Shown one piece after another: positions 1 through 64,000 of a stretch of 64,000 nucleotides of DNA. Location: positions 1 through 64,000 of the forward strand of contig JACQPN010000008.1 in assembly GCA_016207515.1 (NCBI GenBank). Direction: 5' to 3'. Below the pieces are notes generated by a model. The model saw nothing but the letters and a program-made list of their open reading frames with translations, did no database searches and had not been told where the DNA came from. The position numbers and the translations under genes are program-made. Source of the stretch: Euryarchaeota archaeon. Its GTDB lineage: Archaea; Thermoplasmatota; SW-10-69-26; JACQPN01. Within the stretch, counting starts at the first letter, position 1; the number at the start of each line of letters is the position of its first letter.

Positions 1-1
1 C

Positions 2-82
2 AAGGGAGACAGCTACCGATTGAAGCAGAAGAGGCGGGCCGGAATCATGATTCCCGGCGCGCCGGGTGACAGGAAAACGTAA
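2..82 (+). pseudogene. C-terminal end of an IS21-type IstB helper ATPase (cut by window edge)
   Basis: A 26-residue open frame enters from the left edge and stops at TAA 80-82. It contains SYRLKQKRRAG, which resembles the C-terminal tail of IstB-like transposition helper ATPases of the IS21 family. Only the tail is in the window, so the assignment rests on this short motif and on the IS-like repeats directly downstream. Whether the full gene is intact cannot be seen. Confidence 0.5.
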
Positions 83-140
83 TATGGGACTGGGCACTTT
101 TCAAATGGCGATTCTGGGCACTTTTGGGCCGGCGCTTACA
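83..140. mobile_element. Terminal end of an IS21-family insertion sequence
   Basis: Two exact copies of the 12-mer CTGGGCACTTTT lie at 90-101 and 114-125, spaced 24 bp apart, between the IstB-like tail and the broken recombinase. Multiple short terminal repeats after istB are typical of IS21-family ends. The element probably ends at ...CTTACA at 140, so read from the other strand it begins with TG, as IS21 elements usually do. The other end lies outside the window. Confidence 0.5.
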
Positions 141-636
141 CGCGTCCTGCGCTCTCGTATAGGAGCATGATTAGGGCGCGGTCGCGCGGGTGGTTCGTGG
201 CGTCAGCCAGGCTCTTGATCTCGCCGGGCGATAGGAGGTCCTTGGGAAGTTTGTGTGATTGCAAGGGGTTGCCCGTCTTGATCCATGCGACGAGTGGGGG
301 ATGTGTTTGCGCGTCGGGTGCCAGGAGGTCCTTGTAGAAACTCTTCAGGAATCGTTTGGCGCCTGCCACGGTTTCGGGCGCGCAACGGTTGGACATTTCG
401 CTCAGGTAGGCCTTGATGTCGTTCCTGGTGGCCTTCTTGTAGGGTTTCTTCAGGTGGCGTCCCCAGAGGCGCGCATGCTTGGCTTTGAACGTGCGCGTTA
501 CGATTGATTGACCTGCCAAGTGCCAATCCTGATCCAACCCCAACAACGTCTCCCTCTGGCCCTTCGTGAAATCTGGGGATTCCCATTCGCGCTTGAGCTC
601 CTGCTCTCGACGAGTATTCAACCATTCTGCCTCCAT
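136..636 (-). pseudogene. Tyrosine recombinase/integrase, N-terminal fragment interrupted by an IS
   Basis: The 166-residue product has a SAM-like core-binding domain (about residues 25-110) followed by the beginning of the catalytic domain. It reaches DRALIMLLYESAGR, where the last Arg matches the first catalytic Arg of tyrosine recombinases. Translation then runs into the IS end: the final GTG and TAA codons use IS bases, so the rest of the catalytic domain (HxxR and Tyr) is lost. The fragment lies at the left edge of the accessory island and may be the integrase that once moved it. It resembles archaeal XerA/phage-type integrases, and the fragment itself is presumably inactive. Confidence 0.75.
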
Positions 637-843
637 ACCAATCTCCTCCGACGCTCCAGCCTAGTCTTGGGAGATTTACTCCTTAAACTCGAACCAATAC
701 CCGCCCCCACGACCGCCTCGACTTTAAAAAGACCGCGACGGGGGACAATTCATTGGCCACGACGCAAGGCGCCACAGGGTCGTTTGGCAAGCTAGAATAA
801 ATAGACGGGGGTGGTCCTCCGCATGCCTTCCGACGCGCTACGC

Positions 844-2109
844 TTACCAATTGAGACTGGCCTCGGTAGCGAAGGGTTCTGATCCCCAGGCGGAGTCTTG
901 GCCCGGGAAGCCCCGGGGAGGATCCGGGCCGTCGAATCTCCATCCGAAGGTAGGTGGACCAGTTTCGCCGACCGCGAAACACCATCCTGTCATCGTCCGT
1001 CGCCAGGCGTACCATGCCTGGCCGTCCTCTGATACAGTCGTCGCGACTCCATGGTCTTTTGGTAAACCGTAACGCTCGAAGTCCTCCCCCAGGAGACCAA
1101 GGATCTCGGGTCGGTACCGGCCGCCGCGATTGCGATACCACCCGGCTTGGCAGGTTGCAATCCACTCCAAGGCGTTTCGCGTTTCCTTGAATTCCCGACG
1201 ATCCAGGCGTCTGCCTTCCGTATCGACCGCGGTGGATCCCGCGTACTTTCGGAGATTATTCTCTTCATCGCGCCGTGCTTTTTCCTTCGTCTGTTCGCTT
1301 TCGAGAAAACGGTCCACAATCTCGCGGGCCGCCGAATAAGACTCTGCTTTCGCGAGCTGCGTTGCCCAATACCATGAGAAGGCATTGATTCGCCGGGGCC
1401 GGATGTGTAGTCCTGCCATTACGGCGACCTTTGCTCGGATGCGTGCGGTCTTGTCGTCGGTTCCAGCATCTACCTTGATAAATGCTTCGTCGTAGCCGGC
1501 GTAGAGGTTCATATTGTAGAGTGCTGGTAGCAGCCCGAGTGTGAGCCAGATTGGTAGTGCAGCTTGTCGGAACAAGAATTCGCTGTCGAGTTCCCTCCAA
1601 TGGGAGTATAGCTGGTTGCCGGTGTGAAGTACGAGACCGACGACGATGAGGGTGAGTAGGATGTCAGCAAGCTTTCTTGCCCCTGTAGTTTTTGGATCAC
1701 GTTGGCCCACGATCGAAACGAGGGCCAGGATGAAGATGAGTGGTTGGAGGATCAACTCCTCCAGAAGGCTTAGCACGTAGATGTTCATGATAAGTTCAAG
1801 AACCACCGCGACTCCAATGAGGTGCTTTACTCGGTCGCGGATCTGGCGCGGTTTTCGCGAAAATGTGGGAGAGTCGAGAAAGAGCACCAGAGCCATCGTG
1901 AAAAACCAGATGAATGTGTCCTTGGCGAGATCGCCTTGCCAGAGATGGGACTGTTCACCGACCCAGACCTCAAGTGTCACATAGCCGGCCATGATCAGCA
2001 GCGGAATCAGCATCTTGGGGGCGGCTACCGCTCGCATGATGTCGCCAAGACTTGAGCGTAGAGTCTTGTCGCGAAAAACCAAAACGAGGCCGACGCCCAG
2101 CCAGATCAA
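844..2109 (-). CDS. Multi-pass membrane protein with a soluble C-terminal region, function unknown
   Basis: The 421-residue frame has about five or six hydrophobic segments in the first 230 residues (including VLELIMNIYVLSLLEELIL and LADILLTLIVVGLVLHTG), then a charged soluble region of about 190 residues rich in Arg, Glu and Trp. I do not recognise a catalytic motif. The first usable start codon is TTG at 2109. The same frame stays open upstream to 2169 and encodes DNRETATLIWLG across that TTG, which looks like a conserved N-terminal motif of membrane proteins, so translation may really begin further upstream at a non-standard codon or after a small frame error. It follows the gene at 2215-2769 on the same strand and is probably co-transcribed. 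Confidence 0.6.
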   Translation of the reverse strand: MIWLGVGLVLVFRDKTLRSSLGDIMRAVAAPKMLIPLLIMAGYVTLEVWVGEQSHLWQGDLAKDTFIWFFTMALVLFLDSPTFSRKPRQIRDRVKHLIGVAVVLELIMNIYVLSLLEELILQPLIFILALVSIVGQRDPKTTGARKLADILLTLIVVGLVLHTGNQLYSHWRELDSEFLFRQAALPIWLTLGLLPALYNMNLYAGYDEAFIKVDAGTDDKTARIRAKVAVMAGLHIRPRRINAFSWYWATQLAKAESYSAAREIVDRFLESEQTKEKARRDEENNLRKYAGSTAVDTEGRRLDRREFKETRNALEWIATCQAGWYRNRGGRYRPEILGLLGEDFERYGLPKDHGVATTVSEDGQAWYAWRRTMTGWCFAVGETGPPTFGWRFDGPDPPRGFPGQDSAWGSEPFATEASLNW

Positions 2110-2214
2110 GGTGGCGGTTTCGCGGTTGTCTAGGATTGATTGATCACCTCGTGCATCTCCGCCCGGGTTTCAGTCGTGGCGACCTTGTCAGGGTAAAGCC
2201 TGGCCAAGTTCTGG

Positions 2215-2769
2215 TCACGCACTGCGAATCGCTCGGCTCAATTCTAATGCGAGGTCTTCACCCTCTAGTAGTAGGCTCGCGGGTTGCCCCCTTACCGCCG
2301 CTACCTCCACGGAGATGGCGATGATCTTGTCTCGAGTCGTGTTGTTTGTCAGGACGTTAAGATTTCCAACCGTGACGTCCTGCTCGACCCAAATCCATTG
2401 GGCGCCAGGCACCACGCGACTTGTGTAGCCGTCGGCCGCTTCGTGCAGGGGAAACGTCATCACGGTCACGTTTGGGGGAGGGTCAAGGAAGAACGAAAAC
2501 CTCGTCCATTGGATGGAGACGTCCTGAAGGCCCTTATTGGCGACAGCCGCGCCCAGTTTTGGCGGATCGAGTGATACAATACGGACATCGAGAACTTGAA
2601 GGTCTACGGTGGTCCTTTCTGCTTCCAGATGGGCCAGATCGCGACTGATGTCAGTAAGTTGGGCAGTATAGATTGCCATTGCGGCGGTTGCAATTACCGT
2701 AATGACTGATAGAAGCAGTGGTGCGAAATTGCCTCCAAGCACATCACGTCCGCCCCCGGAACCCTCCAT
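2215..2769 (-). CDS. Single-pass membrane-anchored hypothetical protein
   Basis: The 184-residue product has one N-terminal hydrophobic helix (about residues 14-36) followed by a heptad-like stretch containing LTDISRDLAHLEAERTTVDL, then a beta-rich domain that looks like an Ig-type or other extracytoplasmic sandwich. This layout (helix, short coiled coil, beta domain) is common for anchored proteins in phage and plasmid neighbourhoods. No catalytic residues are recognisable. It lies in the same minus-strand series as the membrane protein downstream at 844-2109, about 105 bp away. Confidence 0.55.
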   Translation of the reverse strand: MEGSGGGRDVLGGNFAPLLLSVITVIATAAMAIYTAQLTDISRDLAHLEAERTTVDLQVLDVRIVSLDPPKLGAAVANKGLQDVSIQWTRFSFFLDPPPNVTVMTFPLHEAADGYTSRVVPGAQWIWVEQDVTVGNLNVLTNNTTRDKIIAISVEVAAVRGQPASLLLEGEDLALELSRAIRSA

Positions 2770-2838
2770 TGCTTCAGCCCCTCCGTGTGAACTTTGACGG
2801 CGGGAAAAGCTCCCGCAACGTTCGCCTGAAGGTTTTCA

Positions 2839-3030
2839 TCATGTTCTTCTGAGCAGGCTCCAGATAACGCCCATGCTGCATGACTTGTGCGGTGGGAAGC
2901 GTTCGCCCACGCTGAGGGGGATCTGCATCTCGTCTGGCGTTGGCTTGCAACCGTAAGGTCCGTTCATGTGTCTGACATAACCGTAAATCCCCGAATAGGG
3001 TGCCTTTTCTCCAGTTTTGTATTCTGTCAT
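2839..3030 (-). CDS. Small YjzC-like protein
   Basis: The 63-residue product begins YKTGEKAPYSGIYGYV and later has GERFPPH and a C-terminal IWSLL. This is the pattern of the small YjzC-like family: Tyr-Lys-x-Gly-Glu-x-Ala-Pro, then Ser-Gly-Ile-Tyr, then a Gly-Glu-x-Phe-Pro-Pro turn. A ribosome binding sequence (AAGGTGA) sits four bases before the ATG at 3030 and supports this start. An overlapping frame at 2774-3037 has no such features and was discarded. The biochemical role of the family is not established. Confidence 0.65.
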   Translation of the reverse strand: MTEYKTGEKAPYSGIYGYVRHMNGPYGCKPTPDEMQIPLSVGERFPPHKSCSMGVIWSLLRRT

Positions 3031-3328
3031 CCGTCACCTTGCCAGGGAGAAATCACCGACTACTTATCCGTTTCATAAAATTCTCGAAATAGAATAAAAG
3101 CCGAGCCGAAGCGTACGCTATCGTGTACGAGGGGACGCGCGGTTCGATACAATTCCTTGCTCTTGGGGTAGCCGAAAGTGGTGGAGAAGCTTGGCATCCA
3201 TATGTTAGCTGTTTGGAAGGCGAGTTCTGGATGGCGTCGTGGGGAAGATGTCCTGTCGTTGGTCCCGAACTTTCTTCGAAACGCGCGTTCTGGTCGCACG
3301 AAAGGTCTGGTTGAACGCGAGGATTCGG
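3031..3328. other. Gene-poor interval
   Basis: About 300 bp lie between the YjzC-like gene and the DUF4145 gene, which are on the same strand. The only long frame (3060-3299, minus) has no recognisable domain, ribosome binding site or family resemblance. The stretch looks comparatively AT-rich. I see no inverted repeat or RNA gene in it. Confidence 0.4.
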
Positions 3329-4000
3329 TTACGTTTTGGTAATACGCCTAGAGTCCGTCCTCCTATGCCGATGTTTCTTGAGTGCGGCCTCAAGGCGCTT
3401 GAGTTTTCTAGGAGCCACGTAGATGTAATCTGCCATAGCGCGGAACAAGTCGCCAAGTATCCAGGCGTCGTGCATTGAGATTGTCTTGTCGTCCGCATGG
3501 GCACCGGAGTTTCGCATGTCTCTGATGGCGTGCGCGATCTCGACGAATCTTGGGGGGAGCGTGCCTCGCTTGGCAAGGTTCTCGATCTGATGGTAGAGCT
3601 TTTCGCCCTCAGCTTCTTGGTCATGCATCATGAATTCCAAGGCGCGTCCAACGAGCACCACGTAGGCCGCCTGCGAAACGGAGGAGACGCGTGTTGCTTG
3701 CGCGTAGGCGTCCCGAATCTTTGCCGGAACATCCTCTGCGAGCTGGTTCGGTCCGGGAAATAATTGATTCATGTCCTCCCAGTTGTCTCCGATAGCGGAG
3801 AAAAGAGATCCCCTTTCGCAGCCCGCGCATGCCACCAGGATTAGCGTAATGGGCAAGTCCACTGGTCGGCTGGCATGGTCATACCATGTGTCGATGAAAG
3901 AGTGTTGCTTCAGAACCTCATAGCGCGTCCTATTGTGACAATGAGGACAATCAAACTTCGAAATGACCTTTACGTTGTGGGCCATGGCTGCTCGTGCCAT
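3329..4000 (-). CDS. DUF4145-like protein with zinc ribbon
   Basis: The 223-residue product opens with a zinc-ribbon pattern: Cys18-x2-Cys21 (FDCPHCHNRT) and Cys58-x2-Cys61 (VACAGC). A helical region follows with AEDVPAKIRDAYAQA, RALEFMM and EIAHAIRDMRNSGAHAD, which is the spacing of conserved Leu-Glu and Arg-x2-Asn-x2-Ala-His elements in DUF4145. That domain occurs alone or attached to restriction enzymes in prokaryotic defence loci; its biochemical role is not settled. A second Met at residue 6 is an alternative start. The Lys/Arg-rich tail may bind nucleic acid. Confidence 0.65.
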   Translation of the reverse strand: MARAAMAHNVKVISKFDCPHCHNRTRYEVLKQHSFIDTWYDHASRPVDLPITLILVACAGCERGSLFSAIGDNWEDMNQLFPGPNQLAEDVPAKIRDAYAQATRVSSVSQAAYVVLVGRALEFMMHDQEAEGEKLYHQIENLAKRGTLPPRFVEIAHAIRDMRNSGAHADDKTISMHDAWILGDLFRAMADYIYVAPRKLKRLEAALKKHRHRRTDSRRITKT

Positions 4001-4060
4001 ATAGGTTCAGCCGGTCATCAAGGCAGCGGAAGTCTCTTCGGGAGCCCAACCTTGGAGATT

Positions 4061-4109
4061 GGGACTTCTTTGTCTTCTCACATAGTCTGCGGTTCCCTGT
4101 CTCGGACCG
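4061..4109. repeat. Left copy of an approximately 49-bp imperfect direct repeat
   Basis: This stretch matches 9251-9300 in the same orientation at about 40 of 49 positions with one gap, including the exact block CTTCTCAC and, further on, TCCCTGTCTC. The right copy covers the last codons and stop of the HerA-type ATPase gene. The left copy lies in the non-coding gap upstream of the DUF4145 gene start, so it may be a relic of a similar gene end. Confidence 0.55.
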
Positions 4110-4278
4110 AAATGTGCGCCGGTGGCGAGATTGGTGATGATCCCGCCGGAGACGTTCATGCCGAGTCCCAAGCGATCCGATCTATTTTGATGTGGTAACG
4201 AGGTGGAACCACTCCTGGCCCCTGCGCTCGGCGAGGCCATTTTCTCTACTTCGTTTGTGTTTAGATCCCGAATCGCGC

Positions 4279-5616
4279 CTAGGAACCGCCGTTGGTACCG
4301 CAAACAAATCGGTCAAAGTCACTGTAATTGTCGGCATTGTATACGGATAACTTCTCCTCGCCTTTCGTGTCGAGGTCGGCGAGTATCGCTTCGGTCTCGT
4401 CTTCTATTACCGGCGTGGGGAGGTTCGTTATGAGATAGCCGCAAGCAACCGGGACGTCCAGTTTCTCGTACCTGCCGATGGCGTCCCAAAGGGCGTTCAA
4501 GTCCTTTTCAAAGTTCGATATCTGTGTCCGGGTGGGCGTGTCGAGTTGGTACATTTTCGCTTCCACGATCGAATAGCCCGGCACGTCTTCGTCGTGGAAG
4601 AGCAGGTCTTTTTCCGAGTCATTTCGTTCGCCTTTCACGTAGCAGCCTGTCGCCCATTCGTGCTCGCTCCGGGCAAGTGTGGCAGCGACTGTAGTACCAA
4701 TGGCGCCGTCCTTGGCGAAGATTGTGTTCGAGAGCGGTGCCGAAACGTGGTAATACGTACCGACGTGCATGGTCTGCCGACAGGCCGGACACGCGATCGT
4801 GGGCGTCTCGTGGCTCCCCACAATCAATTGCGAGTGGGGTTGGTGGACACATCGCGAACACCATGCTACGGTGAGCGCTGGCCTGAAGACCCGCAGCGAT
4901 GTCGCGAGGCTTTCGAATGTGGATGTGAATTCCGCCCGGGGGAGACCTGCCTGCTTCTCCAGGGCCTCTTGCTGCAGGCGTCCCGCCTCCACTATTCCGC
5001 CTTTGGCCTGGCTTACGGAGTCCAGGGCCATGGGAAGGGCCAGGTCGTTGGAATGCTTCAGGGCAGTGTGAATGAATCCGGCGAGCTTGTTCTTTTCAAG
5101 CATCTCCGAGGCTTGTTCGGTGATGAAACGCCTGGCGGCCTTTGCTTGGAATTCCTCCTCGTTCACGGCGTCTATCTTGCCGCGTTGGCTGTCGGCGTGG
5201 GCTTTGAGACGTCTCGTCAGTCCGCTAAAGAGCTCGGTTAGGCTTGGAATAGACCGTTTCAGAACGGTTCTCGTGTTTGCTTCCAGCCTGGCCTGGGCTC
5301 GTTCCATCTCGGTCTTCAGCGGTTGGGCGCTGACGGTCGGGTCGGTTTCGAAATAGATCGCACCAAGTGGCATCCCTTGGATGGGCAGGAAGAGGCCGCG
5401 CGGGACCCATAACAATCGTCTTGCCCTTGAATCAGTGCGGAGGCGGTTGAAGAGCGCGACTGCGTCGGCTTGTTCATGCATCTCGGCAAAGAGGCGCTTC
5501 ATCTCCTGGTCGGAAATGAGGCCAAGTTTGCGACCATCGCGTGTCTTGAGATGAGTCAGTTCGCGCCAGGGATACGAGATGGCGAATTCGTCGTCCTCCG
5601 TACCAGTCGTAACCAT
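4279..5616 (-). CDS. Zinc-ribbon protein with a PD-(D/E)XK-like C-terminal region
   Basis: The 445-residue product has a helical, charged N-terminal half that looks coiled-coil rich (about residues 95-225). A four-cysteine zinc ribbon follows (Cys253, Cys256, Cys276, Cys279). The C-terminal domain contains SEKDLLF (Glu335, Asp337) and YSIVEAKMY (Glu352, Lys354), a plausible PD-(D/E)XK nuclease core of acidic residue, Asp, then Glu-x-Lys. This matches restriction-endonuclease-like folds by pattern only. It is about 125 bp downstream of another nuclease-like gene on the same strand. I would expect a DNA- or RNA-cutting effector, but the family is not one I can name. Confidence 0.6.
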   Translation of the reverse strand: MVTTGTEDDEFAISYPWRELTHLKTRDGRKLGLISDQEMKRLFAEMHEQADAVALFNRLRTDSRARRLLWVPRGLFLPIQGMPLGAIYFETDPTVSAQPLKTEMERAQARLEANTRTVLKRSIPSLTELFSGLTRRLKAHADSQRGKIDAVNEEEFQAKAARRFITEQASEMLEKNKLAGFIHTALKHSNDLALPMALDSVSQAKGGIVEAGRLQQEALEKQAGLPRAEFTSTFESLATSLRVFRPALTVAWCSRCVHQPHSQLIVGSHETPTIACPACRQTMHVGTYYHVSAPLSNTIFAKDGAIGTTVAATLARSEHEWATGCYVKGERNDSEKDLLFHDEDVPGYSIVEAKMYQLDTPTRTQISNFEKDLNALWDAIGRYEKLDVPVACGYLITNLPTPVIEDETEAILADLDTKGEEKLSVYNADNYSDFDRFVCGTNGGS

Positions 5617-5740
5617 GATTCCACAAAGTCCTTCACAGACATGGCCTTTTTGGCGCGGCTAGGGGCATCGCCGCGCTCCTAGAAGCCTTCACATTCCATT
5701 GAGATTGTTCCAAAATCTTGGGTGCGGAGCCAGGCGCCTG

Positions 5741-7648
5741 TCACATGAGAGGGTCGTCACCTTTGCCAATGAGGACGAGTTGCGTCGAACGCCTTCCGTC
5801 TTCGACGATTTCGCCGGCGCGTCGTAGTTCGCGCACAGCAGCTAGGCGGCCGAATCTTGATGGGAGGCGGGGGAGGATGTCCTGTTCCAGTGTCAGGAGA
5901 TCAATCTTTTTCGTACGCAGTTCGGCAAGGAATCTGTCTCGATCGCGGAGTTTCGCCAGCCCGTGACGGGTCGTGACGACGGCCATGCGGATCCGTTCTA
6001 CCCCTCGTGCTGAGAGGGGTTCCCGCATGGCCGTCGCTTTGCGCGCAACCTCTTCGGCGACAGATTTGTCGCCGTGTGCGGTGGGCGAGAGCGTGCATTC
6101 GGCGACTAGCGCCTCCTTTGTCGATTCGTTGATGGCAACGATATCGATCTCCATTGGAGTCCCTAGAACAGTCGCCTCATCATAGGAAACGTGGACCTCG
6201 CCAAACCCAATCTGTTCGAAATACAACTTTGCCGCAAGTTCGAGGAAGACGCCGAGAAGTTCTGAGGCCTGCGATTCGAGTTCTCGAACGCGAACGCGAA
6301 CATAATCCGTGGGGGCCAATTCTTCTCGCATCCGGCCGCGGTTTCCGTATTTCCTCGTCCATTCGGCCTTGAAGAAACCCGTTAGGTCTTCGAGCGTCAC
6401 GTTGCTTGTTGTGACGTTCACGTCGTGGGCATACCGAGTCAAGGCGTGTTCCACTTCCTGGAGTTCGGAGTTGGCGAAGCCACTGGCCGGACTTCCCACC
6501 TTAGTGAATATGAGCCAGCCAGAGTAGTCGCTGATCGAGGTTCGGCGTTCGAGGAGTACGCCGAAGCTGTACCAACCGTCGTCTGCATGATGGAACCGAA
6601 GTATCTCGACTTTGTCCGGGTTGTCGTTCCCACGCTTGACAACGATCTCACCTATGAGGAGCGATACGACGGAGGACGCACCCGAGAAGATCTTGTGATG
6701 TCCAGAGTCAATCACTTCGAATTGATGCCAAATCATGGCCTCCCGAATCTTGTCGTGTAAGGTTAATTGAGGCGAGCCGCTGGGTCTCAGCAGATCCGGA
6801 AACAAGGCTTTGGCCGCCGCTGCTTGCACGAGAAAGACATCAGACAGAATAGGATCCCAACCGACTTCTCGGTCCATCCGGTCGACGCATTCTGAGCGAA
6901 CCCGAGCGTTGAGTGAGTCGAACTTTTCCCAAGAGGTCGCGTCAAGCGTGGCCTTGACGATTGGCGCGTTCGTATCGCCCAGTAGCGTTGACCAAAGGTA
7001 CCCGCATCCGGCCGCATATCCAATAAGGATCGTTTTTTCGGTCTTCGGGTGTTGTCTCAGGCGTGTGGGGGAGTCCGTCATTGCTGCCTCGAACCTGTGG
7101 AGGTCGTGTCCGATGTCCCACACCCAGAACCGTGCCGAATAGTTGGTCAGATCTTCGAGGGTCACGTTTGGGGCCTTCGTCCGGTCGATTGCGCCGCACG
7201 CGTAGAGGACTTTTCGCAACGGCCCGGTGAAAATCTTCTCAATCTCTCCAAGGGCCTCCTCAAGGTCGGCATAGTTCTTGCTTGACGCGATGCGCGTGAA
7301 GATTCGATGCAGATTCTTGTATGCAATAGCTTTTTCACACGTGGGCGGCATCTTTTCGGGGTCGAGGCCCACAAAGAATGCGCGGTGGGTTTTCCAGTCT
7401 TGTTGCAAGCCCAAGAAATCGTCATGCGTAAAACTCGAGAGATAGCGGCCCATCATACGGCGGGCGACGTCGCGGTATCCGACGAAGCATTCGTCAGGCC
7501 TTCGGTTGTGATGGGCCAGAAACTTCTTGAACGTCGAAACGTCCTTGAGAGACGTGACGATGGGGATTATCCAGAAGGTGTCAGGGAACCTACTGGGTGG
7601 GGTAAGACTGGAGCCCTCATCAATCGGCGCAGTCGTTAGCTCCTTCAT
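5741..7648 (-). CDS. Large protein of unknown family with a restriction-nuclease-like C-terminus
   Basis: This is a 635-residue soluble protein. Near the C-terminus it has GTPMEIDIVAIN (Glu500, Asp502) and ALVAECTLSP (Glu517), the layout of a PD-(D/E)XK core except that the expected Lys after the second Glu is a Thr. The octapeptide NVTLEDLT occurs twice, near residues 160 and 415, each followed by an aromatic-rich segment, which suggests two related structural units. A TATA-like CCTTAAAT on the minus strand (about 7669-7677) lies about 25 nt before the ATG, consistent with a leaderless start. The long N-terminal region has no motif I recognise. Confidence 0.6.
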   Translation of the reverse strand: MKELTTAPIDEGSSLTPPSRFPDTFWIIPIVTSLKDVSTFKKFLAHHNRRPDECFVGYRDVARRMMGRYLSSFTHDDFLGLQQDWKTHRAFFVGLDPEKMPPTCEKAIAYKNLHRIFTRIASSKNYADLEEALGEIEKIFTGPLRKVLYACGAIDRTKAPNVTLEDLTNYSARFWVWDIGHDLHRFEAAMTDSPTRLRQHPKTEKTILIGYAAGCGYLWSTLLGDTNAPIVKATLDATSWEKFDSLNARVRSECVDRMDREVGWDPILSDVFLVQAAAAKALFPDLLRPSGSPQLTLHDKIREAMIWHQFEVIDSGHHKIFSGASSVVSLLIGEIVVKRGNDNPDKVEILRFHHADDGWYSFGVLLERRTSISDYSGWLIFTKVGSPASGFANSELQEVEHALTRYAHDVNVTTSNVTLEDLTGFFKAEWTRKYGNRGRMREELAPTDYVRVRVRELESQASELLGVFLELAAKLYFEQIGFGEVHVSYDEATVLGTPMEIDIVAINESTKEALVAECTLSPTAHGDKSVAEEVARKATAMREPLSARGVERIRMAVVTTRHGLAKLRDRDRFLAELRTKKIDLLTLEQDILPRLPSRFGRLAAVRELRRAGEIVEDGRRSTQLVLIGKGDDPLM

Positions 7649-8024
7649 GGGTCCCTACTAACGTCCTAAGGATTTAAGGGCGAGGGTCGCCGTACCTGGA
7701 TTGTCCGAATCCACCTCATGAAGGCGATGCTTCATGTAGAGTCGAGGGGATGTCTACGGATCGGGCATCGCAAAAGACATCGTTGCTGTCAAGGCACCCA
7801 GGTTTCGCGGTGTTACGGGAAGCCGCGTGGACAACGACGCCAAGTTCCAATAACGCCCCTCAAAACCATGATCGTCGATCACGAGCGTCTGGGTTGGTTA
7901 CCGGGATGACCGGATGGGCGGAAACTAGCCTCCTTCCATGTCAGGTGGTTTGCGATTCCGCGGTCCTACAAGGGTTGTATGGGCATGGTAATCTAGGGTG
8001 CAGCAAAGGGCAAGGCGCCGCGTC
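7649..8024. other. Intergenic region with a probable promoter for the 635-residue gene
   Basis: This 376-bp gap separates two minus-strand genes. Apart from the TATA-like CCTTAAAT element near 7669-7677, oriented towards the gene ending at 5741, I see no convincing coding frame, hairpin or repeat. The gap marks a break between the HerA/nuclease-like transcription unit and the genes further left. Confidence 0.4.
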
Positions 8025-9107
8025 TCATCCTAGGAACGTTCTGGACCAAGCTGTCATCGTCGCGGGGGCCAATGGTAATTTGCAGTATTGGTTCGTGAGT
8101 ACCATGATCTCTTCCGAGTATGGGGGCCTGGTTGCGCGTCGGGCGTAGTTTTGGCCTTCGACGTGGAGGAACTTGTTCTCGGGGGAGAAATCTAGGATTT
8201 CGTTTCGGAGGATCACGGATAGGACGTGGGGGTATTCGGCCACCGCTTCGCCGAGTTCTCGAAGGTTTGTGGCCCGTTCTCCCATTTCGTCGTCCCACGG
8301 GAAGAAGTTGAATGGGACGCTTATGACGATTGCTCCGGGCGTGTTCGTCGGGAGCTGTCCTTGTTCGTTTCGAATTTTCGTCTTAACTCGTCTTGTCGTG
8401 TCCGGCGTGGTCGGAGGGCCTGAAAACCCCTGGAGCTTATTGTCCTCCTTCCAATCCTGAAGGAATTGGGAGTCACTGCGTGGCGCGACACCAAGTTGGA
8501 GAACATCGGGAACGTTCACGATTTCGGTTCTACCGGTTTTTGTCGCAGTCGCAACCGCCTTTTGTGTTCGTCGAACCAATTCTTGGAGCAAAGGTTTGGA
8601 TGGCGTTCGAAGCATGCGTCCGGCGAATTCAATTCCGGGTTTTCCCCCAACGAGGCGGATCAATTCGTCGAAGGCGGCATATGCGCGCTTCTCCGCTATG
8701 CTTGCTCCCAATGCCGCGAGTTCTACGTGGATTTGGTCGTTGGTTTCTTGGTTGGTTATGACGAGATCCGGTACTCTTGGTCCTCCGTTGATGACGACCG
8801 GTGGGTCAAATTCGATTTTGAAGCCCTTGGCAACGAGGCGCGCGGCAATCTGGCTTACATCCCATCCCTCCTGCCACTTTTCGGGGGTTCGAAGACGTTT
8901 TGTGACCGTGTGGAACCGCGGCGCATCCTGGATGACGCGGAGGTCTTCTGCGAGTTGGGCGAGAACGATTCGTGTCCACGGTGCGAGGTTCGTGACGAAG
9001 TCACGCAGGGGATGACGGATCTTCCAGATGTCGTTTCCGAAAAGTTTGTCAAAGTCATCAAATGCGCGTCGTGCGGCTTCCCGTTGGTACTTCGTCAAAC
9101 CCGTCAT
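8025..9107 (-). CDS. Putative nuclease-like protein downstream of the HerA-type ATPase
   Basis: From the Met at 9107 the product is 360 residues. The frame is open up to 9296, so a longer start overlapping the ATPase gene is possible, but the extra residues look low in information. The central part has FKIEFDPPVVINGGPRVPDL and, after a turn, IHVELAAL, which fits the first two acidic positions of a PD-(D/E)XK fold (Asp114, Glu129), although the usual Lys is absent. Directly following a HerA-family ATPase, it occupies the place where NurA-type or other nuclease partners are found. The partnership is inferred from position; the family is unknown to me. Confidence 0.55.
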   Translation of the reverse strand: MTGLTKYQREAARRAFDDFDKLFGNDIWKIRHPLRDFVTNLAPWTRIVLAQLAEDLRVIQDAPRFHTVTKRLRTPEKWQEGWDVSQIAARLVAKGFKIEFDPPVVINGGPRVPDLVITNQETNDQIHVELAALGASIAEKRAYAAFDELIRLVGGKPGIEFAGRMLRTPSKPLLQELVRRTQKAVATATKTGRTEIVNVPDVLQLGVAPRSDSQFLQDWKEDNKLQGFSGPPTTPDTTRRVKTKIRNEQGQLPTNTPGAIVISVPFNFFPWDDEMGERATNLRELGEAVAEYPHVLSVILRNEILDFSPENKFLHVEGQNYARRATRPPYSEEIMVLTNQYCKLPLAPATMTAWSRTFLG

Positions 9108-9250
9108 GGTGCTAGCGTGGTCCGCCAATCCCTCCCAGGTGAGTTCATGTGGCAACGGCCTGGTGAGCTGTTCGGTCACTGCTGGCCGAAGGCAATGCGT
9201 AGCATTATGGCTTTCCCCATCACCCCCAATGTTCTCATGGACTTGGCTTT

Positions 9251-9300
9251 GAGACCTCTTTGCCTTCTCACGTAGTGTCGGGTTTCCCTGTCTCAAACCG
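9251..9300. repeat. Right copy of the imperfect direct repeat, at the end of the HerA-type gene
   Basis: This is the partner of 4061-4109, at about 82 percent identity by eye over 49 positions. It includes the stop codon and the last codons of the ATPase gene. Together the two copies bracket the 5.1-kb segment that carries three nuclease-like genes and could have served for recombination or be scars of module exchange. Confidence 0.55.
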
Positions 9301-11652
9301 GTAGGCGAGCCACGCTCCCGCGCGCGTCTCGACGAATATGGCCACCTGTATCGTCGTGGGCTCTCCGGACTGTGCGAAGTGGCTGGCTCCGGCTTGAAGG
9401 ACCCTGTTCATCGTCACGTCGTCGGCGACCACGAACCTCGCCTCGGCCTGGAGTTCGAGGGACTTGCGGAGATTCTCTAGGACTTGTTCGTCGCGGTTGC
9501 TTCCAGTTTCCACTTCTATGGCCTTTTCGCGTCCGTCTTCCAAGTACAGAATGTCAAACCTTGGATCTGGCACCCTCTCGATCCCGAGCAGCCTCGTTAC
9601 TTCATCCACCATCGCCTTGTGGTCTCCTTTGGCGCGGTGTATTCGATCCGGCGCTCGCCCGTTTCGCATCGTGTAGGCTTCCACGCCCCACGGTCGCAGG
9701 TAATAGATGCTTGGCGGCCTTCCTTGGCCCGTATGGGCTTTCGCGTAGGCTACGAGTCCGAGTCCGATGAGTCTCGTAAGGCTCGCTCCTGCGGCGTTCT
9801 GGCTTCGCTTGAGAAGCATCCGGATGGCCCTAGGGTTGATTGCCTTGGATTCGGCTATCGCGTTGAATACGGCCCAATCGCGCCCCGTGAGGCGTGATAG
9901 GCGTTTCTCCAGTTCTGCCCGTTCCGCGTAGTTCAGGTGTCGTTGGGATGGGTTTGGGACCCCTTGGGACAGGGCGTCGTCCCTAACCACTGACCGCGCG
10001 ACCTCGGGGATTTGGGCGAGGTTCAGGCCATCGGTTCGGACGAGGGCTTGCCCGGTCCGAAGGCCTGTCACCAATCCCTCCGCCCCGTCATTTTGCCGGA
10101 GGAGGGTGTTGGCCAGATTCACGTCCTGGGGTCGGACCAGGCGGTGGATGATGAAGGTGTTGACGTTGGCGAGGGCGTGCTTGCTCAACTCGCTCGGCAA
10201 CTGGGTCACGAAGACGAGCCCGACGCCGAGGTAGCGTATCTCTCGACATGTCGTCGTGAGGACGGACGTGGATTCTTGACCCATGGCGAGGAGATGTTGG
10301 GCTTCTTCGAAGACGATCAAGTGCCGGAGCGCGTCGGTCGGTCCCCGTTCGAGTTTGTGTCGAATCTTTTGGAGTAGGACGCTCACGAGTAGGGCAGCGC
10401 CGGCATGGTCCCCAAGGCCGTCGAGTTCGACGATGGTTACGCCTTCGATTAGCGTTTCGAGTGCGATTCCCTCTCGTACGCAGAACGCTTGCCGCGTCGA
10501 CCCAATCATGAGTGACCGGAGAACGCGCAGGGCCGACGAGCTCCACCCAGCCTCGCGACCCATCGTGGGCCGCTTCTCCAATGCTTCAATCAAGTCGCCC
10601 ATGTGTGGGTAGTTGACGCTGCCATCGTAGATGCCGCGTTCCTGATAGAGTTTGTCCAACGTCTCGGCGACGATGTCTTTGCTCCCCACGGCTGGGACGT
10701 ACCTGTTGATGACTTCGCTGAAGATGCTGCTGAACTCCTTCACCCACTGGGCGGGCGCGCCCACGGGTTTCAACAAGTTGTGCGTCAAAAGGTTCCGACC
10801 CGAGAATCCCAGGACTCTTGCCCCACTCGTCGCGTGTAACGAGCGGTATTCTTTCTTCACGTCGAAGACGAGGACGCCCTTGACGTGGGGCTGGGCCTCC
10901 TGAATTAGTCGGAAGACGGTGTTCGTTTTTCCAGCGCCCGTCGTTCCAGCCACAAGCGCGTGCTGATTTAGCGCTTGAAGCGTGACGAATGCTGGTCCAA
11001 GTGGTTTTCCATTGATCGGGCTCAGGATATCGCCGAGGCGGATCGCCGCATCCAGCGGTGGCCCCGACACTTCCCCAATTGAAGACGCGCTGTCGGCGAC
11101 CGGCAGGTCGGGAAATAGTGGAAGCGAGAACCGCGTCAGGATCCGTGGCCGAAGCGCCCGGCCACTGGCCAACCCTTCGAAAGCCTCGACGCCTATCTCT
11201 TCTGTTTCTCGAAAGAACTGCCGGACGACGTGGATTGCGGGTCGCTCGGTGGCCACGGCGAAGCTCGTCACTCGGCCCCGGTCTTGGACGAGCAAGCGCA
11301 TTCTCGCCCGCACTCCCAATTGAAGTAGGGTCATACACGCCTCGGGTAGGCGATCGTTCGCGTAGACGCACGAATACGCGTAGCGAAGTCGGGCCGGAGG
11401 CGGGGAGCCGGGCTTTGAATGCACAACATAGTCGGCCGAGAGGACCTCGCGCGCGCGTTGAAGGATGCGTCCGTTTCGTTCCCGTCCGAATAGTCCTTGG
11501 CGCCACGCGTCGAGGTAGACGCGTGGGACGCCGTCGAGGTCAATGGTGAGTAGCCAGTCGGCGGGTATCCATGGTACCCGGTGGCGTCCATCCCTCGGCG
11601 CGTACGCGAGGAGGTTAATCTGTTCCGCCAAGGTTTCCACCAAACCTCGCAA
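9268..11652 (-). CDS. HerA/FtsK-type ATPase with a nuclease-like C-terminal domain
   Basis: The 794-residue product has an N-terminal beta-rich region (about 1-200, HAS-barrel-like), a P-loop VAGTTGAGKTNT (Walker A, 236-243), FDVKKEYRSL, and Walker B LIVFEEAQHLL (445-452) followed by FVTQLPSEL, all typical of the HerA-FtsK superfamily of hexameric DNA-pumping ATPases. A winged-helix-like segment follows (about 600-670), then a domain with FDILYLEDG and KAIEVETG (about 700-760) that fits a PD-(D/E)XK-type fold. The start is uncertain: TTG 11652, GTG 11640 and TTG 11631 are all in frame, and all overlap the preceding small membrane-protein gene. It is the last core gene of the ubiquitin-like operon. 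I infer DNA translocation and perhaps cleavage controlled by the conjugation system. Confidence 0.8.
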   Translation of the reverse strand: MRGLVETLAEQINLLAYAPRDGRHRVPWIPADWLLTIDLDGVPRVYLDAWRQGLFGRERNGRILQRAREVLSADYVVHSKPGSPPPARLRYAYSCVYANDRLPEACMTLLQLGVRARMRLLVQDRGRVTSFAVATERPAIHVVRQFFRETEEIGVEAFEGLASGRALRPRILTRFSLPLFPDLPVADSASSIGEVSGPPLDAAIRLGDILSPINGKPLGPAFVTLQALNQHALVAGTTGAGKTNTVFRLIQEAQPHVKGVLVFDVKKEYRSLHATSGARVLGFSGRNLLTHNLLKPVGAPAQWVKEFSSIFSEVINRYVPAVGSKDIVAETLDKLYQERGIYDGSVNYPHMGDLIEALEKRPTMGREAGWSSSALRVLRSLMIGSTRQAFCVREGIALETLIEGVTIVELDGLGDHAGAALLVSVLLQKIRHKLERGPTDALRHLIVFEEAQHLLAMGQESTSVLTTTCREIRYLGVGLVFVTQLPSELSKHALANVNTFIIHRLVRPQDVNLANTLLRQNDGAEGLVTGLRTGQALVRTDGLNLAQIPEVARSVVRDDALSQGVPNPSQRHLNYAERAELEKRLSRLTGRDWAVFNAIAESKAINPRAIRMLLKRSQNAAGASLTRLIGLGLVAYAKAHTGQGRPPSIYYLRPWGVEAYTMRNGRAPDRIHRAKGDHKAMVDEVTRLLGIERVPDPRFDILYLEDGREKAIEVETGSNRDEQVLENLRKSLELQAEARFVVADDVTMNRVLQAGASHFAQSGEPTTIQVAIFVETRAGAWLAYRFETGKPDTT

Positions 11653-11803
11653 GGACAGTGATGACGAGGATGATGACTGCGATGACTATGATGAGGCTTC
11701 GCCAGAGGTTCTCAATGTTGAAGGTGAAGGCGAAGATGAAGTAGGTCAAGATGAGGATGAGGAAGATTGTGAGGAGTTGTACGTGCTTCGAGTAGTCAGC
11801 CAC
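11615..11803 (-). CDS. Small two-helix membrane protein (third of three)
   Basis: The 62-residue product from GTG 11803 has two hydrophobic helices (about residues 9-27 and 36-55) joined by FNIENLWRS. This linker and the helix after it match KMEDLWMS plus helix in the preceding gene, so the two are probably paralogs from a tandem duplication. A GGAGG sequence lies seven bases before the GTG, which is why I prefer it to the upstream ATG at 11833. It overlaps its neighbours by 8 nt upstream and up to 38 nt downstream. No function is known. Confidence 0.65.
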   Translation of the reverse strand: MADYSKHVQLLTIFLILILTYFIFAFTFNIENLWRSLIIVIAVIILVITVLARFGGNLGGTD

Positions 11804-12017
11804 GTGGTCGCCTCCACTCCGTCCGCCACGCATACTCCGCGTGATAGGCGAGGACGACGCCTACGAGCAATTTGATTACCACGATTACGACAAGGATGGC
11901 CCCTCCGGTAGACATCCAGAGGTCCTCCATCTTGAGCATGAAGGCGGCGATGAAGAGCACGATCAGTGCCACGAGAACGAAGATGACGATTTTCGTGGGG
12001 TCGTCCACGTCCGTCAA
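11796..12017 (-). CDS. Small two-helix membrane protein (second of three)
   Basis: The 73-residue product starts at TTG 12017, which overlaps the stop of the previous gene as TTGA. That arrangement is shared by other coupled genes here, so I choose it over an ATG far upstream inside the E1 gene. It has an acidic N-terminus (TDVDDPTK), two strongly hydrophobic helices (about 9-28 and 37-56) linked by KMEDLWMS, and a basic C-terminal tail with WRTEWRRPRG. It resembles the 62-residue protein encoded next. The role is unknown, but its fixed place between E1 and ATPase suggests a membrane anchor or target for the system. Confidence 0.65.
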   Translation of the reverse strand: MTDVDDPTKIVIFVLVALIVLFIAAFMLKMEDLWMSTGGAILVVIVVIKLLVGVVLAYHAEYAWRTEWRRPRG

Positions 12018-12253
12018 GGCGTCGCCCCCGTCGGCTGCAGGTGTTCCCTGTTGAGGATCCAGACTAGGAGCGAGCTGAGGAGTAGTACGCCCACGAAGGG
12101 AAGGACCAGCGAGGCGAGGAGAAGGGCAGTGTAGAGCCATGTGTGCCGGGCCCGTACTACCGTAGCTCCAAGAACCAGAAGGACGACAGTAAGGAGGTTG
12201 ATGATCGTCTTGGCGATATACACGACTGCGGCGACTATGGCGCCCCGCTGCAT
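12014..12253 (-). CDS. Small membrane protein (first of three)
   Basis: The 79-residue product begins with ATG 12253, 19 nt inside the end of the E1 gene, and has two or three hydrophobic stretches: IVAAVVYIAKTIINLLTVV, VLLVLGATVV and LYTALLLASLVLPFVGVLLL. The hydrophilic tail is ILNREHLQPTGATP. It does not share the EDLW-type linker of the two following small proteins. Overlap with both neighbours shows co-translation within the ubiquitin-like operon. No homologous family is recognised. Confidence 0.65.
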   Translation of the reverse strand: MQRGAIVAAVVYIAKTIINLLTVVLLVLGATVVRARHTWLYTALLLASLVLPFVGVLLLSSLLVWILNREHLQPTGATP

Positions 12254-12939
12254 ATTTCACACTCGGGATTCTTCTCAAGGTTGTTGGTGTAGAACTGGCC
12301 CCTCTGGAGGTCAATGAAGACATGCCCTTTGACGCCGCTTCCATGGGCGACCTTGACGATTTGGATGGCCTGTACGTTGGCGACGACGGCCGCCGTCACG
12401 TAGGTGGAGGGAATCGGGTCTTGCGAGCAAGAGGCCTTTTTTGGCGCTACGGGAAGGATGGGGTGGCACGCGAGGCATGCGCCGTTTCCCGGTCGCACCG
12501 TCGTTACCGTCCCCTGGAACCGGTTGATGCCGGCGTCCACGAGGATGTTTCCCGTCGTTACGCCGAGGAAGTTGGCATAGTGGCGGGTGGCTATGTTGTC
12601 GACACCGCTGCAGAGTATGGTTCCTTTCAGGTCGGCCGTGACGTTCTCAAGCCTGCCGATAAAGGTCTTGATGTTGATTGACGGGTCGATTTTCCGGAGG
12701 CGTTCGGCGAGCGCAATTACCTTGGGTTTTCCGATGTCGGAATGGTCGTAGAGTTGGTTTTCAAGGTTGTGTTCTTCGAGCGTGTCGGGGTCGATGAGGG
12801 TGAGCTCACCAACCCCGAGACGCGCGAGCGCCGCGGCAAGTTGGGAACCGAGGGCGCCGCATCCGATTATCGCCACTCGAAGGGCGCGGACCGCGTACTG
12901 GTTCCATCCTTCGATTAGCGTTTGTCGTTCGTGGCGCAT
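12235..12939 (-). CDS. E1-like (ThiF/MoeB/UBA superfamily) adenylating enzyme
   Basis: The 234-residue single-domain E1 starts at the ATG that shares one base with the JAB stop (TAATG). It opens with RHERQ, the usual Arg-rich entry of the family, then the nucleotide loop IIGCGALGSQ (residues 24-33), Asp50 at the end of the second strand, and SGVDNIATR (Asp114, Arg119). Two CxxC pairs (Cys155/158 and Cys227/230) should bind zinc. Cys171 in KASCSQDPIPS sits in the crossover loop and is the best candidate for the thioester-forming cysteine. ThiF-type E1s adenylate the C-terminal glycine of a ubiquitin-like protein. Here the partner would be the upstream ubiquitin-like/E2 product, after or before processing at its Gly-Gly. 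Confidence 0.88.
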   Translation of the reverse strand: MRHERQTLIEGWNQYAVRALRVAIIGCGALGSQLAAALARLGVGELTLIDPDTLEEHNLENQLYDHSDIGKPKVIALAERLRKIDPSINIKTFIGRLENVTADLKGTILCSGVDNIATRHYANFLGVTTGNILVDAGINRFQGTVTTVRPGNGACLACHPILPVAPKKASCSQDPIPSTYVTAAVVANVQAIQIVKVAHGSGVKGHVFIDLQRGQFYTNNLEKNPECEICSGAP

Positions 12940-13397
12940 TACTTTCTCGCTCCTATCCGGTGCGGCAGGATCATGCCCTTTCCGTGTTCCACGCGGAAGC
13001 ATCCGAGTCCGACGCCGTCCTTCGTGAACGGGTCGACCACCACGGCCACAAAATCCGCGAAGAGCTGCTGTCCTTGGTGCGTGTGGCGGACATCCAGTCC
13101 GCTGAGGAAGACGCCGAAGGTCGGGTGTCCGTGCCACCATCCGACGGTTGACTGCTTCTTGCGGCAGAGTCGCCTCGCTCTCTCGTAGTCGTTCGCGTCC
13201 AGTTGGATCGTCGTAGCTTCACCGTTTCTGCGAGATCGGGTCGCGTGTTCCACGTAGAGTTTTGAGCCGGTGGCTCTTCCGATTAGCAGTCCTCCCGTTT
13301 CTCTGCCCGTCGCGACGGCTTGCCAGTAGGTGAGTGTGGCCAGTACGCGAGGGTGGATGACGACCGTGGAGGTCTGGGGCGCTTTCGCCCGCATCAT
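12939..13397 (-). CDS. JAB/JAMM (MPN) metallo-isopeptidase
   Basis: The 152-residue product carries a full JAMM signature: Glu33 in GRETGGLLIG, then WWHGHPTFGVFLSGLD giving His89-x-His91-x7-Ser99-x2-Asp102. All zinc-binding and catalytic positions are present, so it should be an active metalloprotease of the Rpn11/Prok-JAB family, which removes ubiquitin-like proteins from lysines or trims their C-termini. Start codons at 13397 and 13394 (ATGATG) overlap the TGA of the upstream gene, and its TAA overlaps the E1 ATG. A likely substrate is the Gly79-Gly80 junction of the ubiquitin-like/E2 fusion, as well as conjugates. This last point is inference. Confidence 0.9.
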   Translation of the reverse strand: MMRAKAPQTSTVVIHPRVLATLTYWQAVATGRETGGLLIGRATGSKLYVEHATRSRRNGEATTIQLDANDYERARRLCRKKQSTVGWWHGHPTFGVFLSGLDVRHTHQGQQLFADFVAVVVDPFTKDGVGLGCFRVEHGKGMILPHRIGARK

Positions 13398-14137
13398 GCC
13401 CCCTCTCCGTAGAGGAGTTTGCGGGCGAGAGTGAGCGGGTCGAGTGTGGGCATCTCGACGACTTCGGAGGCGAGCGGTTCGACGGCGCGGTTCCGGCGGA
13501 TGTAACCCTCGACGTACTCGTTGGGAACGTACCCGGACTTGTAGTCGGGGAACTCCAGGAGCCATTCGATTTCGTCCCAGACGCTCGGGATGTTGTTCAT
13601 GGGGGTCCAGGCGGTGAGGAGATGGTTGAGGCAGACGTAACCGCTCTCCGAGATGTTGGGGTGGCGCGGTTTTGGCTTGGTGAAGAAACGGGGGATGGGG
13701 GGTGTTGCGGGGTAGCTCGGCGGGAGTTCGATCATCAAGTCGAACGTTTGTTGGCGCCACTTGCCCTTGCCGCGCATCGTGCCGCGCCAGAGCAGCGGTG
13801 TTATGGGGCGGAGGGGGATTCCGGCCTGTTGGATGCGCCTCGCTTCATTGGCGATGCGATTCCTTGTCATGCTGGTGAGAAAAAAATTGGGGGACGCGCC
13901 CCCAATCGGGTTGGCGGGCATGCACTTGAGCACTTCGCCCGCTGAGATGCCGAGTTCCTGCACGGTCTTGTTGAGGGGGATTTCCTTCCCATGGCGCACG
14001 AGGCTGATCGCGTTGGGGTCGATTGCTTGCCCTTGACCGACCATCTCGCGCACCTTCATCATCGTGTAGTGCGGTTCCACCTCAAGCTTCATCGGCGTTG
14101 CCGTGCCGACCATGCTACTTATTCCTATTTCCATCAT
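13394..14137 (-). CDS. Ubiquitin-like domain fused to an E2-like conjugating enzyme
   Basis: Residues 16-75 read as a ubiquitin-type beta-grasp: hydrophobic strand, then MKVREMVGQGQ, LVRHGKEIPLNKTVQELGIS and VLKCMP, equivalent to the GK-L...T...I-G pattern of ubiquitin. It ends PIGG (Gly79-Gly80) and then runs into an E2/UBC domain: ELPPSYPATPPIPRF, HPNISESGYVCLNHLL with the catalytic Cys169, and AWTP. About 50 further residues form a C-terminal extension. So modifier and conjugating enzyme are made as one chain. The ATG at 14137 has AGGTGA six bases upstream and a TATA-like box near 14198. It heads the operon whose next genes are JAB and E1. Cleavage after Gly80 would give a free modifier and a separate E2. 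Confidence 0.9.
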   Translation of the reverse strand: MMEIGISSMVGTATPMKLEVEPHYTMMKVREMVGQGQAIDPNAISLVRHGKEIPLNKTVQELGISAGEVLKCMPANPIGGASPNFFLTSMTRNRIANEARRIQQAGIPLRPITPLLWRGTMRGKGKWRQQTFDLMIELPPSYPATPPIPRFFTKPKPRHPNISESGYVCLNHLLTAWTPMNNIPSVWDEIEWLLEFPDYKSGYVPNEYVEGYIRRNRAVEPLASEVVEMPTLDPLTLARKLLYGEGA

Positions 14138-14192
14138 GTCTGTTCACCTGTTGGCCCGCGAGGGCCACGCGATGATTGGCCGCTCAACCAAC

Positions 14193-14203
14193 ATATTATT
14201 TTT
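14193..14203 (-). promoter_or_regulatory. Probable TATA-box promoter of the ubiquitin-like operon
   Basis: The minus strand reads AAAAATAATAT here, an A/T block in otherwise GC-rich DNA about 60 nt before the ATG at 14137. A transcript starting some 25 nt downstream would have a leader of about 30 nt carrying the AGGTGA ribosome binding site, unlike the leaderless genes elsewhere in the window. Confidence 0.5.
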
Positions 14204-14310
14204 CGGGCCCCCCTAGATTTCGAAGAAGGAAATGGCGCAAACATCGAGTGTCGTTGGCAGGCCGATTACTGTTGGAAATTCGGGCCGATTCTTTCAGGAA
14301 AAGAGGAGAC

Positions 14311-14330
14311 GGCCCCCGTTTCCGGGGGCC
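14311..14330. repeat. Perfect GC-rich hairpin, 8-bp stem and 4-nt loop
   Basis: GGCCCCCG, loop TTTC, CGGGGGCC. The stem is uninterrupted and very stable. No U-rich tract follows on either side within a few bases, so it is not a classical terminator. It may be a recombination or protein site at the island edge. Confidence 0.6.
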
Positions 14331-14347
14331 TCGGGTTGGGACTGAAA

Positions 14348-14380
14348 AGGGGTGAAGCCACCTTTTGTCGATTCACCCCT
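14348..14380. repeat. Inverted repeat, 9-bp arms
   Basis: AGGGGTGAA at 14348-14356 and TTCACCCCT at 14372-14380 are exact reverse complements separated by 15 bases. It lies 18 bp from the previous hairpin. It could be a transcription terminator, an operator-like site or the scar of a mobile element end. Confidence 0.6.
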
Positions 14381-14481
14381 CTCGTTTACTTCATGGACGC
14401 TGGTTCGAGTCCACGCGGGGCCGTCACGAGCGGACGCGAATGACGGCAAGCGGACGGAGCGTGAGCGGAGTCCGCGCAGCC

Positions 14482-14504
14482 CGCGAGCGCGTGGAGCGCT
14501 CGCG
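14482..14504. repeat. Inverted repeat, 9-bp arms and 5-nt spacer
   Basis: CGCGAGCGC and GCGCTCGCG flank GTGGA. It is the third perfect palindrome within 200 bp of the same non-coding region, which is unusual compared with other intergenic gaps in the window. Confidence 0.55.
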
Positions 14505-14627
14505 AGCTCAAACGACGGCGACGTGACGAAACGTCTGCGCAGTCATCGAAGCCCGAGGCTTGGCCCAAGCAGACCATCATCCTCTGGCGAAAAGCCGCGT
14601 GTACGTACGTATACATACCATGAGGTC

Positions 14628-15485
14628 CTAGGGCCCGGCCAACACCGTCTGCCAATAGTAGACGATGTACGTCCCGACGACGATCAACACGACACCCGTC
14701 ACCTTACTCAAGAACGGTTGGAGAGCGCGGATCCGTTCCCTCGTGATGCCCTTGCCGAACGAGAGGGAGACGGTTGTCGCGAGCATGAGAGCGCCCATCC
14801 CCAAGCCGTAGGAGACGAACGTCGCGACGCCTGTGAGCGCTCCGCCGCTTGCAATCGCGGAACCTAGGGGTACGAGGAGGAGCGGGAGGTTGCACCCCAA
14901 CGCGACGACACCATAACCGAGGCCGAATACGTAGAAGCTCTTCGGGGTCTTCCCCCTAGGCGCGCCGACCGAGGCCATGAATGACGGGAACCTCCCGGCG
15001 AGGGAGACCACCCCAGCGAGGATCAGGGTCACGCCGACCGCTTGGACTGCGAGTCCGATGTTCGTGAGCGTGAGAAGCCCGGTCGTGAGGAAGACGAGTG
15101 GGATGCCGATGAGCGTGAAGATCGTCAATATCCCTAGCACGTTGGCACCCGCGAACGCGATGGAACGGCGAAGTCCCTGCGGGTCGAGTCCGCGTAATCC
15201 GAGCGCGAGTGTCACCGCGCCGACGCCGAGCAACGCCACTTGGAGGACACCAAGTTCAGACTCGCCGGTGAGGACCTGGAACGAGGAGGCGATGCCAAGG
15301 GCGAAAAGGATGGCGCCCGCCACGAATGCGGCGACCCCGAGGTTCGAGGCGGCCGGCTTCGATTGCCCCGTGTCGGCGGAGAGGTAGTAAGAGACGTACG
15401 CCGGGAGCATCGCGATGCAACAAGGCGAGAAGAAGCTCAGGGCACCGGCGACGAAGGCCCAGAAGAAGAACAGTTCGTCAGCCAA
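14628..15485 (-). CDS. ccdA: CcdA-type thiol-disulfide membrane transporter
   Basis: The 285-residue membrane protein has about seven hydrophobic segments. The first contains FFSPCCIAMLPAYVSYYL, the usual Ser-Pro-Cys and Pro-x-Tyr signature of CcdA/DsbD, and the second conserved Cys is in ALGCNLPLLL. These cysteines pass reducing equivalents from cytoplasmic thioredoxin across the membrane. The gene overlaps the end of the upstream thioredoxin-like lipoprotein by 8 nt, so the two form an electron-transfer pair used in extracytoplasmic thiol reduction or cytochrome c maturation. Confidence 0.88.
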   Translation of the reverse strand: MADELFFFWAFVAGALSFFSPCCIAMLPAYVSYYLSADTGQSKPAASNLGVAAFVAGAILFALGIASSFQVLTGESELGVLQVALLGVGAVTLALGLRGLDPQGLRRSIAFAGANVLGILTIFTLIGIPLVFLTTGLLTLTNIGLAVQAVGVTLILAGVVSLAGRFPSFMASVGAPRGKTPKSFYVFGLGYGVVALGCNLPLLLVPLGSAIASGGALTGVATFVSYGLGMGALMLATTVSLSFGKGITRERIRALQPFLSKVTGVVLIVVGTYIVYYWQTVLAGP

Positions 15486-16026
15486 GGCTCCTCCCGAGGG
15501 CCCCGGAAACGATCTCCGAGAGCTTCTCCTGCGTCGTGATGCCGGTGTTCCTGTAGATTATCTTCCCCGTCGCGTCGACAATGAAGAGTGTCGGCAAGGC
15601 GAGCGGTTGGTAACGTGGGCCGACGCCCGTGTTAGGGTTGTCGTAGGCGAACGTCCAATTCGCCCCGAATTCCGACTTGAACTGCCGGATCTCGTCGATG
15701 CTGTTCGCGCCGAGGCCGGGAAAGCGCGTCCCCGTGTCAACGCTGACCAGCAGGAATTCCCGGGATCCGTTGAACTCGTCGTGAAGCGCCACAAGGTGAG
15801 GCATCTCTTCCCGGCACGGCGGGCAGTTGACTCCCATGATGTCCAGGACGAAAACGCGTGAGACCGTGTCGCTCCTCGCAAGTCCCACCCCGTCTATCGT
15901 CGTCACGGCGAAGTCAGGCGCCTTCTTCCCGAGCGTAAGCCCCTCGTCCGACGCAGGCTCGCCGAGGCATCCGCTGACGAGCGTCAGCGCCACGAGGAGC
16001 AAGACCCCAGGATTGGTCGTCGTCAC
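15478..16026 (-). CDS. Thioredoxin-like (TlpA/ResA type) lipoprotein
   Basis: From GTG 16026 the product is 182 residues with a short signal ending LVSGC, so a lipid-anchored Cys is likely. The body is a thioredoxin fold with GKKAPDF near the start, the redox motif CPPC in MGVNCPPCREEMPHL and a cis-Pro in LALPTLFIVD. It should be an extracytoplasmic thiol oxidoreductase fed by the CcdA protein encoded next. The ATG at 16104 would give an implausibly long N-terminus, while GGAGG lies just before the GTG. Confidence 0.82.
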   Translation of the reverse strand: MTTTNPGVLLLVALTLVSGCLGEPASDEGLTLGKKAPDFAVTTIDGVGLARSDTVSRVFVLDIMGVNCPPCREEMPHLVALHDEFNGSREFLLVSVDTGTRFPGLGANSIDEIRQFKSEFGANWTFAYDNPNTGVGPRYQPLALPTLFIVDATGKIIYRNTGITTQEKLSEIVSGALGRSLG

Positions 16027-16198
16027 GCTCCTCCGTAGTCGCTTGTCCCATGTGGGCTTTTTGGTCGTACGACACCGGCCCACGCGGCGCGGCGGGTCAT
16101 CCAAGGGTCCACTTTGGTGTCCGCAACGCTTGCGCGGCCCTACATCTCCAGCTGAAGCGAGGGAAGTGGTTTTTTACGTTGAATCCCCTGCCACACGC

Positions 16199-16510
16199 GT
16201 GTCGAAGCCGCGACGCGAAGAGGCGGGGGAAGCCATCAGCGCCGACACCGTGAGGCACGTGGCCGCGATCGCGCGCCTACGCCTTTCCGACGATGAGGTG
16301 GAACGTCTCAAACGCGAGGCCCAGCTCATCCTCGCCCACTTCGACGCCGTCAAGGACACGCCCCCGGGAGAGGAAGAGGGATCCACGAGGCCAGCGCCGC
16401 CTTTTCGCGATGACGTCCCCCGCGGCCCGGACCGGCCTTCCGTCAACGAGATGGTGGAGACGTTCAAGAAGAAGAAGGACCGCCGCTTGATGGTGCCTCG
16501 GGGATTATGA
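16199..16510 (+). CDS. gatC: Asp-tRNA(Asn)/Glu-tRNA(Gln) amidotransferase subunit C
   Basis: This is a 103-residue subunit from GTG 16199. It begins with helix ISADTVRHVAAIARLRLSDD, the hallmark of GatC, and ends with the extended belt segment PPFRDDVPRG...MVETF that wraps GatA. GatC stabilises GatA and anchors it to GatB in the complex that amidates misacylated tRNAs. Its TGA overlaps the gatA ATG (ATGA). A TTTTTTACG element about 25 nt before the GTG can serve as the promoter. The longer frame from 15827 overlaps the opposite-strand thioredoxin gene and is not used. Confidence 0.87.
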   Translation: MSKPRREEAGEAISADTVRHVAAIARLRLSDDEVERLKREAQLILAHFDAVKDTPPGEEEGSTRPAPPFRDDVPRGPDRPSVNEMVETFKKKKDRRLMVPRGL

Positions 16511-17877
16511 TGAAGACGAAGGCGCTCGTCGAGGACCTGCGAAGAGCCTGGGGAAATTCGCACGCGATGCGAAGACTCGCCGAATCCCGCGCCGACCGGC
16601 TGAACGCGTTCATCACTACCGCGGATGCCGCCCGCTTGGAGGCACCGGCTGACAACATGGGGCGGCTCGCCGGGCTCGCCATCGGGGTCAAGGACAATAT
16701 CGCGGTGCGCGGGATGCGCATGACTTGCGCTTCGGCGATGTTGTCGGACTACGTGGCGCCTTATGATGCGACCGTCGTTGAACGGATCGTCCTCGAAGGC
16801 GGCAGGATCGTGGGGAAGACTAACTTGGACGAATTCGCGTGCGGGTCGAGCGGCGAATCGTCGCATTTCGGGCCGACTTTGAACCCCATCGACGTGACCC
16901 GTGTTCCCGGCGGGTCTTCCTCCGGTAGCGGCGCCGCGGTAGCTGGTGGACTCGTCGACATCGCGGTCGGAAGCGACACGGGGGGAAGTGTGCGCTGCCC
17001 CGCGGCGTTTTGCGGCGTGGTCGCGATGAAACCGTCGTACGGTCTCGTTTCGCGCTACGGCCTTGCCGACATGTGCATGAGCCTCGAAGGCCCAGCCCCG
17101 ATGGCGCCCGACGTCTACGGTTGCGCCTTGTTGCTTTCCGTGATGGCGGGACGCGACGAGCGTGACCTCATTACCTCTGACGCGGTCGCTTCCGATTTCA
17201 CGACGGATCTCGACGCCTTGGACCTCGACGGGTTCCGTATAGGGCTTCCCATTGAGTTCTTCGACGGGGTCGAGCCGGAGATCGTGGAGAACGTGAGGAG
17301 CGCGGCGGACCGGTTCGCCTCGAAAGGCGCTATCGTGACGGACGTATCGATCCCGGCCTCGAAAAAGAGCCTTGCGGCCTACTATCTTCTCACGTACTCT
17401 GAGTTCGCCTCCGCCATGCAGCGCTACGACGGATTCCGTTATGGTGTCCGAGGCGACGGGAAAAGCCCTTCGGAAGCGGCAGGTGCTTCGCGCTCGGTCT
17501 TCGGGCGCGAGGTGAAACGACGAATCCTCCTGGGGACATATGTCACGATGCGGGAACACCGGGATTCCTGGTACACGGCTGCCCTTAACGCCCGTCGACT
17601 CGTCCGCCGCGACTTCGCGAAGGCCCTCGCCGAGGTGGACGTCCTATTCGCCCCCACGATGCCTTTCCCCGCTTTCAAGCTTGGAAGCCGCATCGAGGAC
17701 CCGGTCAAGATGTACGCGGCCGACGTCCTCACCGTCTCAGCCAACCTCGCAGGAAGCCCCGCCGGTTCCGTGCCTCTTGGCGGGAACGGACTCCCCACCG
17801 GTCTTCAGGTGATGGGCAGGCCGGGCGACGACCGGCTCGTGTTGCAGACCATGAGGAAGTGGGAGACGCTACGATGA
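16507..17877 (+). CDS. gatA: Asp-tRNA(Asn)/Glu-tRNA(Gln) amidotransferase subunit A
   Basis: This 456-residue amidase-signature protein has the full catalytic triad: Lys62 in GVKDNI, cis-Ser137 in PGGSSSGSGAAVA, and nucleophile Ser161 in SDTGGSVRCPAAFCG. The spacing of these residues equals that in characterised GatA proteins. It hydrolyses glutamine to ammonia and passes it to GatB. The length is a little shorter than the bacterial norm (about 485). It is coupled to gatC by a 4-nt overlap; a 17-codon frame lies between it and gatB. Confidence 0.95.
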   Translation: MMKTKALVEDLRRAWGNSHAMRRLAESRADRLNAFITTADAARLEAPADNMGRLAGLAIGVKDNIAVRGMRMTCASAMLSDYVAPYDATVVERIVLEGGRIVGKTNLDEFACGSSGESSHFGPTLNPIDVTRVPGGSSSGSGAAVAGGLVDIAVGSDTGGSVRCPAAFCGVVAMKPSYGLVSRYGLADMCMSLEGPAPMAPDVYGCALLLSVMAGRDERDLITSDAVASDFTTDLDALDLDGFRIGLPIEFFDGVEPEIVENVRSAADRFASKGAIVTDVSIPASKKSLAAYYLLTYSEFASAMQRYDGFRYGVRGDGKSPSEAAGASRSVFGREVKRRILLGTYVTMREHRDSWYTAALNARRLVRRDFAKALAEVDVLFAPTMPFPAFKLGSRIEDPVKMYAADVLTVSANLAGSPAGSVPLGGNGLPTGLQVMGRPGDDRLVLQTMRKWETLR

Positions 17878-17923
17878 GCGCGCCTCGTGGACGCCTCTCG
17901 AAGGCCCCGGGACGTGGTCTTCC

Positions 17924-19276
17924 ATGAAGATCGGCCTCGAGGTCCACGCCTATCCCCGCACAAAGTCGAAGATGTTCTGCAATTGCCCGAGCGAAGGTGC
18001 CGGCGAAGCCAACGAGAACCTGTGCCCGACGTGCCTTGGGCTTCCGGGCGCCAAACCCCTCGGCGTGAACCGCCAAGCCATCGAGACGGGCCTCGCAGTG
18101 GCAAAGACGCTTGGCTGCACCATCCTCGCCGACCGTAGGATCAACGTCTACCGGAAACACTACTTCTACCCCGACCTTCCGTCGAATTACCAACGTACGA
18201 CCGACCCGTTCACCGTCGGGGGGACGCTCAACGGGTCAGTTCTCCGGGAGATCCATTGGGAAGAGGACCCCGGCGCTTACGACCTCAAGACGGGTGAAGT
18301 GGATTTCAACCGCTCCGGGATGCCGCTTCTCGAGATCGTGACGGAGCCCGACATCCCGTCCCCGGCGGCGGCACGGCACTGCATCCAGGAGCTTCGCCTC
18401 GTCTTCGATTACCTAGGCGCTGCGAGGGCCGGGGCCGCCCTGAAGGCGGACGCCAACGTGAGCGTAGGCGAGGAACGCGTCGAGGTCAAGAACATCAACT
18501 CCCCCCACAACGTCGAGGCCGCGCTTGAACACGAGATCGAGCGGCAGACGCGTCTCATCGCCAGAGGCGAACGGATACGCCGGGAGACACGCCATTTCGA
18601 TGAGGCGACCGGGACCACGGTGCCTCTACGCGTCAAGGAGTCCGAGGACGACTACAGGTTCATCTTCGACCCCGACATCCCGAGCATCACCCTCGACAGC
18701 GCCTACGTCGACAAGGTGCTGGCTTTTCTCCCCGAGGACCCGTTCGTGATGCGCGAGAGGTTGGTGCGCGAGACCGGACAACCCATGGAAGTGGTCTCCG
18801 CCGTCCTATCCGACCGGGCCCTCACCGAGGCGCTACGCAGCAACCTCAAGATAGACGGCAAGTTGGTCCCCGATTTCTACATCCGCGAGATCCGATCCGA
18901 ACTCGCCTACCGGTCAAGGAGCTTCCAGGATTCACCGCTCGAAGCGGAAGGCCTCGCTCGCCTCATCTTCGCCCTCAAAGGCGGAGCGATCACGCGAAAG
19001 GCCGCAGTCAACGTCCTACGCGAATGGCTCGACCAGGGCGACCTCGACGCACCGCTCACACGCGAACTTGCAGCCACGGTCCCATCGACGGAACTCGAGG
19101 CGGCTACCACGACCGCCGTTTCGGAGAACCCGAAGGCCGTCGCCGATTTCGTCGCAGGAAAGGAGAACGCGATGAATTTCGTCGTGGGCACGGTCATGAA
19201 GAGGCTGAAGGGGCGGGCAAGGCCGGATGACGTGCGTGCGGCCGTCATGAAAGCGATAGAGAAGAGGCAGCCATGA
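17924..19276 (+). CDS. gatB: Asp-tRNA(Asn)/Glu-tRNA(Gln) amidotransferase subunit B
   Basis: The 450-residue product starts MKIGLEVHAYPRTKSKMFC, with the IGLEVH motif at the extreme N-terminus; CNCP and CPTC supply the zinc-binding cysteines of the GatB cradle domain. The GatB helical and YqeY-like tail regions follow, ending with RPDDVRAAVMKAIEK. GatB phosphorylates the misacylated tRNA and transfers ammonia from GatA. The complex would make Asn-tRNA, and Gln-tRNA if the archaeon lacks GatDE, which cannot be judged here. Confidence 0.95.
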   Translation: MKIGLEVHAYPRTKSKMFCNCPSEGAGEANENLCPTCLGLPGAKPLGVNRQAIETGLAVAKTLGCTILADRRINVYRKHYFYPDLPSNYQRTTDPFTVGGTLNGSVLREIHWEEDPGAYDLKTGEVDFNRSGMPLLEIVTEPDIPSPAAARHCIQELRLVFDYLGAARAGAALKADANVSVGEERVEVKNINSPHNVEAALEHEIERQTRLIARGERIRRETRHFDEATGTTVPLRVKESEDDYRFIFDPDIPSITLDSAYVDKVLAFLPEDPFVMRERLVRETGQPMEVVSAVLSDRALTEALRSNLKIDGKLVPDFYIREIRSELAYRSRSFQDSPLEAEGLARLIFALKGGAITRKAAVNVLREWLDQGDLDAPLTRELAATVPSTELEAATTTAVSENPKAVADFVAGKENAMNFVVGTVMKRLKGRARPDDVRAAVMKAIEKRQP

Positions 19277-19372
19277 CGGACCGGGAAAACTGGATCACGG
19301 GGGCACGGGGCCCGTCCGGATGCCTGCAGACAACGGAGACAGGGGATCTACAGGGGCCGTCGGTGGTATCCG

Positions 19373-20209
19373 TTGACCGTTAAGGTGCTTCGCAAGCCTG
19401 CCGCGGAGTCGTCCGTGGAATTCCTCCGGAAGGAACTTCTCCGCTCGTTCGTACAAGTGGTGGGGAGGTGCCGCATCGATTACGAGGGCCGCGCCAACTC
19501 CACTTTGGAGCTTGGCGAAAGACTCGCGTTCTTCAAGCCCGACGGCACGCTCATCGTCCACACTGGAAGCGGCCTCAAGCCCGTGAACTGGCAGCCACCG
19601 GGCGCGAGTTTCCAGGCGGACGTCGAGGAATCCTCGCTGGTCGTCACGTCGACGCGCACGCGCCCCAAAGAGCTCGTACGACTGCGGTTCGAATCCGTGG
19701 ACCTCATCGCCTCGTTTCGCCTTCGGGACGCAAGCGACCTCGAGATCACGGGCACGGAGGACGACCTTCAGGAATACCTGGCGAGGAATCCCGACGCCGT
19801 GGAGCCGGGCTTCAGGATGATCCGTCGCGAGAAACGAAGCGCGAGAGGCCCCATGGACATCTACGCCGAGGACTCTCGCGGTAGGCGCGTCATTGTGGAG
19901 GTGAAGCGCGGGGCCGCGGGCCTAAAGGAGGTCGAACAACTGCGCCGTTACGTCGAACGTGAAAGAGCGGCGCGAAGCGTCGACGTGCGGGGGATACTCG
20001 TCGCGGCATCGGTGTCGCCGAAGGCAAGACGATTCCTTGAGGACCTCAAACTCGAATGGAAGGAGCTCGCCTGGCGCGACCTCCTGGGAAAACGCGGGTC
20101 GGCGCGTCCCGCCGGACAGGCACCCCTCTGGGCCTTCCAAGTGGATGCCAAGGAAGCCACGTATGCCAAGGCGCCGGACCGGCGACGAAAGCCTCGCGCT
20201 TCAGAATAG
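19373..20209 (+). CDS. nucS: NucS/EndoMS-type endonuclease
   Basis: The 278-residue product starts at TTG 19373. The N-terminal half is the beta-sandwich DNA-binding and dimer domain; the C-terminal half has EDDLQEYLARNPDAVE and the RecB-like core GPMDIYAED (Asp162) and VIVEVKRG (Glu176, Lys178), which match the catalytic residues of archaeal NucS in spacing. NucS/EndoMS cuts both strands at mismatched bases and carries the main mismatch-repair role in many archaea and actinobacteria that lack MutS/MutL. It overlaps the convergent mevalonate decarboxylase gene end by 9 nt. Confidence 0.9.
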   Translation: MTVKVLRKPAAESSVEFLRKELLRSFVQVVGRCRIDYEGRANSTLELGERLAFFKPDGTLIVHTGSGLKPVNWQPPGASFQADVEESSLVVTSTRTRPKELVRLRFESVDLIASFRLRDASDLEITGTEDDLQEYLARNPDAVEPGFRMIRREKRSARGPMDIYAEDSRGRRVIVEVKRGAAGLKEVEQLRRYVERERAARSVDVRGILVAASVSPKARRFLEDLKLEWKELAWRDLLGKRGSARPAGQAPLWAFQVDAKEATYAKAPDRRRKPRASE

Positions 20210-21190
20210 GTGGTCTTCCACCGCTCGAACACCTTCCCCCGGCGCGCTGTCGATGACTTGCTCCTTGGAAAGGCCCCATGTCGTCCTCGCCCTTCTCACG
20301 ACGTCCGGCGCGTGTTCGGCGGGCGTGAGAAGGTGAAGGTTCGGGCCCGCGTCAATGGTGAACCAGACCGGTATCCCCTCGTCTCGCCAACTTCGAACGT
20401 CACGGATGCCGCGCACCGTCTCCCCCGTCCAGTAGAGGACCGAGGGGTCGGAGGTCATCATCACGGAGTGCATGAAGAGCGCGTCGCGCTCGGCGAGGTC
20501 GCCGATCGATCCCAGGTCCTTCGTGAGGATCGCTTCCTTCATCCTCGGCAAGGCATCGTTCACCCACTTTAGGCGCGTCCCGTGGATCGGACTGCGATCC
20601 GCCAATTCGTGCCCTTCTAGGCTTCCTACCTTCTTCTTCTCGCCCGAGAAGATGCAAGCCACGTCGTGAAGCGCTAGGTGCCCGGGGGCAGCTATCTGGC
20701 GAGCGTAGGAGTCTTCGTGACGCGCCCCGGGAAGCCACTCCACGTAGCCGCCGAAAACACTTCGCGAGGCGCTTCCCGAGCCGAGCCTTGCGAACGTCGA
20801 CAATTCCTTCGCGGACACCTTGGTGCCCGCCGCGTCGAAACTCGCCGCTGCGAGGGCCGCGAAAGCGCTCGCCGACGAAGCGAGGCCCGCCCCGGCCGGA
20901 AACGCGTTCACGGAGGCGACGCGCGCCGCATCGCTGCGTCCCGTCCGTTTCCTCACGTGGTCGAGAAAGCGAGTGACGCGGGCGAGGACCTCACCGGTCT
21001 GAGCCTTGCCGTCAAGCGTCAAGGAGTCACCTTTCGACGCCGGGTCGAATTCGACGGTGGTCCTCGTGAGGAGGTTGTCAAGCGTCAGGGAGACCGAACC
21101 GTTCGCCGGGAGGTTCAACTTGGCGTCGGTGCGGCCCCAGTACTTGAGAAGAGCGATGTTCGCCCCTGCCACCGCGGTTTTCTGGTTCAA
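20201..21190 (-). CDS. mvaD: Diphosphomevalonate (or phosphomevalonate) decarboxylase
   Basis: This is a 329-residue GHMP-type enzyme. It has ANIALLKYWGRTD at the N-terminus, the ATP loop FPAGAGLASSASAFAALA, and TIDAGPNLHLL with the Asp needed for decarboxylation. It converts mevalonate diphosphate to isopentenyl diphosphate. Related archaeal enzymes use the monophosphate, and the sequence does not let me separate the two. The Asp argues against the mevalonate 3-kinase subgroup. The TTG start at 21190 overlaps the TGA of the HAD gene (TTGA). The longer frame to 21352 lies inside that gene and is not expected to be used. Confidence 0.88.
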   Translation of the reverse strand: MNQKTAVAGANIALLKYWGRTDAKLNLPANGSVSLTLDNLLTRTTVEFDPASKGDSLTLDGKAQTGEVLARVTRFLDHVRKRTGRSDAARVASVNAFPAGAGLASSASAFAALAAASFDAAGTKVSAKELSTFARLGSGSASRSVFGGYVEWLPGARHEDSYARQIAAPGHLALHDVACIFSGEKKKVGSLEGHELADRSPIHGTRLKWVNDALPRMKEAILTKDLGSIGDLAERDALFMHSVMMTSDPSVLYWTGETVRGIRDVRSWRDEGIPVWFTIDAGPNLHLLTPAEHAPDVVRRARTTWGLSKEQVIDSAPGEGVRAVEDHLF

Positions 21191-21882
21191 ATCAACTTCT
21201 CCAAAGCCGCCCGGACCTCCTGAAGGTTGCGATAGACGCTCGACGCGCCGGAGAGCGCGTGGGGCTCCACGGTGGTCGCCACCGCGATCGTCTTGCAACC
21301 GGCCGCGAGGGCCGATTGGACGCCATACGGCGCGTTCTCGACGACGAGACACTCATTGGGCGCGACGCCGAGGCGCTTCGCGGTCTCGAGGTAAGGCGCC
21401 GGGTCGGGTTTTTCGGGCCCCTTGTCGTCGGCGCTGTAGATCGCATCGAAAAAGTGGATCGTCCCCGGCATCAGGAATCGAAGGTTCTCCATGGTCGTCC
21501 CGGTGGCCAAGCCGACCTTGACGCCTCGCCCCTTCACAAAAGCCACCAACTCCTCCGCCCCGGCCGAAAGCCGTGGCGCGCCGTAGGAGCGGAACAAACG
21601 GTTCTTCTCCGCCGCGAGCATTGTCACTTGCGCGTCAGAGACCCGCTGGCCCGACTTTTCAAGGATATCCCGGATGATAGTGGTCGAGCGCCCGCCTTCT
21701 CTTCGAAAGATCTCGTCTCGGGGAAGGTCTATGCCGAACGGCATGAGGGTGGCATGATATGCCCGCCAATGTTGGGTCATGCTGTCGATCAAGACCCCGT
21801 CGAAGTCGAAGATCACGGCCCGCAAACGGGTTCCGGGTCGTGCTTGCCCTTCGGGGGATCCGCCGTCGGTCCTCACTTCCAT
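21187..21882 (-). CDS. HAD-superfamily phosphatase (phosphoglycolate phosphatase/beta-PGM-like)
   Basis: The 231-residue product has the HAD motifs in order: VIFDFDGVLIDS (nucleophile and acid/base Asp), GLATGTT (motif II Thr), KPDPAPYLETAKRLG (motif III Lys) and VVENAPYGVQSALAAG (motif IV acidic pair replaced by VEN). A helical cap lies between motifs I and II. These enzymes remove phosphate from small metabolites. It is squeezed between ubiX and the mevalonate decarboxylase with overlaps on both sides, so an isoprenoid phosphate substrate is possible but unproven. Confidence 0.8.
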   Translation of the reverse strand: MEVRTDGGSPEGQARPGTRLRAVIFDFDGVLIDSMTQHWRAYHATLMPFGIDLPRDEIFRREGGRSTTIIRDILEKSGQRVSDAQVTMLAAEKNRLFRSYGAPRLSAGAEELVAFVKGRGVKVGLATGTTMENLRFLMPGTIHFFDAIYSADDKGPEKPDPAPYLETAKRLGVAPNECLVVENAPYGVQSALAAGCKTIAVATTVEPHALSGASSVYRNLQEVRAALEKLI

Positions 21883-22415
21883 CGCCTGTACAGATCGTGC
21901 TCGATCCTAAGGCAATCGAGGATCTTCCCCACGAAGAAATCCGTGACCTCGTCGACGCTTTTCGGGTCGGCGTAGTAACCGACCATCGGCGGGACCACCA
22001 TTGCGCCCGCAAGAAGCACCGAACGGAGGTTCTCGACTGCCGTGAGCGACAACGGGGTCTCACGCGGGACGAGGACGAGCGGTCGTCTCATCTTCAACAT
22101 GTTCTCCGCGGAACGGGATACGAGCGTGTCGGCGAGTCCGTGGGCCACGGCCGCGAGGGTCTTGAGCGAGCATGGGGCTATCACCATCGCATCGACGGGG
22201 AACGAACTCGACGAGATGCCCGCATCCATCTGCTTTTCGCCGTAGCTTTTCGTCGCGGGAAACACCGCATCGCCGCCAAGCTCGTACTTGGCCGTGACCT
22301 GGGCGCCCTCCGTCACGATCGCATGCGTCTCGTGGCCCCGCGCATTGAGTTCCTCAAGGAGGCGTTTTCCGATCACTACGCCGGATGCTCCGGTCACCGC
22401 TACGATTATCCGCAT
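21873..22415 (-). CDS. ubiX: Flavin prenyltransferase UbiX
   Basis: The 180-residue flavoprotein has MRIIVAVTGASGVVIGKRLL, SSSSFPVDAMVIAPCSLKTL, SRSAENMLKMRRPLVLVPRE and a C-terminal DLYRRW, all standard for UbiX. It joins dimethylallyl phosphate to FMN to make prenyl-FMN, the cofactor of UbiD-type decarboxylases. It overlaps the HAD gene by 10 nt and heads a three-gene operon ending in a mevalonate-pathway decarboxylase, so cofactor synthesis and the prenyl donor pathway are linked genetically here. No ubiD homolog is in the window. Confidence 0.92.
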   Translation of the reverse strand: MRIIVAVTGASGVVIGKRLLEELNARGHETHAIVTEGAQVTAKYELGGDAVFPATKSYGEKQMDAGISSSSFPVDAMVIAPCSLKTLAAVAHGLADTLVSRSAENMLKMRRPLVLVPRETPLSLTAVENLRSVLLAGAMVVPPMVGYYADPKSVDEVTDFFVGKILDCLRIEHDLYRRWK

Positions 22416-22631
22416 CCAACCGGCCTATGACGCGTTTCGGTAAAACGGTTTTCCATGAGGCCTTAAGTGGCAAACGGGTCCGACCAAGGCGGAAACCACC
22501 ATTGCCACCCGAAGAGACGTTTCCCGGAAGTCACGCGGCAAGACTCCTCAAAGCCGCCGCTTCCCGAGATTTCCCAGCCACGTGGACCCTGTTCCGGCAG
22601 GATTAAGGGGCCGACGACGGGTCTCCCGCCG

Positions 22632-23369
22632 ATGGGCGCTGCCATCGACGTGAAGGGCCTCGCGAAGTCCTACAAGCGCATCGTCGCCCTCGCAGGCGTC
22701 GACCTCACGTTGGAGCCAGGGACGATAATGGGCCTCGTCGGCCCGAACGGGTCTGGAAAGACCACGGCCATCCGATGCATCCTTGGGATTGAAAAAGCCG
22801 ACCGTGGTGAAGTGTCGGTCCTCGGCCGACCCATGCCCCAAGGCCGAAAACGGGTCCTCGAAAGCGTCGGCTACATGCCGCAAGACATGGCCCTTTACCC
22901 CGACCTCACGGTATCCGCGAACCTCGACTTCTTCGCACGGGTGTTCGGTATCAAAGGAAGCGAACGCAAGGAAGCCGAGGCGAAGGCCTTGGACGTGGTG
23001 AAGCTCGCCGACAGGGCCGATTCCAAGATCGGCGAACTTTCAGGCGGAATGCGTAGGCGGGCGTCGCTCGCTTGCGCGATCCAACACTCCCCGTCGCTAC
23101 TCATCCTCGACGAGCCCACCGTCGGCGTCGACCCGGACCTTCGCGCGAACATGTGGGCCACGTTCCGGGAGATGACGGCGGCCGGCGCCGCGATCCTCCT
23201 CACGACCCACTACTTGGAAGAGGCCGAACGATGCGATCGGGTCCTCTTCATCCGCGAGGGGAAGCTGATCGGGAACGGAACACCCGCGGAACTCCTTTCG
23301 CGCACCGGGACGAAGAGACTCGAGGATGCGTTCCTCTCGATGGCCGGGGGGTCGCGACCTGCGGTTTGA
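22632..23369 (+). CDS. ABC transporter ATP-binding protein
   Basis: From ATG 22632 the product is 245 residues. It has Walker A GPNGSGKTT, Q-loop YMPQDMALY, signature ELSGGMRRRASLA, Walker B LLILDEPTVGVD and the H-loop LLTTHYLEEAERC. The DrrA/NatA-like style points to an exporter. A GATTAAGG element about 30 nt upstream may be the promoter. The longer upstream frame (to 22467) has no conserved residues. It overlaps the permease gene by 44 nt. Confidence 0.88.
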   Translation: MGAAIDVKGLAKSYKRIVALAGVDLTLEPGTIMGLVGPNGSGKTTAIRCILGIEKADRGEVSVLGRPMPQGRKRVLESVGYMPQDMALYPDLTVSANLDFFARVFGIKGSERKEAEAKALDVVKLADRADSKIGELSGGMRRRASLACAIQHSPSLLILDEPTVGVDPDLRANMWATFREMTAAGAAILLTTHYLEEAERCDRVLFIREGKLIGNGTPAELLSRTGTKRLEDAFLSMAGGSRPAV

Positions 23370-24096
23370 ACGGGCGGCGGCGGTCGCCAAGCGCGTCCTC
23401 GTCGGCGTCCGCGCGGACAAGAGGACCCTTGGAATCGTCATCGGCGCTCCGATCCTCATTTTCGCCCTTTTTGGGGCCGTGTTCAAGGCCCCGGATTCAG
23501 GTATCCAACCGCGGGCGGTGGCGCCCGTCATGGTCGGTCTCTTCGTCTTCTTCCTCACGTACCTGCTGACCGCGGTCTCCTTCCTTCGGGAGCGTAGCGC
23601 GGGCACCCTGGAGCGGCTCTATGCAAGTCCGCTTTCGGGCTCGGAACTCATAGCGGGTTACTTCGTGAGCTTCGGCGTCCTAGCGGCCGTACAAACTACC
23701 GTCCTCATAGGGGCGGGGATCGGTTTTCTCGATATGGACGTCGGCGAGGCGCTTCCCGTCGCGTACCTCCTGACGCTCTTGGGCGCTTTCACGGCTTTGG
23801 GGATCGGCCTTTTCCTTTCGACGCTTGCCGAGAACGAGTTCCAGGTCGTCCAATTCGTGCCCGTGGTCCTCGCCCCGCAGGCCATCCTCGGCGGCGTGTT
23901 CGTCCCAATCGACCGGCTCCCCGATTACCTTCGCCCGGTCGCCAACGCGTTCCCGATCACTTACATCATCGAAGGCATGAAGGACATCACCGTCCGAGGC
24001 GGTGGTTTCGCCGATGCCACTGGTGAGCTCCTCGTCCTCTCCGCCTTCGCCCTCGGCTCCGTTGCCCTCACCGCTGCCGTCGTGAGCCGGAAATAG
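23326..24096 (+). CDS. ABC-2 type permease
   Basis: The 256-residue membrane protein has about six helices: one near GIVIGAPILIFALFGAVF, then VMVGLFVFFLTYLLTAVSFL, followed by RERSAGTLERLYASPLSGSEL, the conserved cytoplasmic motif of ABC-2 permeases, and a late IIEGMKDI stretch. With the ATPase just upstream it forms an exporter of unknown cargo (drug, lipid or polysaccharide type). The start at 23326 overlaps the ATPase gene; a later start is possible. Confidence 0.85.
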   Translation: MRSSRWPGGRDLRFERAAAVAKRVLVGVRADKRTLGIVIGAPILIFALFGAVFKAPDSGIQPRAVAPVMVGLFVFFLTYLLTAVSFLRERSAGTLERLYASPLSGSELIAGYFVSFGVLAAVQTTVLIGAGIGFLDMDVGEALPVAYLLTLLGAFTALGIGLFLSTLAENEFQVVQFVPVVLAPQAILGGVFVPIDRLPDYLRPVANAFPITYIIEGMKDITVRGGGFADATGELLVLSAFALGSVALTAAVVSRK

Positions 24097-24147
24097 TTTC
24101 GGTGGCCGGGCGAACCTCTTTCCTCCAAGGGGCGTTTTCCATCCACG

Positions 24148-25107
24148 ATGGCCGAAATCGAGGTGCTTGGGCTCTTGGTGCTGAACCTGCTCGTCCTTGG
24201 CGTGGTGGCGTTCCTTGTGGCAAGACGCGCTCCGGCAGGCGACAATCCGCGCGTGGAGGCGGAGATGCGGACGGTGCGCGAGAAAGTCGACGCAGTGAAC
24301 ACGTCGACGGCCGTTCTACAGGAGCGGACCGGCGCCCTGCCACGCGTCGAGGCCGCCTTGAAGTCCCTGGAGATAGGCGTCGGTGCGTTGCCGGCCATGG
24401 CGTCAAAGGTCGACGAGATCCACGCGACGTTCACCGACACGACGGTCAAGGGCAAGATTGGCGAGGCTGCCGTCGAGGCGGTGCTGTCGCGACTTCCGAC
24501 CGATCTCTGGGAGCGCCAATACCCCCTCGGCGGGGGCACGGTGGACTTCATCGTCCGGATGCCAAACGGCCTCATGCTGCCCATCGATGCGAAGATGAGC
24601 GGGTCGGAGCTTGTCGGAGACCTGGTGGCGGCGATCGGACGCTCGAACTCGGAAAACGGCGCCGGAGCCGAGGAAGCGAGACTCGTCGCCCGGGACCTCG
24701 CAAGAGACATCGGGGCCAGGCTCTACTCGCAGGCCGAGAAGATCCGCAAGTACACGAAAGAAGCCACAGGGGTGCTTCCCGTGGTCCTTGAAGCGGTGCC
24801 CGGGCCCGTATTCGACTCCGTAGGGCATTCGGTGAAGTCCGATTGTTCAAAGATCGGCGTGGAGGTAGTGAGCTACGACATGCTTCTTCCACTGATCTCG
24901 GTGCTTCGCAGCCAGAACACGCACGACGTGGAAAGCATCCAACGGGCGACCGCGAGCGTCGAGCGCGTGAGGCGTAGCTTCGAGAAGATCGACGAAATAC
25001 TGGTGAACAAGGTCGGAAAGGCCAGGACCATGCTCGCCAACGCGCAAGCCGAGATAGAGGCAGAACTCACGAACGCAAGGTCTGCTCTCGCGGGCATGGA
25101 TCCGTGA
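24148..25107 (+). CDS. RmuC-like DNA recombination/nuclease-fold protein
   Basis: The 319-residue product has an N-terminal membrane helix (about 7-25), a coiled coil of about 70 residues, and then the RmuC core with GKIGEAAVEAVLSRL, TVDFIVRMPNGLMLPIDAK (PD-(D/E)XK-type Asp and Asp-x-Lys) and a helical C-terminal region. RmuC limits recombination at inverted repeats in bacteria by an unclear mechanism. It stands alone, 51 bp after the ABC permease gene. Confidence 0.8.
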   Translation: MAEIEVLGLLVLNLLVLGVVAFLVARRAPAGDNPRVEAEMRTVREKVDAVNTSTAVLQERTGALPRVEAALKSLEIGVGALPAMASKVDEIHATFTDTTVKGKIGEAAVEAVLSRLPTDLWERQYPLGGGTVDFIVRMPNGLMLPIDAKMSGSELVGDLVAAIGRSNSENGAGAEEARLVARDLARDIGARLYSQAEKIRKYTKEATGVLPVVLEAVPGPVFDSVGHSVKSDCSKIGVEVVSYDMLLPLISVLRSQNTHDVESIQRATASVERVRRSFEKIDEILVNKVGKARTMLANAQAEIEAELTNARSALAGMDP

Positions 25108-25244
25108 GCGTCGTCGCGCGGGCGATCGGGAAACGGCGCCGACGGTATCGGCGGCCCCTCCTCGGTGGTGGGGCCACCCGATGCCCCCCGCTCCTTACGC
25201 AAATAGGCTCATAAACGCGGGCGCACTATCCGGTGCGATAAGCC

Positions 25245-26375
25245 GTGACGAAGGGAAAATACAAGATAGTTCTGCTCGGCGGGGACGGCACCGGACCTGA
25301 AGTGGTCGCCGAAGGGCGAAGAGCGATGGACGCGGCCGCGAAGCGTCTCAACCTCAATCTCGAATACGAGGAATTCCCCTGCGGCGGCGAGTATTACCTC
25401 AAAACGGGCAAGGAGTGGCCGGACGGGTCGTTCGACGCTTGCAAGGCGGCGGACGCGATCCTCCTCGGCGCCGTCGGCTGGCCGGGAGCAAGTCTTCCCT
25501 CTGGCGACATCGCGGGCGCCGGCATCGTGTTCGGCCTCCGATTCGGCCTCGACCTGTACGCGAACGTCCGCCCCACGAAATTGTTTCCAGGGGTCCGCCA
25601 CAAGATCGGCGAGAAGTTCAAGCAGGTCTGGGAACCGAAGGACGTGGATTTCGTCGTCATCCGGGAGAACAGCGAAGGCGAATACACTCCAGCCCGAGGC
25701 CACCTTACGCGCGGTGGCAAGACGGAGCTCACTACCGACACGTCGATCATCACAAGAAAAGGCGCAGAACGTGTGATCAAGTATGCGTTCGAACTTTCAA
25801 AGACGCGAAACGGAGCGCCGAAGGACGGTCTTCGACGCGTGACCTGCATCGACAAGTCGAACGTGCTCCGGGGCTCACAGTTCTTCAGGGAGATCTTCGA
25901 CGAGATCGCGGCCGGCTACCAGGGCATCGAGCGCGATTACGCATACATCGACGCGTTCTGCCAATGGATAATCCGAAATCCGGAAGCGTACGACGTGGCC
26001 GTGACGACCAACATGTTCGGCGACATCGCAACGGACCTCGCCTCCGTGCTCCAAGGCGGCATGGGGATGGCAGCGGGGGGAAACATCGGCGACGATCACG
26101 CGATGTTCGAGCCCATCCACGGGTCGAGCCCGAAGCACGCTGGAAAGGGAATAGTGAACCCTATGGCGACGATCCTCGCATCGTCGATGATGCTTGAATG
26201 GCTTGGGAAGCGGCACAATGACGCGAAGATGGTACAAGGCGCGCGCCTCCTTGAACAAGCTGTCGCCGCCGTGGCGGCCGAGGGGAAGACGTTGACCTAC
26301 GACCTCGGCGGCTCGGCGAAGACGGGAGAGGTCGGGGGCGCCGTGGTCCAACAAGTGAAGACGCTTCCCCTGTAG
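25245..26375 (+). CDS. Isocitrate/isopropylmalate dehydrogenase family enzyme
   Basis: This is a 376-residue beta-decarboxylating dehydrogenase. It shows LLGGDGTGPEVV at the start, a substrate-binding RENSEGEYTP (in place of the Ser-containing isocitrate type), the DKSNVLR Lys, the metal-binding Asp motif TNMFGDIATDLA and EPIHGSSPKHAGKG for the nucleotide. The likely reaction is 3-isopropylmalate oxidation for leucine synthesis, matching the isopropylmalate isomerase subunits at 48.6 and 57.0 kb; tartrate or homoisocitrate dehydrogenase activity cannot be excluded. The GTG start at 25245 follows a TCATAAACG TATA-like element at about 25208-25216. Confidence 0.83.
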   Translation: MTKGKYKIVLLGGDGTGPEVVAEGRRAMDAAAKRLNLNLEYEEFPCGGEYYLKTGKEWPDGSFDACKAADAILLGAVGWPGASLPSGDIAGAGIVFGLRFGLDLYANVRPTKLFPGVRHKIGEKFKQVWEPKDVDFVVIRENSEGEYTPARGHLTRGGKTELTTDTSIITRKGAERVIKYAFELSKTRNGAPKDGLRRVTCIDKSNVLRGSQFFREIFDEIAAGYQGIERDYAYIDAFCQWIIRNPEAYDVAVTTNMFGDIATDLASVLQGGMGMAAGGNIGDDHAMFEPIHGSSPKHAGKGIVNPMATILASSMMLEWLGKRHNDAKMVQGARLLEQAVAAVAAEGKTLTYDLGGSAKTGEVGGAVVQQVKTLPL

Positions 26376-26427
26376 GTCCGGTCGGCGGCGCGGAGTCCAT
26401 TGGGCGTTTCCCGTGCGCTCCAGGAAA

Positions 26428-26772
26428 CTAAAGGCTCGTCGCGGTGCTCGGCGGCGGATTCTCGCCCTTACGTTGATAAATCAGCGCGAGGCAGCTTTGA
26501 GTGCCCGTGACCGCGAGATGACTAGTGCCCTCCGGGATGGCGATCGCATCGCCGGGTTTCAGGCGTACATTGTGCCCTCCCACCCGAAGCTCCATGGTCC
26601 CGGTGATCACGTACCCCAAGTGGCCGCGTCTGCACATCTCGGGCTCTCTCCAGCCAGCCGGGAATTCGACGAGGCGCATGACGCGGTCTTCGAGCTCCAC
26701 TGATTTCTCCTTGAGGCCTGCCGGCGTCTTTTGGAAAGGCACCGAGTTCCACGACGTAACTATCGCTGTCAT
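26428..26772 (-). CDS. Cupin-domain protein
   Basis: The 114-residue single cupin barrel has GHLGYVITGTMELRVGG (first conserved motif, with only one of the usual His residues clear) and PGDAIAIPEGTSHLAV (second motif, with Pro-Gly-Asp and His). Small cupins of this type act as sugar, metal or acid binding regulators or enzymes; the substrate cannot be told. It is transcribed away from the exonuclease gene on its right. Confidence 0.75.
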   Translation of the reverse strand: MTAIVTSWNSVPFQKTPAGLKEKSVELEDRVMRLVEFPAGWREPEMCRRGHLGYVITGTMELRVGGHNVRLKPGDAIAIPEGTSHLAVTGTQSCLALIYQRKGENPPPSTATSL

Positions 26773-26844
26773 CTCTTAACACACGGCCGCGTTCGACGGC
26801 GTTGGCACAAAGGTTTCATGGTGGTTAAGTAGCTTCTCTCTCCC

Positions 26845-27630
26845 GTGAACGCTCATTCCAGGGAGCCTTCCCTTCCGGGCGCGGACATCCCGACGGCAAC
26901 GGCGTCCGCCGTTTCCGCCACTGGTCCCGGTGGACCGTCTCCCCGAGAAGGACGGCCAAGCGCCTCTACTTCCGTGTCGGCGCCACCGGCCTCTATTCTC
27001 CACCCGCACGCGGATGGCCACGCGATGGGGACGCACGTCCTCGATGTCGAAACCCTGTACTTGTCTTCGGACCTTCCCGGCGGTTGGGACGACATCGCGA
27101 AGATGCGCGTCGCCGTATGCGTCCTTTATGATCTTGGGGCGGACTCGCTTCGGGTCTTCAGCGCCGACACCGAGCTGGGGGAGCCCCTCGAATCACTGTT
27201 TAGTCTACTCGAACAGTGCCGGGAGAATGGATGCGCGGTCATCGGACACAACATCCTTCGCTTCGACTGGACGGTCATCGCAGGCGAATGGAGGTCGCGA
27301 GGGCTCATTCCCGACGTCGACGAATATCTTCCCGGAAAGGCCCGCATCGTGGATACGATGGCCATCCTTTACGAGAAACTCGGGTGGAGGCCGAGCCTCC
27401 AGCTTCTCTCGCAACTCAATCTCTCTGAGTCGAAACTGCTCGATGCGGCGTTGGCGCCGGTCTTGTGGAAGTCGGGCGATCCCGAATCGAGGCGCCTCGT
27501 CGTGAGGTATTGCGCGGACGATGTGCTCAAGACGTTGAAACTCTGGGAAAAAGGACGCAAACAAGGCACGTTGAAGATCGGCGGCGGGCCGCAGAACGCG
27601 GCGGTCGTCGACGTGGCCGTCGCGTGGTGA
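26845..27630 (+). CDS. PolB-type DEDDy 3'-5' exonuclease
   Basis: The ribonuclease H-like domain starts near residue 61: THVLDVETLY (Asp-x-Glu), VIGHNILRFDW (Asp), RIVDTMAILYEKLG and RYCADDVLKTLKLW (Tyr-x3-Asp), the four DEDDy positions. It resembles the predicted exonuclease domain of B-family polymerases that occurs alone in several prokaryotes. The first 60 residues are Pro/Ala/Ser-rich and poorly conserved in appearance. The GTG at 26845 is about 20-25 nt after GGTTAAGTAG, which supports the long form, but ATG 27025 would give just the catalytic domain. Confidence 0.72.
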   Translation: MNAHSREPSLPGADIPTATASAVSATGPGGPSPREGRPSASTSVSAPPASILHPHADGHAMGTHVLDVETLYLSSDLPGGWDDIAKMRVAVCVLYDLGADSLRVFSADTELGEPLESLFSLLEQCRENGCAVIGHNILRFDWTVIAGEWRSRGLIPDVDEYLPGKARIVDTMAILYEKLGWRPSLQLLSQLNLSESKLLDAALAPVLWKSGDPESRRLVVRYCADDVLKTLKLWEKGRKQGTLKIGGGPQNAAVVDVAVAW

Positions 27631-27740
27631 AGGCACGAAGAAGGCTACCCCTCGGGAGAAGTGTCCTACAGTCTTTCGGAGTCCCAGGTAGCCGACGGCC
27701 GAGGTTGCGGCCAAAAAGGGGCCAGCCGGATTGCCCACCC

Positions 27741-27748
27741 TATTTATC
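27741..27748 (+). promoter_or_regulatory. TATA box of the thiolase operon
   Basis: TATTTATC stands in GC-rich surroundings with its centre 29 nt before the thiolase ATG at 27774. That spacing places the transcription start next to the ATG, so the operon mRNA is probably leaderless. It also argues against the longer upstream frame. Confidence 0.6.
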
Positions 27749-27773
27749 CTCCGTCCCACAATACCCACTGAAG

Positions 27774-28943
27774 ATGCGCCAAGTCGCGATAGTCGGAGGA
27801 GGCCACACGAAGTTCGGTGTGCGCAAGGCCACTTGGAAGGAGCTCGTCCAAGAGGCTGGAAAGGCCACGTTCGCCTCAGTGCGTAACCTCACGCCCCGCA
27901 TGGTGGACAGCCTCTTCGTGGGCGCCGCCGAGCCCGAGCGTTTCGCGTTCCAATCGCACGTCGCTCCGCTCGCCGCCGAGCAACTCGGCATAACCCCGAC
28001 GCGCGTGCTCCAACGCCACGAACTCGCCTGCGCATCCGGCCAGTCCGCGATCAGGGCAGCGTGGATGTCCATCGCCATGGGTCTATCCGACGTCGCGATG
28101 GTCGTCGGTGTGGAGAAGATGAACATCCCGAACCTCCCCGAACTCCAATCGTCGATGGCGTGCGTCCTCGACCGCGAATGGGACGGGGTCCACGGCGCGT
28201 CGGCGCCGCCGTTCTTCGCCCTATGCGCGCAGCGGCACATGCACGAGTACGGGACGACGCGAGAGCACCTCACGGAAGTGAGGCTCAAGGCAGGAAGGTT
28301 CGCTGCGACCAACCCGAACGCGCATTTTGCGAAGACCTTCACGAAAGAGCAGGTCGAGAAAAGCGTCGAGATCTCGCCGCCGCTACGGCTGCTCGACTGC
28401 TCGGGGATAACCGACGGGGCGGCCGGACTCATCCTCACGAGCGCGGAGCGGGCGCGCGAGTTCACGGACACGCCGATGTACATCCACGGGACGGGTCAGG
28501 CCAGCCAAGGCCACAACCTCTCCAACATGGAAAGCCTCACGACGTGGACGCCTCTCAAATGGGCGGCGAAGGAAGCGTACCGAAGCGCCGGGATACGTTC
28601 GCGCGACATCGACTTCGCCGAGGTGCATGACTGTTTCACGATCAGCGAGATAATCGTCACCGAAGACCTCGGCTTCTGTGAAAAGGGCAAAGGAGGCGCC
28701 CATATCGCGTCCGGCCAGACGGACATCGGAGGCCGCCCCGTCGTGAACACGCGAGGAGGTCTTCTTGGCATGGGCCATCCGCTCGGCGCGACGGGCGTTT
28801 CCCAAGCGGTCGAGATATTGTGGCAGTTCCAAAAGAAGGTCCCCCCAAAAAGGCAGGTCGAGGGAGACCTCGCCCTCGCCCACAACCTCTCCGGAAGCGC
28901 CAACGCGCATAGCATCCTCATCTACGGGAGGCGCCCAAAATGA
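27774..28943 (+). CDS. Archaeal acetyl-CoA C-acetyltransferase-type thiolase
   Basis: The 389-residue thiolase-fold protein begins MRQVAIVGGGHTKFG. It has the nucleophile Cys86 in HELACASGQSAIRAA, EVHDCFTISE with the active-site His, and GHPLGATG near the C-terminus. This SCP-x/archaeal type condenses two acetyl-CoA to acetoacetyl-CoA and, in archaea, works in a complex with DUF35 and HMG-CoA synthase to feed the mevalonate pathway. The next gene (4-nt overlap) is that DUF35 partner; HMG-CoA synthase is not in the window. Confidence 0.87.
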   Translation: MRQVAIVGGGHTKFGVRKATWKELVQEAGKATFASVRNLTPRMVDSLFVGAAEPERFAFQSHVAPLAAEQLGITPTRVLQRHELACASGQSAIRAAWMSIAMGLSDVAMVVGVEKMNIPNLPELQSSMACVLDREWDGVHGASAPPFFALCAQRHMHEYGTTREHLTEVRLKAGRFAATNPNAHFAKTFTKEQVEKSVEISPPLRLLDCSGITDGAAGLILTSAERAREFTDTPMYIHGTGQASQGHNLSNMESLTTWTPLKWAAKEAYRSAGIRSRDIDFAEVHDCFTISEIIVTEDLGFCEKGKGGAHIASGQTDIGGRPVVNTRGGLLGMGHPLGATGVSQAVEILWQFQKKVPPKRQVEGDLALAHNLSGSANAHSILIYGRRPK

Positions 28944-29464
28944 GCCCGACGCCCACGGGCCCGGTGGCCGTGTTTCGGGAAAGTCTCGCGCCTCGCGGCC
29001 AGATCGACGTGCCTTACCTCCTCGACTTCTACCCGCTCCAATCGGAGGAGCACACGCGCATCCACCCATTCTTCAAGCATCTGCGCGAGGGCCGATTCAC
29101 GACCACGCGGTGCAAGGCGTGCGGCGAACTCCTCTGGCAACCGCGCGCCGTCTGCAGCAAGTGCCTGTCGGAGGACCTGGAATGGGTCGAACTGCCCACG
29201 GAAGGAACCGTCTACGCGTTCACTGCGATGGTACGAGGGCCCCCGCTCGGGATGGAGGCGGACATCCCGTTCGTCATCGCGCTCGTCGACCTCGACACGC
29301 AGTGGCGCCCACTGCGTCTTCTCACGCGTATCGACGGCGTCCAAGCGGGCGAGATGAGGATCGGCGACAAGGTGCGTCTCAAGATAATCAATCTCGCGGA
29401 CGGCCGGGTGTTCTACCGTTTCACGGGGCAGGCTGGAAACGCAGGCCAGGGCACGAAACGATGA
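28940..29464 (+). CDS. DUF35 zinc-ribbon/OB-fold thiolase partner
   Basis: The 174-residue product has an N-terminal helix, the zinc ribbon TRCKACGELLWQPRAVCSKC (Cys58, Cys61, Cys72, Cys75) and an OB fold with EGTVYAFTAMVRGPP and RIGDKVRLKII. In archaea this family bridges thiolase and HMG-CoA synthase and channels acetoacetyl-CoA. The gene begins in an ATGA overlap with the thiolase gene and ends in another with the propeller gene. Confidence 0.88.
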   Translation: MSPTPTGPVAVFRESLAPRGQIDVPYLLDFYPLQSEEHTRIHPFFKHLREGRFTTTRCKACGELLWQPRAVCSKCLSEDLEWVELPTEGTVYAFTAMVRGPPLGMEADIPFVIALVDLDTQWRPLRLLTRIDGVQAGEMRIGDKVRLKIINLADGRVFYRFTGQAGNAGQGTKR

Positions 29465-30996
29465 GGTCCGCTTCCCGGCGACGGCCACGTTTTCCCTCAG
29501 CAAGTACCGCGCTCATCGCGTTCGTGCTTGTTAGCGCGTCCCTCGTCCCGCCATCGGCCGCACAACCCGGGTCCTCGGCTGAAGGTTGGCCCTTCGAACA
29601 TGGCGGCGTCGGTGGCAATCGCCTTGCCCTCGAACCCATCCCGACCTTCATAGAGACCGCGTGGAAGGCGAACGTGACCGGCGCCGCGTACCCCTTGGTC
29701 GTCGGCAACCGGACTGTCTTCGGCGCGTCGGCGGAAGGCGAGGTCGTGGCGCTCGATGCGATGACGGGCGAGACGAAGTGGCGGAAGATCCTCCCGGAAC
29801 CGATCGCGGGCGCGCCTGGTTACGCCAAGGACACGCTTGTCGTCGCAGCGAAGACGGGTCGGCTTTACGCGCTTCACGCCGCCACGGGAGCTCCACTTTG
29901 GGCCATCGACACGGGCGAAGACCCCACGTCGCCTCTCATCCATAACGCAGCCGTGTACGTCGCTTCGACGCAGACGGAAAAGATCTACGCGATAGACCTC
30001 GAGAAAGGCACCTCCCGCTGGACGGTCGAACTCGGCGGAAAGCCCGCGGGCCGCCTCGCGGCCGAAGGCCTGTTCCTTCTCGTCGTTCGCCTCGACGGGA
30101 CGACCCTCGCCTACGGCACGCAAGATGGCGTCTTCATCTGGAAGACGCAACTCGTAGGGGTCGGAAGGTCGGGCGCGGCCGTCGCCGGGAAGAAGGTCTA
30201 CGTCGTCGCACCGAACGGTTTCTTGACGGTGCAGCACACCGTGAACGGCACGGAGACCTGGTTCCTTGAGACGCCCGTCCAGGAGACGCTCACGGGGCCG
30301 CCCGCGGTGTCCGGCGACGCCGTGGCGTTCACGGCGTCGGTGCGGCGCGAAGGGTACGCGTACTCGGTATTCGCCAAGAACGGGACCGAGAAGTGGAAGG
30401 TGACGATGGACCCATTGCCGGTCACCCCCATGACCACGGACGGCTCGACACTGGTGTTTGGCACGTCGGAATCGAAACTCGTGGCGCTCGACGGCTCGGA
30501 CGGAAGCCTCGTGTGGCAGTACAACGTGGGCACGGCGCCGACCTCGCCTGCCGCCGCCTACGGGCACCTCTACGCCTCGACGGCCGGGGGCGACATCATC
30601 GCCCTGAGGACGGCCACCGTGAACAACCCTCCGAACGTGACCGTGGAATTCCCCATCCAAGGCGACACCGTCACGGGCGTGGTGGACGTCATCGGCCGCG
30701 CAACGGATCCAGACTCACCGACACAGGTGCGCTTCGTCGAGTGGCGGATAGATTCGGGCCTATGGCGAAGGGCGAACGGGACCGCGACTTGGCTAGCGAA
30801 ATGGGACACCGCGACCATCGCCCAAGGCGTGCATGTCCTACAGGCGCGGGCCTCCGACGGCAACCTCGTATCGGAGCCGGTGAACGTGACGCTCTTCGTA
30901 TCCCAAGGAGGAGGCGGGAGGATCCCCCTGACGCCCGAGATCATCGTGGTCGCCTTCGCCATCGCCGCGTCCATCACAAGCCGCCGCCGGACCTGA
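29461..30996 (+). CDS. Secreted PQQ-like beta-propeller protein with Ig-like domain
   Basis: The 511-residue product starts at the ATG overlapping the DUF35 stop. A Sec signal peptide (about 1-35, ending PPSAA) is followed by repeated propeller blades with the Trp-type motif, such as VVALDAMTGETKWRK, LYALHAATGAPLWAID and IYAIDLEKGTSRW. An Ig-like domain follows (about 390-480, VEFPIQGDTVTG, VRFVEWRID), then a hydrophobic C-terminal helix with SRRRT. It is probably anchored outside the cell. The function is unknown, and its operon position after acetoacetyl-CoA genes looks incidental. Confidence 0.75.
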   Translation: MRSASRRRPRFPSASTALIAFVLVSASLVPPSAAQPGSSAEGWPFEHGGVGGNRLALEPIPTFIETAWKANVTGAAYPLVVGNRTVFGASAEGEVVALDAMTGETKWRKILPEPIAGAPGYAKDTLVVAAKTGRLYALHAATGAPLWAIDTGEDPTSPLIHNAAVYVASTQTEKIYAIDLEKGTSRWTVELGGKPAGRLAAEGLFLLVVRLDGTTLAYGTQDGVFIWKTQLVGVGRSGAAVAGKKVYVVAPNGFLTVQHTVNGTETWFLETPVQETLTGPPAVSGDAVAFTASVRREGYAYSVFAKNGTEKWKVTMDPLPVTPMTTDGSTLVFGTSESKLVALDGSDGSLVWQYNVGTAPTSPAAAYGHLYASTAGGDIIALRTATVNNPPNVTVEFPIQGDTVTGVVDVIGRATDPDSPTQVRFVEWRIDSGLWRRANGTATWLAKWDTATIAQGVHVLQARASDGNLVSEPVNVTLFVSQGGGGRIPLTPEIIVVAFAIAASITSRRRT

Positions 30997-31079
30997 AGCT
31001 ACGAGCCCCTTGGCGCGTTGGAAATCGTCGCCTACCAGGACAAAGCGCAGCCGACCTCGCCCCCTCGGCGTAACATCCA

Positions 31080-32339
31080 CTACGCGAGGGGGGCCGGTTT
31101 CCTCGTCTCGTCCACGTGCTTTCTCAAGACGAGGGCGAACAACGTCACGGCGATCGTGCAAAGCACCACGACGACGCCCGGTGTGCCGAACGCCTCGCTC
31201 ACGTAGCCGACCAACGGGGGACCGAGGATGCTCCCACTCGTGACGACGACACTGTAAAGGGCCATCGTGAGGCCCTTCGGATGCTCTTGAGCGAAATCGG
31301 CAAGGCTTGCAAGCGCACTCGGGCCAAAAGCGAGCGCCACGAGGCCCGCCGGTGCAAGGAGCACCTGGAACGCGGACGTGTGCCTGAGGATGATCTCGGG
31401 GTCGGTGCTCGGCGCGGTCATGAAAGCATAAGCGATGACCGCGACGAAGACCAGGAATCCTGACGCACCGAGGAGCATGACGGGGGTGCGCCCGTGGGAA
31501 TCGGACAACCGCCCGAAAAATACTTGTGTCGCAAGGAAAAGGCCGCCCCCGACGAGGGTGTAGACGGCGACCATCGACCCGGAAAGACTAGGCAAAGTCG
31601 CCGTCGCCCGTGGGAAGAACGTGAGCGTGCCGCTGATGAGGACGAACACGAGAAACCATGGGAGGATGACGCTTGCGGCGCGCGGCAGCCTCGCGATGCG
31701 GACCATCTCATCCAGCGGCAGCGTGCGCTTGGTCGCGGCCGACCAATGGGGATCGCGCACGTTGAAGTGGGCGTACGCGAAGCCGGCGATGGCGATGGCG
31801 CCCGCAAAGATGAACGGGACACGTGGGTCGGCGATGTAATCGCGCATGAGGAACCCGGCGACGAGGCCGGCCACGTACCCGAACACGTTCATGAAATCGA
31901 AGGCCCCCATCTCGCGTCCGCGGTGATCTTTGTGGGCGTAATCGGCGAGTAGCGCCAGCGACGAGATCAGGATGCAAGCAGCGGCGACCCCATGAAGCGC
32001 GCTTATCCCGGCCAGCGCATAGATGTCGGTCGTGAGGGGGGTGAGAAGACGCGCCGCCCCGCCTATGAGGAGGCCCATGAGCAGGATGGGTCTACGGCCG
32101 AAGACGTCTATCGCGTAGCCCACGGCGATTATCGCGAAAAGCTCGAAGAAGTGCGCCGCCGAAACTATGAGACCGAAGGTGAGCGGGGAGACGTCGATGT
32201 ACGCGTTCAAGGCCACGAGGGCTATGCCGAAACTGGCGCGTATGAGGAACGTCGCGATGTAGAGCGAGGAAAGGAGGCGTAGGTAGACTGTGCCAACGAG
32301 GTCGTCCGTCGTTTCGGCGGCCCCTGATCGTGACTGCAA
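31080..32339 (-). CDS. Major facilitator superfamily transporter
   Basis: A 12-helix MFS protein of 419 residues from TTG 32339. Loop 2-3 carries GYAIDVFGRRPILLMG, the MFS motif, and a second copy is in FFGRLSDSHGRTPVMLLG of the C-terminal half. The substrate cannot be judged. A TATA-like GGTTATAA (about 32367-32374, minus strand) is only 14 nt before the first possible TTG (32357) but fits a start at 32339, which I therefore prefer. Confidence 0.82.
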   Translation of the reverse strand: MQSRSGAAETTDDLVGTVYLRLLSSLYIATFLIRASFGIALVALNAYIDVSPLTFGLIVSAAHFFELFAIIAVGYAIDVFGRRPILLMGLLIGGAARLLTPLTTDIYALAGISALHGVAAACILISSLALLADYAHKDHRGREMGAFDFMNVFGYVAGLVAGFLMRDYIADPRVPFIFAGAIAIAGFAYAHFNVRDPHWSAATKRTLPLDEMVRIARLPRAASVILPWFLVFVLISGTLTFFPRATATLPSLSGSMVAVYTLVGGGLFLATQVFFGRLSDSHGRTPVMLLGASGFLVFVAVIAYAFMTAPSTDPEIILRHTSAFQVLLAPAGLVALAFGPSALASLADFAQEHPKGLTMALYSVVVTSGSILGPPLVGYVSEAFGTPGVVVVLCTIAVTLFALVLRKHVDETRKPAPLA

Positions 32340-32536
32340 GCGTGGGACGTATTCCAAGACCCGCCTTATAACCTCCGGGACTCGTCTTGATCCTCATCGC
32401 CGACCGCAAAGCCGGTCGGCGATGACGGCTTCCGTAGGCGCCAAGGGCCAGGGTGGTCCGGACCGATGGGCCGTTTGGGCCCTTCTTCCCCGTTCCCCCT
32501 GTTCCGGGTGCCCTTCTACGCCGCCCCCGGCATCTT

Positions 32537-34354
32537 ATGCCTGTTCCGCGCCGAAGTTGTGACGTGGACCTACGACGGACGATTTTCGCGGTCTTCCTCA
32601 TCTTCACTTCCAGCCTCTCACTCTTCCAACCGGCCGAAGCCCACGAGGGTGGGGTATACATCGTCGGCTTCGAGACGCTTCCAGGCGCCGCCGAAGAGTC
32701 GCGCCTCGCAGGACTCGGTTTCCACGTCGTCGAGCATTTCCCGGTCGCCAAAGCCGTTCTCGTTTCAGGTGCCGGCACGCCCGAAGACATCGCGCTCGTT
32801 CCTGGAGTGGTGTCCGTCGCGCCTGAAGAACGGCTCGCCGCCAACCTCTTCCGCTCCAAGGAGACCATCGACCTCGACGTTACGCTGGCCTCCGACGCAG
32901 GACGCGGCGCGGGCGTAACCGTGGCGGTCGTCGACACTGGTGTGGACGCCGAGCACCCCGGGCTTTCGGCGTCGCTCGTCCAGTCGCTACGATTGGGCGC
33001 CAACGGGGTCTCGCCCGCCGAGGGGGATGCCGATGGCCATGGGACCCACGTGGCGGGCATAATCGCCGGTACGGGAGCGGAATCGACCTCGATGCGGATG
33101 AGCGGTGTGGCCCCCGGGGTACGCCTTCTCTCCCTCGATATCTCCGAGAGCTTCACCACCACCAATGCGTTGCGCGCCTTCCAATGGATCCACGAGCACG
33201 GCCACGATGAGGGCATCAGGATAGTCTCGAACAGTTGGGGCCGAGAAGGCGGTCCAGATCGTTTCGACGCCAACGATCCCGTGGTCAGAGCGTCCTCGGC
33301 ACTCGTGCGTGACGGGTTCCTCGTCATCTTCTCGGCCGGGAACCGCGGTGCCGCGGGCGGGGCTCTCACCATCGAAGCGATGAACCCGGACGTGCTCACG
33401 GTGGGTGCCACCGACTCCGATGGGCGACCCGAGGAGTACAGTTCCCACGGGCCCGTCCTTGACGCCGCCGGAAACAGGCTTCCCTGGGAAAAGCCCGACC
33501 TCCTTGCACCCGGGACGGCCGTCTTCTCCGCGAAGACGAGCCGCGGTGCCGGCTGCGACGGCGAATCGGCCTGTTACGTCGCCATGAGCGGGACCAGCAT
33601 GGCGGCCCCGCACGTGGCAGGGGTCGCGGCCATCATCATGTCCAAGCACCCGGCCTTGAGCGCGTCGGAAGTGTCGGAGATCATCGAGGCAAGCGCTCGA
33701 GACGTTGGAGCGGCGGGGCGAGACTCCGAGACCGGGGCAGGCCTCATCGACGCCGGCTCCGCAATGTCGTTTGCGGCGTCGCTTGCCGGCGAATACGGGA
33801 CGCGGCGCGTCGAGGTGCCGATCCGGGCGGAAGGTGCGTTCACGAGTGCCTTAGGCTTCGAATTGTCCGGCGCGCAGGTCGTGGCCACGGACGGAAACGA
33901 CATCACGGTCCCGATAGTGGTGCCCGAGGGCGCGAAGCGCATGAGTTGGCGCTTCACATGGAGCGACCCCGCAGCGGACTACTACGTCTATTTGGAGTCA
34001 CCGGCCGGCGTCAGCGGCCCCTACGGCCCAACGACGGCGGACGCGGTGGACGGCACGCTGGAAGGCGACCTCGACGCGGGCACGTACATTCTGAGGGCGC
34101 ACCCGACGACGGCGGTGGCGAATACCCGCTATTCGCTCATCGGGTCCCTCGAGAAGGAGGAACGGATCGAGACGGCGTCGAAGGCCATGGTGGTACGCAA
34201 AGCCCCCTGGGACGCCGGTGGCTACTTCACGTCCGACGAGGCGGTCCTAGGCGTTCCTTTGGCCCTCATCGCGAAGGCACTCCAGGTCGGTGCCATTCTC
34301 GCGGTCACGAGCGTTCTATGCGTCGGCCGCTCGACGGCTACGCGAAGGCTTTGA
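32537..34354 (+). CDS. Secreted subtilisin-like serine protease (S8 family)
   Basis: From ATG 32537 the product is 605 residues. It has a signal peptide (about 12-35), an inhibitor-like propeptide region (about 40-110) and a catalytic domain with VAVVDTGVD (Asp), DADGHGTHVAGIIAG (His), SAGNRG and SGTSMAAPHVAG (Ser). A beta-sandwich P-domain-like region follows, then a C-terminal hydrophobic helix, so it is probably secreted and membrane attached. It fits the peptide-degrading theme of the window. The longer start at 32453 would put about 28 extra residues before the signal. Confidence 0.88.
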   Translation: MPVPRRSCDVDLRRTIFAVFLIFTSSLSLFQPAEAHEGGVYIVGFETLPGAAEESRLAGLGFHVVEHFPVAKAVLVSGAGTPEDIALVPGVVSVAPEERLAANLFRSKETIDLDVTLASDAGRGAGVTVAVVDTGVDAEHPGLSASLVQSLRLGANGVSPAEGDADGHGTHVAGIIAGTGAESTSMRMSGVAPGVRLLSLDISESFTTTNALRAFQWIHEHGHDEGIRIVSNSWGREGGPDRFDANDPVVRASSALVRDGFLVIFSAGNRGAAGGALTIEAMNPDVLTVGATDSDGRPEEYSSHGPVLDAAGNRLPWEKPDLLAPGTAVFSAKTSRGAGCDGESACYVAMSGTSMAAPHVAGVAAIIMSKHPALSASEVSEIIEASARDVGAAGRDSETGAGLIDAGSAMSFAASLAGEYGTRRVEVPIRAEGAFTSALGFELSGAQVVATDGNDITVPIVVPEGAKRMSWRFTWSDPAADYYVYLESPAGVSGPYGPTTADAVDGTLEGDLDAGTYILRAHPTTAVANTRYSLIGSLEKEERIETASKAMVVRKAPWDAGGYFTSDEAVLGVPLALIAKALQVGAILAVTSVLCVGRSTATRRL

Positions 34355-34425
34355 GAACACAAGTGCCGCCGTCATGACACGTCGTTGGGAGGCCACCATG
34401 GTCGCAATCCCGTTGGGACGCCCGT

Positions 34426-35418
34426 TCACGCTTTCGCCGCGGCGCGTCTCAACCGGTCCATTATCGCGACGCCGATCCCCCGCTCCGGCACGGCCTCGGC
34501 GAGGATGAGGTCGAGGCGCGCTTCGTCGAGCCTTCTCATCGCGGCGAAGAGGTTCGCGGCCGCCTCATCCAGTTCCCCCGTGGAGGAGAGCACCTCGACC
34601 GCCTCAAAACCCTCGAATGCGCCGGCCTTGAACGCCAGGAGCCCTACGCGCTTTGGATGCTCAGGCTGGCGGTCCCGCCAACTCGTCACCAACCGGAACG
34701 GCACGTGCGGCGAATAATGGGTCCTTCCTGAACCGGGAGAAAGCGACTCGCCGGCGTCGACCTCGGCGACATCGACGCGCCCTATGACGGCTTCGAGAGC
34801 CTCGATGGGGATACCGCCGGGCCGGAGCAATAGCGGGGTTTCGCCGACGAGCGAGAGAACGGTGGATTCGATCCCGACCATCGTGGGGCCGCCGTCGAGG
34901 ATGAGAGGGACCTTTCCGTCGAGTTGATCGGCGACGTGCCGCGCCGTCGTGGGACTCACGTAACCGAAGGGGTTGGCGCTCGGGGCGGCGATGGGCACGC
35001 CAGCGGCCTCGATGAGTGAGCGGGCGACGTCGTGGGCTGGCACCCGTACTGCGACGGCGGCGAGGCCCGCCGTCACGATATCGGGAATGAGGTCGCGTTT
35101 CGGGAGAACGAGGGTGAGCGGGCCCGGCCAGAATTCGGCCGCGAGGCTTTGCGCCCGCTTGTCGAAGGCCTGCACGAGCTGGCGCACGTCCTGCGTCTTC
35201 GCGACGTGCACGATGAGCGGGTCGAAGCGTGGGCGGGCTTTGACCTCGAACACCTTGGCGACGGCGAGAGGATTGGTCGCATCGGCACCGAGGCCGTAGA
35301 CGGTCTCCGTCGGAAAAGCGACAAGCCCCCCTTTCTTGACGATGACCGCGGCCCGTGCGATCGCCGTCGCCTCTCCCCCATCGACTATGATGGTCTCGTT
35401 CGCCACTTTCTCAGGCAT
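34426..35418 (-). CDS. sua5: L-threonylcarbamoyladenylate synthase (Sua5)
   Basis: The 330-residue Sua5 type has a YrdC domain (GGLVAFPTETVYGLGADATN, IYVH-like RPRFDPLIVHV, PGPLTLVLPKR) and the extra C-terminal SUA5 domain (about 210-330) joined by GMSPGxHYxP-like SPGSGRTHYSPH. It makes threonylcarbamoyl-AMP for t6A37 of tRNA. The start overlaps the upstream tRNA thiolase gene by 8 nt, pairing two tRNA-modification enzymes. Confidence 0.93.
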   Translation of the reverse strand: MPEKVANETIIVDGGEATAIARAAVIVKKGGLVAFPTETVYGLGADATNPLAVAKVFEVKARPRFDPLIVHVAKTQDVRQLVQAFDKRAQSLAAEFWPGPLTLVLPKRDLIPDIVTAGLAAVAVRVPAHDVARSLIEAAGVPIAAPSANPFGYVSPTTARHVADQLDGKVPLILDGGPTMVGIESTVLSLVGETPLLLRPGGIPIEALEAVIGRVDVAEVDAGESLSPGSGRTHYSPHVPFRLVTSWRDRQPEHPKRVGLLAFKAGAFEGFEAVEVLSSTGELDEAAANLFAAMRRLDEARLDLILAEAVPERGIGVAIMDRLRRAAAKA

Positions 35419-36340
35419 CCTTCGCGAGCATCGCCTTGTCCGTCATCTGGCATGCGCGGCACACGGGACCGGTCGAGACGTCGCCGCAGATCTTGCACGC
35501 TTTTGCCGCCGGGAGGCCGTTCGCCGCCTCCCGAAGAAGCGGAGCTATCCGGTCGTGACCGGCGACGAGCGAATGCCTTGTCCCGGGATGCCGTTCTTCG
35601 AGGTCGAGCAGGATGTCCCGAAAGACGCCGCGCGTGGCCTGTGCGGCGTTGGGGCAATCGTGGATGTCCACCTCGTACCCGTTGAGCATCGCAACGAGTG
35701 CGACCTCCCGTTCGGGGATGAGACGTAACGGCATCGCGCGGGGGACGAGGCCGTCGACCGCGACACCGTGCGGAGCGAGGCGCGCCATCCGCACCACGTC
35801 ACCCTTCACGTAGTTCATCAAGATGGATTGGGCCGTGTCGTCGAGGTTGTGGCCCGTAGCAAGGACGTCGGCTCCGGCTTCTCGCGCCGCGTCGTTCAAA
35901 GCGCGTCGGCGCAAGACTCCGCATGAGGCGCAAGGTGCTTCCTGGGGATTCTCGGCGACGAGTTCGTCGAGTGTCACGTTGAAGCGGTCCTCGAAACGGA
36001 CGAGGCGGTGTTCGACCCCGACTCGCGCCGCCGCCTTTTTCGCGGCCTCGACGCCGGCAGGACGGTACCCCTCGATGCCTTCGTCGACGGTGATGGCCAG
36101 CAACTCGACGCGGCGGTCATCGCCGAGGATCTGATGAAGCGTATGGAGGAGCACGACACTGTCCTTGCCTCCCGACACGGCTACAGCGATGCGCTTCGGG
36201 GCATCGAACCCTATTTGTGTCCGGACCTCGCGTTTTACTCGCCTGTCGAAGAAATCCTGGAAGTGCCGCCCGCATAGGTGGGCCCCGCTGTACGGGACAT
36301 GGATCACGGCGCGCTTTTCGCAGTTACTGCAAGACGTCAA
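35411..36340 (-). CDS. tRNA 2-thiolation enzyme of the TtuA/Ncs6 family
   Basis: The 309-residue PP-loop ATPase has an N-terminal zinc finger (Cys4, Cys7, Cys23, His26), the PP loop IAVAVSGGKDSVVLLH, the catalytic CASCGVLRRRALN pair plus a Cys in DCPNAAQATR, and a C-terminal zinc ribbon CKICGDVS...CRAC. These proteins thiolate tRNA uridines, often with sulfur from a ubiquitin-like carrier such as SAMP/TtuB/Urm1. It is the only other gene in the window tied to ubiquitin-like chemistry. Confidence 0.9.
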   Translation of the reverse strand: MTSCSNCEKRAVIHVPYSGAHLCGRHFQDFFDRRVKREVRTQIGFDAPKRIAVAVSGGKDSVVLLHTLHQILGDDRRVELLAITVDEGIEGYRPAGVEAAKKAAARVGVEHRLVRFEDRFNVTLDELVAENPQEAPCASCGVLRRRALNDAAREAGADVLATGHNLDDTAQSILMNYVKGDVVRMARLAPHGVAVDGLVPRAMPLRLIPEREVALVAMLNGYEVDIHDCPNAAQATRGVFRDILLDLEERHPGTRHSLVAGHDRIAPLLREAANGLPAAKACKICGDVSTGPVCRACQMTDKAMLAKDA

Positions 36341-36542
36341 AATTATCCTATTCCTTGGATGACCGAGCGAGGACCCTCTTCAGTGGCGGCTTCGTGGCCC
36401 ACAGCCAAAGCCAATTACTTATGGTTACCGCCGACGCGAATGGGCGCCGGTTCCAAGAGGGCGAAGGGGTCGTGGCGGCTCACCTTTCAACGACTCATCC
36501 ACAAAACCCTTAAAAGGACCCGTCCTCGGATGATATGAGAAC

Positions 36543-37166
36543 ATGCCGGTCGGAACCAGTGCCGTAGTGGCCGCAAGCGTCGTCCTTATCGCGAGCGCAG
36601 GCGGTGTCGCGTATTACGATGGCGCAGTAGGGTCGAAACCCTTGAGCGACGTCAACGGCGACGACTTCGACAGGGTCGTCACGTTGCGTGGATACGTCAT
36701 CTTCACCGCCACCGACTACGCGAAGTTCGCGGGCGGATGGGACTACTCGCGCTTTTACGACTACGGCATGACCGGACATCGCAACCACGCCCCGGCCGAG
36801 ATCCAGGCCCACCAGTTCACGAGCGGCTCCCAGAAGAGAGGCGGGTCGTCGGCCACCACGAGCTACTCTTACAACGAGGACGCAACGCGCGGTGAAGTCA
36901 AGGGAGAGCCCGATTACGAATCGTTCTTCGCCGGCGGGAAGTTCTTCGGGTTCGGCGACTCCAGCGATTCAAACACGACCGTGGCCTTCGGCCTAGTGGC
37001 CTACGATGAGGCGCTCAAAGTGAAGCGCGGTGAACAGTTCGTGGTCACCGGGAAGGTCGTCTTCTATGCTGCGGGCACGGACGACGAGGGTACGGGCAAG
37101 TTCGTGATGCTCGACACGAAGAGCTCGGGCGACGTCCACAAGCCCATGTTCTTCAAGCTCGGCTGA
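36543..37166 (+). CDS. Membrane-anchored or secreted protein of unknown function
   Basis: The 207-residue product has one N-terminal hydrophobic segment (about 5-24) and a beta-rich domain with RVVTLRGYVIFTA near the start and GEQFVVTGKVVFYAAG near the end, a pattern compatible with an OB-like or NfeD-like barrel interrupted by a Gly/Ser/Tyr-rich insertion. No catalytic motif is seen. It is convergent with the aquaporin gene. A TTAAAAGG-type AT block lies about 30 nt before the ATG. Confidence 0.6.
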   Translation: MPVGTSAVVAASVVLIASAGGVAYYDGAVGSKPLSDVNGDDFDRVVTLRGYVIFTATDYAKFAGGWDYSRFYDYGMTGHRNHAPAEIQAHQFTSGSQKRGGSSATTSYSYNEDATRGEVKGEPDYESFFAGGKFFGFGDSSDSNTTVAFGLVAYDEALKVKRGEQFVVTGKVVFYAAGTDDEGTGKFVMLDTKSSGDVHKPMFFKLG

Positions 37167-37223
37167 TACGAATCGGGAAAGGCTGTGCGCCCATCCGCTG
37201 ATGAGGCCGCCCGTCGCGCCGCT

Positions 37224-37928
37224 CTACTTGCAGTCCGGATGCATCCACCGGTACGTGACGGCCGCGACCAGGCCACCGACGACGGGGCCGACGATGTAGA
37301 CCCAGACGACGGCAATCGATGTCGTGGAACCCAAGACCGCGGACACGATCGACGGCCCCAGGCTACGCGCTGGATTCACGGATGCTCCCGACAGTGGGAT
37401 ACCTGCGAGGTGGATCCCGACAAGTGCGATGCCGATCGCGAGTCCTGCGAATCCCGGCGGCGCCTCCCTGCACGTGACGTTGAAGATCACGGTGAGGAAG
37501 AGGAACGTGAGCACCACTTCGCTAAGGAGTGCCGAGGTCACTTGGAGCGTGCCGTAACCGCTCGCGCCCAGTTCGTTCCCGACGGGGGTGTAGCCCACGG
37601 CTCCGCGCATGATAAGGAACAAAGCACCGCTGGCAAGCAAAGCTCCGACGAGTTGCGCGGCGATGTACGAGCCCGCATCTTTCGAACCGATCTTCTTCGA
37701 CCACCACATGGCGACCGTCACGGCCGGGTTGAAGTGGGCGCCCGATATGCCGCCGAAGGCGTAGACGCCTGCAAGAAGGGCCAATCCGAAGGCAAGGGCG
37801 ATACCGACCTGTCCGAGGAACGGAAAGCCTCCCCCGAGCCCACCGGTCCCGACGATAGCGGTGGTCCCGATGAAGACGAGCAAGAACGTGCCAAGCATCT
37901 CTGCCAAAAGTTTTCGCGGTTCGGTCAT
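37224..37928 (-). CDS. Aquaporin/glycerol-facilitator family channel
   Basis: The 234-residue MIP protein has six helices and both NPA half-helices: SGAHFNPAVTVAMW and GASVNPARSLGPS. The Arg after the second NPA is present. Water, glycerol or other small neutral solutes are the expected substrates; the aquaporin-like length and Arg favour water. Translation from ATG 37928 removes a 38-residue extension (to 38042) that has no resemblance to the family. Confidence 0.9.
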   Translation of the reverse strand: MTEPRKLLAEMLGTFLLVFIGTTAIVGTGGLGGGFPFLGQVGIALAFGLALLAGVYAFGGISGAHFNPAVTVAMWWSKKIGSKDAGSYIAAQLVGALLASGALFLIMRGAVGYTPVGNELGASGYGTLQVTSALLSEVVLTFLFLTVIFNVTCREAPPGFAGLAIGIALVGIHLAGIPLSGASVNPARSLGPSIVSAVLGSTTSIAVVWVYIVGPVVGGLVAAVTYRWMHPDCK

Positions 37929-38082
37929 GGGAACGACCGGCTCGCGCGAACCGTCCGGGCGCCTTAAACGTGTCGTTTCGGCAACGCGACTGGGGTCGCG
38001 GGACAAAGCGCCGCGGACCACCACGAGGACCCCCATTCCCATCTGCGCACAAGGACGCGCCCGTACGTGTCCTGGCCCTCGC

Positions 38083-40527
38083 CTAGAACCGCACGGTCCG
38101 CAGGCGTAACGCGTTGGAGATGACGCTCACGGAACTGAAACTCATCGCCGCCGCGGCGATGATGGGCGAGAGAAGGATGCCAAACGACGGGTAGAGGATG
38201 CCGGCGGCGATGGGCACACCGAGCGCGTTGTAGGCGAGTGCGAAGAAGAGGTTCTCTTCGATGTTTCGCATCGTCGCCCGGCTGAGCTTCCTGCTCCGGA
38301 CGATCCCACGTAGGTCGCCCTTCACGAGCGTGACACCCGCGGACTTCATGGCCACGTCCGTGCCCGTCCCCATCGCAACGCCCACGTGGGCCTGCGCGAG
38401 TGCCGGCGCGTCGTTGACACCGTCGCCGGCCATGGCTACGAACCTGCCTTGGCTCTGGAGACGCTTCACGATGTTGGCCTTGTCCTCTGGAAGGACGCCC
38501 GCGACGACCTCGTCTATGCCGAGCCTTGACGCCACGGCCTTCGCCGTGGTCTCGTTGTCGCCGGTGAGCATCACGATCCGGATTTTCTCCGCATGGAGCG
38601 CCCGGATCGCTTCCGGCGTGGTCTCCTTGATCGGATCGGTGACGCCCAAAAGCCCCGCTATCCTGCCGTCGGCCGCCAGGAACATCACCGTTTGGCCGTC
38701 GCGGCGAAGGGCCTCCGCATCCCGATCCGCGTCCGACAAGTCGACAGCGAGGTCATCCATGAGTTTGCGATTTCCTAACGCCACCTCGCTCGTCCCGACC
38801 TTCCCACGGACTCCCTTTCCGGTCACGGAAACGAAGCCTTCGGTCCCCGTTGCCCCGGCACCGCGTTCCTGCGCACCGTTGACGATGGCCGCCGCTAGTG
38901 GGTGTTCGCTCCCCCGTTCGACGCTTGCCGCCCAGCGAAGCACCGCCTTCTCTTCGAAGGAGGCGAACGTGAGCACGCTTACGAGCCTGGGCCGACCCTC
39001 GGTGAGTGTGCCGGTCTTGTCGACGACCAGCGTGTCGACCTTTCGCATCGACTCGATCGCTTCAGCATCCTTGAAGAGGACACCCGCTTGGGCACCCTTG
39101 CCGGCGGCGACCATGATGCTCATCGGTGTTGCTAGGCCCAACGCGCATGGGCAGGCGATGATGAGGACGGCGACGGCGTTGATGATCGCATACGCCAGTG
39201 CGGGCTCGGGCCCCCAGGCGGCCCACATGATGAACGTGAGGATCGCGACGCAGACGACCCCGGAAACGAAGTAGACGCTCACCTTGTCCGCGAGGCGCTG
39301 GATCGGCGCGCGGCTCCTTTGCGCTTCGGCGACCATCTCCACGATCTGCGACAACAAGGAATCCCGTCCGACGCGCTCGGCGCGGATGACGACGCTTCCC
39401 GTCCCGTTGAGCGTCGCTCCGATGACCTTGTCTCCCGCGTTCTTCTCGACGGGGATCGCCTCTCCGGTGACCATAGACTCGTCTACGCTCGTGTGCCCTT
39501 GCGTGACGATCGCATCGGCCGGGATCTTCTCCCCGGGCCGTACTCGGAGCATGTCGCCCTTCAGGACGTCTTCTAGAGGCACGTCCTCCTCCGTGCCGTC
39601 GGGCCGGATGCGGCGCGCGGTCTTCGGCGAAAGGCCAAGTAGCGCCCGGATCGCGGCCCCGGTACGACTGCGCGCGCGTAGCTCCATCACCTGGCCGAGG
39701 AGGACGAGCGTCGTGATGACGGCGGCCGCCTCGTAATAGACGTCCACTTGGCCGCCGTCGCCATGGAAGCCGGCGGGGAAGATGTCCGGCGCGAACGTCG
39801 CGACGACGCTGAACGCGAACGATATGAAAACGCCGAGCCCGATGAGCGTGAACATGTTGAGACTGCGCGTCACGATGCTCGTCACGGCGCGTTCGTAGAA
39901 CGGCCATGCGCCCCACGTGCATACGGGTGTTGCGAGGGCGAGCATCAGGAGAGCCATCGTGGACGGCGAAACCGCCTCCAGCAAGGCGTTCGCTGGAAGA
40001 AGATCCGTCATCGCCACGAGGAGAAGCGGCGCGGACAGGACGGCGCACACCACGAGCCGCCGCGACATCGACGCCAACTCGGGATCGTCCGATCCGTCGT
40101 AGACACCCTCTCGCGTTTCAAGCGCCATCCCGCACTTGGGGCAAGAACCGGGCCGGTCGCTTTCCACCTCCGGATCCATCGGGCAGGTGTAACGCGCCTG
40201 GATCGGGGCACCGGCTGAGCGTTCCAGACCCATCCCGCATTTGGGACACGCGCCCGTGCCGTGCGCGTTGACTTCCGGGTCCATCGGGCAAAAATACGGG
40301 CCCCGCTCCACTTGATGCGGGGCTTCGCGGGAGTCCGCTTCGGTCCGTGCGCCTTGCGCTGGGGAAGGCATCCGCGGCCGCGCCTGGCTCAGATACTTCG
40401 CCGGGCCGGCCCTGAATGCGACGCGACAATGGTGGCTGCAAAAATAGTACGTCTTACCTTCGTGGACGTGTGTCCCTTTGGAAGCCGCGGGTTCCACAAG
40501 CATGCCGCAGACGGGGTCGCGTTCCAT
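38083..40527 (-). CDS. Copper-type P1B ATPase with YHS and two heavy-metal-binding domains
   Basis: The 814-residue product starts with a YHS domain ([18 protein letters not shown]). Two heavy-metal-binding modules follow, each with the CPMDPEV...G.CPKCGM pattern (about 75-140). The P-type ATPase core has [12 protein letters not shown] (metal path), DKTGTLTEG (phosphorylated Asp), [10 protein letters not shown] (His-Pro) and [10 protein letters not shown]. There is no classic CxxC HMA domain. The family exports Cu(I) or Ag(I), with the N-terminal modules collecting metal. No copper regulator is adjacent. Confidence 0.9.
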
Positions 40528-40620
40528 CCGGATCGAGATACCCCGAATCCTTAATAACGAGTGCCTTCTGGCGGAGTGACTCCAACGCAGACGATAGCCA
40601 TCGGCTACCGAGGGACGGTC

Positions 40621-42114
40621 CTATACCAGGTCCGCGTAGGGCGGCGCACCCGGCTCCGGCGTCTTCAATTCCATGAAGTAAAGACCCGTGGTTATGTCCG
40701 ATGCGGCCAATTTGCCGTTTCCAAGCCACAAAGCGTTCCAGACATTCGGCGTGAACGCGCCGGCGCCGCCGCTTGCCTGGGCGATGCCGATCGCCTCGGT
40801 CGGGGAAGGAACAGTGAACACGTACCCGATCTCCTTCGGGTTCGGGCTTCCCGCGAACACCGGACGAAGGTCGAGGACCCACACGCCGCCGTGGTAATGC
40901 GCGATGACCATTAGCCCATCGCTCGTGAGATCGAAATTGTGCGGCGAATGCATGTACCCCGATGGACTCGGCGGGTCGCCGGGAAGATGCCATCGTGCCA
41001 AGAGCTTCGGCTTGGTCGGGTCGGTGGTATCTAGAACGTACGATTCGCCGGAATGCTTGGCGCTTCCGTATTCGGGTGCGGCGACCGTGTAGTGCTTGCC
41101 GTCCACCAGCGTCTTCATCGGGCGGACGAAGTGGATGTTCCCGTAGGTCGTCGCATCGAAATCCTTCCACGCGGCGATCTGGCGCGGCGACGCCGGGACG
41201 TCTACGTTGGCGATGACCACGCCACCGTCCCAATACGCGACGTATAGGAGCCATTCGCCCGTCTTCGGGTGCTTTGCGACGAACATGTCATGCACAAAGA
41301 CGCCGTCGTAGCTTGGCTCGCTAGCGAGGAAGCGCGTGACGGGGACAATCTGCTTTGCGACCGCGTCGAACTTTGCGATCTCGACCCCAGACGCCTGACG
41401 GTTCACGTAACTTGTCCCGTAGCTTCCGATGAAGACGTACAGTTCTCCGCCGATGGTGGCGACCTTCACCGTGTGGGCGCCGCTCGGGGCGGAATCGTAG
41501 CGGGCTAGAAGCGCCGGCTTGGTCGGGTCGCTCACGTCGATGAGCTCGACGCCCGCGGGCACGTAAGGGTTACACGCCTGGAGCGGGCGGCCGGGGATCG
41601 GGACCGTGGTGCAGGCGTCGACACCATCGGGCCGGGACGGGACCGTGGCCCCGGAATAGCGGTGCCCCGCGAGGGCTGCGTACTTGCCGTCTTCGGTCAA
41701 AGCGACGTCTATCGGTGTCGTCCAGTCCGTCGCGTAGGAGCCGATGTGCTTCGGATGCGTCGGGTCCCTGATGTCGGCGACGAGCATCCCCGGCTTGAGG
41801 TCCGGGGGCGCGCCGTAGACGCTCACGAACGCGAAGTCGCCGTGGACCGCGAAGTGATTGTAACGGCCGAGCTTCGTGTGGTCCTTGGTGAACGGCTCCC
41901 AAGCGAGCATCTCGACGTTCCATGAGGCCTGGTGCTGCAATGGGTCGGAATGGTTGTGGTCTTCCGCAAGGTCCAGGAAGGGAAGCAGTTTCTCGATCCC
42001 AGGCGCGCTTGTTAGGTCTATGGGAACCGCGCCCTCGCCGCCTGTCGTGATGCAGCCGGCGAAGGCCGAGGCTAATAGGATCGTCACCAACACGTGGGCC
42101 CTGGATCGCGTCAA
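40621..42114 (-). CDS. LVIVD-repeat lipoprotein with a beta-propeller
   Basis: The 497-residue product starts from TTG 42114. Its signal peptide ends FAGC, so it is lipid anchored. The mature part has repeated LVIVD-type blades such as GMLVADIRDPTHPKHIGSY and VELIDVSDPTKPALLARYD, plus conserved His and Tyr residues (NHFAVHGDFAF, YMHSPHNFDL). Members are cell-surface proteins of unknown biochemistry. A TTTTAATACT box upstream (near 42155) may be the promoter. Confidence 0.78.
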   Translation of the reverse strand: MTRSRAHVLVTILLASAFAGCITTGGEGAVPIDLTSAPGIEKLLPFLDLAEDHNHSDPLQHQASWNVEMLAWEPFTKDHTKLGRYNHFAVHGDFAFVSVYGAPPDLKPGMLVADIRDPTHPKHIGSYATDWTTPIDVALTEDGKYAALAGHRYSGATVPSRPDGVDACTTVPIPGRPLQACNPYVPAGVELIDVSDPTKPALLARYDSAPSGAHTVKVATIGGELYVFIGSYGTSYVNRQASGVEIAKFDAVAKQIVPVTRFLASEPSYDGVFVHDMFVAKHPKTGEWLLYVAYWDGGVVIANVDVPASPRQIAAWKDFDATTYGNIHFVRPMKTLVDGKHYTVAAPEYGSAKHSGESYVLDTTDPTKPKLLARWHLPGDPPSPSGYMHSPHNFDLTSDGLMVIAHYHGGVWVLDLRPVFAGSPNPKEIGYVFTVPSPTEAIGIAQASGGAGAFTPNVWNALWLGNGKLAASDITTGLYFMELKTPEPGAPPYADLV

Positions 42115-42309
42115 CGGTGAGGCTCTCCCCGCCTGACCGACGCCTTGGAGTATTAAAAGCCTTGTTGTGCGCTGGTTTGCGTGGGGGCGTCGATGACCAA
42201 GAATGGTTAAGGCCCGGACCCGATTCGTGCCGTGTGCGCGAACGGCAAGGACCGGCGAGCAGGTCTTGCAACGTTGATATCTTCAAGGCCGACGAGGGGG
42301 GAATCCGGA

Positions 42310-43134
42310 TTGCCGTCTAAGGTCCTCTTGGTCGAGGATAGCAAACTGCACGCGGCGATCGTGCAAAAAGCGCTGGCCGCCAAGGGCGTCTACGACGTGA
42401 CACACGCTCTCTCCGTGAAGGAGGCGATGCTCCAGGCCGCCCGGAAATCATTCGACCTGGCGATCGTCGATTACATGCTGCCGGATGGCGACGGCCTCGA
42501 ACTCCTCGATTCACTACGCACACAACGGCCCGGCCTTCCCGTCCTGTTCTTCACGGCGTACGGGTCGGAGGACATCGCGATGCAGGCGATGAGCCGGGGG
42601 GCTGCGGACTACGTGGTCAAGGGGAAGAACTACGGGAAGGAATTGGCAAAGCGCGTTGAGGACGTGTTGGGCCGCAAGGAAGACTACGCGACGATGGTGG
42701 GGACGATCCGCACGCCCCCGAAGGAGCCTACGGCGACCGGCCGCTCCCCCCTGTCCACTCAACCCGCCGCGGGATCAAAGCTCTTGAGACTCGTGAAGGC
42801 GCTCGTCGTGGGCGACGTGAAAGGCGCCGCCATCTTCGACTCGGAAGGTCGTCCGATCGCGGCGGATCTTCCGAATTCCGTCGACGGGATGAGGCTCGGG
42901 ACCGCCCTCGTGGGAACGCAATTCCAAGCGCAGCACACGTTGAAACAATTGAGAAGCGGCGGCCCGCCGAGTGTGCTCACCATGGAGTACGAGGACGGCC
43001 TTCTCACATGGACGGTCGTGAAGGGGCCGCTTCTTGTGGCGCTCATGTTCGATCGGAAGACGGAACCCACGGCGGCCGTGCGGTTGACGCGCTACGCGGC
43101 CGAGAAGGTATGGGGTGCCAGCAAAGCGAGCTGA
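42310..43134 (+). CDS. Response regulator with REC and Roadblock/LC7-like domains
   Basis: The 274-residue product starts from TTG 42310. The REC domain (about 1-125) has Asp10, phospho-acceptor Asp54 in AIVDYMLPDGDG and the Lys of YVVKGK. After a Pro/Thr-rich linker (about 135-155) a Roadblock/LC7-type domain follows (KLLRLVKALVVGDVKGAAIFDSEG start). Roadblock domains usually regulate small GTPases or dimerise. No histidine kinase is next to it. Confidence 0.8.
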   Translation: MPSKVLLVEDSKLHAAIVQKALAAKGVYDVTHALSVKEAMLQAARKSFDLAIVDYMLPDGDGLELLDSLRTQRPGLPVLFFTAYGSEDIAMQAMSRGAADYVVKGKNYGKELAKRVEDVLGRKEDYATMVGTIRTPPKEPTATGRSPLSTQPAAGSKLLRLVKALVVGDVKGAAIFDSEGRPIAADLPNSVDGMRLGTALVGTQFQAQHTLKQLRSGGPPSVLTMEYEDGLLTWTVVKGPLLVALMFDRKTEPTAAVRLTRYAAEKVWGASKAS

Positions 43135-43278
43135 GACCAATAAGGAAATCGCCGCGTGCGCGGTTCCACTCCATCATCGTTAACGATGAGTCGCCCCGCG
43201 TCGCGAGACGTTCCTTCAAAGCGGCTTGATGCCGCATGGCTGCGGACGGGTTCCCCCCTTGACTATTGGCAGGTTCCC

Positions 43279-43770
43279 TTATTCCTTGATCCTGTCCCAA
43301 ACGTCCTTGTGGCTCATGGCGAAAGTCCCCGGACTCTCGCCCGGTTTCACCCATTTCATCTCGACAGTGTCCGGCGTTCCCTTGAGGTTCGCGGGCGCCT
43401 CGGCCTCGAAGATGAAAAGGAGGTACCAGCGGTCGTCGAACGCGCCCGTCGCCGGGTAGTTGAAGAACCCGTGGAAGCGCGGCTTGAGGGGTGTTTCGAA
43501 CCAGAGGCGCGCGACGCGCGCCGCCGCATCGGCGGGGTCCTCGTTCATGAGGAGCGACTCGCCGGGGATGGCCCACTTGCCGGGCCAATCCGTCGTCTGG
43601 ACGGTGAGGATCCTCCGTTGACTGTCGCGGATGAGGAGGAACGCCTGGAGGCGGAACTGGGTTCCGGCGGCGTGTTGGAATTTCGCCTGCTCCGGCATCG
43701 CTGGCGTCGTCGTGATGCTTTGAGTCTGCGAGGCGTGCGCGTGGCCTTCATGCCCGTGTCCTTCGTGCAT
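43279..43770 (-). CDS. Nudix-fold protein with degenerate Nudix box
   Basis: The 163-residue product has a His-rich start (MHEGHGHEGHAHA) that could bind metal, then a Nudix-like fold with FLLIRDSQRRILTVQ and WAIPGESLLMNEDPADAAAR. The canonical REUXEE glutamates are replaced by RVARLWFET, so hydrolase activity is doubtful. It may bind a nucleotide or have changed function. The gene stands alone between the response regulator and the NuoEF fusion. Confidence 0.65.
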   Translation of the reverse strand: MHEGHGHEGHAHASQTQSITTTPAMPEQAKFQHAAGTQFRLQAFLLIRDSQRRILTVQTTDWPGKWAIPGESLLMNEDPADAAARVARLWFETPLKPRFHGFFNYPATGAFDDRWYLLFIFEAEAPANLKGTPDTVEMKWVKPGESPGTFAMSHKDVWDRIKE

Positions 43771-43912
43771 GGGGGCGGTGATGCGTCGCCCGGTTAAGAA
43801 AGTTGGCCCGTTGGTTGCTCAGTCGCTTCGCCTGGAAGCATAGGTCATGCAGACGCTTCGCCTCGCAGGCATCACCGATGTAAGAACGACACCCGCCGGA
43901 GCCGCAATACCC

Positions 43913-45664
43913 CTAGAACCGGCACCGTTTCTCAAGGCAATTCCCCACCGCATGGGCCGTGAACTCGCCGGGGAAATGCTTCATCGCGGAGGTAAGCGGG
44001 AGGTACGCGGTCTGCCCGAGGCCGCAAATCGATGCAAGCGCCATCGTCTCTCCCAATTCCGTGACGAGGCCTATGTCGAGAGCGGCCTTCCCGACGCGGT
44101 TCTCCTCCGCCATGTTCTTCATCTTCTCCGTTCCGACGCGGCACGGCGTGCATTTCCCGCAAGATTCATTCGCGAAGAAGCGGAGGCAGGACGTTGCAAG
44201 GTCGACCATGCAAGTGCCCTCGGCGACGACGATGATGGCCCCCGAGCCTCCCATCGAGCCGACCTTGGCGAGCGAGTCGAAATCGAGCGGCGTCTCGCTC
44301 ATCGTCGCCGGGAGGAATCCGCTCGACACACCACCGGGCATGAACGCCTTGAGCCGTTTCCCATCGACGACGCCACCGGCTTTCTGGATGGCCTCCGCGA
44401 GCGTGGTCCCGATCGGGAGGTCGTACACGTCTGCACTCTCGACGTGGCCGCTGATGCTGAACAACCTCGTTCCAGCGTTGCCTCGAACCCCCTTGCTTTT
44501 GAACTTCTCGGGCCCGTCGCGAAGGATCCCGGGAACAGCGGCTAGCGTTTCCACGTTGTTGATGAGCGTCGGCCTCTGCCAAAGTCCGTGAGTCGCAGGG
44601 AACGGCGGCTTGAGACGGGGTTCCCCGCGTTTTCCCTCGATGGATTCGAGAAGCGCGGTCTCTTCGCCGCATACGTATGCACCGGCGCCGATGACGATCC
44701 GGATGCCCACGCCCGCAAGCGCCGGAGCGGGGTCGCCATCGGCGTCCATCCTCTCCCAAGGTTTGAGGTGGCCATCCCGCACGAGTCCACCGTGCTTGGC
44801 CTCGGCGATCGCGGCCTCCAGAGCGAGGCGGGCGAGAACGTACTCCTCGCGCAGATAGATGAGCACCTCGCGAGCACCAACGGTCTCGCACGCGATGAGG
44901 ATGCCCTCGAGTAGTTCATGCGGCCGATGCTCCATTATGAGGCGATCCTTGAACGTCCCGGGCTCGCCCTCGTCGGCGTTGCAGACGACGAACTTGTGAT
45001 CGCCCGAGGCTTTCAAGACGAAGTCCCACTTGGAGCCAGCGCCAAAACCGGCACCGCCCATGCCGCGTAGTCCCGAAGCCTTCAGGGCCGCGATGGTCGC
45101 CGGCGCTCCGCTCGCTGAACGCAACGTCTTGAGTACGGCGTATCCGCCCCGCTTCTCGTATTGCCCGAGCGTCTCGTAACCGAGCGGCGAGGTCGGGTGG
45201 TCGGGCGGTTTGGTGAGGAGCTTTTTCCTTGACGTTTCCGTCGTGGGCGCTGGCATCGAATGGCCGTTCACGATTATCGCGGGAGCGGCTTCGCACGTCC
45301 CGAGGCACGACACCTCGCGCATCTGGCAGCGCCCGGCCCGGGCCTCGCCTTCAAACGATGCCACGACGTCCTTCGCACCCCGAAGCCAGCACGACACGCT
45401 CGTGCACACGCCGACGCTCACGGCGTGCGCCGGGTCGGTGCGGAAGTTGGAGTAGAACGTGACCGCGCTCCAGATAACTTCGCGCGCAAGCTTGGATTGG
45501 AACGAGAACTCTTCGAGGACGGAGCGGGGAAGATGACCATAATGGCGCTGGAGTTCGTGGAGCGCATCGAGGAGGACGACCTCGTTTTCAGCCAGCCGGC
45601 GGGCGACCGATTCGATGAAGACGCGGTCCGAGTCCGACATCGTCGAAAGCGAAGCAGAAGGCAT
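43913..45664 (-). CDS. NuoE-NuoF fusion (NADH-binding diaphorase module)
   Basis: The 583-residue product combines two complex I/hydrogenase modules. The NuoE part (about 1-150) carries the [2Fe-2S] ligands Cys87-x4-Cys92 and Cys120-x3-Cys124. The NuoF part (about 165-583) has RGMGGAGFGAGSKW (NADH/FMN), CNADEGEPGTFKDR, GAYVCGEETAL and the [4Fe-4S] motif ESCGKCTPCRVGT plus a later Cys. It passes electrons between NAD(H) and a partner such as formate dehydrogenase, hydrogenase or a bifurcating complex. No partner gene is nearby, so the pathway is open. Confidence 0.88.
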   Translation of the reverse strand: MPSASLSTMSDSDRVFIESVARRLAENEVVLLDALHELQRHYGHLPRSVLEEFSFQSKLAREVIWSAVTFYSNFRTDPAHAVSVGVCTSVSCWLRGAKDVVASFEGEARAGRCQMREVSCLGTCEAAPAIIVNGHSMPAPTTETSRKKLLTKPPDHPTSPLGYETLGQYEKRGGYAVLKTLRSASGAPATIAALKASGLRGMGGAGFGAGSKWDFVLKASGDHKFVVCNADEGEPGTFKDRLIMEHRPHELLEGILIACETVGAREVLIYLREEYVLARLALEAAIAEAKHGGLVRDGHLKPWERMDADGDPAPALAGVGIRIVIGAGAYVCGEETALLESIEGKRGEPRLKPPFPATHGLWQRPTLINNVETLAAVPGILRDGPEKFKSKGVRGNAGTRLFSISGHVESADVYDLPIGTTLAEAIQKAGGVVDGKRLKAFMPGGVSSGFLPATMSETPLDFDSLAKVGSMGGSGAIIVVAEGTCMVDLATSCLRFFANESCGKCTPCRVGTEKMKNMAEENRVGKAALDIGLVTELGETMALASICGLGQTAYLPLTSAMKHFPGEFTAHAVGNCLEKRCRF

Positions 45665-45703
45665 CTACCCGAAGAGCGCGGCCAGGGGTAATAAGGGTGG
45701 GGA

Positions 45704-46840
45704 CTAGACGGAGGAGAGGAGGGAAGCGCCCGCGGGTTCAGCGTACTTCAGGTCGAAGGTTATGGTGGCTTCCCCGATGTTTGGCTGATAATTGGCAAAG
45801 TGGTACGCAATCCTTGGCTTGTCGTTTGCATCCAACGCGATGCTCGTGTATCTACCGGTTTCGCCCACGGGATCAACGAAGCCCGTGTGCCATGTCCCGT
45901 CTGCGAGTTTCGCCGCGTACTTGAGGTGTCCTCGTGTGGGGTCGTCGATGTTACCGCGGTTGAAGACTTGCCAATAGGCGATGTGGGGGCGGTCTTGGCT
46001 GTCGACGTCGATGCTGGTGTAGCCGCCGGTGGGCGAGTCCGCATCAACGATTTCGGTCGTCCATGTGGTGCCGTTGTAGTGGGCGTATTTGAGGACTTCC
46101 CCCGTGCCACTGTAGCTTGCATGGAGATGGCTTTGGCTGTCGACGCGTAGGCCTACTTCCCATGGGGCTGCCGTGTCGATGTCTTCGGTAGTCCAATCAC
46201 CCGTCGTGTTCTTGGTTGCGTGGTGGAGGTTCTCGCCGGAGACCCAGATGACGTGGGGTTTCCCGATTGAGTCGATGTCAAAAGACTTCCATGGGCTCGG
46301 GGGCGACCCGGTGACGTTTTCGAGGTGCCAACCGGTCGCGTCCTTGGTGGCGTACTTCAGATTCCCGTTGGTGTTGTCTTCGTATAGAATGTGAGGTTGG
46401 TCTTGCGCGTCGAGTCGGAGGACGTTCAATCCTCCGACATCGCCGCCCGTGTCCACCGCTTCAAATATCCAACCGCCAGGGTCCCTGTGGGCGTACATGA
46501 GGTCTCGGAAAGTGCCGCCCTTGAAGAAGCTCATGTGCGGGACATCCGTGGAGTTGATGGCGATGCTTGGAAAGCTCGAAACCACCACGTTCTCGACACT
46601 CCAAGAGGACGCCCCCCTTACCGCATACATTATACCCGTACTCGTTTGGTAGACCACGTGTGGGCGACCGATCGAATCCAACCCAATGCTCGTCCACCCG
46701 TTGACGCTAGCGGTGTCGACCGTCTCTGTCGTCCACGGCCACGCCGGCTCGGAAACCAGCGGAATCGCCGCCCCCACGGGCGAAAGCATCAGGGCGACGG
46801 CTATCGCGATTGTGGCCTTGCCTATCGTCGCCTCCCTCAT
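45704..46840 (-). CDS. Secreted beta-propeller-like repeat protein
   Basis: From ATG 46840 the product is 378 residues with a signal peptide (about 5-25). The rest is made of seven or more repeats of the form Ser-x-Asp-(Gln/Gly)-x-Pro-His-(I/V)-x-Tyr, such as LDSIGRPHVVYQ, VDSQDRPHIAYW and LDANDKPRIAYH, alternating with Leu-Lys-Tyr-Ala strands. This is a propeller of the BNR/exo-sialidase-like look, probably at the cell surface. A TATA box 26 nt upstream supports the start. No enzyme residues stand out. Confidence 0.7.
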   Translation of the reverse strand: MREATIGKATIAIAVALMLSPVGAAIPLVSEPAWPWTTETVDTASVNGWTSIGLDSIGRPHVVYQTSTGIMYAVRGASSWSVENVVVSSFPSIAINSTDVPHMSFFKGGTFRDLMYAHRDPGGWIFEAVDTGGDVGGLNVLRLDAQDQPHILYEDNTNGNLKYATKDATGWHLENVTGSPPSPWKSFDIDSIGKPHVIWVSGENLHHATKNTTGDWTTEDIDTAAPWEVGLRVDSQSHLHASYSGTGEVLKYAHYNGTTWTTEIVDADSPTGGYTSIDVDSQDRPHIAYWQVFNRGNIDDPTRGHLKYAAKLADGTWHTGFVDPVGETGRYTSIALDANDKPRIAYHFANYQPNIGEATITFDLKYAEPAGASLLSSV

Positions 46841-47184
46841 CGCTTTGGGCGGGGCGTAGGGGATGATAAGGTTTTTCGAAAACGAGGGTGCGCTTTCTTC
46901 GGGTTTTGGCAATTTGACGGCGAGGATGTGAGGCGTGTGGAGGCCGATTTCAATGGAGCCCGGCCTGGGTTACTGACAAGTGCGAACATCAGGTAACGTC
47001 GGCGACCGGCCTATCCGTCTTGACCCCTCCTTCGGTCGGCCGAGAAGGCGCGTCCCGGCCTGTTACGCGGCATTCGCACGTGTCAGTAGGTCCATCGTTT
47101 CGGGAATGTCTTGAAGTAGCTGAAGGGGCGCATCTATCGCCGGTCCCGCCCATGGCGCTACGTAGATATAGAGTCCAAAGCGTA
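46841..47184. other. Divergent intergenic region
   Basis: 344 bp lie between the propeller gene (leftward) and hicB (rightward). It holds the TATA box at 46863-46870 for the former and an AT-rich ACGTAGATATAGAG about 20 nt before the hicB ATG. The rest has no recognisable frame, repeat or RNA gene. Confidence 0.4.
46863..46870 (-). promoter_or_regulatory. TATA box of the propeller gene
   Basis: The minus strand reads CTTATCAT with its centre 26 nt before the ATG at 46840. This indicates a leaderless transcript and argues against the longer upstream start at 46912. Confidence 0.5.
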
Positions 47185-47409
47185 ATGTCGACCGTGAAGC
47201 GCACCTTCACGCTGGTCATAGAGAAGGATGAAGCCGGGTGGCTCGTGGGAAGTGTCCCCGAGTTACCCGGATGCCACACGCAGGCGAAGTCCAGGCGGGA
47301 CCTCAAGAAGCGCATCAAAGAGGCCATCCTTCTCTACCTGGAGGCAAAGGGGGAGCCTCCGGAAGGCGTCGAGTTCGTCGGCGTCGACCGCGTAGAGGTC
47401 ACGGCGTGA
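47185..47409 (+). CDS. hicB: HicB-type antitoxin
   Basis: The 74-residue product begins TFTLVIEKDEAGWLVGSVPE and continues LPGCHTQAKSRRDLKKRIKE, the degraded RNase H-like fold of HicB/UPF0150. There is no C-terminal DNA-binding extension, so it is the short form. It neutralises the HicA toxin encoded next, which starts inside its stop codon. The upstream frame to 47020 adds nothing conserved. Confidence 0.82.
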   Translation: MSTVKRTFTLVIEKDEAGWLVGSVPELPGCHTQAKSRRDLKKRIKEAILLYLEAKGEPPEGVEFVGVDRVEVTA

Positions 47410-47630
47410 GTCGGCTTCGACCACTTCCCTACCGGAAGGTCGCCCGGGCGCTCGTGCGCTTCGGATTTAAGCCGACCCGCCAACGGGGGAGCCACGTCTT
47501 CTTTCAACATGCGGATGGCCGTACCACGACGGTCCCAATGCACCCGCACGAAGAAATCGGGCGAGGACTCCTGCGGCGGATACTGGAGCAGGCGAACCTG
47601 GACCCGGATGAGTTCTTGCGCGTCGTGTGA
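47406..47630 (+). CDS. hicA: HicA-type mRNA interferase toxin
   Basis: The 74-residue product from GTG 47406 (GTGA overlap with hicB) has the double-stranded-RNA-binding-like fold of HicA: PYRKVARALVRFGFKPTRQR, then GSHVFFQHADG with the catalytic His, and HPHEEIGRGLLRRIL. HicA cleaves mRNA when not bound by HicB. The order antitoxin then toxin is the less common one for bacterial hicAB but is widespread in archaea and cyanobacteria. Confidence 0.83.
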   Translation: MSRLRPLPYRKVARALVRFGFKPTRQRGSHVFFQHADGRTTTVPMHPHEEIGRGLLRRILEQANLDPDEFLRVV

Positions 47631-47833
47631 CCGACCAAGCGGCCGGGGCGTGCGAGCCCGAAAACGTCGACCGGTCCGGGGAGACGAGGAACGTGACAAT
47701 GGCGACTTTCTCGGTGGCCAGAATCAGGTTCGCGGGGAGGGCCGTTCCATGAAATCCTCCGCGTCCATACGCGACGCGCCGCGTCCCATGCGGAGCAGGG
47801 CCACGTTGGAGGCACCAACCGCGGGGTTGGAGA

Positions 47834-48247
47834 CTACGCGGATTCTTTCGGGTCGTCCAGGCCGGAAATGTCCATTATCTGCCTCGAAGGCACCCCGACC
47901 TCGATGAAGTCGCGCGGATTGGCTGTCCACAACTGGTCGTCATCCTTCACGTGGCCGGCTATGAGGGCGTCGCGGGAATGCCGCTTCCACATGGAATCGT
48001 CCGTGACGAATTGGGCGCGTCGTAACGCCTCGTCGTGGCCGAACGGCTCGACCATTATGTGATTTGCCTGCAGGCCTTCCAGGAACACGTCGAGGGCCCT
48101 CCCGTCCCGGCGCAGTTGCCGCGCGCGTTCGGCGAACGCGACCGCGGGGAGCACCACATCTTCGTGACGGGACCGGAGCTCCGCCATCGCGGCGGGTTTG
48201 AAGAAGACACTCGTGTCCAGCAGGATCCTCAAAGCCGGGCCTTCCAA
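47834..48247 (-). CDS. vapC: VapC-type PIN-domain toxin
   Basis: The 137-residue PIN domain has Asp11 in RILLDTSVFF, Glu40 in VAFAERARQL, Asp93 in HSRDALIAGH and the late TANPRDF motif, which supply the acidic Mg-binding site of a ribonuclease. It overlaps the preceding antitoxin gene by 19 nt. VapC toxins usually cut tRNA or rRNA. The pair sits 200 bp from hicBA on the opposite strand. Confidence 0.85.
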   Translation of the reverse strand: MEGPALRILLDTSVFFKPAAMAELRSRHEDVVLPAVAFAERARQLRRDGRALDVFLEGLQANHIMVEPFGHDEALRRAQFVTDDSMWKRHSRDALIAGHVKDDDQLWTANPRDFIEVGVPSRQIMDISGLDDPKESA

Positions 48248-48447
48248 GACTCCTTGTCCGGATTGCCGACCGAGGCAAGGTCGATGAGTCCTTGCATGTT
48301 TTCCTGTCTGGCGAGGAGGATGCCGATCCTCCTCAAGCCTTCGCGAATGACGTCGGACTCCGTGATCTTCATCTTTGCGGCAGCCCGTCGAAGGGCGGCG
48401 GCTTCCGCCGGCGTCAATCGGACCTTCTTTATGACGGTCGCGTTCAT
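48229..48447 (-). CDS. vapB: VapB-type ribbon-helix-helix antitoxin
   Basis: From ATG 48447 the product is 72 residues: a short strand MNATVIKKVRLTP, two helices with AAALRRAAAKMKITESDVIREGL, the RHH DNA-binding fold, and a C-terminal tail (NPDKESWKARL) that should block the VapC active site. It is expected to repress its own operon. The longer frame to 48549 is not supported. Confidence 0.78.
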   Translation of the reverse strand: MNATVIKKVRLTPAEAAALRRAAAKMKITESDVIREGLRRIGILLARQENMQGLIDLASVGNPDKESWKARL

Positions 48448-48595
48448 TGACTCAATATTGGTGTGGCCCGCTATTTCAAATTTGTGACCCTCTATTTCCG
48501 TGGGCCCTCCTGCGTCGTCCACACGCCCTCCTGCGCGCCTCGTCGCCATGAAGTTTGGCCCGGTTCAATCGAACCTCTTAGGCTGACCGGCAGGC

Positions 48596-49162
48596 TCAAT
48601 CTTCCTTGCTATCCGCATGCTTCGCATACGGCGTCGCCGTCACGGGCCGGTGGTTGGCGGCCTTCGAAAGGCGTTCGCGTACGACGTTAACAAGGCCACC
48701 CGCTTCCAATATCTCCAGGGCTTTGTCTGACAGCGGAACTGCCTTGAAGGATTTCCCGCTCCTCGTGTTCTTGATATCGCCCGTCGCGAGGTCTATTTCC
48801 AAAACGTCGCCGACCTTCGTCTCCTTCCCAATGCCGACGCATTCCATCGCGGGAAGTCCCACGTTTATCGCGTTGCGGTAGAAGATCCGTGCGAACGACT
48901 CGGCGAGAACGACTTGTATCCCTGCCCCTTTCATGGCGATGACCGCGTGCTCGCGCGATGAACCGCAACCGAAGTTCTCGCCGCCGACGATGATGTCGCC
49001 CCGGCCGACTTTCTTCGGAAACTCCGGGTCGGCGCCTTCCAGAAGGTGCTCGGCGAGTCCCTTCTCGTCGATGATTGTCAGGTACTTCCCCGGCGTTATC
49101 ATGTCCGTGTCGATCGAGTCGCCGAAGACCCACGCCTTGCCCTTGAGCCTCGTTTCCATCAT
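48596..49162 (-). CDS. leuD: 3-isopropylmalate dehydratase-type small subunit
   Basis: The 188-residue swivelling domain has AWVFGDSIDTDMITPGKYL, GENFGCGSSREHAVIAMKGAG (substrate loop) and FARIFYRNAINVGLPA. It pairs with a 4Fe-4S large subunit to isomerise isopropylmalate (or homocitrate-type substrates in some archaea). The tail after about residue 165 is longer than usual. The start is 23 nt after a TATA element at 49181-49189. The matching large subunit lies 8 kb away at 57003-58343. Confidence 0.87.
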   Translation of the reverse strand: MMETRLKGKAWVFGDSIDTDMITPGKYLTIIDEKGLAEHLLEGADPEFPKKVGRGDIIVGGENFGCGSSREHAVIAMKGAGIQVVLAESFARIFYRNAINVGLPAMECVGIGKETKVGDVLEIDLATGDIKNTRSGKSFKAVPLSDKALEILEAGGLVNVVRERLSKAANHRPVTATPYAKHADSKED

Positions 49163-49180
49163 GCTGGCATCGGTTGAACC

Positions 49181-49189
49181 GTAATTAAG
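49181..49189 (-). promoter_or_regulatory. TATA box of the isopropylmalate isomerase small-subunit gene
   Basis: The minus strand reads CTTAATTAC, centred about 23 nt before the ATG pair at 49162/49159. It is consistent with leaderless transcription. Confidence 0.5.
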
Positions 49190-49291
49190 ATAACGCGGAG
49201 GTCCAGCGACCACACGCGGAGGCCCCGGGGAAGGTTCAGGGCCGGCCGCCAGGGGTGGCCGCACGGCTGGCGCCGCCCCGTGGAGGCCGCC

Positions 49292-50704
49292 TTAGTTAGG
49301 CCTTCGCCGGAGTACTGCGAGAATCCCGATCGCCCCAAGGAGGGACACGGCTTCAAAGCCTGGCACCCTGGATGGGGTCGCCGAGAGGCTTGAAAGCGGC
49401 AGGCCCGCCACGGAAGCCTGGTCGACTGAGAAAAGCGACAGGGAGGTCCCGTCGCTCACGACCTGAAGCCCAGCGTGCAAGGACCCAATCGGCGCCCTGA
49501 AGGCGCGCTTCTCGTAACTGGCCTTGAGGGCGATGTCGGTGGTGCCCGCGTCGGCTCTTGGGACGGGGATTCGGACCTCACGCGTCTCGCCCGAGGCGAA
49601 GTCGCCGAGGAGGATGCTCTTTGAATAGCTTGCCGCCGACCCCTCCACCGTTATGGAGGCGTTGCCGGCCTTACCCAACCCGTCGTTTCTCATGACTAAC
49701 TTAAGGACGGGCGCGTCCACGCCGCCTTCGATGGTCTTCTCGACGATGGTCAGGTGGCCACCAAGTAGGTGGGCCTTTGGAAGCGTCCACATCATCGCGT
49801 CCCACGTCTCCTTGATCGCCCCGCGCACGTCGCCGGTCGCCGTGAAGTACGCGCCCTGTTCGTTCGAGGTCTCGAAAGTCCATGAGTTAGCCCCCACGGA
49901 CCAGTATGCGTAGTCGCAGGTCGTGCCGCCGGCCGGGTATATCGTGAAATATATCGGCCCGCAAGGCACGTCCGGCTGGTTGATGCCGGCGCACATCTTG
50001 GCGAAAGTCTCGTTGTCGGGGTTCTCCACCGTGAAACCGCCCCACGGGTAGAGGAACATGACGGTGCCAGTGTGGAAGGAGTTCGAATAGTCGGGTTTCA
50101 CGCGGTCGATCGCCGCCATCACGGCCTGCGTCTCGGATTCGGAACCCGGGTAGGGTCCCCTGTAGTTTGATCCCGGCGTGTCGGTGGCGCCTTCCCGCTC
50201 CCAACCGACGGGGAAGTTGCGGTTGATGTTCACCTGCTTTGCGTTCGTCCTGCTGTTCAGGACGTTGCCGTCGGTGTTCACCATCGGGACGATGAAGTAG
50301 TGCTGGTTGGTCACCATCCACGTCACGGTCTCGTTCTTCTCGAACTCGTTGAGGAGCATCAGGACGACTTCGAACGCGGCTTCGGTGCCGAGCTGTTCGT
50401 TCCCGTGGGTGCCGCCGTCGAGGTAGATGCGGGTCCGGTCTTCGAGCGGGGGACTCGCCGCGTTGAAGTTCGTTATCTCGATCATCCAAAGGTCAAGCCC
50501 GAGGCTTCCCTTCCCGATCGAATAAAGGCGCGTAAGGCCGGGGTGGGCCTTCGAAAGGTCCTGCAAGTCTTTGGTCAGAGTCTCCCACGTGTGGTAGAAA
50601 CCGGGGTTGTCACGTTGGAGGACCTGGGCCTCGGCCGCCGGGGTAGCGGACAATATCATGAGGCCACATAACGCAAGACTTAGGATCTTCGCTCCGAACT
50701 GCAT
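49292..50704 (-). CDS. Secreted M14 zinc carboxypeptidase with PGF-CTERM-type tail
   Basis: From ATG 50704 the product is 470 residues with a signal peptide (about 1-26). The M14 domain has DGGTHGNEQLGTEAA (His100, Glu103), NINRNFPVGW, NSFHTGTVM (third zinc ligand) and TFETSNEQG (catalytic Glu). A beta-sandwich domain follows (about 330-440). The end reads PGFEAVSLLGAIGILAVLRR, a PGF-CTERM signal with hydrophobic helix and Arg tail, which archaeosortase A processes for lipid anchoring. It starts 3 bp after the upstream hydrolase gene, in one operon with two CocE/NonD proteins. Confidence 0.88.
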   Translation of the reverse strand: MQFGAKILSLALCGLMILSATPAAEAQVLQRDNPGFYHTWETLTKDLQDLSKAHPGLTRLYSIGKGSLGLDLWMIEITNFNAASPPLEDRTRIYLDGGTHGNEQLGTEAAFEVVLMLLNEFEKNETVTWMVTNQHYFIVPMVNTDGNVLNSRTNAKQVNINRNFPVGWEREGATDTPGSNYRGPYPGSESETQAVMAAIDRVKPDYSNSFHTGTVMFLYPWGGFTVENPDNETFAKMCAGINQPDVPCGPIYFTIYPAGGTTCDYAYWSVGANSWTFETSNEQGAYFTATGDVRGAIKETWDAMMWTLPKAHLLGGHLTIVEKTIEGGVDAPVLKLVMRNDGLGKAGNASITVEGSAASYSKSILLGDFASGETREVRIPVPRADAGTTDIALKASYEKRAFRAPIGSLHAGLQVVSDGTSLSLFSVDQASVAGLPLSSLSATPSRVPGFEAVSLLGAIGILAVLRRRPN

Positions 50705-50706
50705 GA

Positions 50707-52662
50707 TCAGTACTCCTTGATGTCTTTCTTGTCCTTCACGTAGCAGGGCTTGTCCTTCATCGGGAGCCCGCAAGCGACGAAGAGCACGTCTGCGTCGCCA
50801 CGAACAACCATGGGAAGAGTGAGTACCGCCGGGTTCGCCTCGTCATGTTGCACGGTCAGCCTGGACACGGAATCCAACGCCGGGTCCGTCGCCGTCGCGA
50901 CGGGAGGGCCCTGAGGCACACCCCCCGTGGCCGAGAAGAACCAAGATGTGTCTGAACCGGAAACGATCAGCACGATCTCGTGGCCCGCCGCGAACACGTA
51001 GTCGCGCGGTATGAAGTGGAAGTCTAGCCTGTAGGCACTGTCCGGCGACACGACCTTCGGGTTCTCGATCCCGTCACGGTGCCGGAAGTTCACGGCGCCG
51101 CGCGAGACGAGGACACACTTCTCCTTAGTCACGTCTGTGGCGTCAGGGCCGCAATCGACGAGACCCGCAACCAGGTTGGCTGCCACCCTGGAAGTCTGCG
51201 CCACGACCGACAGGCGCGGCAATCCGGCAAGATGGGCGGCCTGTTGCAGTGGGTCGCCCCTGTACACGAGCACGTTTGGTTGGGCGAGGTTGGCTGAGGC
51301 GTAGTTCCTTGCGCCGTCGTCGATGATGGTCTCGGCTTCACCCCAGGACGAGGCGCCCAGGACCCCCTTCGACAGGTGAAATTCGAGGTCCGCTGCGTCC
51401 GCGGGCGGCCAAATCGCTTCGCGTCTCCAGCGGCCGTCCGAATCCTGCACGAAGAAACCCAGATTGTCCGACTCGTATCCATTCTCAACGTCGTAGAGGT
51501 AGCGGTCCCAGAACTGGTGGACTCGAAGGTACATGTCGTCGCGGCCCGAGTTCGACATGTTGGCGCTTGAGTGGAACCATTGGCCCAACCAGACCGTCTT
51601 CGGTCCTGCGAGGTCGCCGACCCACGGGAACGCGTTGTCGGCGCGGACATTGGCGTCGAGGAAGCCCTGGATCTGGAACGTCGGGACCGTGATCGTTTTC
51701 GCCAGCGGCCGGAAATCGCGCGCCTTGTAATACGCGTTGTAGTCGCCGAGGTTCAACGCCCCCTCCTTGAGGTTTTCGGGAAGGCAGGCCACGTTTCCTG
51801 CCACATGCTCGGCCCATCCGGCGAGGATCTCGTCCTGCAAACCTGGATTCGTGCCCGTCTCCACGGGGCTCGGAGCGAGACCAATGAGCACGTTATAGGA
51901 TGCGATCACCGTCGGCCAGAATCCCGTGTACGGGACGCCGTTCGTGTATACCCCCATATAGGCGCTAGTGAGGGCCGCTATGGGGACGACGGCCGCGAGG
52001 TGCGGCGGCTTCTTTGCCATTGCCATGATCTGTGTCATCCCGTCGTAGGAGACGCCGATCATTCCGACCTTGCCGTTCGACCATGGTTGCGTTCCGAAGT
52101 ACTCGACGGTGTCGTACATCGCCTGCTGCTCGTGGGGTCCCATAAAGTCCCAGCAGCCGCCGGACCCGACGGTCCCAGGCAACTCCATGGTTGCGAACGC
52201 GTAACCGCGGGGGACCAGTTGGGCCATTATCCAGAGGTCGAAGGCGGAGGCGCGCTTGCGCTCGGGGTCGCTGGCGTTCTTTGAATCGTGATAGGGACTT
52301 GCAAACACTACGACCGGGTGCTTGACCTCCAAAGCGCCGTCCTGGGCCCGCACGGTCCAGCCGATAGGTAGCGCCGCCGAGGCGGCCAGGAAGGAGGCGA
52401 CTCCCTTCTTGTCCAACTTTTCGTGGTCCGGGACGTAAAGGTCCGCGTGGATCGTGTCGCCCATCCCGCTCTTGAAATCGACGAACGAGTGTATGTAGCC
52501 ACCGAACAACTTGGGAACGAGTCCCGCCGGGTCCACAGGGAGGAGGCCGGCGCCAGGCGCGGGAAGTGACTGGGCGTCAACCGCCGCCGGCGTCGTGACG
52601 CAACCACCGAGTGCACTCATCAGGAAGACCGCCGCGACCGCGAATCCTTGGTTCTTCGTCAT
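50707..52662 (-). CDS. CocE/NonD family secreted alpha/beta hydrolase (X-Pro peptidase-like), lipoprotein
   Basis: The 651-residue lipoprotein has a signal ending LGGC. The catalytic alpha/beta domain has GTVGSGGCWD, GMIGVSYDGMTQ (nucleophile Ser in Gly-x-Ser-Tyr-x-Gly) and later Asp and His (FLDANVRADN, GQWFHSS). A jelly-roll C-terminal domain with DFHFIPRDYVFAAGHEIVL completes the S15/CocE architecture. It may cleave X-Pro dipeptides or esters. It overlaps the next upstream paralog by 4 nt. Confidence 0.85.
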   Translation of the reverse strand: MTKNQGFAVAAVFLMSALGGCVTTPAAVDAQSLPAPGAGLLPVDPAGLVPKLFGGYIHSFVDFKSGMGDTIHADLYVPDHEKLDKKGVASFLAASAALPIGWTVRAQDGALEVKHPVVVFASPYHDSKNASDPERKRASAFDLWIMAQLVPRGYAFATMELPGTVGSGGCWDFMGPHEQQAMYDTVEYFGTQPWSNGKVGMIGVSYDGMTQIMAMAKKPPHLAAVVPIAALTSAYMGVYTNGVPYTGFWPTVIASYNVLIGLAPSPVETGTNPGLQDEILAGWAEHVAGNVACLPENLKEGALNLGDYNAYYKARDFRPLAKTITVPTFQIQGFLDANVRADNAFPWVGDLAGPKTVWLGQWFHSSANMSNSGRDDMYLRVHQFWDRYLYDVENGYESDNLGFFVQDSDGRWRREAIWPPADAADLEFHLSKGVLGASSWGEAETIIDDGARNYASANLAQPNVLVYRGDPLQQAAHLAGLPRLSVVAQTSRVAANLVAGLVDCGPDATDVTKEKCVLVSRGAVNFRHRDGIENPKVVSPDSAYRLDFHFIPRDYVFAAGHEIVLIVSGSDTSWFFSATGGVPQGPPVATATDPALDSVSRLTVQHDEANPAVLTLPMVVRGDADVLFVACGLPMKDKPCYVKDKKDIKEY

Positions 52663-54371
52663 TCCAACTCCCTCCCTAGTTCTTCGAGGTCTTCATTGGT
52701 GACCAGAGGCAAGATGAGGCCCGATAGGACGTCCCCGCCGAAGGCAAGCGTCGCCGATTCGCCGGCGCCGGTGGGCTGTACCCAATCATCGACGCCCATC
52801 ATCCGGACGCCGATCTTGTGCCCTTTCGCGAACACATACTCCTGCGGGTAGAGACTGACCGTGTAATCGAGCAGCGTGTCCATCGGAACCGGTCTCCCCT
52901 CCTTGACCGAGTCGCGGTGCTGCGCCGAGAGGTAACCACGGTTGACGACCTTGCCGTCGTCGAGTAGATGCACCACTATGTGTGCGTCTGGCTTGTCAAA
53001 CGACAAGTACGCCTTCGCCGTCGGTTGCCCCGAGTAGCGGAGATCCTCCTTCAACGGGGCCGACTCGAATTCCACGAACGACGTCGACGCGTACGCCTCC
53101 CCGGCGACCGCTGCCGGCCATTCGGCCGTCTTCTCGGAGTATGAAGCCGTGCTTTTCGCGGCCGTCGGCGAGGAGGAAAGGCGGCCACCGGGCGCAAAAT
53201 GAAGTTCGAACGGCGTCGCGTCCAGGTCCGGGAAGCTCGAGGCGTTGCGCCAAGCCCCGAGGTTGTCCTGGATCTCGACGACGCCCAAACGATCCGATAC
53301 GCCGTTCTCGAGCCCCATCAGCCAATGATCGTACCACGCCTCGACGGCGGGGCGCCAATCGGTCCGGTTCCATTCCTTGTTGTTCGTATTGAGTTCCGGG
53401 TAGTCGTGGGCCCACTGACCGAGCCACGCGGTCTTCGGGGAGTCGATCTCGTTGAACCAGCCCGCGATGTGGATGGGCTTCACGTTCCAATCCGCGAGGC
53501 CATGCACGTAGAAGACGGAGGCTTTCACGTTCTTGACGCCTGAGCGGAGTTCACGGTCCTGCCAGAACCTGTTGAAGTCGCCGCGGGGGTCGGCACCCTG
53601 TTCGAAGTTCTCCCCATGACAATCCGCCCGGGACGGGAAATTCATCTTCCCCTCGACGGTGGAGCCCGGTGTAAGGCCGATCTGCGCGTAGGAGGCCATG
53701 CCGGCGAGCCCGTTGATGGAATAAGGGACTCCGGCGTAGAAGTTCCAATCGTACTGGCCCGCGACGCTTGACAACGGGATTATCGTCGTGAGGTGCGGCG
53801 GCGCCATGATCGCGGCCGATTGCTGGGTCTCGCCATCGTAGCTTTTCCCGAACATGCCGAGCTTCCCGTTCGTCCAACTCCGGGTCGCGAGATGCTCTAT
53901 GACGAGGTATTGGTCCTTCATCTGCTTGGGTCCTGTCTGTTCCAGGCAGCCGCCGGATTCGCCGGTCCCGCGGACGTCTTGGAAGACCACGGCGTAACCG
54001 CGTGGCACGAACTCCTGGACCAGCCATTGGTAGCGCTCGTACCCGGGAAGGCTCACGGGGTCGTCGGGATCCGACCGGCTGTCCGGGGTGAAGTAGGGGC
54101 TTGAGACGAGGATGACCGGCGCCTGCCAATCGGCCGGCGCGTCGGGTCGGAAAACGCGCATGAACAGGCGGGTGCCGTCGAAGCTTTCGAGCCACATGGC
54201 TTCCCCGGGAAGGATCTTGAACTGCTCGATGCTTTGGAGCAGTGGAACGGGGGCGAGAGCGGCGGCGGGATCCAGCGGACCGATGGGTTGCGATACACAA
54301 CCGGACAGAAGCAGCGACAGGCCTACGGCGAAAAGCATTACGGAACGTCGACCATGCCCTGCCCTTCCCAT
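52659..54371 (-). CDS. CocE/NonD family secreted alpha/beta hydrolase, lipoprotein (second copy)
   Basis: From ATG 54371 the product is 570 residues. The signal ends LLLSGC. It has GTGESGGCLEQ, GMFGKSYDGETQQ (nucleophile), HGLADWNVKP (Asp) and GQWAHDYPE (His), then the jelly-roll domain with SLYPQEYVFAKGHKIGVRM. It is a diverged paralog of the next gene and of the one at 62 kb. Start choice is supported by the lipoprotein signal and a TATA box about 34 nt upstream. Confidence 0.85.
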   Translation of the reverse strand: MGRAGHGRRSVMLFAVGLSLLLSGCVSQPIGPLDPAAALAPVPLLQSIEQFKILPGEAMWLESFDGTRLFMRVFRPDAPADWQAPVILVSSPYFTPDSRSDPDDPVSLPGYERYQWLVQEFVPRGYAVVFQDVRGTGESGGCLEQTGPKQMKDQYLVIEHLATRSWTNGKLGMFGKSYDGETQQSAAIMAPPHLTTIIPLSSVAGQYDWNFYAGVPYSINGLAGMASYAQIGLTPGSTVEGKMNFPSRADCHGENFEQGADPRGDFNRFWQDRELRSGVKNVKASVFYVHGLADWNVKPIHIAGWFNEIDSPKTAWLGQWAHDYPELNTNNKEWNRTDWRPAVEAWYDHWLMGLENGVSDRLGVVEIQDNLGAWRNASSFPDLDATPFELHFAPGGRLSSSPTAAKSTASYSEKTAEWPAAVAGEAYASTSFVEFESAPLKEDLRYSGQPTAKAYLSFDKPDAHIVVHLLDDGKVVNRGYLSAQHRDSVKEGRPVPMDTLLDYTVSLYPQEYVFAKGHKIGVRMMGVDDWVQPTGAGESATLAFGGDVLSGLILPLVTNEDLEELGRELE

Positions 54372-54398
54372 GCTTATCTTATGAGGGAGCCCCTTTGT

Positions 54399-54410
54399 GC
54401 GATATAAAAC
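54399..54410 (-). promoter_or_regulatory. Promoter of the CocE/NonD-M14 peptidase operon
   Basis: GTTTTATATCGC on the minus strand, centred about 34 nt before the ATG at 54371. It is a good archaeal TATA box and would drive the three-gene operon down to 49292. Confidence 0.5.
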
Positions 54411-54513
54411 AGTTGTGGCACGAGGGTTGCTACCGGGGGCGTCGCGGCGCGCGTGTCTTTCGCGTCGACCCGAACGTCGGGATGCGGCCGGGCGTGTGAG
54501 GCGCATGGTGGGG

Positions 54514-54523
54514 CATTTTAACC
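54514..54523 (+). promoter_or_regulatory. TATA box of the FAD oxidoreductase gene
   Basis: CATTTTAACC with its centre 26 nt before the GTG at 54544, which supports that codon as a leaderless start. It is divergent from the peptidase operon promoter 110 bp away. Confidence 0.5.
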
Positions 54524-54543
54524 AATGTGGCCGTTCAACGAAC

Positions 54544-55815
54544 GTGGAGCGACGAAGCGTGATCGTGGTCGGGGCCGGGATAATCGGCGTTTCAGCCGCC
54601 TACCACCTGGCCAAACTCGGTGTCGAGCGCCCGTTGCTTGTCGAAAGAAGACACCCTGCGTCGGGAAGTTCCGGCCTGGGTGCCGGCATCGTGGGGAGCC
54701 TCGCTTGGAATCCCTTGGACGTGAAGCTCGTCGCCCGTTCGAGGCGATTATACGAATGGCTCCACGATGAGGTCCGGAAAGCGCCGGAAGGGAGCAAGGA
54801 CACCGAGGAAGTGGACGCCGACGCCGTCGAACGAAGGCTCCGGTCCATCCAACTCGAGGCGATGGGCCGACCAGCCTCGACCCCCGCGAGTTTCACCTAT
54901 AACCGCGTGGGCTCGATGACCGCCGTCGCCGGCAAGGACGCGAAACGCCTGGAAGAACTCACGGCGATGCAACGCGCGGCAGGAGCGCGCGTCGAGATCA
55001 TTCTCCCCGAACAACTGGCGAACGTGCCGGGGCTCAAGACGATGGACACGCGAGGGATCGAACTCGTTTCCCACTGCCCCGATGACGGCTGGGCCGTGAC
55101 GACCGACGCGACGAACGCGATGGCCACCCTCGCCAGGAGAGCGGGCGTTGAATTGCGTAACGACGCGGAGGTCGGCCTGTCGGTCGCGAACGGATCCATG
55201 CGAGGTGTGCACCTAAGCGATGGGACGGAGCTAGCGGCCGACCGCGTCATTGTGGCCGGCGGGATATGGACGAAACGCATCCTTGGGAAAGCGGGCGTAT
55301 CGATGCCCCTCGCCCCGTATCCCACGCAGGCGTCGATCCTCGTCACCACCGGAATGGAACGGTGCCCCGCGTTCCATGACACCTTGAACGGCGTCTACTG
55401 GCGCGGCGAAGGGTCGGGCCGCCTCCTCGTCGGAGACGGGACCGGGCTTGTCGAAGTGCCCCCGGACGATTTCCCGAAGCCGCCGACGGATGAGTTCAAG
55501 GAAAAAGTCGCCCAAGCGATCACGGCCCGGTTCCCGAAAAGCGGCTGGAAATTCGAGCGCGCCTGGATGGGCGCCTGCACCGCGACACCCGACAGGCACC
55601 CGCTCGTCGGTGGGGTCCCCGGAGTTTCGGGCCTGTTCGTGGCGGCGGGCGCCAACGGATTCGGGTTCATGCGAGGCCCCGCCCTAGGCGAAGCGATCGC
55701 AGACATCGCGACCGGACGGACCCCGCCCGTCGACATCGGCGATTTCGATCCCGCCCGGTTCCGAGGATACGCCGGGGAGCCGTTCGCGATCAGGGAAGGC
55801 TTCACCATCGAGTAG
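54544..55815 (+). CDS. FAD-dependent oxidoreductase of the DadA/glycine oxidase family
   Basis: The 423-residue product starts from GTG 54544. It opens with the FAD-binding RSVIVVGAGIIGVSAAYHLA and VERRHPASGSSGLGAG, typical of D-amino acid/sarcosine/glycine oxidases, and has RVIVAGGIWTKRIL and a C-terminal GLFVAAGANGFGFMRGPALG loop that binds FAD. It likely oxidises an amine such as a D-amino acid or N-methyl amino acid, in line with the neighbouring peptidases. The exact substrate is open. Confidence 0.82.
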   Translation: MERRSVIVVGAGIIGVSAAYHLAKLGVERPLLVERRHPASGSSGLGAGIVGSLAWNPLDVKLVARSRRLYEWLHDEVRKAPEGSKDTEEVDADAVERRLRSIQLEAMGRPASTPASFTYNRVGSMTAVAGKDAKRLEELTAMQRAAGARVEIILPEQLANVPGLKTMDTRGIELVSHCPDDGWAVTTDATNAMATLARRAGVELRNDAEVGLSVANGSMRGVHLSDGTELAADRVIVAGGIWTKRILGKAGVSMPLAPYPTQASILVTTGMERCPAFHDTLNGVYWRGEGSGRLLVGDGTGLVEVPPDDFPKPPTDEFKEKVAQAITARFPKSGWKFERAWMGACTATPDRHPLVGGVPGVSGLFVAAGANGFGFMRGPALGEAIADIATGRTPPVDIGDFDPARFRGYAGEPFAIREGFTIE

Positions 55816-55958
55816 ACAGGTAAGGACGGTCGTCCGCTGGTGGCCGGCGACCTCCGCCGAGGTCCTCGACGTGTTGACTGTTTTTTCCAAATACGCCGTC
55901 TCGGTGAGGACGCTCCGAGGCCGCGGTAACCGTTAAATGAGCCGCGCGCCATTGGCCG

Positions 55959-56360
55959 ATGTTGACCCGATATCTTGTCGTGGACGACAGCCCCGCCATC
56001 CGCCTGCGGACCGTCTCGTACGTGAAGCAGGCGGACCCGCGCCCGTCATGGATAATCGAGGCCGGAAGCCGAGAAGAGGCCTTGGATCTCTTCGCCGCGC
56101 AAAAACCCGACGTGGTCTTCCTCGACATGGTGATGAAAGGGGATCAGGACGGACTCGATACCCTGAGGGCGATCGTCAAGACGAACCCGAAGACCATCGT
56201 CGTGATGTGCACGGGCCTTTCGCGCGACGACCCGAGTGTACTCAAGGCCATCAGCGAAGGCGCGTTCGATTACATCCAGAAACCGGTGCGCAGCGAGGAC
56301 GTGAAGCGGGTGCTTGATTTGGCGTCACAGGAGATCAAGCGAATCCAGGCGCGCGCGTGA
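55959..56360 (+). CDS. CheY-like response regulator
   Basis: A 133-residue stand-alone REC domain. It shows Asp9-Asp10, phospho-acceptor Asp56 in VVFLDMVMKG, MCTGLSRDD (Thr switch) and the Lys of YIQKPV. There is no output domain, so it acts through a protein partner. It overlaps the small membrane protein gene by 4 nt. A GTTAAATG element lies about 27 nt upstream. Confidence 0.86.
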   Translation: MLTRYLVVDDSPAIRLRTVSYVKQADPRPSWIIEAGSREEALDLFAAQKPDVVFLDMVMKGDQDGLDTLRAIVKTNPKTIVVMCTGLSRDDPSVLKAISEGAFDYIQKPVRSEDVKRVLDLASQEIKRIQARA

Positions 56361-56752
56361 CGGAAGGTCCGGCGCCCATTGGTGAGCGGATGCCTTCCGA
56401 GAGCGGCAGGAATCCCATGGCCCCACACTGGCCGCCCGACGTGTCCGCTCTCTTGGTTGCGGCGGGCGCACTCGAGATCGTTGTGGGCATTGGAAACAGC
56501 ATGAACAAGGTCAGCCTCCTTATCGGAATATTGATCGTGGCCGCAGCAGCACACGACCACAAGCGACGACGGACCTCCCTTCCTCTCTTCGGACTTGCAA
56601 CGATATCACTCGCATTGGCCGTCCTACGTCTCGGCACGTTCCGGACCACGCAGAACCTGCTTTTCGTGGCACTTCTCGCCGAGATTCTACTCCTGGCGTG
56701 CGGCATGGTCTTGGGAATCAAGGCGTACCGTTCGAGCAATCGTTTGGAATGA
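56357..56752 (+). CDS. Small four-helix membrane protein, function unknown
   Basis: The 131-residue product has four predicted helices: VSALLVAAGALEIVVGIG, KVSLLIGILIVAAAA, LFGLATISLALAVLRLG and NLLFVALLAEILLLACGMVLG. The layout recalls small archaeal four-helix membrane proteins encoded next to signalling genes. Its ATGA overlap with the CheY-like gene suggests a functional link. Confidence 0.6.
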   Translation: MTEGPAPIGERMPSESGRNPMAPHWPPDVSALLVAAGALEIVVGIGNSMNKVSLLIGILIVAAAAHDHKRRRTSLPLFGLATISLALAVLRLGTFRTTQNLLFVALLAEILLLACGMVLGIKAYRSSNRLE

Positions 56753-57002
56753 CAGGGGTCCGAAGCCGGGCGCCACGCATCAAGCATGTTCCTGTGATGG
56801 ATGCGAAACCGGCACGCACGCCCCGCGGACCTTCTCGACGATCTCAATGGATATGCTTCCGATCCCTCTCGAACGCGGCTTGGCAGGATGGACTACAAAA
56901 GAAATGTTCGTGTCCGCCATGGTTTACCACAATCGCTCCCAACGCCTTCGCCCGCTCCGGCTCGCCGAGGTCCATATTGCAGACTGGATCGACGACCACG
57001 TG

Positions 57003-58343
57003 TCACCTTCGCGCCATGGGCGCTGCGAGGATGCGTTTCGCGTCGCCTTCCGTGACGTATTCGCGGGGGTCGATGAGCTTTCCATCGATGGCACTCGCCG
57101 CGGCCGTCGCCGGCGAGACGAGGTAGGACTTCGATTGCGCGTGGCCCATGCGCCCCACGTAGTTGCGGTTAGAAGTGGAGATGCATGTCTCGCCGCCGGC
57201 GAGGACCCCGCCCATCCCGCCAAAGCAAGCGCCGCAGGATGCCGCATTGAATATCCCGCCGGCATCGACTATGATGTCGATGATGCCTTCGCGAAGGCAC
57301 TGGTTGTAGATCGATGTCGAGGCCGGGAAGACGACGAGGCGCGTCCCGCGCTTCACTTTGCTTCCACGCAGGATATTCGCGACGATGCGGAGATCCTCCA
57401 ACCTTGCGTTCGTGCAAGACCCTATGAAGACCTGGTCGACCTGGCCGGTCTCGACGTCCTTCACGGCCTTCACGTTCTCGGGGCTTGAGGGGAGGGCGAC
57501 TTGCGGTTCCAAAGAGTCGAGGTCAAACTGGAGATCGCTCCTGAAGGTCGCCCCCTCGTCGCTTTTCAGCGTCATGTTGCGCTCGATCTCGCCGCGCCGG
57601 CCGTTCTTCACGTCGAGGCCGGCGAGATAACGCGCGGTCTCCGCGTCGGGAGGCACGATGCCGGCCTTTGCCCCCATCTCGGTCGTCATGTTCGTGAGTG
57701 TGAAGCGCTCCCACATCTCCATGGCGGCGATGCCCTTGCCCGTGAATTCCACCGCACGGTAACGCGCTCCGTCGTCGCCGATCGTCCCGATGATCTTCAG
57801 GACGAGGTCCTTGCTCGACACCGGAAAATGCAGGCGACCGGTCACGTTCATCCGCATCGTTTCGGGGACGCGTAGCCAGATGTCGCCCGTGGAGAACACT
57901 GCCGCCATCTCCGTGGGCCCGATGCCGCACGCGAAACTGCCGAGCGCCCCCGCCATGTTCGTGTGACTGTCGGTGCCCACGACGAGGTCGCCCGGGAGGA
58001 CGAAGCCTTCCTCCACCAGGATCTGGTGGCAGATGCCCTGCCGCCCCACGTCGTAGAAGTTCGGGATACCATATTGGTTCACGAATTCGCGGCAGGCCTT
58101 GTGGAGACGTGCCGCGCTCTCGGTCGAGGCGGGGACCCAATGGTCGATCGGGACGACGACGCGCTCCGGGGCCCAGACCTTTCCCGCTCCCATCCGCTTG
58201 AATGGGTCAACGACCTGTGCCAACGCCTCGTGCGCCATGGCCACGTCGACTTTCGCCTCGATGATCTCACCGGGCACGACCCTTGCGCGTCCGCTCTTGG
58301 ACGCGAGTATCTTCTCCGCGATCGTGTGTTTGGTGCGGCTCAT
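57003..58343 (-). CDS. leuC: 3-isopropylmalate dehydratase/homoaconitase-type large subunit
   Basis: The 446-residue aconitase-fold protein has TIAEKILASKSG, VVPIDHWVPA, GTDSHTNMAGALG, FIGSCTNARLED (first cluster Cys) and AASCGACFGGMGG (second and third Cys), so it carries a [4Fe-4S] cluster. It forms the isomerase with the small subunit at 48.6 kb. Isopropylmalate is the expected substrate given the dehydrogenase at 25.2 kb; homoaconitase activity is possible. It ends close to an uncoding gap at 56753-57002. Confidence 0.88.
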   Translation of the reverse strand: MSRTKHTIAEKILASKSGRARVVPGEIIEAKVDVAMAHEALAQVVDPFKRMGAGKVWAPERVVVPIDHWVPASTESAARLHKACREFVNQYGIPNFYDVGRQGICHQILVEEGFVLPGDLVVGTDSHTNMAGALGSFACGIGPTEMAAVFSTGDIWLRVPETMRMNVTGRLHFPVSSKDLVLKIIGTIGDDGARYRAVEFTGKGIAAMEMWERFTLTNMTTEMGAKAGIVPPDAETARYLAGLDVKNGRRGEIERNMTLKSDEGATFRSDLQFDLDSLEPQVALPSSPENVKAVKDVETGQVDQVFIGSCTNARLEDLRIVANILRGSKVKRGTRLVVFPASTSIYNQCLREGIIDIIVDAGGIFNAASCGACFGGMGGVLAGGETCISTSNRNYVGRMGHAQSKSYLVSPATAAASAIDGKLIDPREYVTEGDAKRILAAPMARR

Positions 58344-58497
58344 GTTTACCTGTTAGACTGTATTGCGGCACCTTATATGAAAGTAAGCGAGCCACGCGCG
58401 TACGGCACGCTCCTCCGCTGCGCCGCGGCGCAGTTGCAGTAACCGCGGGGGACAAGGATTCCGTTAAGTCGCCGACTGGCGTTCGCTCGCCGGTCAG

Positions 58498-59259
58498 ATG
58501 CGCGACGCGAGGCTGATAGCGGCAGTCATGCTCCTTACGATGCTCCCGCCGCCAGCCGACGGCGCGCAGGGCATTGACCTCGACCTGACGATGGAGTCAG
58601 GGACGACGGCCGAGAAGGGGTACGCCATCCCCGCATTCGGGCAACTCACGGCCGCCGGCAACCCCGTCGCCTTGCAAAACATCTCGCTCCTTGTGGACGG
58701 TGTAGCGAAGGCCTACGGGACGACCTCGACCGGCGGGTGGTACTCGACAAGCGTGAAGTTCGCAACACTCGGTACTCACAGTTTGCAGGCGGCGTACCTA
58801 CGCGGGACGGCGCTTGAGACGAAGAGCGGAGTACGGAACATCACAGTGGTTTCACCGCCACCTCCCACTTTGACGATGGCTGTCTTCGCCGTCGCAGACA
58901 CGTACCACGCCAACGGCCCGAGTTCACACTTCACCGCCAATGTGACGCTCGACGGGGACGTGAGGCGTTACGGCGCCGCGTTGGTCGGGGCGCCGATAAC
59001 CGGCAACGTCACCATGAGGTTCGAGGAGGATTGCCAGTTGCAGCATTGCGATCCGCCAATCCATCCTCGTAACCAGACGCGCAATTTCTCGATCTCGACG
59101 GACTCGAAGGGCCACTATCGGCTCACGGTCGGCACATTCTACCGAGACCACGGCTACGTGGCCTGCCCTCCCGTGGATTTCGAGGTCAGGGCGCGCCACG
59201 AGTCCGACGGGAACGTCGTGACGGCCTCGATAAATGAGACGCGTGGCCTTTGCCCGTGA
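58498..59259 (+). CDS. Secreted Ig-like domain protein
   Basis: The 253-residue product has a signal peptide (about 1-23, ending PADGA) and two beta-sandwich regions. The first contains FGQLTAAGNPVALQNISLLV and LGTHSLQAAYL, like bacterial Ig-like/big-3-type repeats. The second has four cysteines (CQLQHC, CPP, LCP) that may form disulfides. No enzyme motif is visible. It is convergent with the RNase R-like gene. Confidence 0.65.
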   Translation: MRDARLIAAVMLLTMLPPPADGAQGIDLDLTMESGTTAEKGYAIPAFGQLTAAGNPVALQNISLLVDGVAKAYGTTSTGGWYSTSVKFATLGTHSLQAAYLRGTALETKSGVRNITVVSPPPPTLTMAVFAVADTYHANGPSSHFTANVTLDGDVRRYGAALVGAPITGNVTMRFEEDCQLQHCDPPIHPRNQTRNFSISTDSKGHYRLTVGTFYRDHGYVACPPVDFEVRARHESDGNVVTASINETRGLCP

Positions 59260-59323
59260 TCGACAAGACGGCGCTCCCCCGACCATGCCGCCCGTCGCAA
59301 GCGGGCAAAAACGCGGGCGAGGC

Positions 59324-61948
59324 CTAGGCCGCCAGTTTCGCGGCGATCCTGCCCTCGACGTAGTCTCGCTCCGCGAGGACGACCTTCACCTTGTCGCCGA
59401 GTCGCAATCTCACGCGTATCGCTTCCCCGGTCTTTTCATCGACGAGTTCTCGCCAATTCTTGGCCGAGACTTCGGCCACGAGTTCTAGGCGTTCGATCGA
59501 CCCCGTGAAGAGCACGGCGTCGAACTCGTCGACCGACCACGGGCCACCTGGGATGTCCGAGGCGGAAATGCGGGCCTCGACGCCGTCCGGGAGGGAAAGG
59601 AACACGCCGCCCTTCGTGACCCCGTTGACCACGGCCTCGACGGTCGTACCGGCCGCGACTTCACGCGCCTTGAACGTCAAAGCCGAATCGACGACGGAGC
59701 GCTCCAATCCATCGGCGGCCGCCCCCTGCTTCGTGCATTGAGCGCTTTGCATCGCGATCTCATCGTGGTCGTGGGGAGGCGAACCCCCGGGGCGCCCCTG
59801 GAGAAGCCATCGGAGTTGGCGATGGACGACGAGGTCCGGGTACCTCCTGATGGGGCTCGTGAAGTGGCAGTACAGGCCGGACCCGAGGCCGAAGTGGCCG
59901 ATGTTGTCCGGCGTGTAGAATGCGCGCCCCATGCAGCCTAGGAGTTTGAGGTACACGAGCTCCTTTAGGGCGACGTCCCGCACGCCCTCCACGGTCTCCA
60001 GAGCAGCCCGAAACGGGCCTAGCCACGCCGCGCGCTCTTCGGGTCCGAGGGAAGAAAGAGCGTGGAGGATCGGCCTCGCGGCGGCCGTCGGCGGGTCTTC
60101 GGGCTTCAAGTCGTCCTGGGTGGTGCCGCTCGCCCCGAGCGCCAACTTGCCGCCTGAGAGGAGTCGTTCGAGGAGCGCGTCCTCACCGGACGCCGCCTGC
60201 TTCTCGTCTTCCCCGGGTCGCTTGGGAAGCACTATCTCGATGGACACGCCCATGGCCTTCGTCTGGCCGTTGAACCTGCGGGCCTGTTCCGCTTCGGGCA
60301 AGGGATGGCAACGGAACATCGCGGGGACGCGTTCGGCGTCGAGCCTTCGCGCGACCGCTTCGTTTGCCGCCACCATGAAAGTCTCGATCATCTGCGTCGC
60401 GGGCGTCGCCCGTTTGATGTGGTTACGCACCTCGTCGCCGACGAACGATATCTTGCGTTCTCCGGTGTCGAGGGCCAACCCGCTTCCTTTCGAGCGGATC
60501 CTGCGACCGAAGGCCTCCATGGAGGCGAATGGTTCGCGACCGACGGCGACCGCCTCATCGACAAAGCCGTAGTGGAGGTTCTTGGTGACCGCGATGACGG
60601 ACTCCGAAAACGCCTCCCCGACGAGGTTAGCGTCGTTGTCGAAGGTCAATGACGCCGTGAGGGCCATCTTGGGCGTCCCGGCCCGCAGCGAGCAGAGGTC
60701 CTCCGAGAGACGGGCCGGAAGCATCGGAAGGACGCCGGTGGGCAGGTATAGGCTCGTCGCCTTCCTTTCGGCGCTCCTGTCGATGAGGGTCCCCTTGTGG
60801 ACGAAGAACGAGACGTCGGCGATGTGGATGTGGATCGTGGCGCCGCCGTCGGCGTGGGGAACGAACGATATCGCGTCGTCGAAATCCTTCGCGTCCGCCG
60901 GGTCTATCGTGTAGGTCTCAAGGGCCCGAAAATCCCGTCGACGCTTGATCTCGTCGTCGGTGACGAGGCGGGCCAGGCCTTCCGCTGCTTTCGAGACGCG
61001 CGGGTCCATCTCCCACTCGAAATCCCCCGCAAGAAGCACCTTCCGTTTGGCGACGAGGGCCATCGTCTCCTCGACGGAGCGAAGTCCGGCGCCTACGAGG
61101 AGTTCGACCATCGCGCTGGACGTCGTGATCCGCCGCGCGCCCGTCCAATCGAGCGCCAGCCACTTCAAGAGGTCGAAAAGCGAGAACCCGGCCAAGGTGT
61201 GAAGACGCGTCCCTCCGAGCCCGATTTCTCCCGTGAAGCGATCGTTAAGGATGAACGACTCCATCGCCTTTCCCACGAAGGCAAGGTCTTCGTGTTGCGT
61301 CTCGGTGAGCTTCGCCTCGGCGACCGGGACGCCCTTGTAGACGGTCCTCACCCGCCCCTCCTCCTCCACGTCTTCGGTCTTGACGAGGACGTTCTTCAAG
61401 GCCTGGAGCCGTCGCTTGTGCTCGTGGAACCGGTTCGCCTCGTCCCGGGTTATCGGGCGCCACTTGTTCTCTGCCGTCGCGACCCTCTCAAAATGGCCGA
61501 TCCCCGGTTGGCGGCACGATTCGAGCATGTTCTTCACCGCCTCGAGCGGTGTTTGCTGCCTGCCGACGGGCCCGAAGGCGGCTTCGGCGATCTCTTCCGG
61601 CGACCCGGCCTCAAGTTTGTCGACCACCGTGTTCCACAGACGCGACTCCTCCAACTCGCCGTCCGTGAGTTTCAGGCTGCTAGCGGATTTCGAGGCTGTA
61701 CTTGCGTCCTTGAGAAGGGCCGGTAGTCGCTTACGAAGGTCCTCGTCGGTGACCTTTTCCGGCAATGGCGTCCGCATCACGACCTTGCCGACGTGCTCGC
61801 GTTTGACCTCTATCCTGCCCTTCACCGTGTAAAGGAGGATGAAGAAATCGCTCTTGCGTTTCACGCGGTCGAGGTAGATCCCGTAGTTCTCCGGTGCTTT
61901 GATGCCGTGGGTGCCTGCCTTGAGCTCCACCACGTCGCCGGGTTTCAC
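59324..61948 (-). CDS. rnr: RNase II/RNase R family exoribonuclease
   Basis: The 874-residue product has a small N-terminal barrel (MKPGDVVELKAGTHG), a helical spacer, then the RNB catalytic domain with YTIDPADAKDFDDAISFV (the Asp cluster that binds Mg), HIHIADVSFFV, and HFGLGSGLYCHFTSPIRRYPD, the most conserved RNB block. A C-terminal S1-like domain starts near VEAVVNGVTKGGVFLSLPDG. It degrades RNA from the 3' end. RNase R-type proteins occur in haloarchaea and some other euryarchaea, so it is a useful lineage clue. Confidence 0.9.
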   Translation of the reverse strand: MKPGDVVELKAGTHGIKAPENYGIYLDRVKRKSDFFILLYTVKGRIEVKREHVGKVVMRTPLPEKVTDEDLRKRLPALLKDASTASKSASSLKLTDGELEESRLWNTVVDKLEAGSPEEIAEAAFGPVGRQQTPLEAVKNMLESCRQPGIGHFERVATAENKWRPITRDEANRFHEHKRRLQALKNVLVKTEDVEEEGRVRTVYKGVPVAEAKLTETQHEDLAFVGKAMESFILNDRFTGEIGLGGTRLHTLAGFSLFDLLKWLALDWTGARRITTSSAMVELLVGAGLRSVEETMALVAKRKVLLAGDFEWEMDPRVSKAAEGLARLVTDDEIKRRRDFRALETYTIDPADAKDFDDAISFVPHADGGATIHIHIADVSFFVHKGTLIDRSAERKATSLYLPTGVLPMLPARLSEDLCSLRAGTPKMALTASLTFDNDANLVGEAFSESVIAVTKNLHYGFVDEAVAVGREPFASMEAFGRRIRSKGSGLALDTGERKISFVGDEVRNHIKRATPATQMIETFMVAANEAVARRLDAERVPAMFRCHPLPEAEQARRFNGQTKAMGVSIEIVLPKRPGEDEKQAASGEDALLERLLSGGKLALGASGTTQDDLKPEDPPTAAARPILHALSSLGPEERAAWLGPFRAALETVEGVRDVALKELVYLKLLGCMGRAFYTPDNIGHFGLGSGLYCHFTSPIRRYPDLVVHRQLRWLLQGRPGGSPPHDHDEIAMQSAQCTKQGAAADGLERSVVDSALTFKAREVAAGTTVEAVVNGVTKGGVFLSLPDGVEARISASDIPGGPWSVDEFDAVLFTGSIERLELVAEVSAKNWRELVDEKTGEAIRVRLRLGDKVKVVLAERDYVEGRIAAKLAA

Positions 61949-62087
61949 GCGGGATGAAAAACAACCGGATAGTTAAGGCGAGCGCCCCGCCACGCGCCCG
62001 TGACCGCGTCAAGTGCCAAGATCCGGCCAGGTCGAGGCATCAGCGCTTCTCAAGACGACGGCGTCGGGCGGTCTTTCGCGTCCCTTC

Positions 62088-63869
62088 TCATGCCCTGTGC
62101 ACGATGGGTAGACGCAGCACTGATTCAGGGCCGAAGTTGATCACCACGGGCCCGCCTTCGGGGTGGGGCAACGCATCACCCTGGTTTCCACCGAGGCCAC
62201 CGTACTTCGTGACCGAGTCCGGCGTTTCGTGCTGGATGACGAGCCTCACGGCGTGACCTGCGGGAAGCGCTATCTCCATCGGTTCGAACTCCATCCGCGC
62301 GATGACCGTTTGACCCGGCACGATGTCCTTGTCGACGTTCCCGCCCTCATAGTACCGGAGGTTCATCACGGCGTGTCCCATCCAGGCGAGCCGGTTGTCC
62401 GGGTAGACGTCGTAGAGTTGGGCGTAAAGGTTCGTAGTGGTCGGCGTCGTCGGCGTGACGCTGACGTGAAGTTGCGGCAGCCCCGAGACGCGCGTGTAGC
62501 TTTGCGTGCGCGGCGATTCGAGCGTGATGGTCCCGGTGCCGCCCGTGACCGACCCTGGGTCAAAAAGCGGTGCCATGCCGGCGGTCGCTCCCGATTCGAC
62601 CATCTTGCCGTCGTTTGAGAGTTGAAGCGTCCAATCAACGCGGTCCCGGGGCGGATAGGAGACGTCGCTGTGCCAGATGCCACGGTGGTCTTCCACCTCG
62701 ACGATGGGGCCCGTGCCGACGGTCTTACCCTTCAGTTCGCTGTCGAACCAGTTGAGTAGCGTTTGCGCCCAGTCCCAACGCGCGTTGATGTGCTCGTCGG
62801 GGCGGTCAGGATATGCGTGGGCCCACTGGCCGAACCAGCCCTTGACCTTCAGTCCCTTGTCCTGGAGTTCGTTGAACCATGGGATGACGAGACTCGGGTT
62901 CACGTTCCAATCCTGCATCCCGTGGACGATGTACAGGGAGCCCTTGTAGCTCTCCAACGTGCGTTCCCGGAACTTCCTGACCTCCCAATAATCGTTCATC
63001 CCTGCGACAGATTGGTCACCGGTGAGCGCCGTGTAGGTGCCGGTCTCCGTGCCCAGGACGACCTCGTTGCACAACTGGCTCGATTTCGATTCCTGCGGCT
63101 CCGCCTCGAGCCCGTAGGTCTCCCAATAGACGACGTTATGCATGATGGGACCGCGGAATTCGCTCGTCCCGTTCCTGAACATCAACTCGGGAAGGTCGGC
63201 GACCCCCGAGATCGGGACGATGGTCTTGAGGTAAGGATTGCCAAGCGCTGCCGCCATGAAGGGCGTCGTGCCGTCGTAGGAGCGGCCCATCATCGCGACC
63301 TTGCCCGTCGACCACGCTCGGGTCCCGAAGTACGTGACGACCGCGTCAACGTCCTTCTGCTCGTTCATCGACATGAGCTCCATGCATCCGCCTGAGCCGC
63401 CCGTGCCTCGGATCGCCATCTGGACCACCGTGTAACCGTGTGGAACGAACCAGATCGCGATTGGCGGGCGTGTGCTCTCGACGCCCACGGTCGTCGGGGA
63501 ATAATAGGGGCCGGAATCGATGATGACGGGTGTCTTGCACTCTTCCGGATAGACCGCGGAATCGTCCGTCGGGCAGCCCGGGATATTCGGCCGGAAAACG
63601 CCGACGCTCATGTCCGTCTTGTCGAAACTGGAGACGAGTTGTATCTTCGCCGGCAAGCGCTCGTAGATACCCTTGACGAGCGTCTGACTCCACGATTGGG
63701 AGCGATCATAGATGCCGTTCGTGGGATCGTAGACGGTCGAGCCCGCGGCGGCCTTGATGTCCTCGGCCAACGCGTTCGTGCTTGGGTCGGTCTGGGCGAT
63801 GCACCCCGCGAAAGCGGGGAGCGCGACTGCGATGGCGATGGCGAATGTCTTGACGGCGGCCTTGTTCAT
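62088..63869 (-). CDS. CocE/NonD family secreted alpha/beta hydrolase, lipoprotein (third copy)
   Basis: From ATG 63869 the product is 593 residues. The signal ends FAGC. It shares GTGGSGGCMEL, AMMGRSYDGTTPF (nucleophile Ser), HGMQDWNVNPS and GQWAHAYPD with the copies at 50.7 and 52.7 kb and has the jelly-roll tail with ALPAGHAVRLVIQ. It is a stand-alone gene. A TATA box at 63905-63915 is about 41 nt upstream, giving a short leader. The longer frame to 63995 has no signal at its start and is not used. Confidence 0.85.
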   Translation of the reverse strand: MNKAAVKTFAIAIAVALPAFAGCIAQTDPSTNALAEDIKAAAGSTVYDPTNGIYDRSQSWSQTLVKGIYERLPAKIQLVSSFDKTDMSVGVFRPNIPGCPTDDSAVYPEECKTPVIIDSGPYYSPTTVGVESTRPPIAIWFVPHGYTVVQMAIRGTGGSGGCMELMSMNEQKDVDAVVTYFGTRAWSTGKVAMMGRSYDGTTPFMAAALGNPYLKTIVPISGVADLPELMFRNGTSEFRGPIMHNVVYWETYGLEAEPQESKSSQLCNEVVLGTETGTYTALTGDQSVAGMNDYWEVRKFRERTLESYKGSLYIVHGMQDWNVNPSLVIPWFNELQDKGLKVKGWFGQWAHAYPDRPDEHINARWDWAQTLLNWFDSELKGKTVGTGPIVEVEDHRGIWHSDVSYPPRDRVDWTLQLSNDGKMVESGATAGMAPLFDPGSVTGGTGTITLESPRTQSYTRVSGLPQLHVSVTPTTPTTTNLYAQLYDVYPDNRLAWMGHAVMNLRYYEGGNVDKDIVPGQTVIARMEFEPMEIALPAGHAVRLVIQHETPDSVTKYGGLGGNQGDALPHPEGGPVVINFGPESVLRLPIVHRA

Positions 63870-63904
63870 CCTGACCCTGCTCCAACATGAAATCCAGTCA
63901 CGTT

Positions 63905-63915
63905 CGTTTATAAGC
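63905..63915 (-). promoter_or_regulatory. TATA box of the third CocE/NonD gene
   Basis: GCTTATAAACG on the minus strand, a near-consensus archaeal TATA box about 41 nt before the ATG at 63869. A transcript would have a leader of roughly 15 nt. Confidence 0.55.
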
Positions 63916-64000
63916 TTTGTTGGACGAGGGGTGGCCGACTGGCCGGGGCGCAAACTTGCGCGACCCTGGATGATAACCCTCGAATCCAGGCGCAACTGAA

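Follow-up and report, generated by a model that had tools for sequence, protein, structure and literature searches.

Insertion sequences of the IS21 family duplicate between 4 and 8 bp at the target site. The parts of PMC10122671 that bear on such elements describe terminal repeats composed of two repeats, named R1 and R2. Like members of the IS21 family such as IS5376, the element analysed here has an IstA/IstB architecture with genes that overlap, two repeats per end, TG...CA ends and a short target duplication. It differs in that its host looks archaeal, and in that the probable target duplication at two sites is 4 bp, as against the 5 bp that PMC10122671 gives as observed experimentally.

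The gene in which it lies is most like the XerA-like archaeal tyrosine recombinases with a C-terminal zinc ribbon, of which the same genome encodes a full-length paralogue. The two have the N-terminal SAM-like domain and the start of the catalytic domain in common, but everything past the first catalytic Arg is missing here. Both the truncated protein and the paralogue fall below the NCBIfam XerA cut-off, and are thus relatives of XerA rather than XerA itself. The arrangement described below is, in our judgement, very probably the result of insertion of an IS21-family element into a tyrosine recombinase gene at the edge of an island of lower G+C. For an IS21 element from an archaeon-like lineage, the precise ends are given below together with two probable target duplications.

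The right end of an IS21 element at the start of the contig

The stretch of DNA analysed, referred to as the window, is 64,000 nucleotides long and corresponds to bases 1–64000 of contig C8 (65,433 bp), so that it begins at base 1 of the contig. The genome assembly consists of 25 contigs and 2.67 Mb, with a completeness estimate of 98.37%. It is termed archaeon-like here since genes on C9 and C5 have an archaeal look by eye and most relatives of the integrase (47 of 62) carry archaeal record titles. The leftmost features of the window are:

1–140, plus strand: right terminus of an element of the IS21 family, matching the final 140 bp of the C9 element, as well as the C15 and C20 contig ends, at 100% identity
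2–82, plus strand: 3′ end of istB, the last 26 codons and stop, with the translation KGDSYRLKQKRRAGIMIPGAPGDRKT, equal to the C-terminus of C9 IstB
90–101, plus strand: inner 12-bp terminal repeat CTGGGCACTTTT, transposase-site-like; in the complete element the corresponding 12-mers start at base 39, counted from either end, with the register off by one
114–125, plus strand: outer 12-bp terminal repeat CTGGGCACTTTT, transposase-site-like; in the complete element the corresponding 12-mers start at base 15, counted from either end, with the register off by one
141–144, plus strand: CGCG, where flank comparison would place one copy of a 4-bp target duplication; the other copy is absent from the assembly

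The IS boundary in the window is therefore between 140 and 141. Because the same 140 bp recur with 100% identity on C9, C15 and C20, the match of positions 1–140 is beyond chance.

A complete copy of the element was found at C9:135097–137270. It is 2,174 bp long, carries istA and istB, and has TG...CA ends. The two ends start TGAAAACGCCG and TGTAAGCGCCG, and 21 of their first 27 bases agree. Each end has AAAA(A/G)TGC(C/T)CA repeats at positions 15 and 39; the pair of 12-bp repeats in the window is the right-end pair of this element. IstA (412 aa) and IstB (264 aa) are encoded in frames that overlap by 4 bases (L012:5419–5422). In profile searches IstA scored 302.9 bits with NF033546 (cut-off 160) and IstB 282.8 bits with NF038214 (cut-off 200). 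IstB also matched PF01695 (E 3.7e-83), and IstA matched PF00665, PF22483 and HTH models, indicating that an HTH, a DDE (rve) core and a Mu-type C-terminal domain are present. Two solved sequences matched at E ≤0.001, namely 8q4d (E 8.4e-80) and 8b4h, both of which are IS5376 IstA. No part of istA lies inside the window, and the evidence for IstA comes from the C9 copy.

The initial annotation, made from the window's letters, had placed an IS21-type element in the integrase, with two 12-bp repeats and an IstB-like tail. All three elements of this description are borne out: the first 140 bases are the right end of the C9 element, whose two proteins pass the IS21 family models, both repeats are present, and the tail is that of IstB. 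The copy is a standard IS21 element in a known kind of integrase, and as such is routine genome biology.

The recombinase gene is interrupted at its first catalytic arginine

The gene adjoining the IS is:

139–636, minus strand: N-terminal portion of a tyrosine recombinase whose gene is broken off past codon 165 (Arg), identified by identity to the paralogue and by PF13495

The frame runs on the minus strand from 636 to 139, encodes 166 aa ending ...YESAGRV, and has its stop at 138–136. Only 141–636 is the recombinase's own DNA; the final V and the stop are built with IS bases, the stop codon lying within the first five of them. The 165 recombinase codons are free of stops and frameshifts. The SAM-like N-terminal domain PF13495 was matched with 28.3 bits (cut-off 27). 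Compared with the full-length paralogue (C2:317431–318669, 413 aa), the truncated protein is 52% identical (85/165) in an ungapped alignment that stops at Arg165. This residue is invariant in an alignment of five sequences, the truncated protein and four full-length relatives, and from the motif we take it to be the first catalytic Arg of the tyrosine recombinase fold. In the paralogue PF00589 is matched at residues 135–299, and the alignment shows HLFRHSR, the Tyr and a C-terminal zinc ribbon. HxxR and Tyr occur in the full-length relatives, but the frame in the window lacks both and is thus a broken gene of the tyrosine recombinase family and not a working member.

The frame had been said to break exactly after the first catalytic Arg, and the truncation had been attributed to the IS. 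Both statements agree with the alignment, in which the cut falls at the IS boundary and Arg165 lines up with the full-length relatives, and with the formation of the last codon and stop from IS bases. The insertion accounts for the truncated integrase in the window and presumably also for the point at which C8 starts.

Relatives of the integrase were found at 62 loci in the genome contig collection, 47 of them titled as archaea and 15 as bacteria (counted by hand). With the N-terminal half as query, matches were obtained in four of 40 related genomes. None of 178 stretches of viral contigs that fitted a pattern was confirmed as an integrase relative.

IS copies and target duplications in the genome

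Four contig ends, on C8, C9, C15 and C20, carry the right 140 bp of the element with 100% identity. Its left 140 bp occur at two junctions, on C9 and C5, and are the same in both. When the two intact left flanks were compared with three right flanks, the C9 and C20 flanks were found to share CTCC, and the C5 and C15 flanks AGAG, as 4-bp duplications; the pairing is inferred from these 4-bp matches between contigs. The other four left/right pairs had no exact match of 2–12 bp at the junction. Simulation of such flanks gave one pair or more at a frequency of 0.036, and two disjoint pairs at 0.0002. For the C8 flank, CGCG, no left partner was found among the genome's 25 contigs. The flanks thus indicate that there are at least three IS copies in the genome and that one left junction is absent from the assembly.

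Two candidates for the left side of the C8 copy were rejected. C5 pairs with C15 via AGAG, and its flank carries no integrase remainder. A diverged left end on C23 has a flank with an exact 2–12 bp match to none of the three right flanks. This end (L020, near 1501–1626) is an isolated one from a related IS21 element, 79% identical over about 125 bp, and is probably a relic.

C5 also carries a diverged tyrosine-recombinase-like frame (L051:926–2479; PF00589 E 0.006, below the cut-off). At its 3′ end it overlaps a tRNA-Pro gene encoded on the opposite strand, near another IS21 copy, and the region looks like another integrated element. IstA relatives were detectable in three of the 40 related genomes searched.

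Search for the C-terminal half of the integrase

No C-terminal half was recovered from the 25 contigs, either with PF00589 or with the full paralogue as query, the latter at E values up to 10. The full query matched itself, the N-terminal half on C8 (E 2.6e-48) and, weakly, C19 and C12. As the N-terminal half was recovered at E 2.6e-48, a C-terminal half with similar identity would have been expected to appear as well. PF00589 gave five matches over the genome at E ≤0.01, in frames of 369–444 aa, none of which is the missing half.

Both weak matches fall beyond the catalytic domain, in the vicinity of the zinc ribbon. On C19 the match (E 0.026, paralogue residues 299–398) is to a low-complexity translation with a stop, and the C12 match (E 0.23) covers paralogue residues 320–354. 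When paralogue residues 166–413 were searched against eight loci, C12 was matched in the zinc-ribbon part only (E 0.003 and 1.8) and C19 not at all; the paralogue aside, the other matches were short, with E 0.19 or worse. We have treated the C19 and C12 matches as chance or as an unrelated zinc ribbon.

Gene order, followed as a guide to the left neighbour of C8, gave no candidate. One neighbour to the left of gatB, namely the gene at 16174–17559, and some to its right are kept in two of three relatives examined. Nothing further left matched in these two, one of the contigs ending soon after, and the third relative has gatB and one unrelated weak match only. A phage-type integrase was also noted on C13 (L056, 6,287 bp); its neighbours look bacterial by eye, giving the impression of possible bin contamination.

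Proposed course of the insertion and alternatives to it

In the course of events that we favour, IstA, the DDE transposase, and IstB, the AAA+ helper, would have moved the element into the integrase gene, splitting it directly after the codon for the first catalytic Arg. The C-terminal half, which in full-length relatives holds HxxR, the Tyr nucleophile and the zinc ribbon, would thereby have been cut off. This remainder presumably is, or formerly was, on the far side of the IS. Since the N-terminal half is separated from the catalytic Tyr, the gene should yield no active integrase, and from general knowledge of tyrosine recombinases the truncated product should be catalytically dead. The insertion appears to be recent, as identical IS ends and an undamaged 165-codon frame would fit. 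C8 presumably begins at the IS because the assembler failed to cross a multi-copy element.

The IS/integrase junction is known from assembled contigs alone, and a misjoining of the IS to an intact integrase gene has to be weighed. C8 does start inside a multi-copy repeat, and the common ends of 140–141 bp suggest overlaps of an assembler graph with k = 141. Such an overlap would, however, imply k-mers that read across the junction, and the cut falls exactly at the IS terminus as set independently by C9, C15 and C20. An intact gene would moreover have left another contig with the integrase remainder, and none was found among the 25. An assembly artefact is therefore very improbable. We give just as little credence to a truncated integrase that still works, for example as an N-terminal DNA-binding fragment regulating the island. 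Its frame is indeed open and undamaged, but a recent insertion, with which the identical IS ends agree, also leaves an open frame, and all four aligned relatives are full length.

It is harder to set aside a deletion. Once in place, the IS could have removed neighbouring DNA, or could have undergone recombination with a second IS copy, leaving the C-terminal half truly gone from the genome. The failure to find that half in a genome estimated to be 98.37% complete, and the lack of a left flank that pairs with CGCG, would both be expected, and from the C8 side an IS-mediated deletion would look identical to a simple insertion. Even so, a deletion still needs a left IS junction for the C8 copy, and no unpaired intact one was found in the bin, both intact left junctions being paired with other right flanks. 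A missing or unbinned contig, on the other hand, explains the absence of the left junction and of the C-terminal half at once. We therefore regard deletion as rather unlikely.

The island and its cargo

The IS lies at the left edge of the following feature:

141–14137, minus strand: putative island, its right boundary approximate, recognised by lower G+C and gene content

The G+C of the island is 53–62% per kilobase, compared with 60–65% at 14–30 kb, and the recognised genes from 141 to about 14.1 kb are all on the minus strand. They include genes without family matches, a DUF4145 gene, a HerA-like ATPase, and genes for E1-like ThiF, JAB and Ubl-E2 fusion proteins. Six proteins encoded at 1–9.3 kb had no Pfam match above cut-off apart from DUF4145. 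To the right of the island are gatB and a gene for a ResA-like protein that scores below the NCBIfam cut-off, both chromosomal in character. A search for att sites between 141–1200 and 13501–15500, over lengths of 10–20 bp, gave no exact repeat of more than 10 bp, the left boundary lying beyond the contig end, and there is no tRNA gene in the window.

In view of the IS insertion, the island should not be taken for an intact mobile element. That the island has lost its self-mobility and is frozen in place is a reasonable inference; the C2 paralogue or another recombinase could act on it in trans.

The island proteins were compared by tblastn with 137 loci, and the results given here cover the output outside the nine loci of the window's own contig and outside weak integrase matches. 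HerA relatives (E ≤1e-3) were present in five of the 62 integrase loci (L095, L103, L115, L116 and L118), all bacterial by title, with the HerA-like genes within about 8 kb of the integrase relatives. E1 relatives were present in two (L115 and L116). HerA and E1 may possibly be recurrent cargo of the integrase family. None of the archaeal loci among the 62 had a HerA or E1 relative at E ≤1e-3, an observation that argues against any general association in archaea. A further-reaching reading, which we hold to be unlikely, is that the insertion has made an island with a Ubl-E2/JAB/E1 cassette and a HerA-type ATPase permanently immobile and has thereby domesticated it; the integrase family would then serve as a recurrent HerA/E1 vehicle across bacteria and archaea.

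The ubiquitin-like conjugation cassette occupies 12235–14137 on the minus strand and consists of the Ubl-E2 fusion (PF00179), JAB (PF01398) and E1-like ThiF (PF00899). The ubiquitin part of the fusion, PF00240, is below the Pfam cut-off, and the cassette adjoins small membrane-like frames and the HerA-like ATPase. The E1-like ThiF protein also matches PADLOC E1-E2 models, and the DUF4145 protein at 3329–4000 matches the PADLOC model PD-T7-4 with 34.5 bits.

What the first reader, a model, noticed from the sequence alone, without database searches (positions are those of the whole stretch)
9268..14137. Archaeal ubiquitin-type conjugation operon joined to membrane proteins and a HerA-type ATPase
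Seven minus-strand genes overlap in series: Ubl-E2 fusion, JAMM peptidase, E1, three tiny membrane proteins and a HerA/FtsK ATPase. E1, E2 and JAMM active-site residues are all intact. Known relatives by family are the Caldiarchaeum Ub-E1-E2-RING-Rpn11 cluster and the bacterial CBASS Cap2/Cap3, Bil and Bub operons. I know of none with this gene set in this order, and there is no RING E3. An antiviral or plasmid-control role, with the modifier marking membrane or DNA-translocase targets, is my inference.
Basis: partly seen in the sequence, partly recalled or inferred. Interest (0 to 1): 0.93.

Follow-up and report, generated by a model that had tools for sequence, protein, structure and literature searches.

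The report
Archaeal ubiquitin-type operon with DNA translocase
A little-studied archaeon carries a compact seven-gene unit that joins a complete ubiquitin-like tagging and untagging kit to three tiny membrane proteins and a HerA-family, DNA-motor-type ATPase; the same arrangement recurs at three other archaeal loci (one cut off by a contig end), two of the four next to other defence-type genes, which suggests a previously undescribed and probably anti-invader system.

Summary
On the minus strand, 9268-14137, seven genes overlap end to end: Ubl-E2 fusion, JAMM peptidase, MoeB/UBA5-like E1, three small membrane proteins and a HerA-family ATPase. E1, E2, JAMM and Walker A motifs are intact. It is not a chance cluster: a second copy with the same seven genes in the same order, plus an extra upstream Ubl gene, lies elsewhere in this genome, and diverged versions lie in two other Thermoplasmatota genomes (one cut by a contig end). 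HerA and the smallest membrane protein (TM3) are the most conserved parts between the two copies of this genome (70% and 89% identity, against 38-49% for the conjugation enzymes). The linked E2s form their own clade, apart from E2s of HerA-free clusters common in the phylum. Both copies in this genome have a related tyrosine recombinase downstream; SIR2, methyltransferase and GHKL-ATPase genes flank copy B and a TIR gene copy C. I found no named family or paper with this gene set. Best reading (inferred): a mobile-island defence module in which a removable Ubl tag controls a membrane-anchored DNA translocase whose tail may be a nuclease. A DNA-transfer machine is the main rival. Function is untested.

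The parts
13394..14137 (-). Ubl-E2 fusion, 247 aa; Ubl about res. 1-80 (13898-14137) ending PIGG; E2 core about res. 90-205 with HPN (159-161) and Cys169
   Evidence: Pfam UQ_con 1.4e-16, ubiquitin 4e-4; alignment with paralogue and L061/L060; profile matches eukaryotic E2s and polyubiquitin in PDB
12939..13397 (-). JAMM/JAB metallopeptidase, 152 aa, motif HGHPTFGVFLSGLD
   Evidence: Pfam JAB 1.2e-10, Prok-JAB 6e-6; motif
12235..12939 (-). E1-like (ThiF/MoeB/UBA5) activating enzyme, 234 aa, Cys171, two CxxC pairs
   Evidence: ThiF 3.1e-42; MoeB 2e-20 and UBA5 2e-15 in PDB; conserved columns
12014..12253 (-). TM1, 79 aa, two hydrophobic segments
   Evidence: hydropathy; counterparts in copies B, C, D
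11796..12017 (-). TM2, 73 aa, two hydrophobic segments; C-terminal AYHxEYAWRTEWR shared with copy B; no counterpart recognised in C and D
11615..11803 (-). TM3, 62 aa, two hydrophobic segments; overlaps the HerA start by 17 bp; 89% identical to copy B
   Evidence: homologue in G321
9268..11631 (-). HerA-family ATPase, 787 aa: own N-terminal domain, HerA/FtsK core (Walker A about 10924-10947), winged helix, C-terminal domain possibly restriction-endonuclease-like (about 9271-9690)
   Evidence: HerA_C 3e-11, DUF87 6e-9, MarR_2 4e-3; PDB HerA 7e-16; REase_AHJR-like E 0.019, below cut-off
8025..9296 (-). ORF directly after HerA (start codon uncertain), no recognised domain, not found at the other cassettes; probable cargo
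4059..4103 (-). second remnant of the HerA 3' end plus the following conserved bases; recombination scar
   Evidence: 87% over 46 bp to L004 10038-10083; 2 sites in window against 0 expected; 3 in genome
136..636 (-). N-terminal fragment of a tyrosine recombinase, 51% identical over 165 aa to the intact one downstream of copy B; stops at 136 near the contig end
   Evidence: Phage_int_SAM_4 2e-6; tblastn

Best explanation
A mobile-island defence (anti-virus or anti-plasmid) module. The JAMM enzyme frees the Ubl from its E2 fusion at the internal GG; the small E1 activates it and the HPN-type E2 attaches it to a substrate without a dedicated RING E3; the JAMM enzyme also takes it off. The main partner is the HerA ATPase, held at the membrane by TM1-TM3, with TM3 as its closest partner. 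Tagging switches on, recruits or assembles this (by family, hexameric) translocase, which then acts on incoming DNA, possibly with its own C-terminal nuclease-like domain. Shown: gene content, motifs, order, conserved linkage, strongest conservation on HerA and TM3, recombinase and defence-gene context. Inferred: every biochemical step, the target, membrane anchoring of HerA, and defence.
For: Gene order conserved at copies A and B of this genome, in G321 (E1, TMs and HerA by sequence; JAMM by motif only; the Ubl/E2 slot by position only) and in SG8-52-3 up to a HerA cut by the contig end. All three full-length HerAs of this type found in 390 phylum genomes lie next to the E1. HerA 70% and TM3 89% identical between A and B against 38-49% for E1/E2/JAB, with synonymous sites near saturation in most genes, so the constraint is not recent copying. 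Linked E2s are one clade, 95/92. HerA matches mad8, DndH and anti-phage HerA models and PDB HerA chains. Defence genes adjacent: SIR2 (ThsA-like), MTase, GHKL ATPase at B; TIR at C. Related recombinase downstream of A and B. JAMM release of pro-ubiquitin is precedented in Caldiarchaeum (PMC5654768).
Against: GG after the Ubl is present in A and B but not in SG8-52-3 or G254, so a conjugated modifier is not certain for all. HerA has no predicted membrane helix. The nuclease assignment rests on one sub-threshold match and an unusable fold model. HerA matches are generic to the superfamily. Only four cassettes, and an adjacent defence gene is not proof of defence.
Confidence: 0.42

Rival explanations
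1. DNA-transfer machine of an integrative element: HerA/VirB4-like ATPase plus two-helix membrane proteins form a Ced/Ted- or T4SS-like DNA pump, and the Ubl system controls its assembly or turnover.
For: CedA1 and CedA2 are also tiny two-helix proteins encoded with a HerA/VirB4 ATPase (PMC9905601, PMC11868833). CedD model matches the ATPase core at 1.8e-15. A related recombinase lies downstream of both copies of this genome. TM3 and HerA are the most conserved parts.
Against: CedD match is 58-68 bits against a cut-off of 600 and the model also hits other HerA-like genes and most control genomes. No CedA/VirB6-like multi-helix channel gene and no relaxase in the cassette. A winged helix and possible nuclease domain at the HerA C-terminus are not described for Ced. 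SIR2 and TIR neighbours point to defence.
Confidence: 0.25
2. Membrane protein quality control or housekeeping ubiquitylation; the HerA-type ATPase acts on proteins, or is merely co-transcribed.
For: HerA-free E1/Ubl/E2/JAB clusters are common in the phylum: 50 of 390 genomes have an E2 match, some with a free Ubl ending DPEGG and one with a RING-like membrane protein.
Against: Linked cassettes are very rare and patchy (HerA profile: 3 of 390 genomes, one of them, G072, a weaker match without Ubl genes), duplicated in this genome, and next to recombinases and defence genes; HerA is the conserved core.
Confidence: 0.12
3. The Ubl/E1 pair does sulfur-transfer chemistry (MoaD/ThiS-like) and the E2 is an inactive scaffold.
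For: E1 is closest to MoeB/ThiF in size and sequence.
Against: Intact HPN-Cys E2 and JAMM sites; the Ubl matches ubiquitin profiles and not ThiS/MoaD; no cofactor-synthesis genes seen next to it.
Confidence: 0.05

Closest known systems
Caldiarchaeum subterraneum Ub-E1-E2-RING-Rpn11 operon (PMC5654768)
   Same: Archaeal cascade with eukaryote-like E2, ubiquitin-like modifier and a JAMM enzyme that frees a pro-ubiquitin at GG
   Different: Has a RING E3 and a free pro-ubiquitin, no membrane genes or HerA; here the Ubl is fused to the E2 and the E1 is a small MoeB/UBA5-type protein
Bacterial Bil (BilABCD), Bub and type II CBASS Cap2/Cap3; operon types 6a-6e of Iyer 2006 (PMC1779556)
   Same: E1, E2 and JAB in one operon, often on mobile elements; Bil and CBASS are antiviral; an inactive E2-polyUbl fusion is recorded there
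   Different: Different E2 architectures, E1 usually larger or fused, no small membrane proteins and no HerA
HerA-based defence: HerA-DUF4297, HerA-SIR2 (Nezha)
   Same: HerA hexamer as motor of an antiviral complex; a SIR2 gene lies by copy B
   Different: There the effector is a separate nuclease or NADase; no Ubl enzymes, no membrane proteins
Ced/Ted archaeal DNA import systems (PMC9905601, PMC11868833)
   Same: Two-helix mini membrane proteins encoded with a HerA/VirB4 ATPase
   Different: Have a CedA/VirB6-type channel, absent here; no Ubl genes
HerA-free E1/Ubl/E2/JAB clusters of Thermoplasmatota (found here, L063-L079)
   Same: Related E1, HPN E2 and JAB
   Different: Separate E2 clade, free Ubl in several, no match to this HerA near

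Membership tests
Ubiquitin-type conjugation cascade | E1 of ThiF fold with active-site Cys | tested here: met
   ThiF 3e-42; Cys171 aligns with MoeB Cys; invariant in A, B and SG8-52-3. Thioester itself untested
Ubiquitin-type conjugation cascade | E2 fold with HPN and catalytic Cys | tested here: met
   UQ_con 1.4e-16; HPN and Cys169 invariant in four fusions
Ubiquitin-type conjugation cascade | Ubl with C-terminal GG that can be exposed | tested here: inconclusive
   GG at the Ubl/E2 junction in A and B; absent in SG8-52-3 and G254
Ubiquitin-type conjugation cascade | Ubl-protein adducts in cells or in vitro | not testable with these tools
   needs mass spectrometry or reconstitution
Caldiarchaeum-type operon | RING E3 in the operon | tested here: not met
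   none among the seven genes
CBASS type II / Bil | match to system-specific models (Cap2, Cap3, BilA-D) or a CD-NTase | tested here: not met
   only weak generic JAB/E1 matches far below cut-offs, no CD-NTase match among the proteins scanned
HerA/FtsK superfamily | HerA core with Walker A and B | tested here: met
Ced DNA import | CedB/CedD family membership of the ATPase | tested here: not met
   58-68 bits against cut-off 600 for CedD; CedB 5e-5, 22 bits against 700
Ced DNA import | CedA/VirB6-like multi-helix channel | tested here: not met
   no such gene in the seven-gene unit; only small two-helix proteins
Antiviral defence system | protection against virus or plasmid | not testable with these tools
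   context only

The most novel reading that the evidence does not exclude
A ubiquitin-controlled DNA translocase: a reversible Ubl tag directly switches a membrane-anchored HerA-type DNA motor (with a possible built-in nuclease), carried on mobile defence islands of archaea, and thus a link between eukaryote-type ubiquitylation and DNA translocation at the archaeal membrane.
Probability: 0.3. Interest if true: 0.9.

Novelty: new variant of a known kind. Interest (0 to 1): 0.74.

Why it matters
Eukaryote-type E2s are rare outside eukaryotes, and what archaeal ubiquitin-like cascades with such E2s do is hardly known. A small, self-contained set that ties one to a DNA-motor-type ATPase and membrane proteins would make the questions of target and purpose directly testable, and would add an archaeal branch to the emerging picture that ubiquitin-like tagging is used in prokaryotic antiviral defence.

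Tried and rejected
Pattern scans of 84,980 species genomes and of viral contigs with HerA, and of viral contigs with Ubl-E2, found nothing; the E1 scan found only SG8-52-3 in genomes and 77 generic phage ThiF-type hits, not pursued. Plasmid and phage collections gave only distant HerA-core matches without Ubl genes annotated in the three neighbourhoods read, and no Ubl-E2 match in plasmids. Structure prediction of the HerA C-terminal domain and N-terminal domain gave pLDDT 39 and 37, so no fold search was run. Ced membership was tested and dropped. A tRNA-like TTCGAGTCC stretch at 14396-14422 looked like an attachment site, but there is no tRNA match and no second copy. G072 and a second G321 HerA were checked: no Ubl enzymes near. 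A G151 Ubl-E2 remnant lacks the rest; the G107 hit runs into an assembly gap. Recent gene conversion between A and B as the cause of the HerA similarity: third codon positions only 38-56% identical in all but one 150-bp window, so rejected.
Full report
What is there. The finding is real. On the minus strand of the window, in transcription order: Ubl-E2 (13394-14137), JAMM (12939-13397), E1 (12235-12939), TM1 (12014-12253), TM2 (11796-12017), TM3 (11615-11803), HerA (9268-11631). Neighbours overlap by 4, 1, 19, 4, 8 and 17 bp, so they are very probably one translationally coupled operon (inference). Pfam names the fusion, JAMM, E1 and HerA (the ubiquitin match itself, 4e-4, is below its curated cut-off), and profile searches of the PDB place them with E2s and polyubiquitin, MoeB/UBA5, and HerA chains.

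Motifs. E2: HPN at 159-161 and Cys169 (canonical spacing, from general knowledge of E2s). JAMM: HGHPTFGVFLSGLD. E1: two CxxC pairs and Cys171, aligned with the MoeB cysteine. HerA: GTTGAGKT. The Ubl ends PIGG immediately before the E2, so release by the JAMM enzyme, as Rpn11 does for Caldiarchaeum pro-ubiquitin, is plausible; but GG is missing in the SG8-52-3 and G254 fusions.

Conservation of the whole set. A DNA search of the same genome found a second copy on contig 2. Reading it (L004) shows Ubl, Ubl-E2, JAMM, E1, TM1, TM2, TM3, HerA in that order, with an SIR2 gene upstream: the same seven genes in the same order plus one extra Ubl. A profile search of 390 genomes of the phylum gave one more full-length HerA, in G321; beside it lie TM3 and TM1 homologues and an E1, then a JAMM-motif protein and a protein with an internal GG, in the same order. 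Profile comparison did not confirm the last two, so they are assigned by motif and position only. A Ubl-E2 search gave the Thermoplasmatales archaeon SG8-52-3 (G195, LSSG01000004.1): Ubl-E2, JAMM, E1, two small membrane proteins, then an ATPase cut at the contig end just past its Walker A; its N-terminal part matches the HerA profile (95.6% probability). The phylum is thus Thermoplasmatota.

Where selection acts. Between copies A and B of this genome, identity is 70% for HerA and 89% for TM3, but 49% E1, 47% TM2, 41% Ubl-E2, 38% JAMM, 27% TM1; synonymous divergence is high in all but TM3. HerA and TM3 are therefore the most constrained parts, and they share a 17-bp gene overlap with identical start codons in both copies. 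I read this as direct partnership (inference).

Not just any archaeal ubiquitin cluster. 50 of 390 genomes, this one included, have an E2 match. In 17 of the loci fetched (L063-L079), E2 with JAB and mostly E1, sometimes with a free Ubl, cluster without any match to this HerA; in one other (L018) a weak generic HerA match lies about 5 kb away. One, in the order of this genome, has a RING-like membrane protein. The HerA-linked E2s (with the contig-end G254 one, whose HerA side is not seen) form one clade, 95/92, apart from 23 others. The window's genome itself has no other E2 match.

Context. A tyrosine recombinase lies downstream of copy B on the same strand, and an N-terminal fragment of a related one downstream of A. 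A second remnant of the HerA 3' end at 4059-4103 marks past recombination. Copy B has SIR2, methyltransferase and GHKL ATPase genes near, copy C a TIR gene. To the right of copy A are ordinary genes (redoxin, GatA, GatB). This is the company of a mobile defence island. The seven-gene unit is otherwise rare.

How it may work. I favour a defence module in which the Ubl cycle controls the membrane-held HerA motor (confidence 0.42). A Ced-like DNA transfer machine is the main rival (0.25): small two-helix proteins with a HerA/VirB4 ATPase are its hallmark, but the ATPase fails the CedD cut-off and no channel gene is present. The nuclease idea for the HerA C-terminus rests on a sub-threshold REase_AHJR-like match (E 0.019) and conserved FD...IExETG residues.

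Novelty. Components are known; the combination is not in the family libraries or in the papers I could search. That library lacks most subscription journals, so absence there is weak evidence. I rate it a new variant of a known kind.

Noticed in passing
window 4059-4103 (-): Second remnant of the HerA 3' end and following bases, 87% like copy B; suggests an earlier element or insertion of about 4.1-9.26 kb between repeats.
   Followed up: partly
window 136-636 (-); L004:15432-16673 (+): Related tyrosine recombinases downstream of both cassettes of this genome; the window one is a fragment next to the contig end.
   Followed up: partly
L070 (G001:C45): E1, Ubl ending PEGG plus a short tail, E2, JAB and a signal-peptide/TM protein with a RING-like cysteine/histidine pattern in one cluster, in the same order as the window's organism.
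   Followed up: no
L066:9372-12044, L067:6256-8895: JAB domain in an 880-890 aa open frame inside HerA-free E2/JAB/E1 clusters.
   Followed up: no
L028:1571-2167 (-): TIR-domain protein about 5 kb from the HerA of cassette C.
   Followed up: no
L004:12713-15211 (-) and 11364-12716 (-): GHKL ATPase (weak Type II REase and TmtA PADLOC matches) next to a DNA methylase-like protein near copy B.
   Followed up: no
window 5741-7648 (-): 635-aa protein without known domain; its C-terminus (EIDIVAINESTKEALVAEC) looks like a PD-(D/E)XK nuclease to the eye.
   Followed up: partly
window 14396-14422 (+): tRNA T-arm-like GGTTCGAGTCC stretch just upstream of the cassette; not a tRNA by ARAGORN or Rfam, unique in the genome.
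   Followed up: yes
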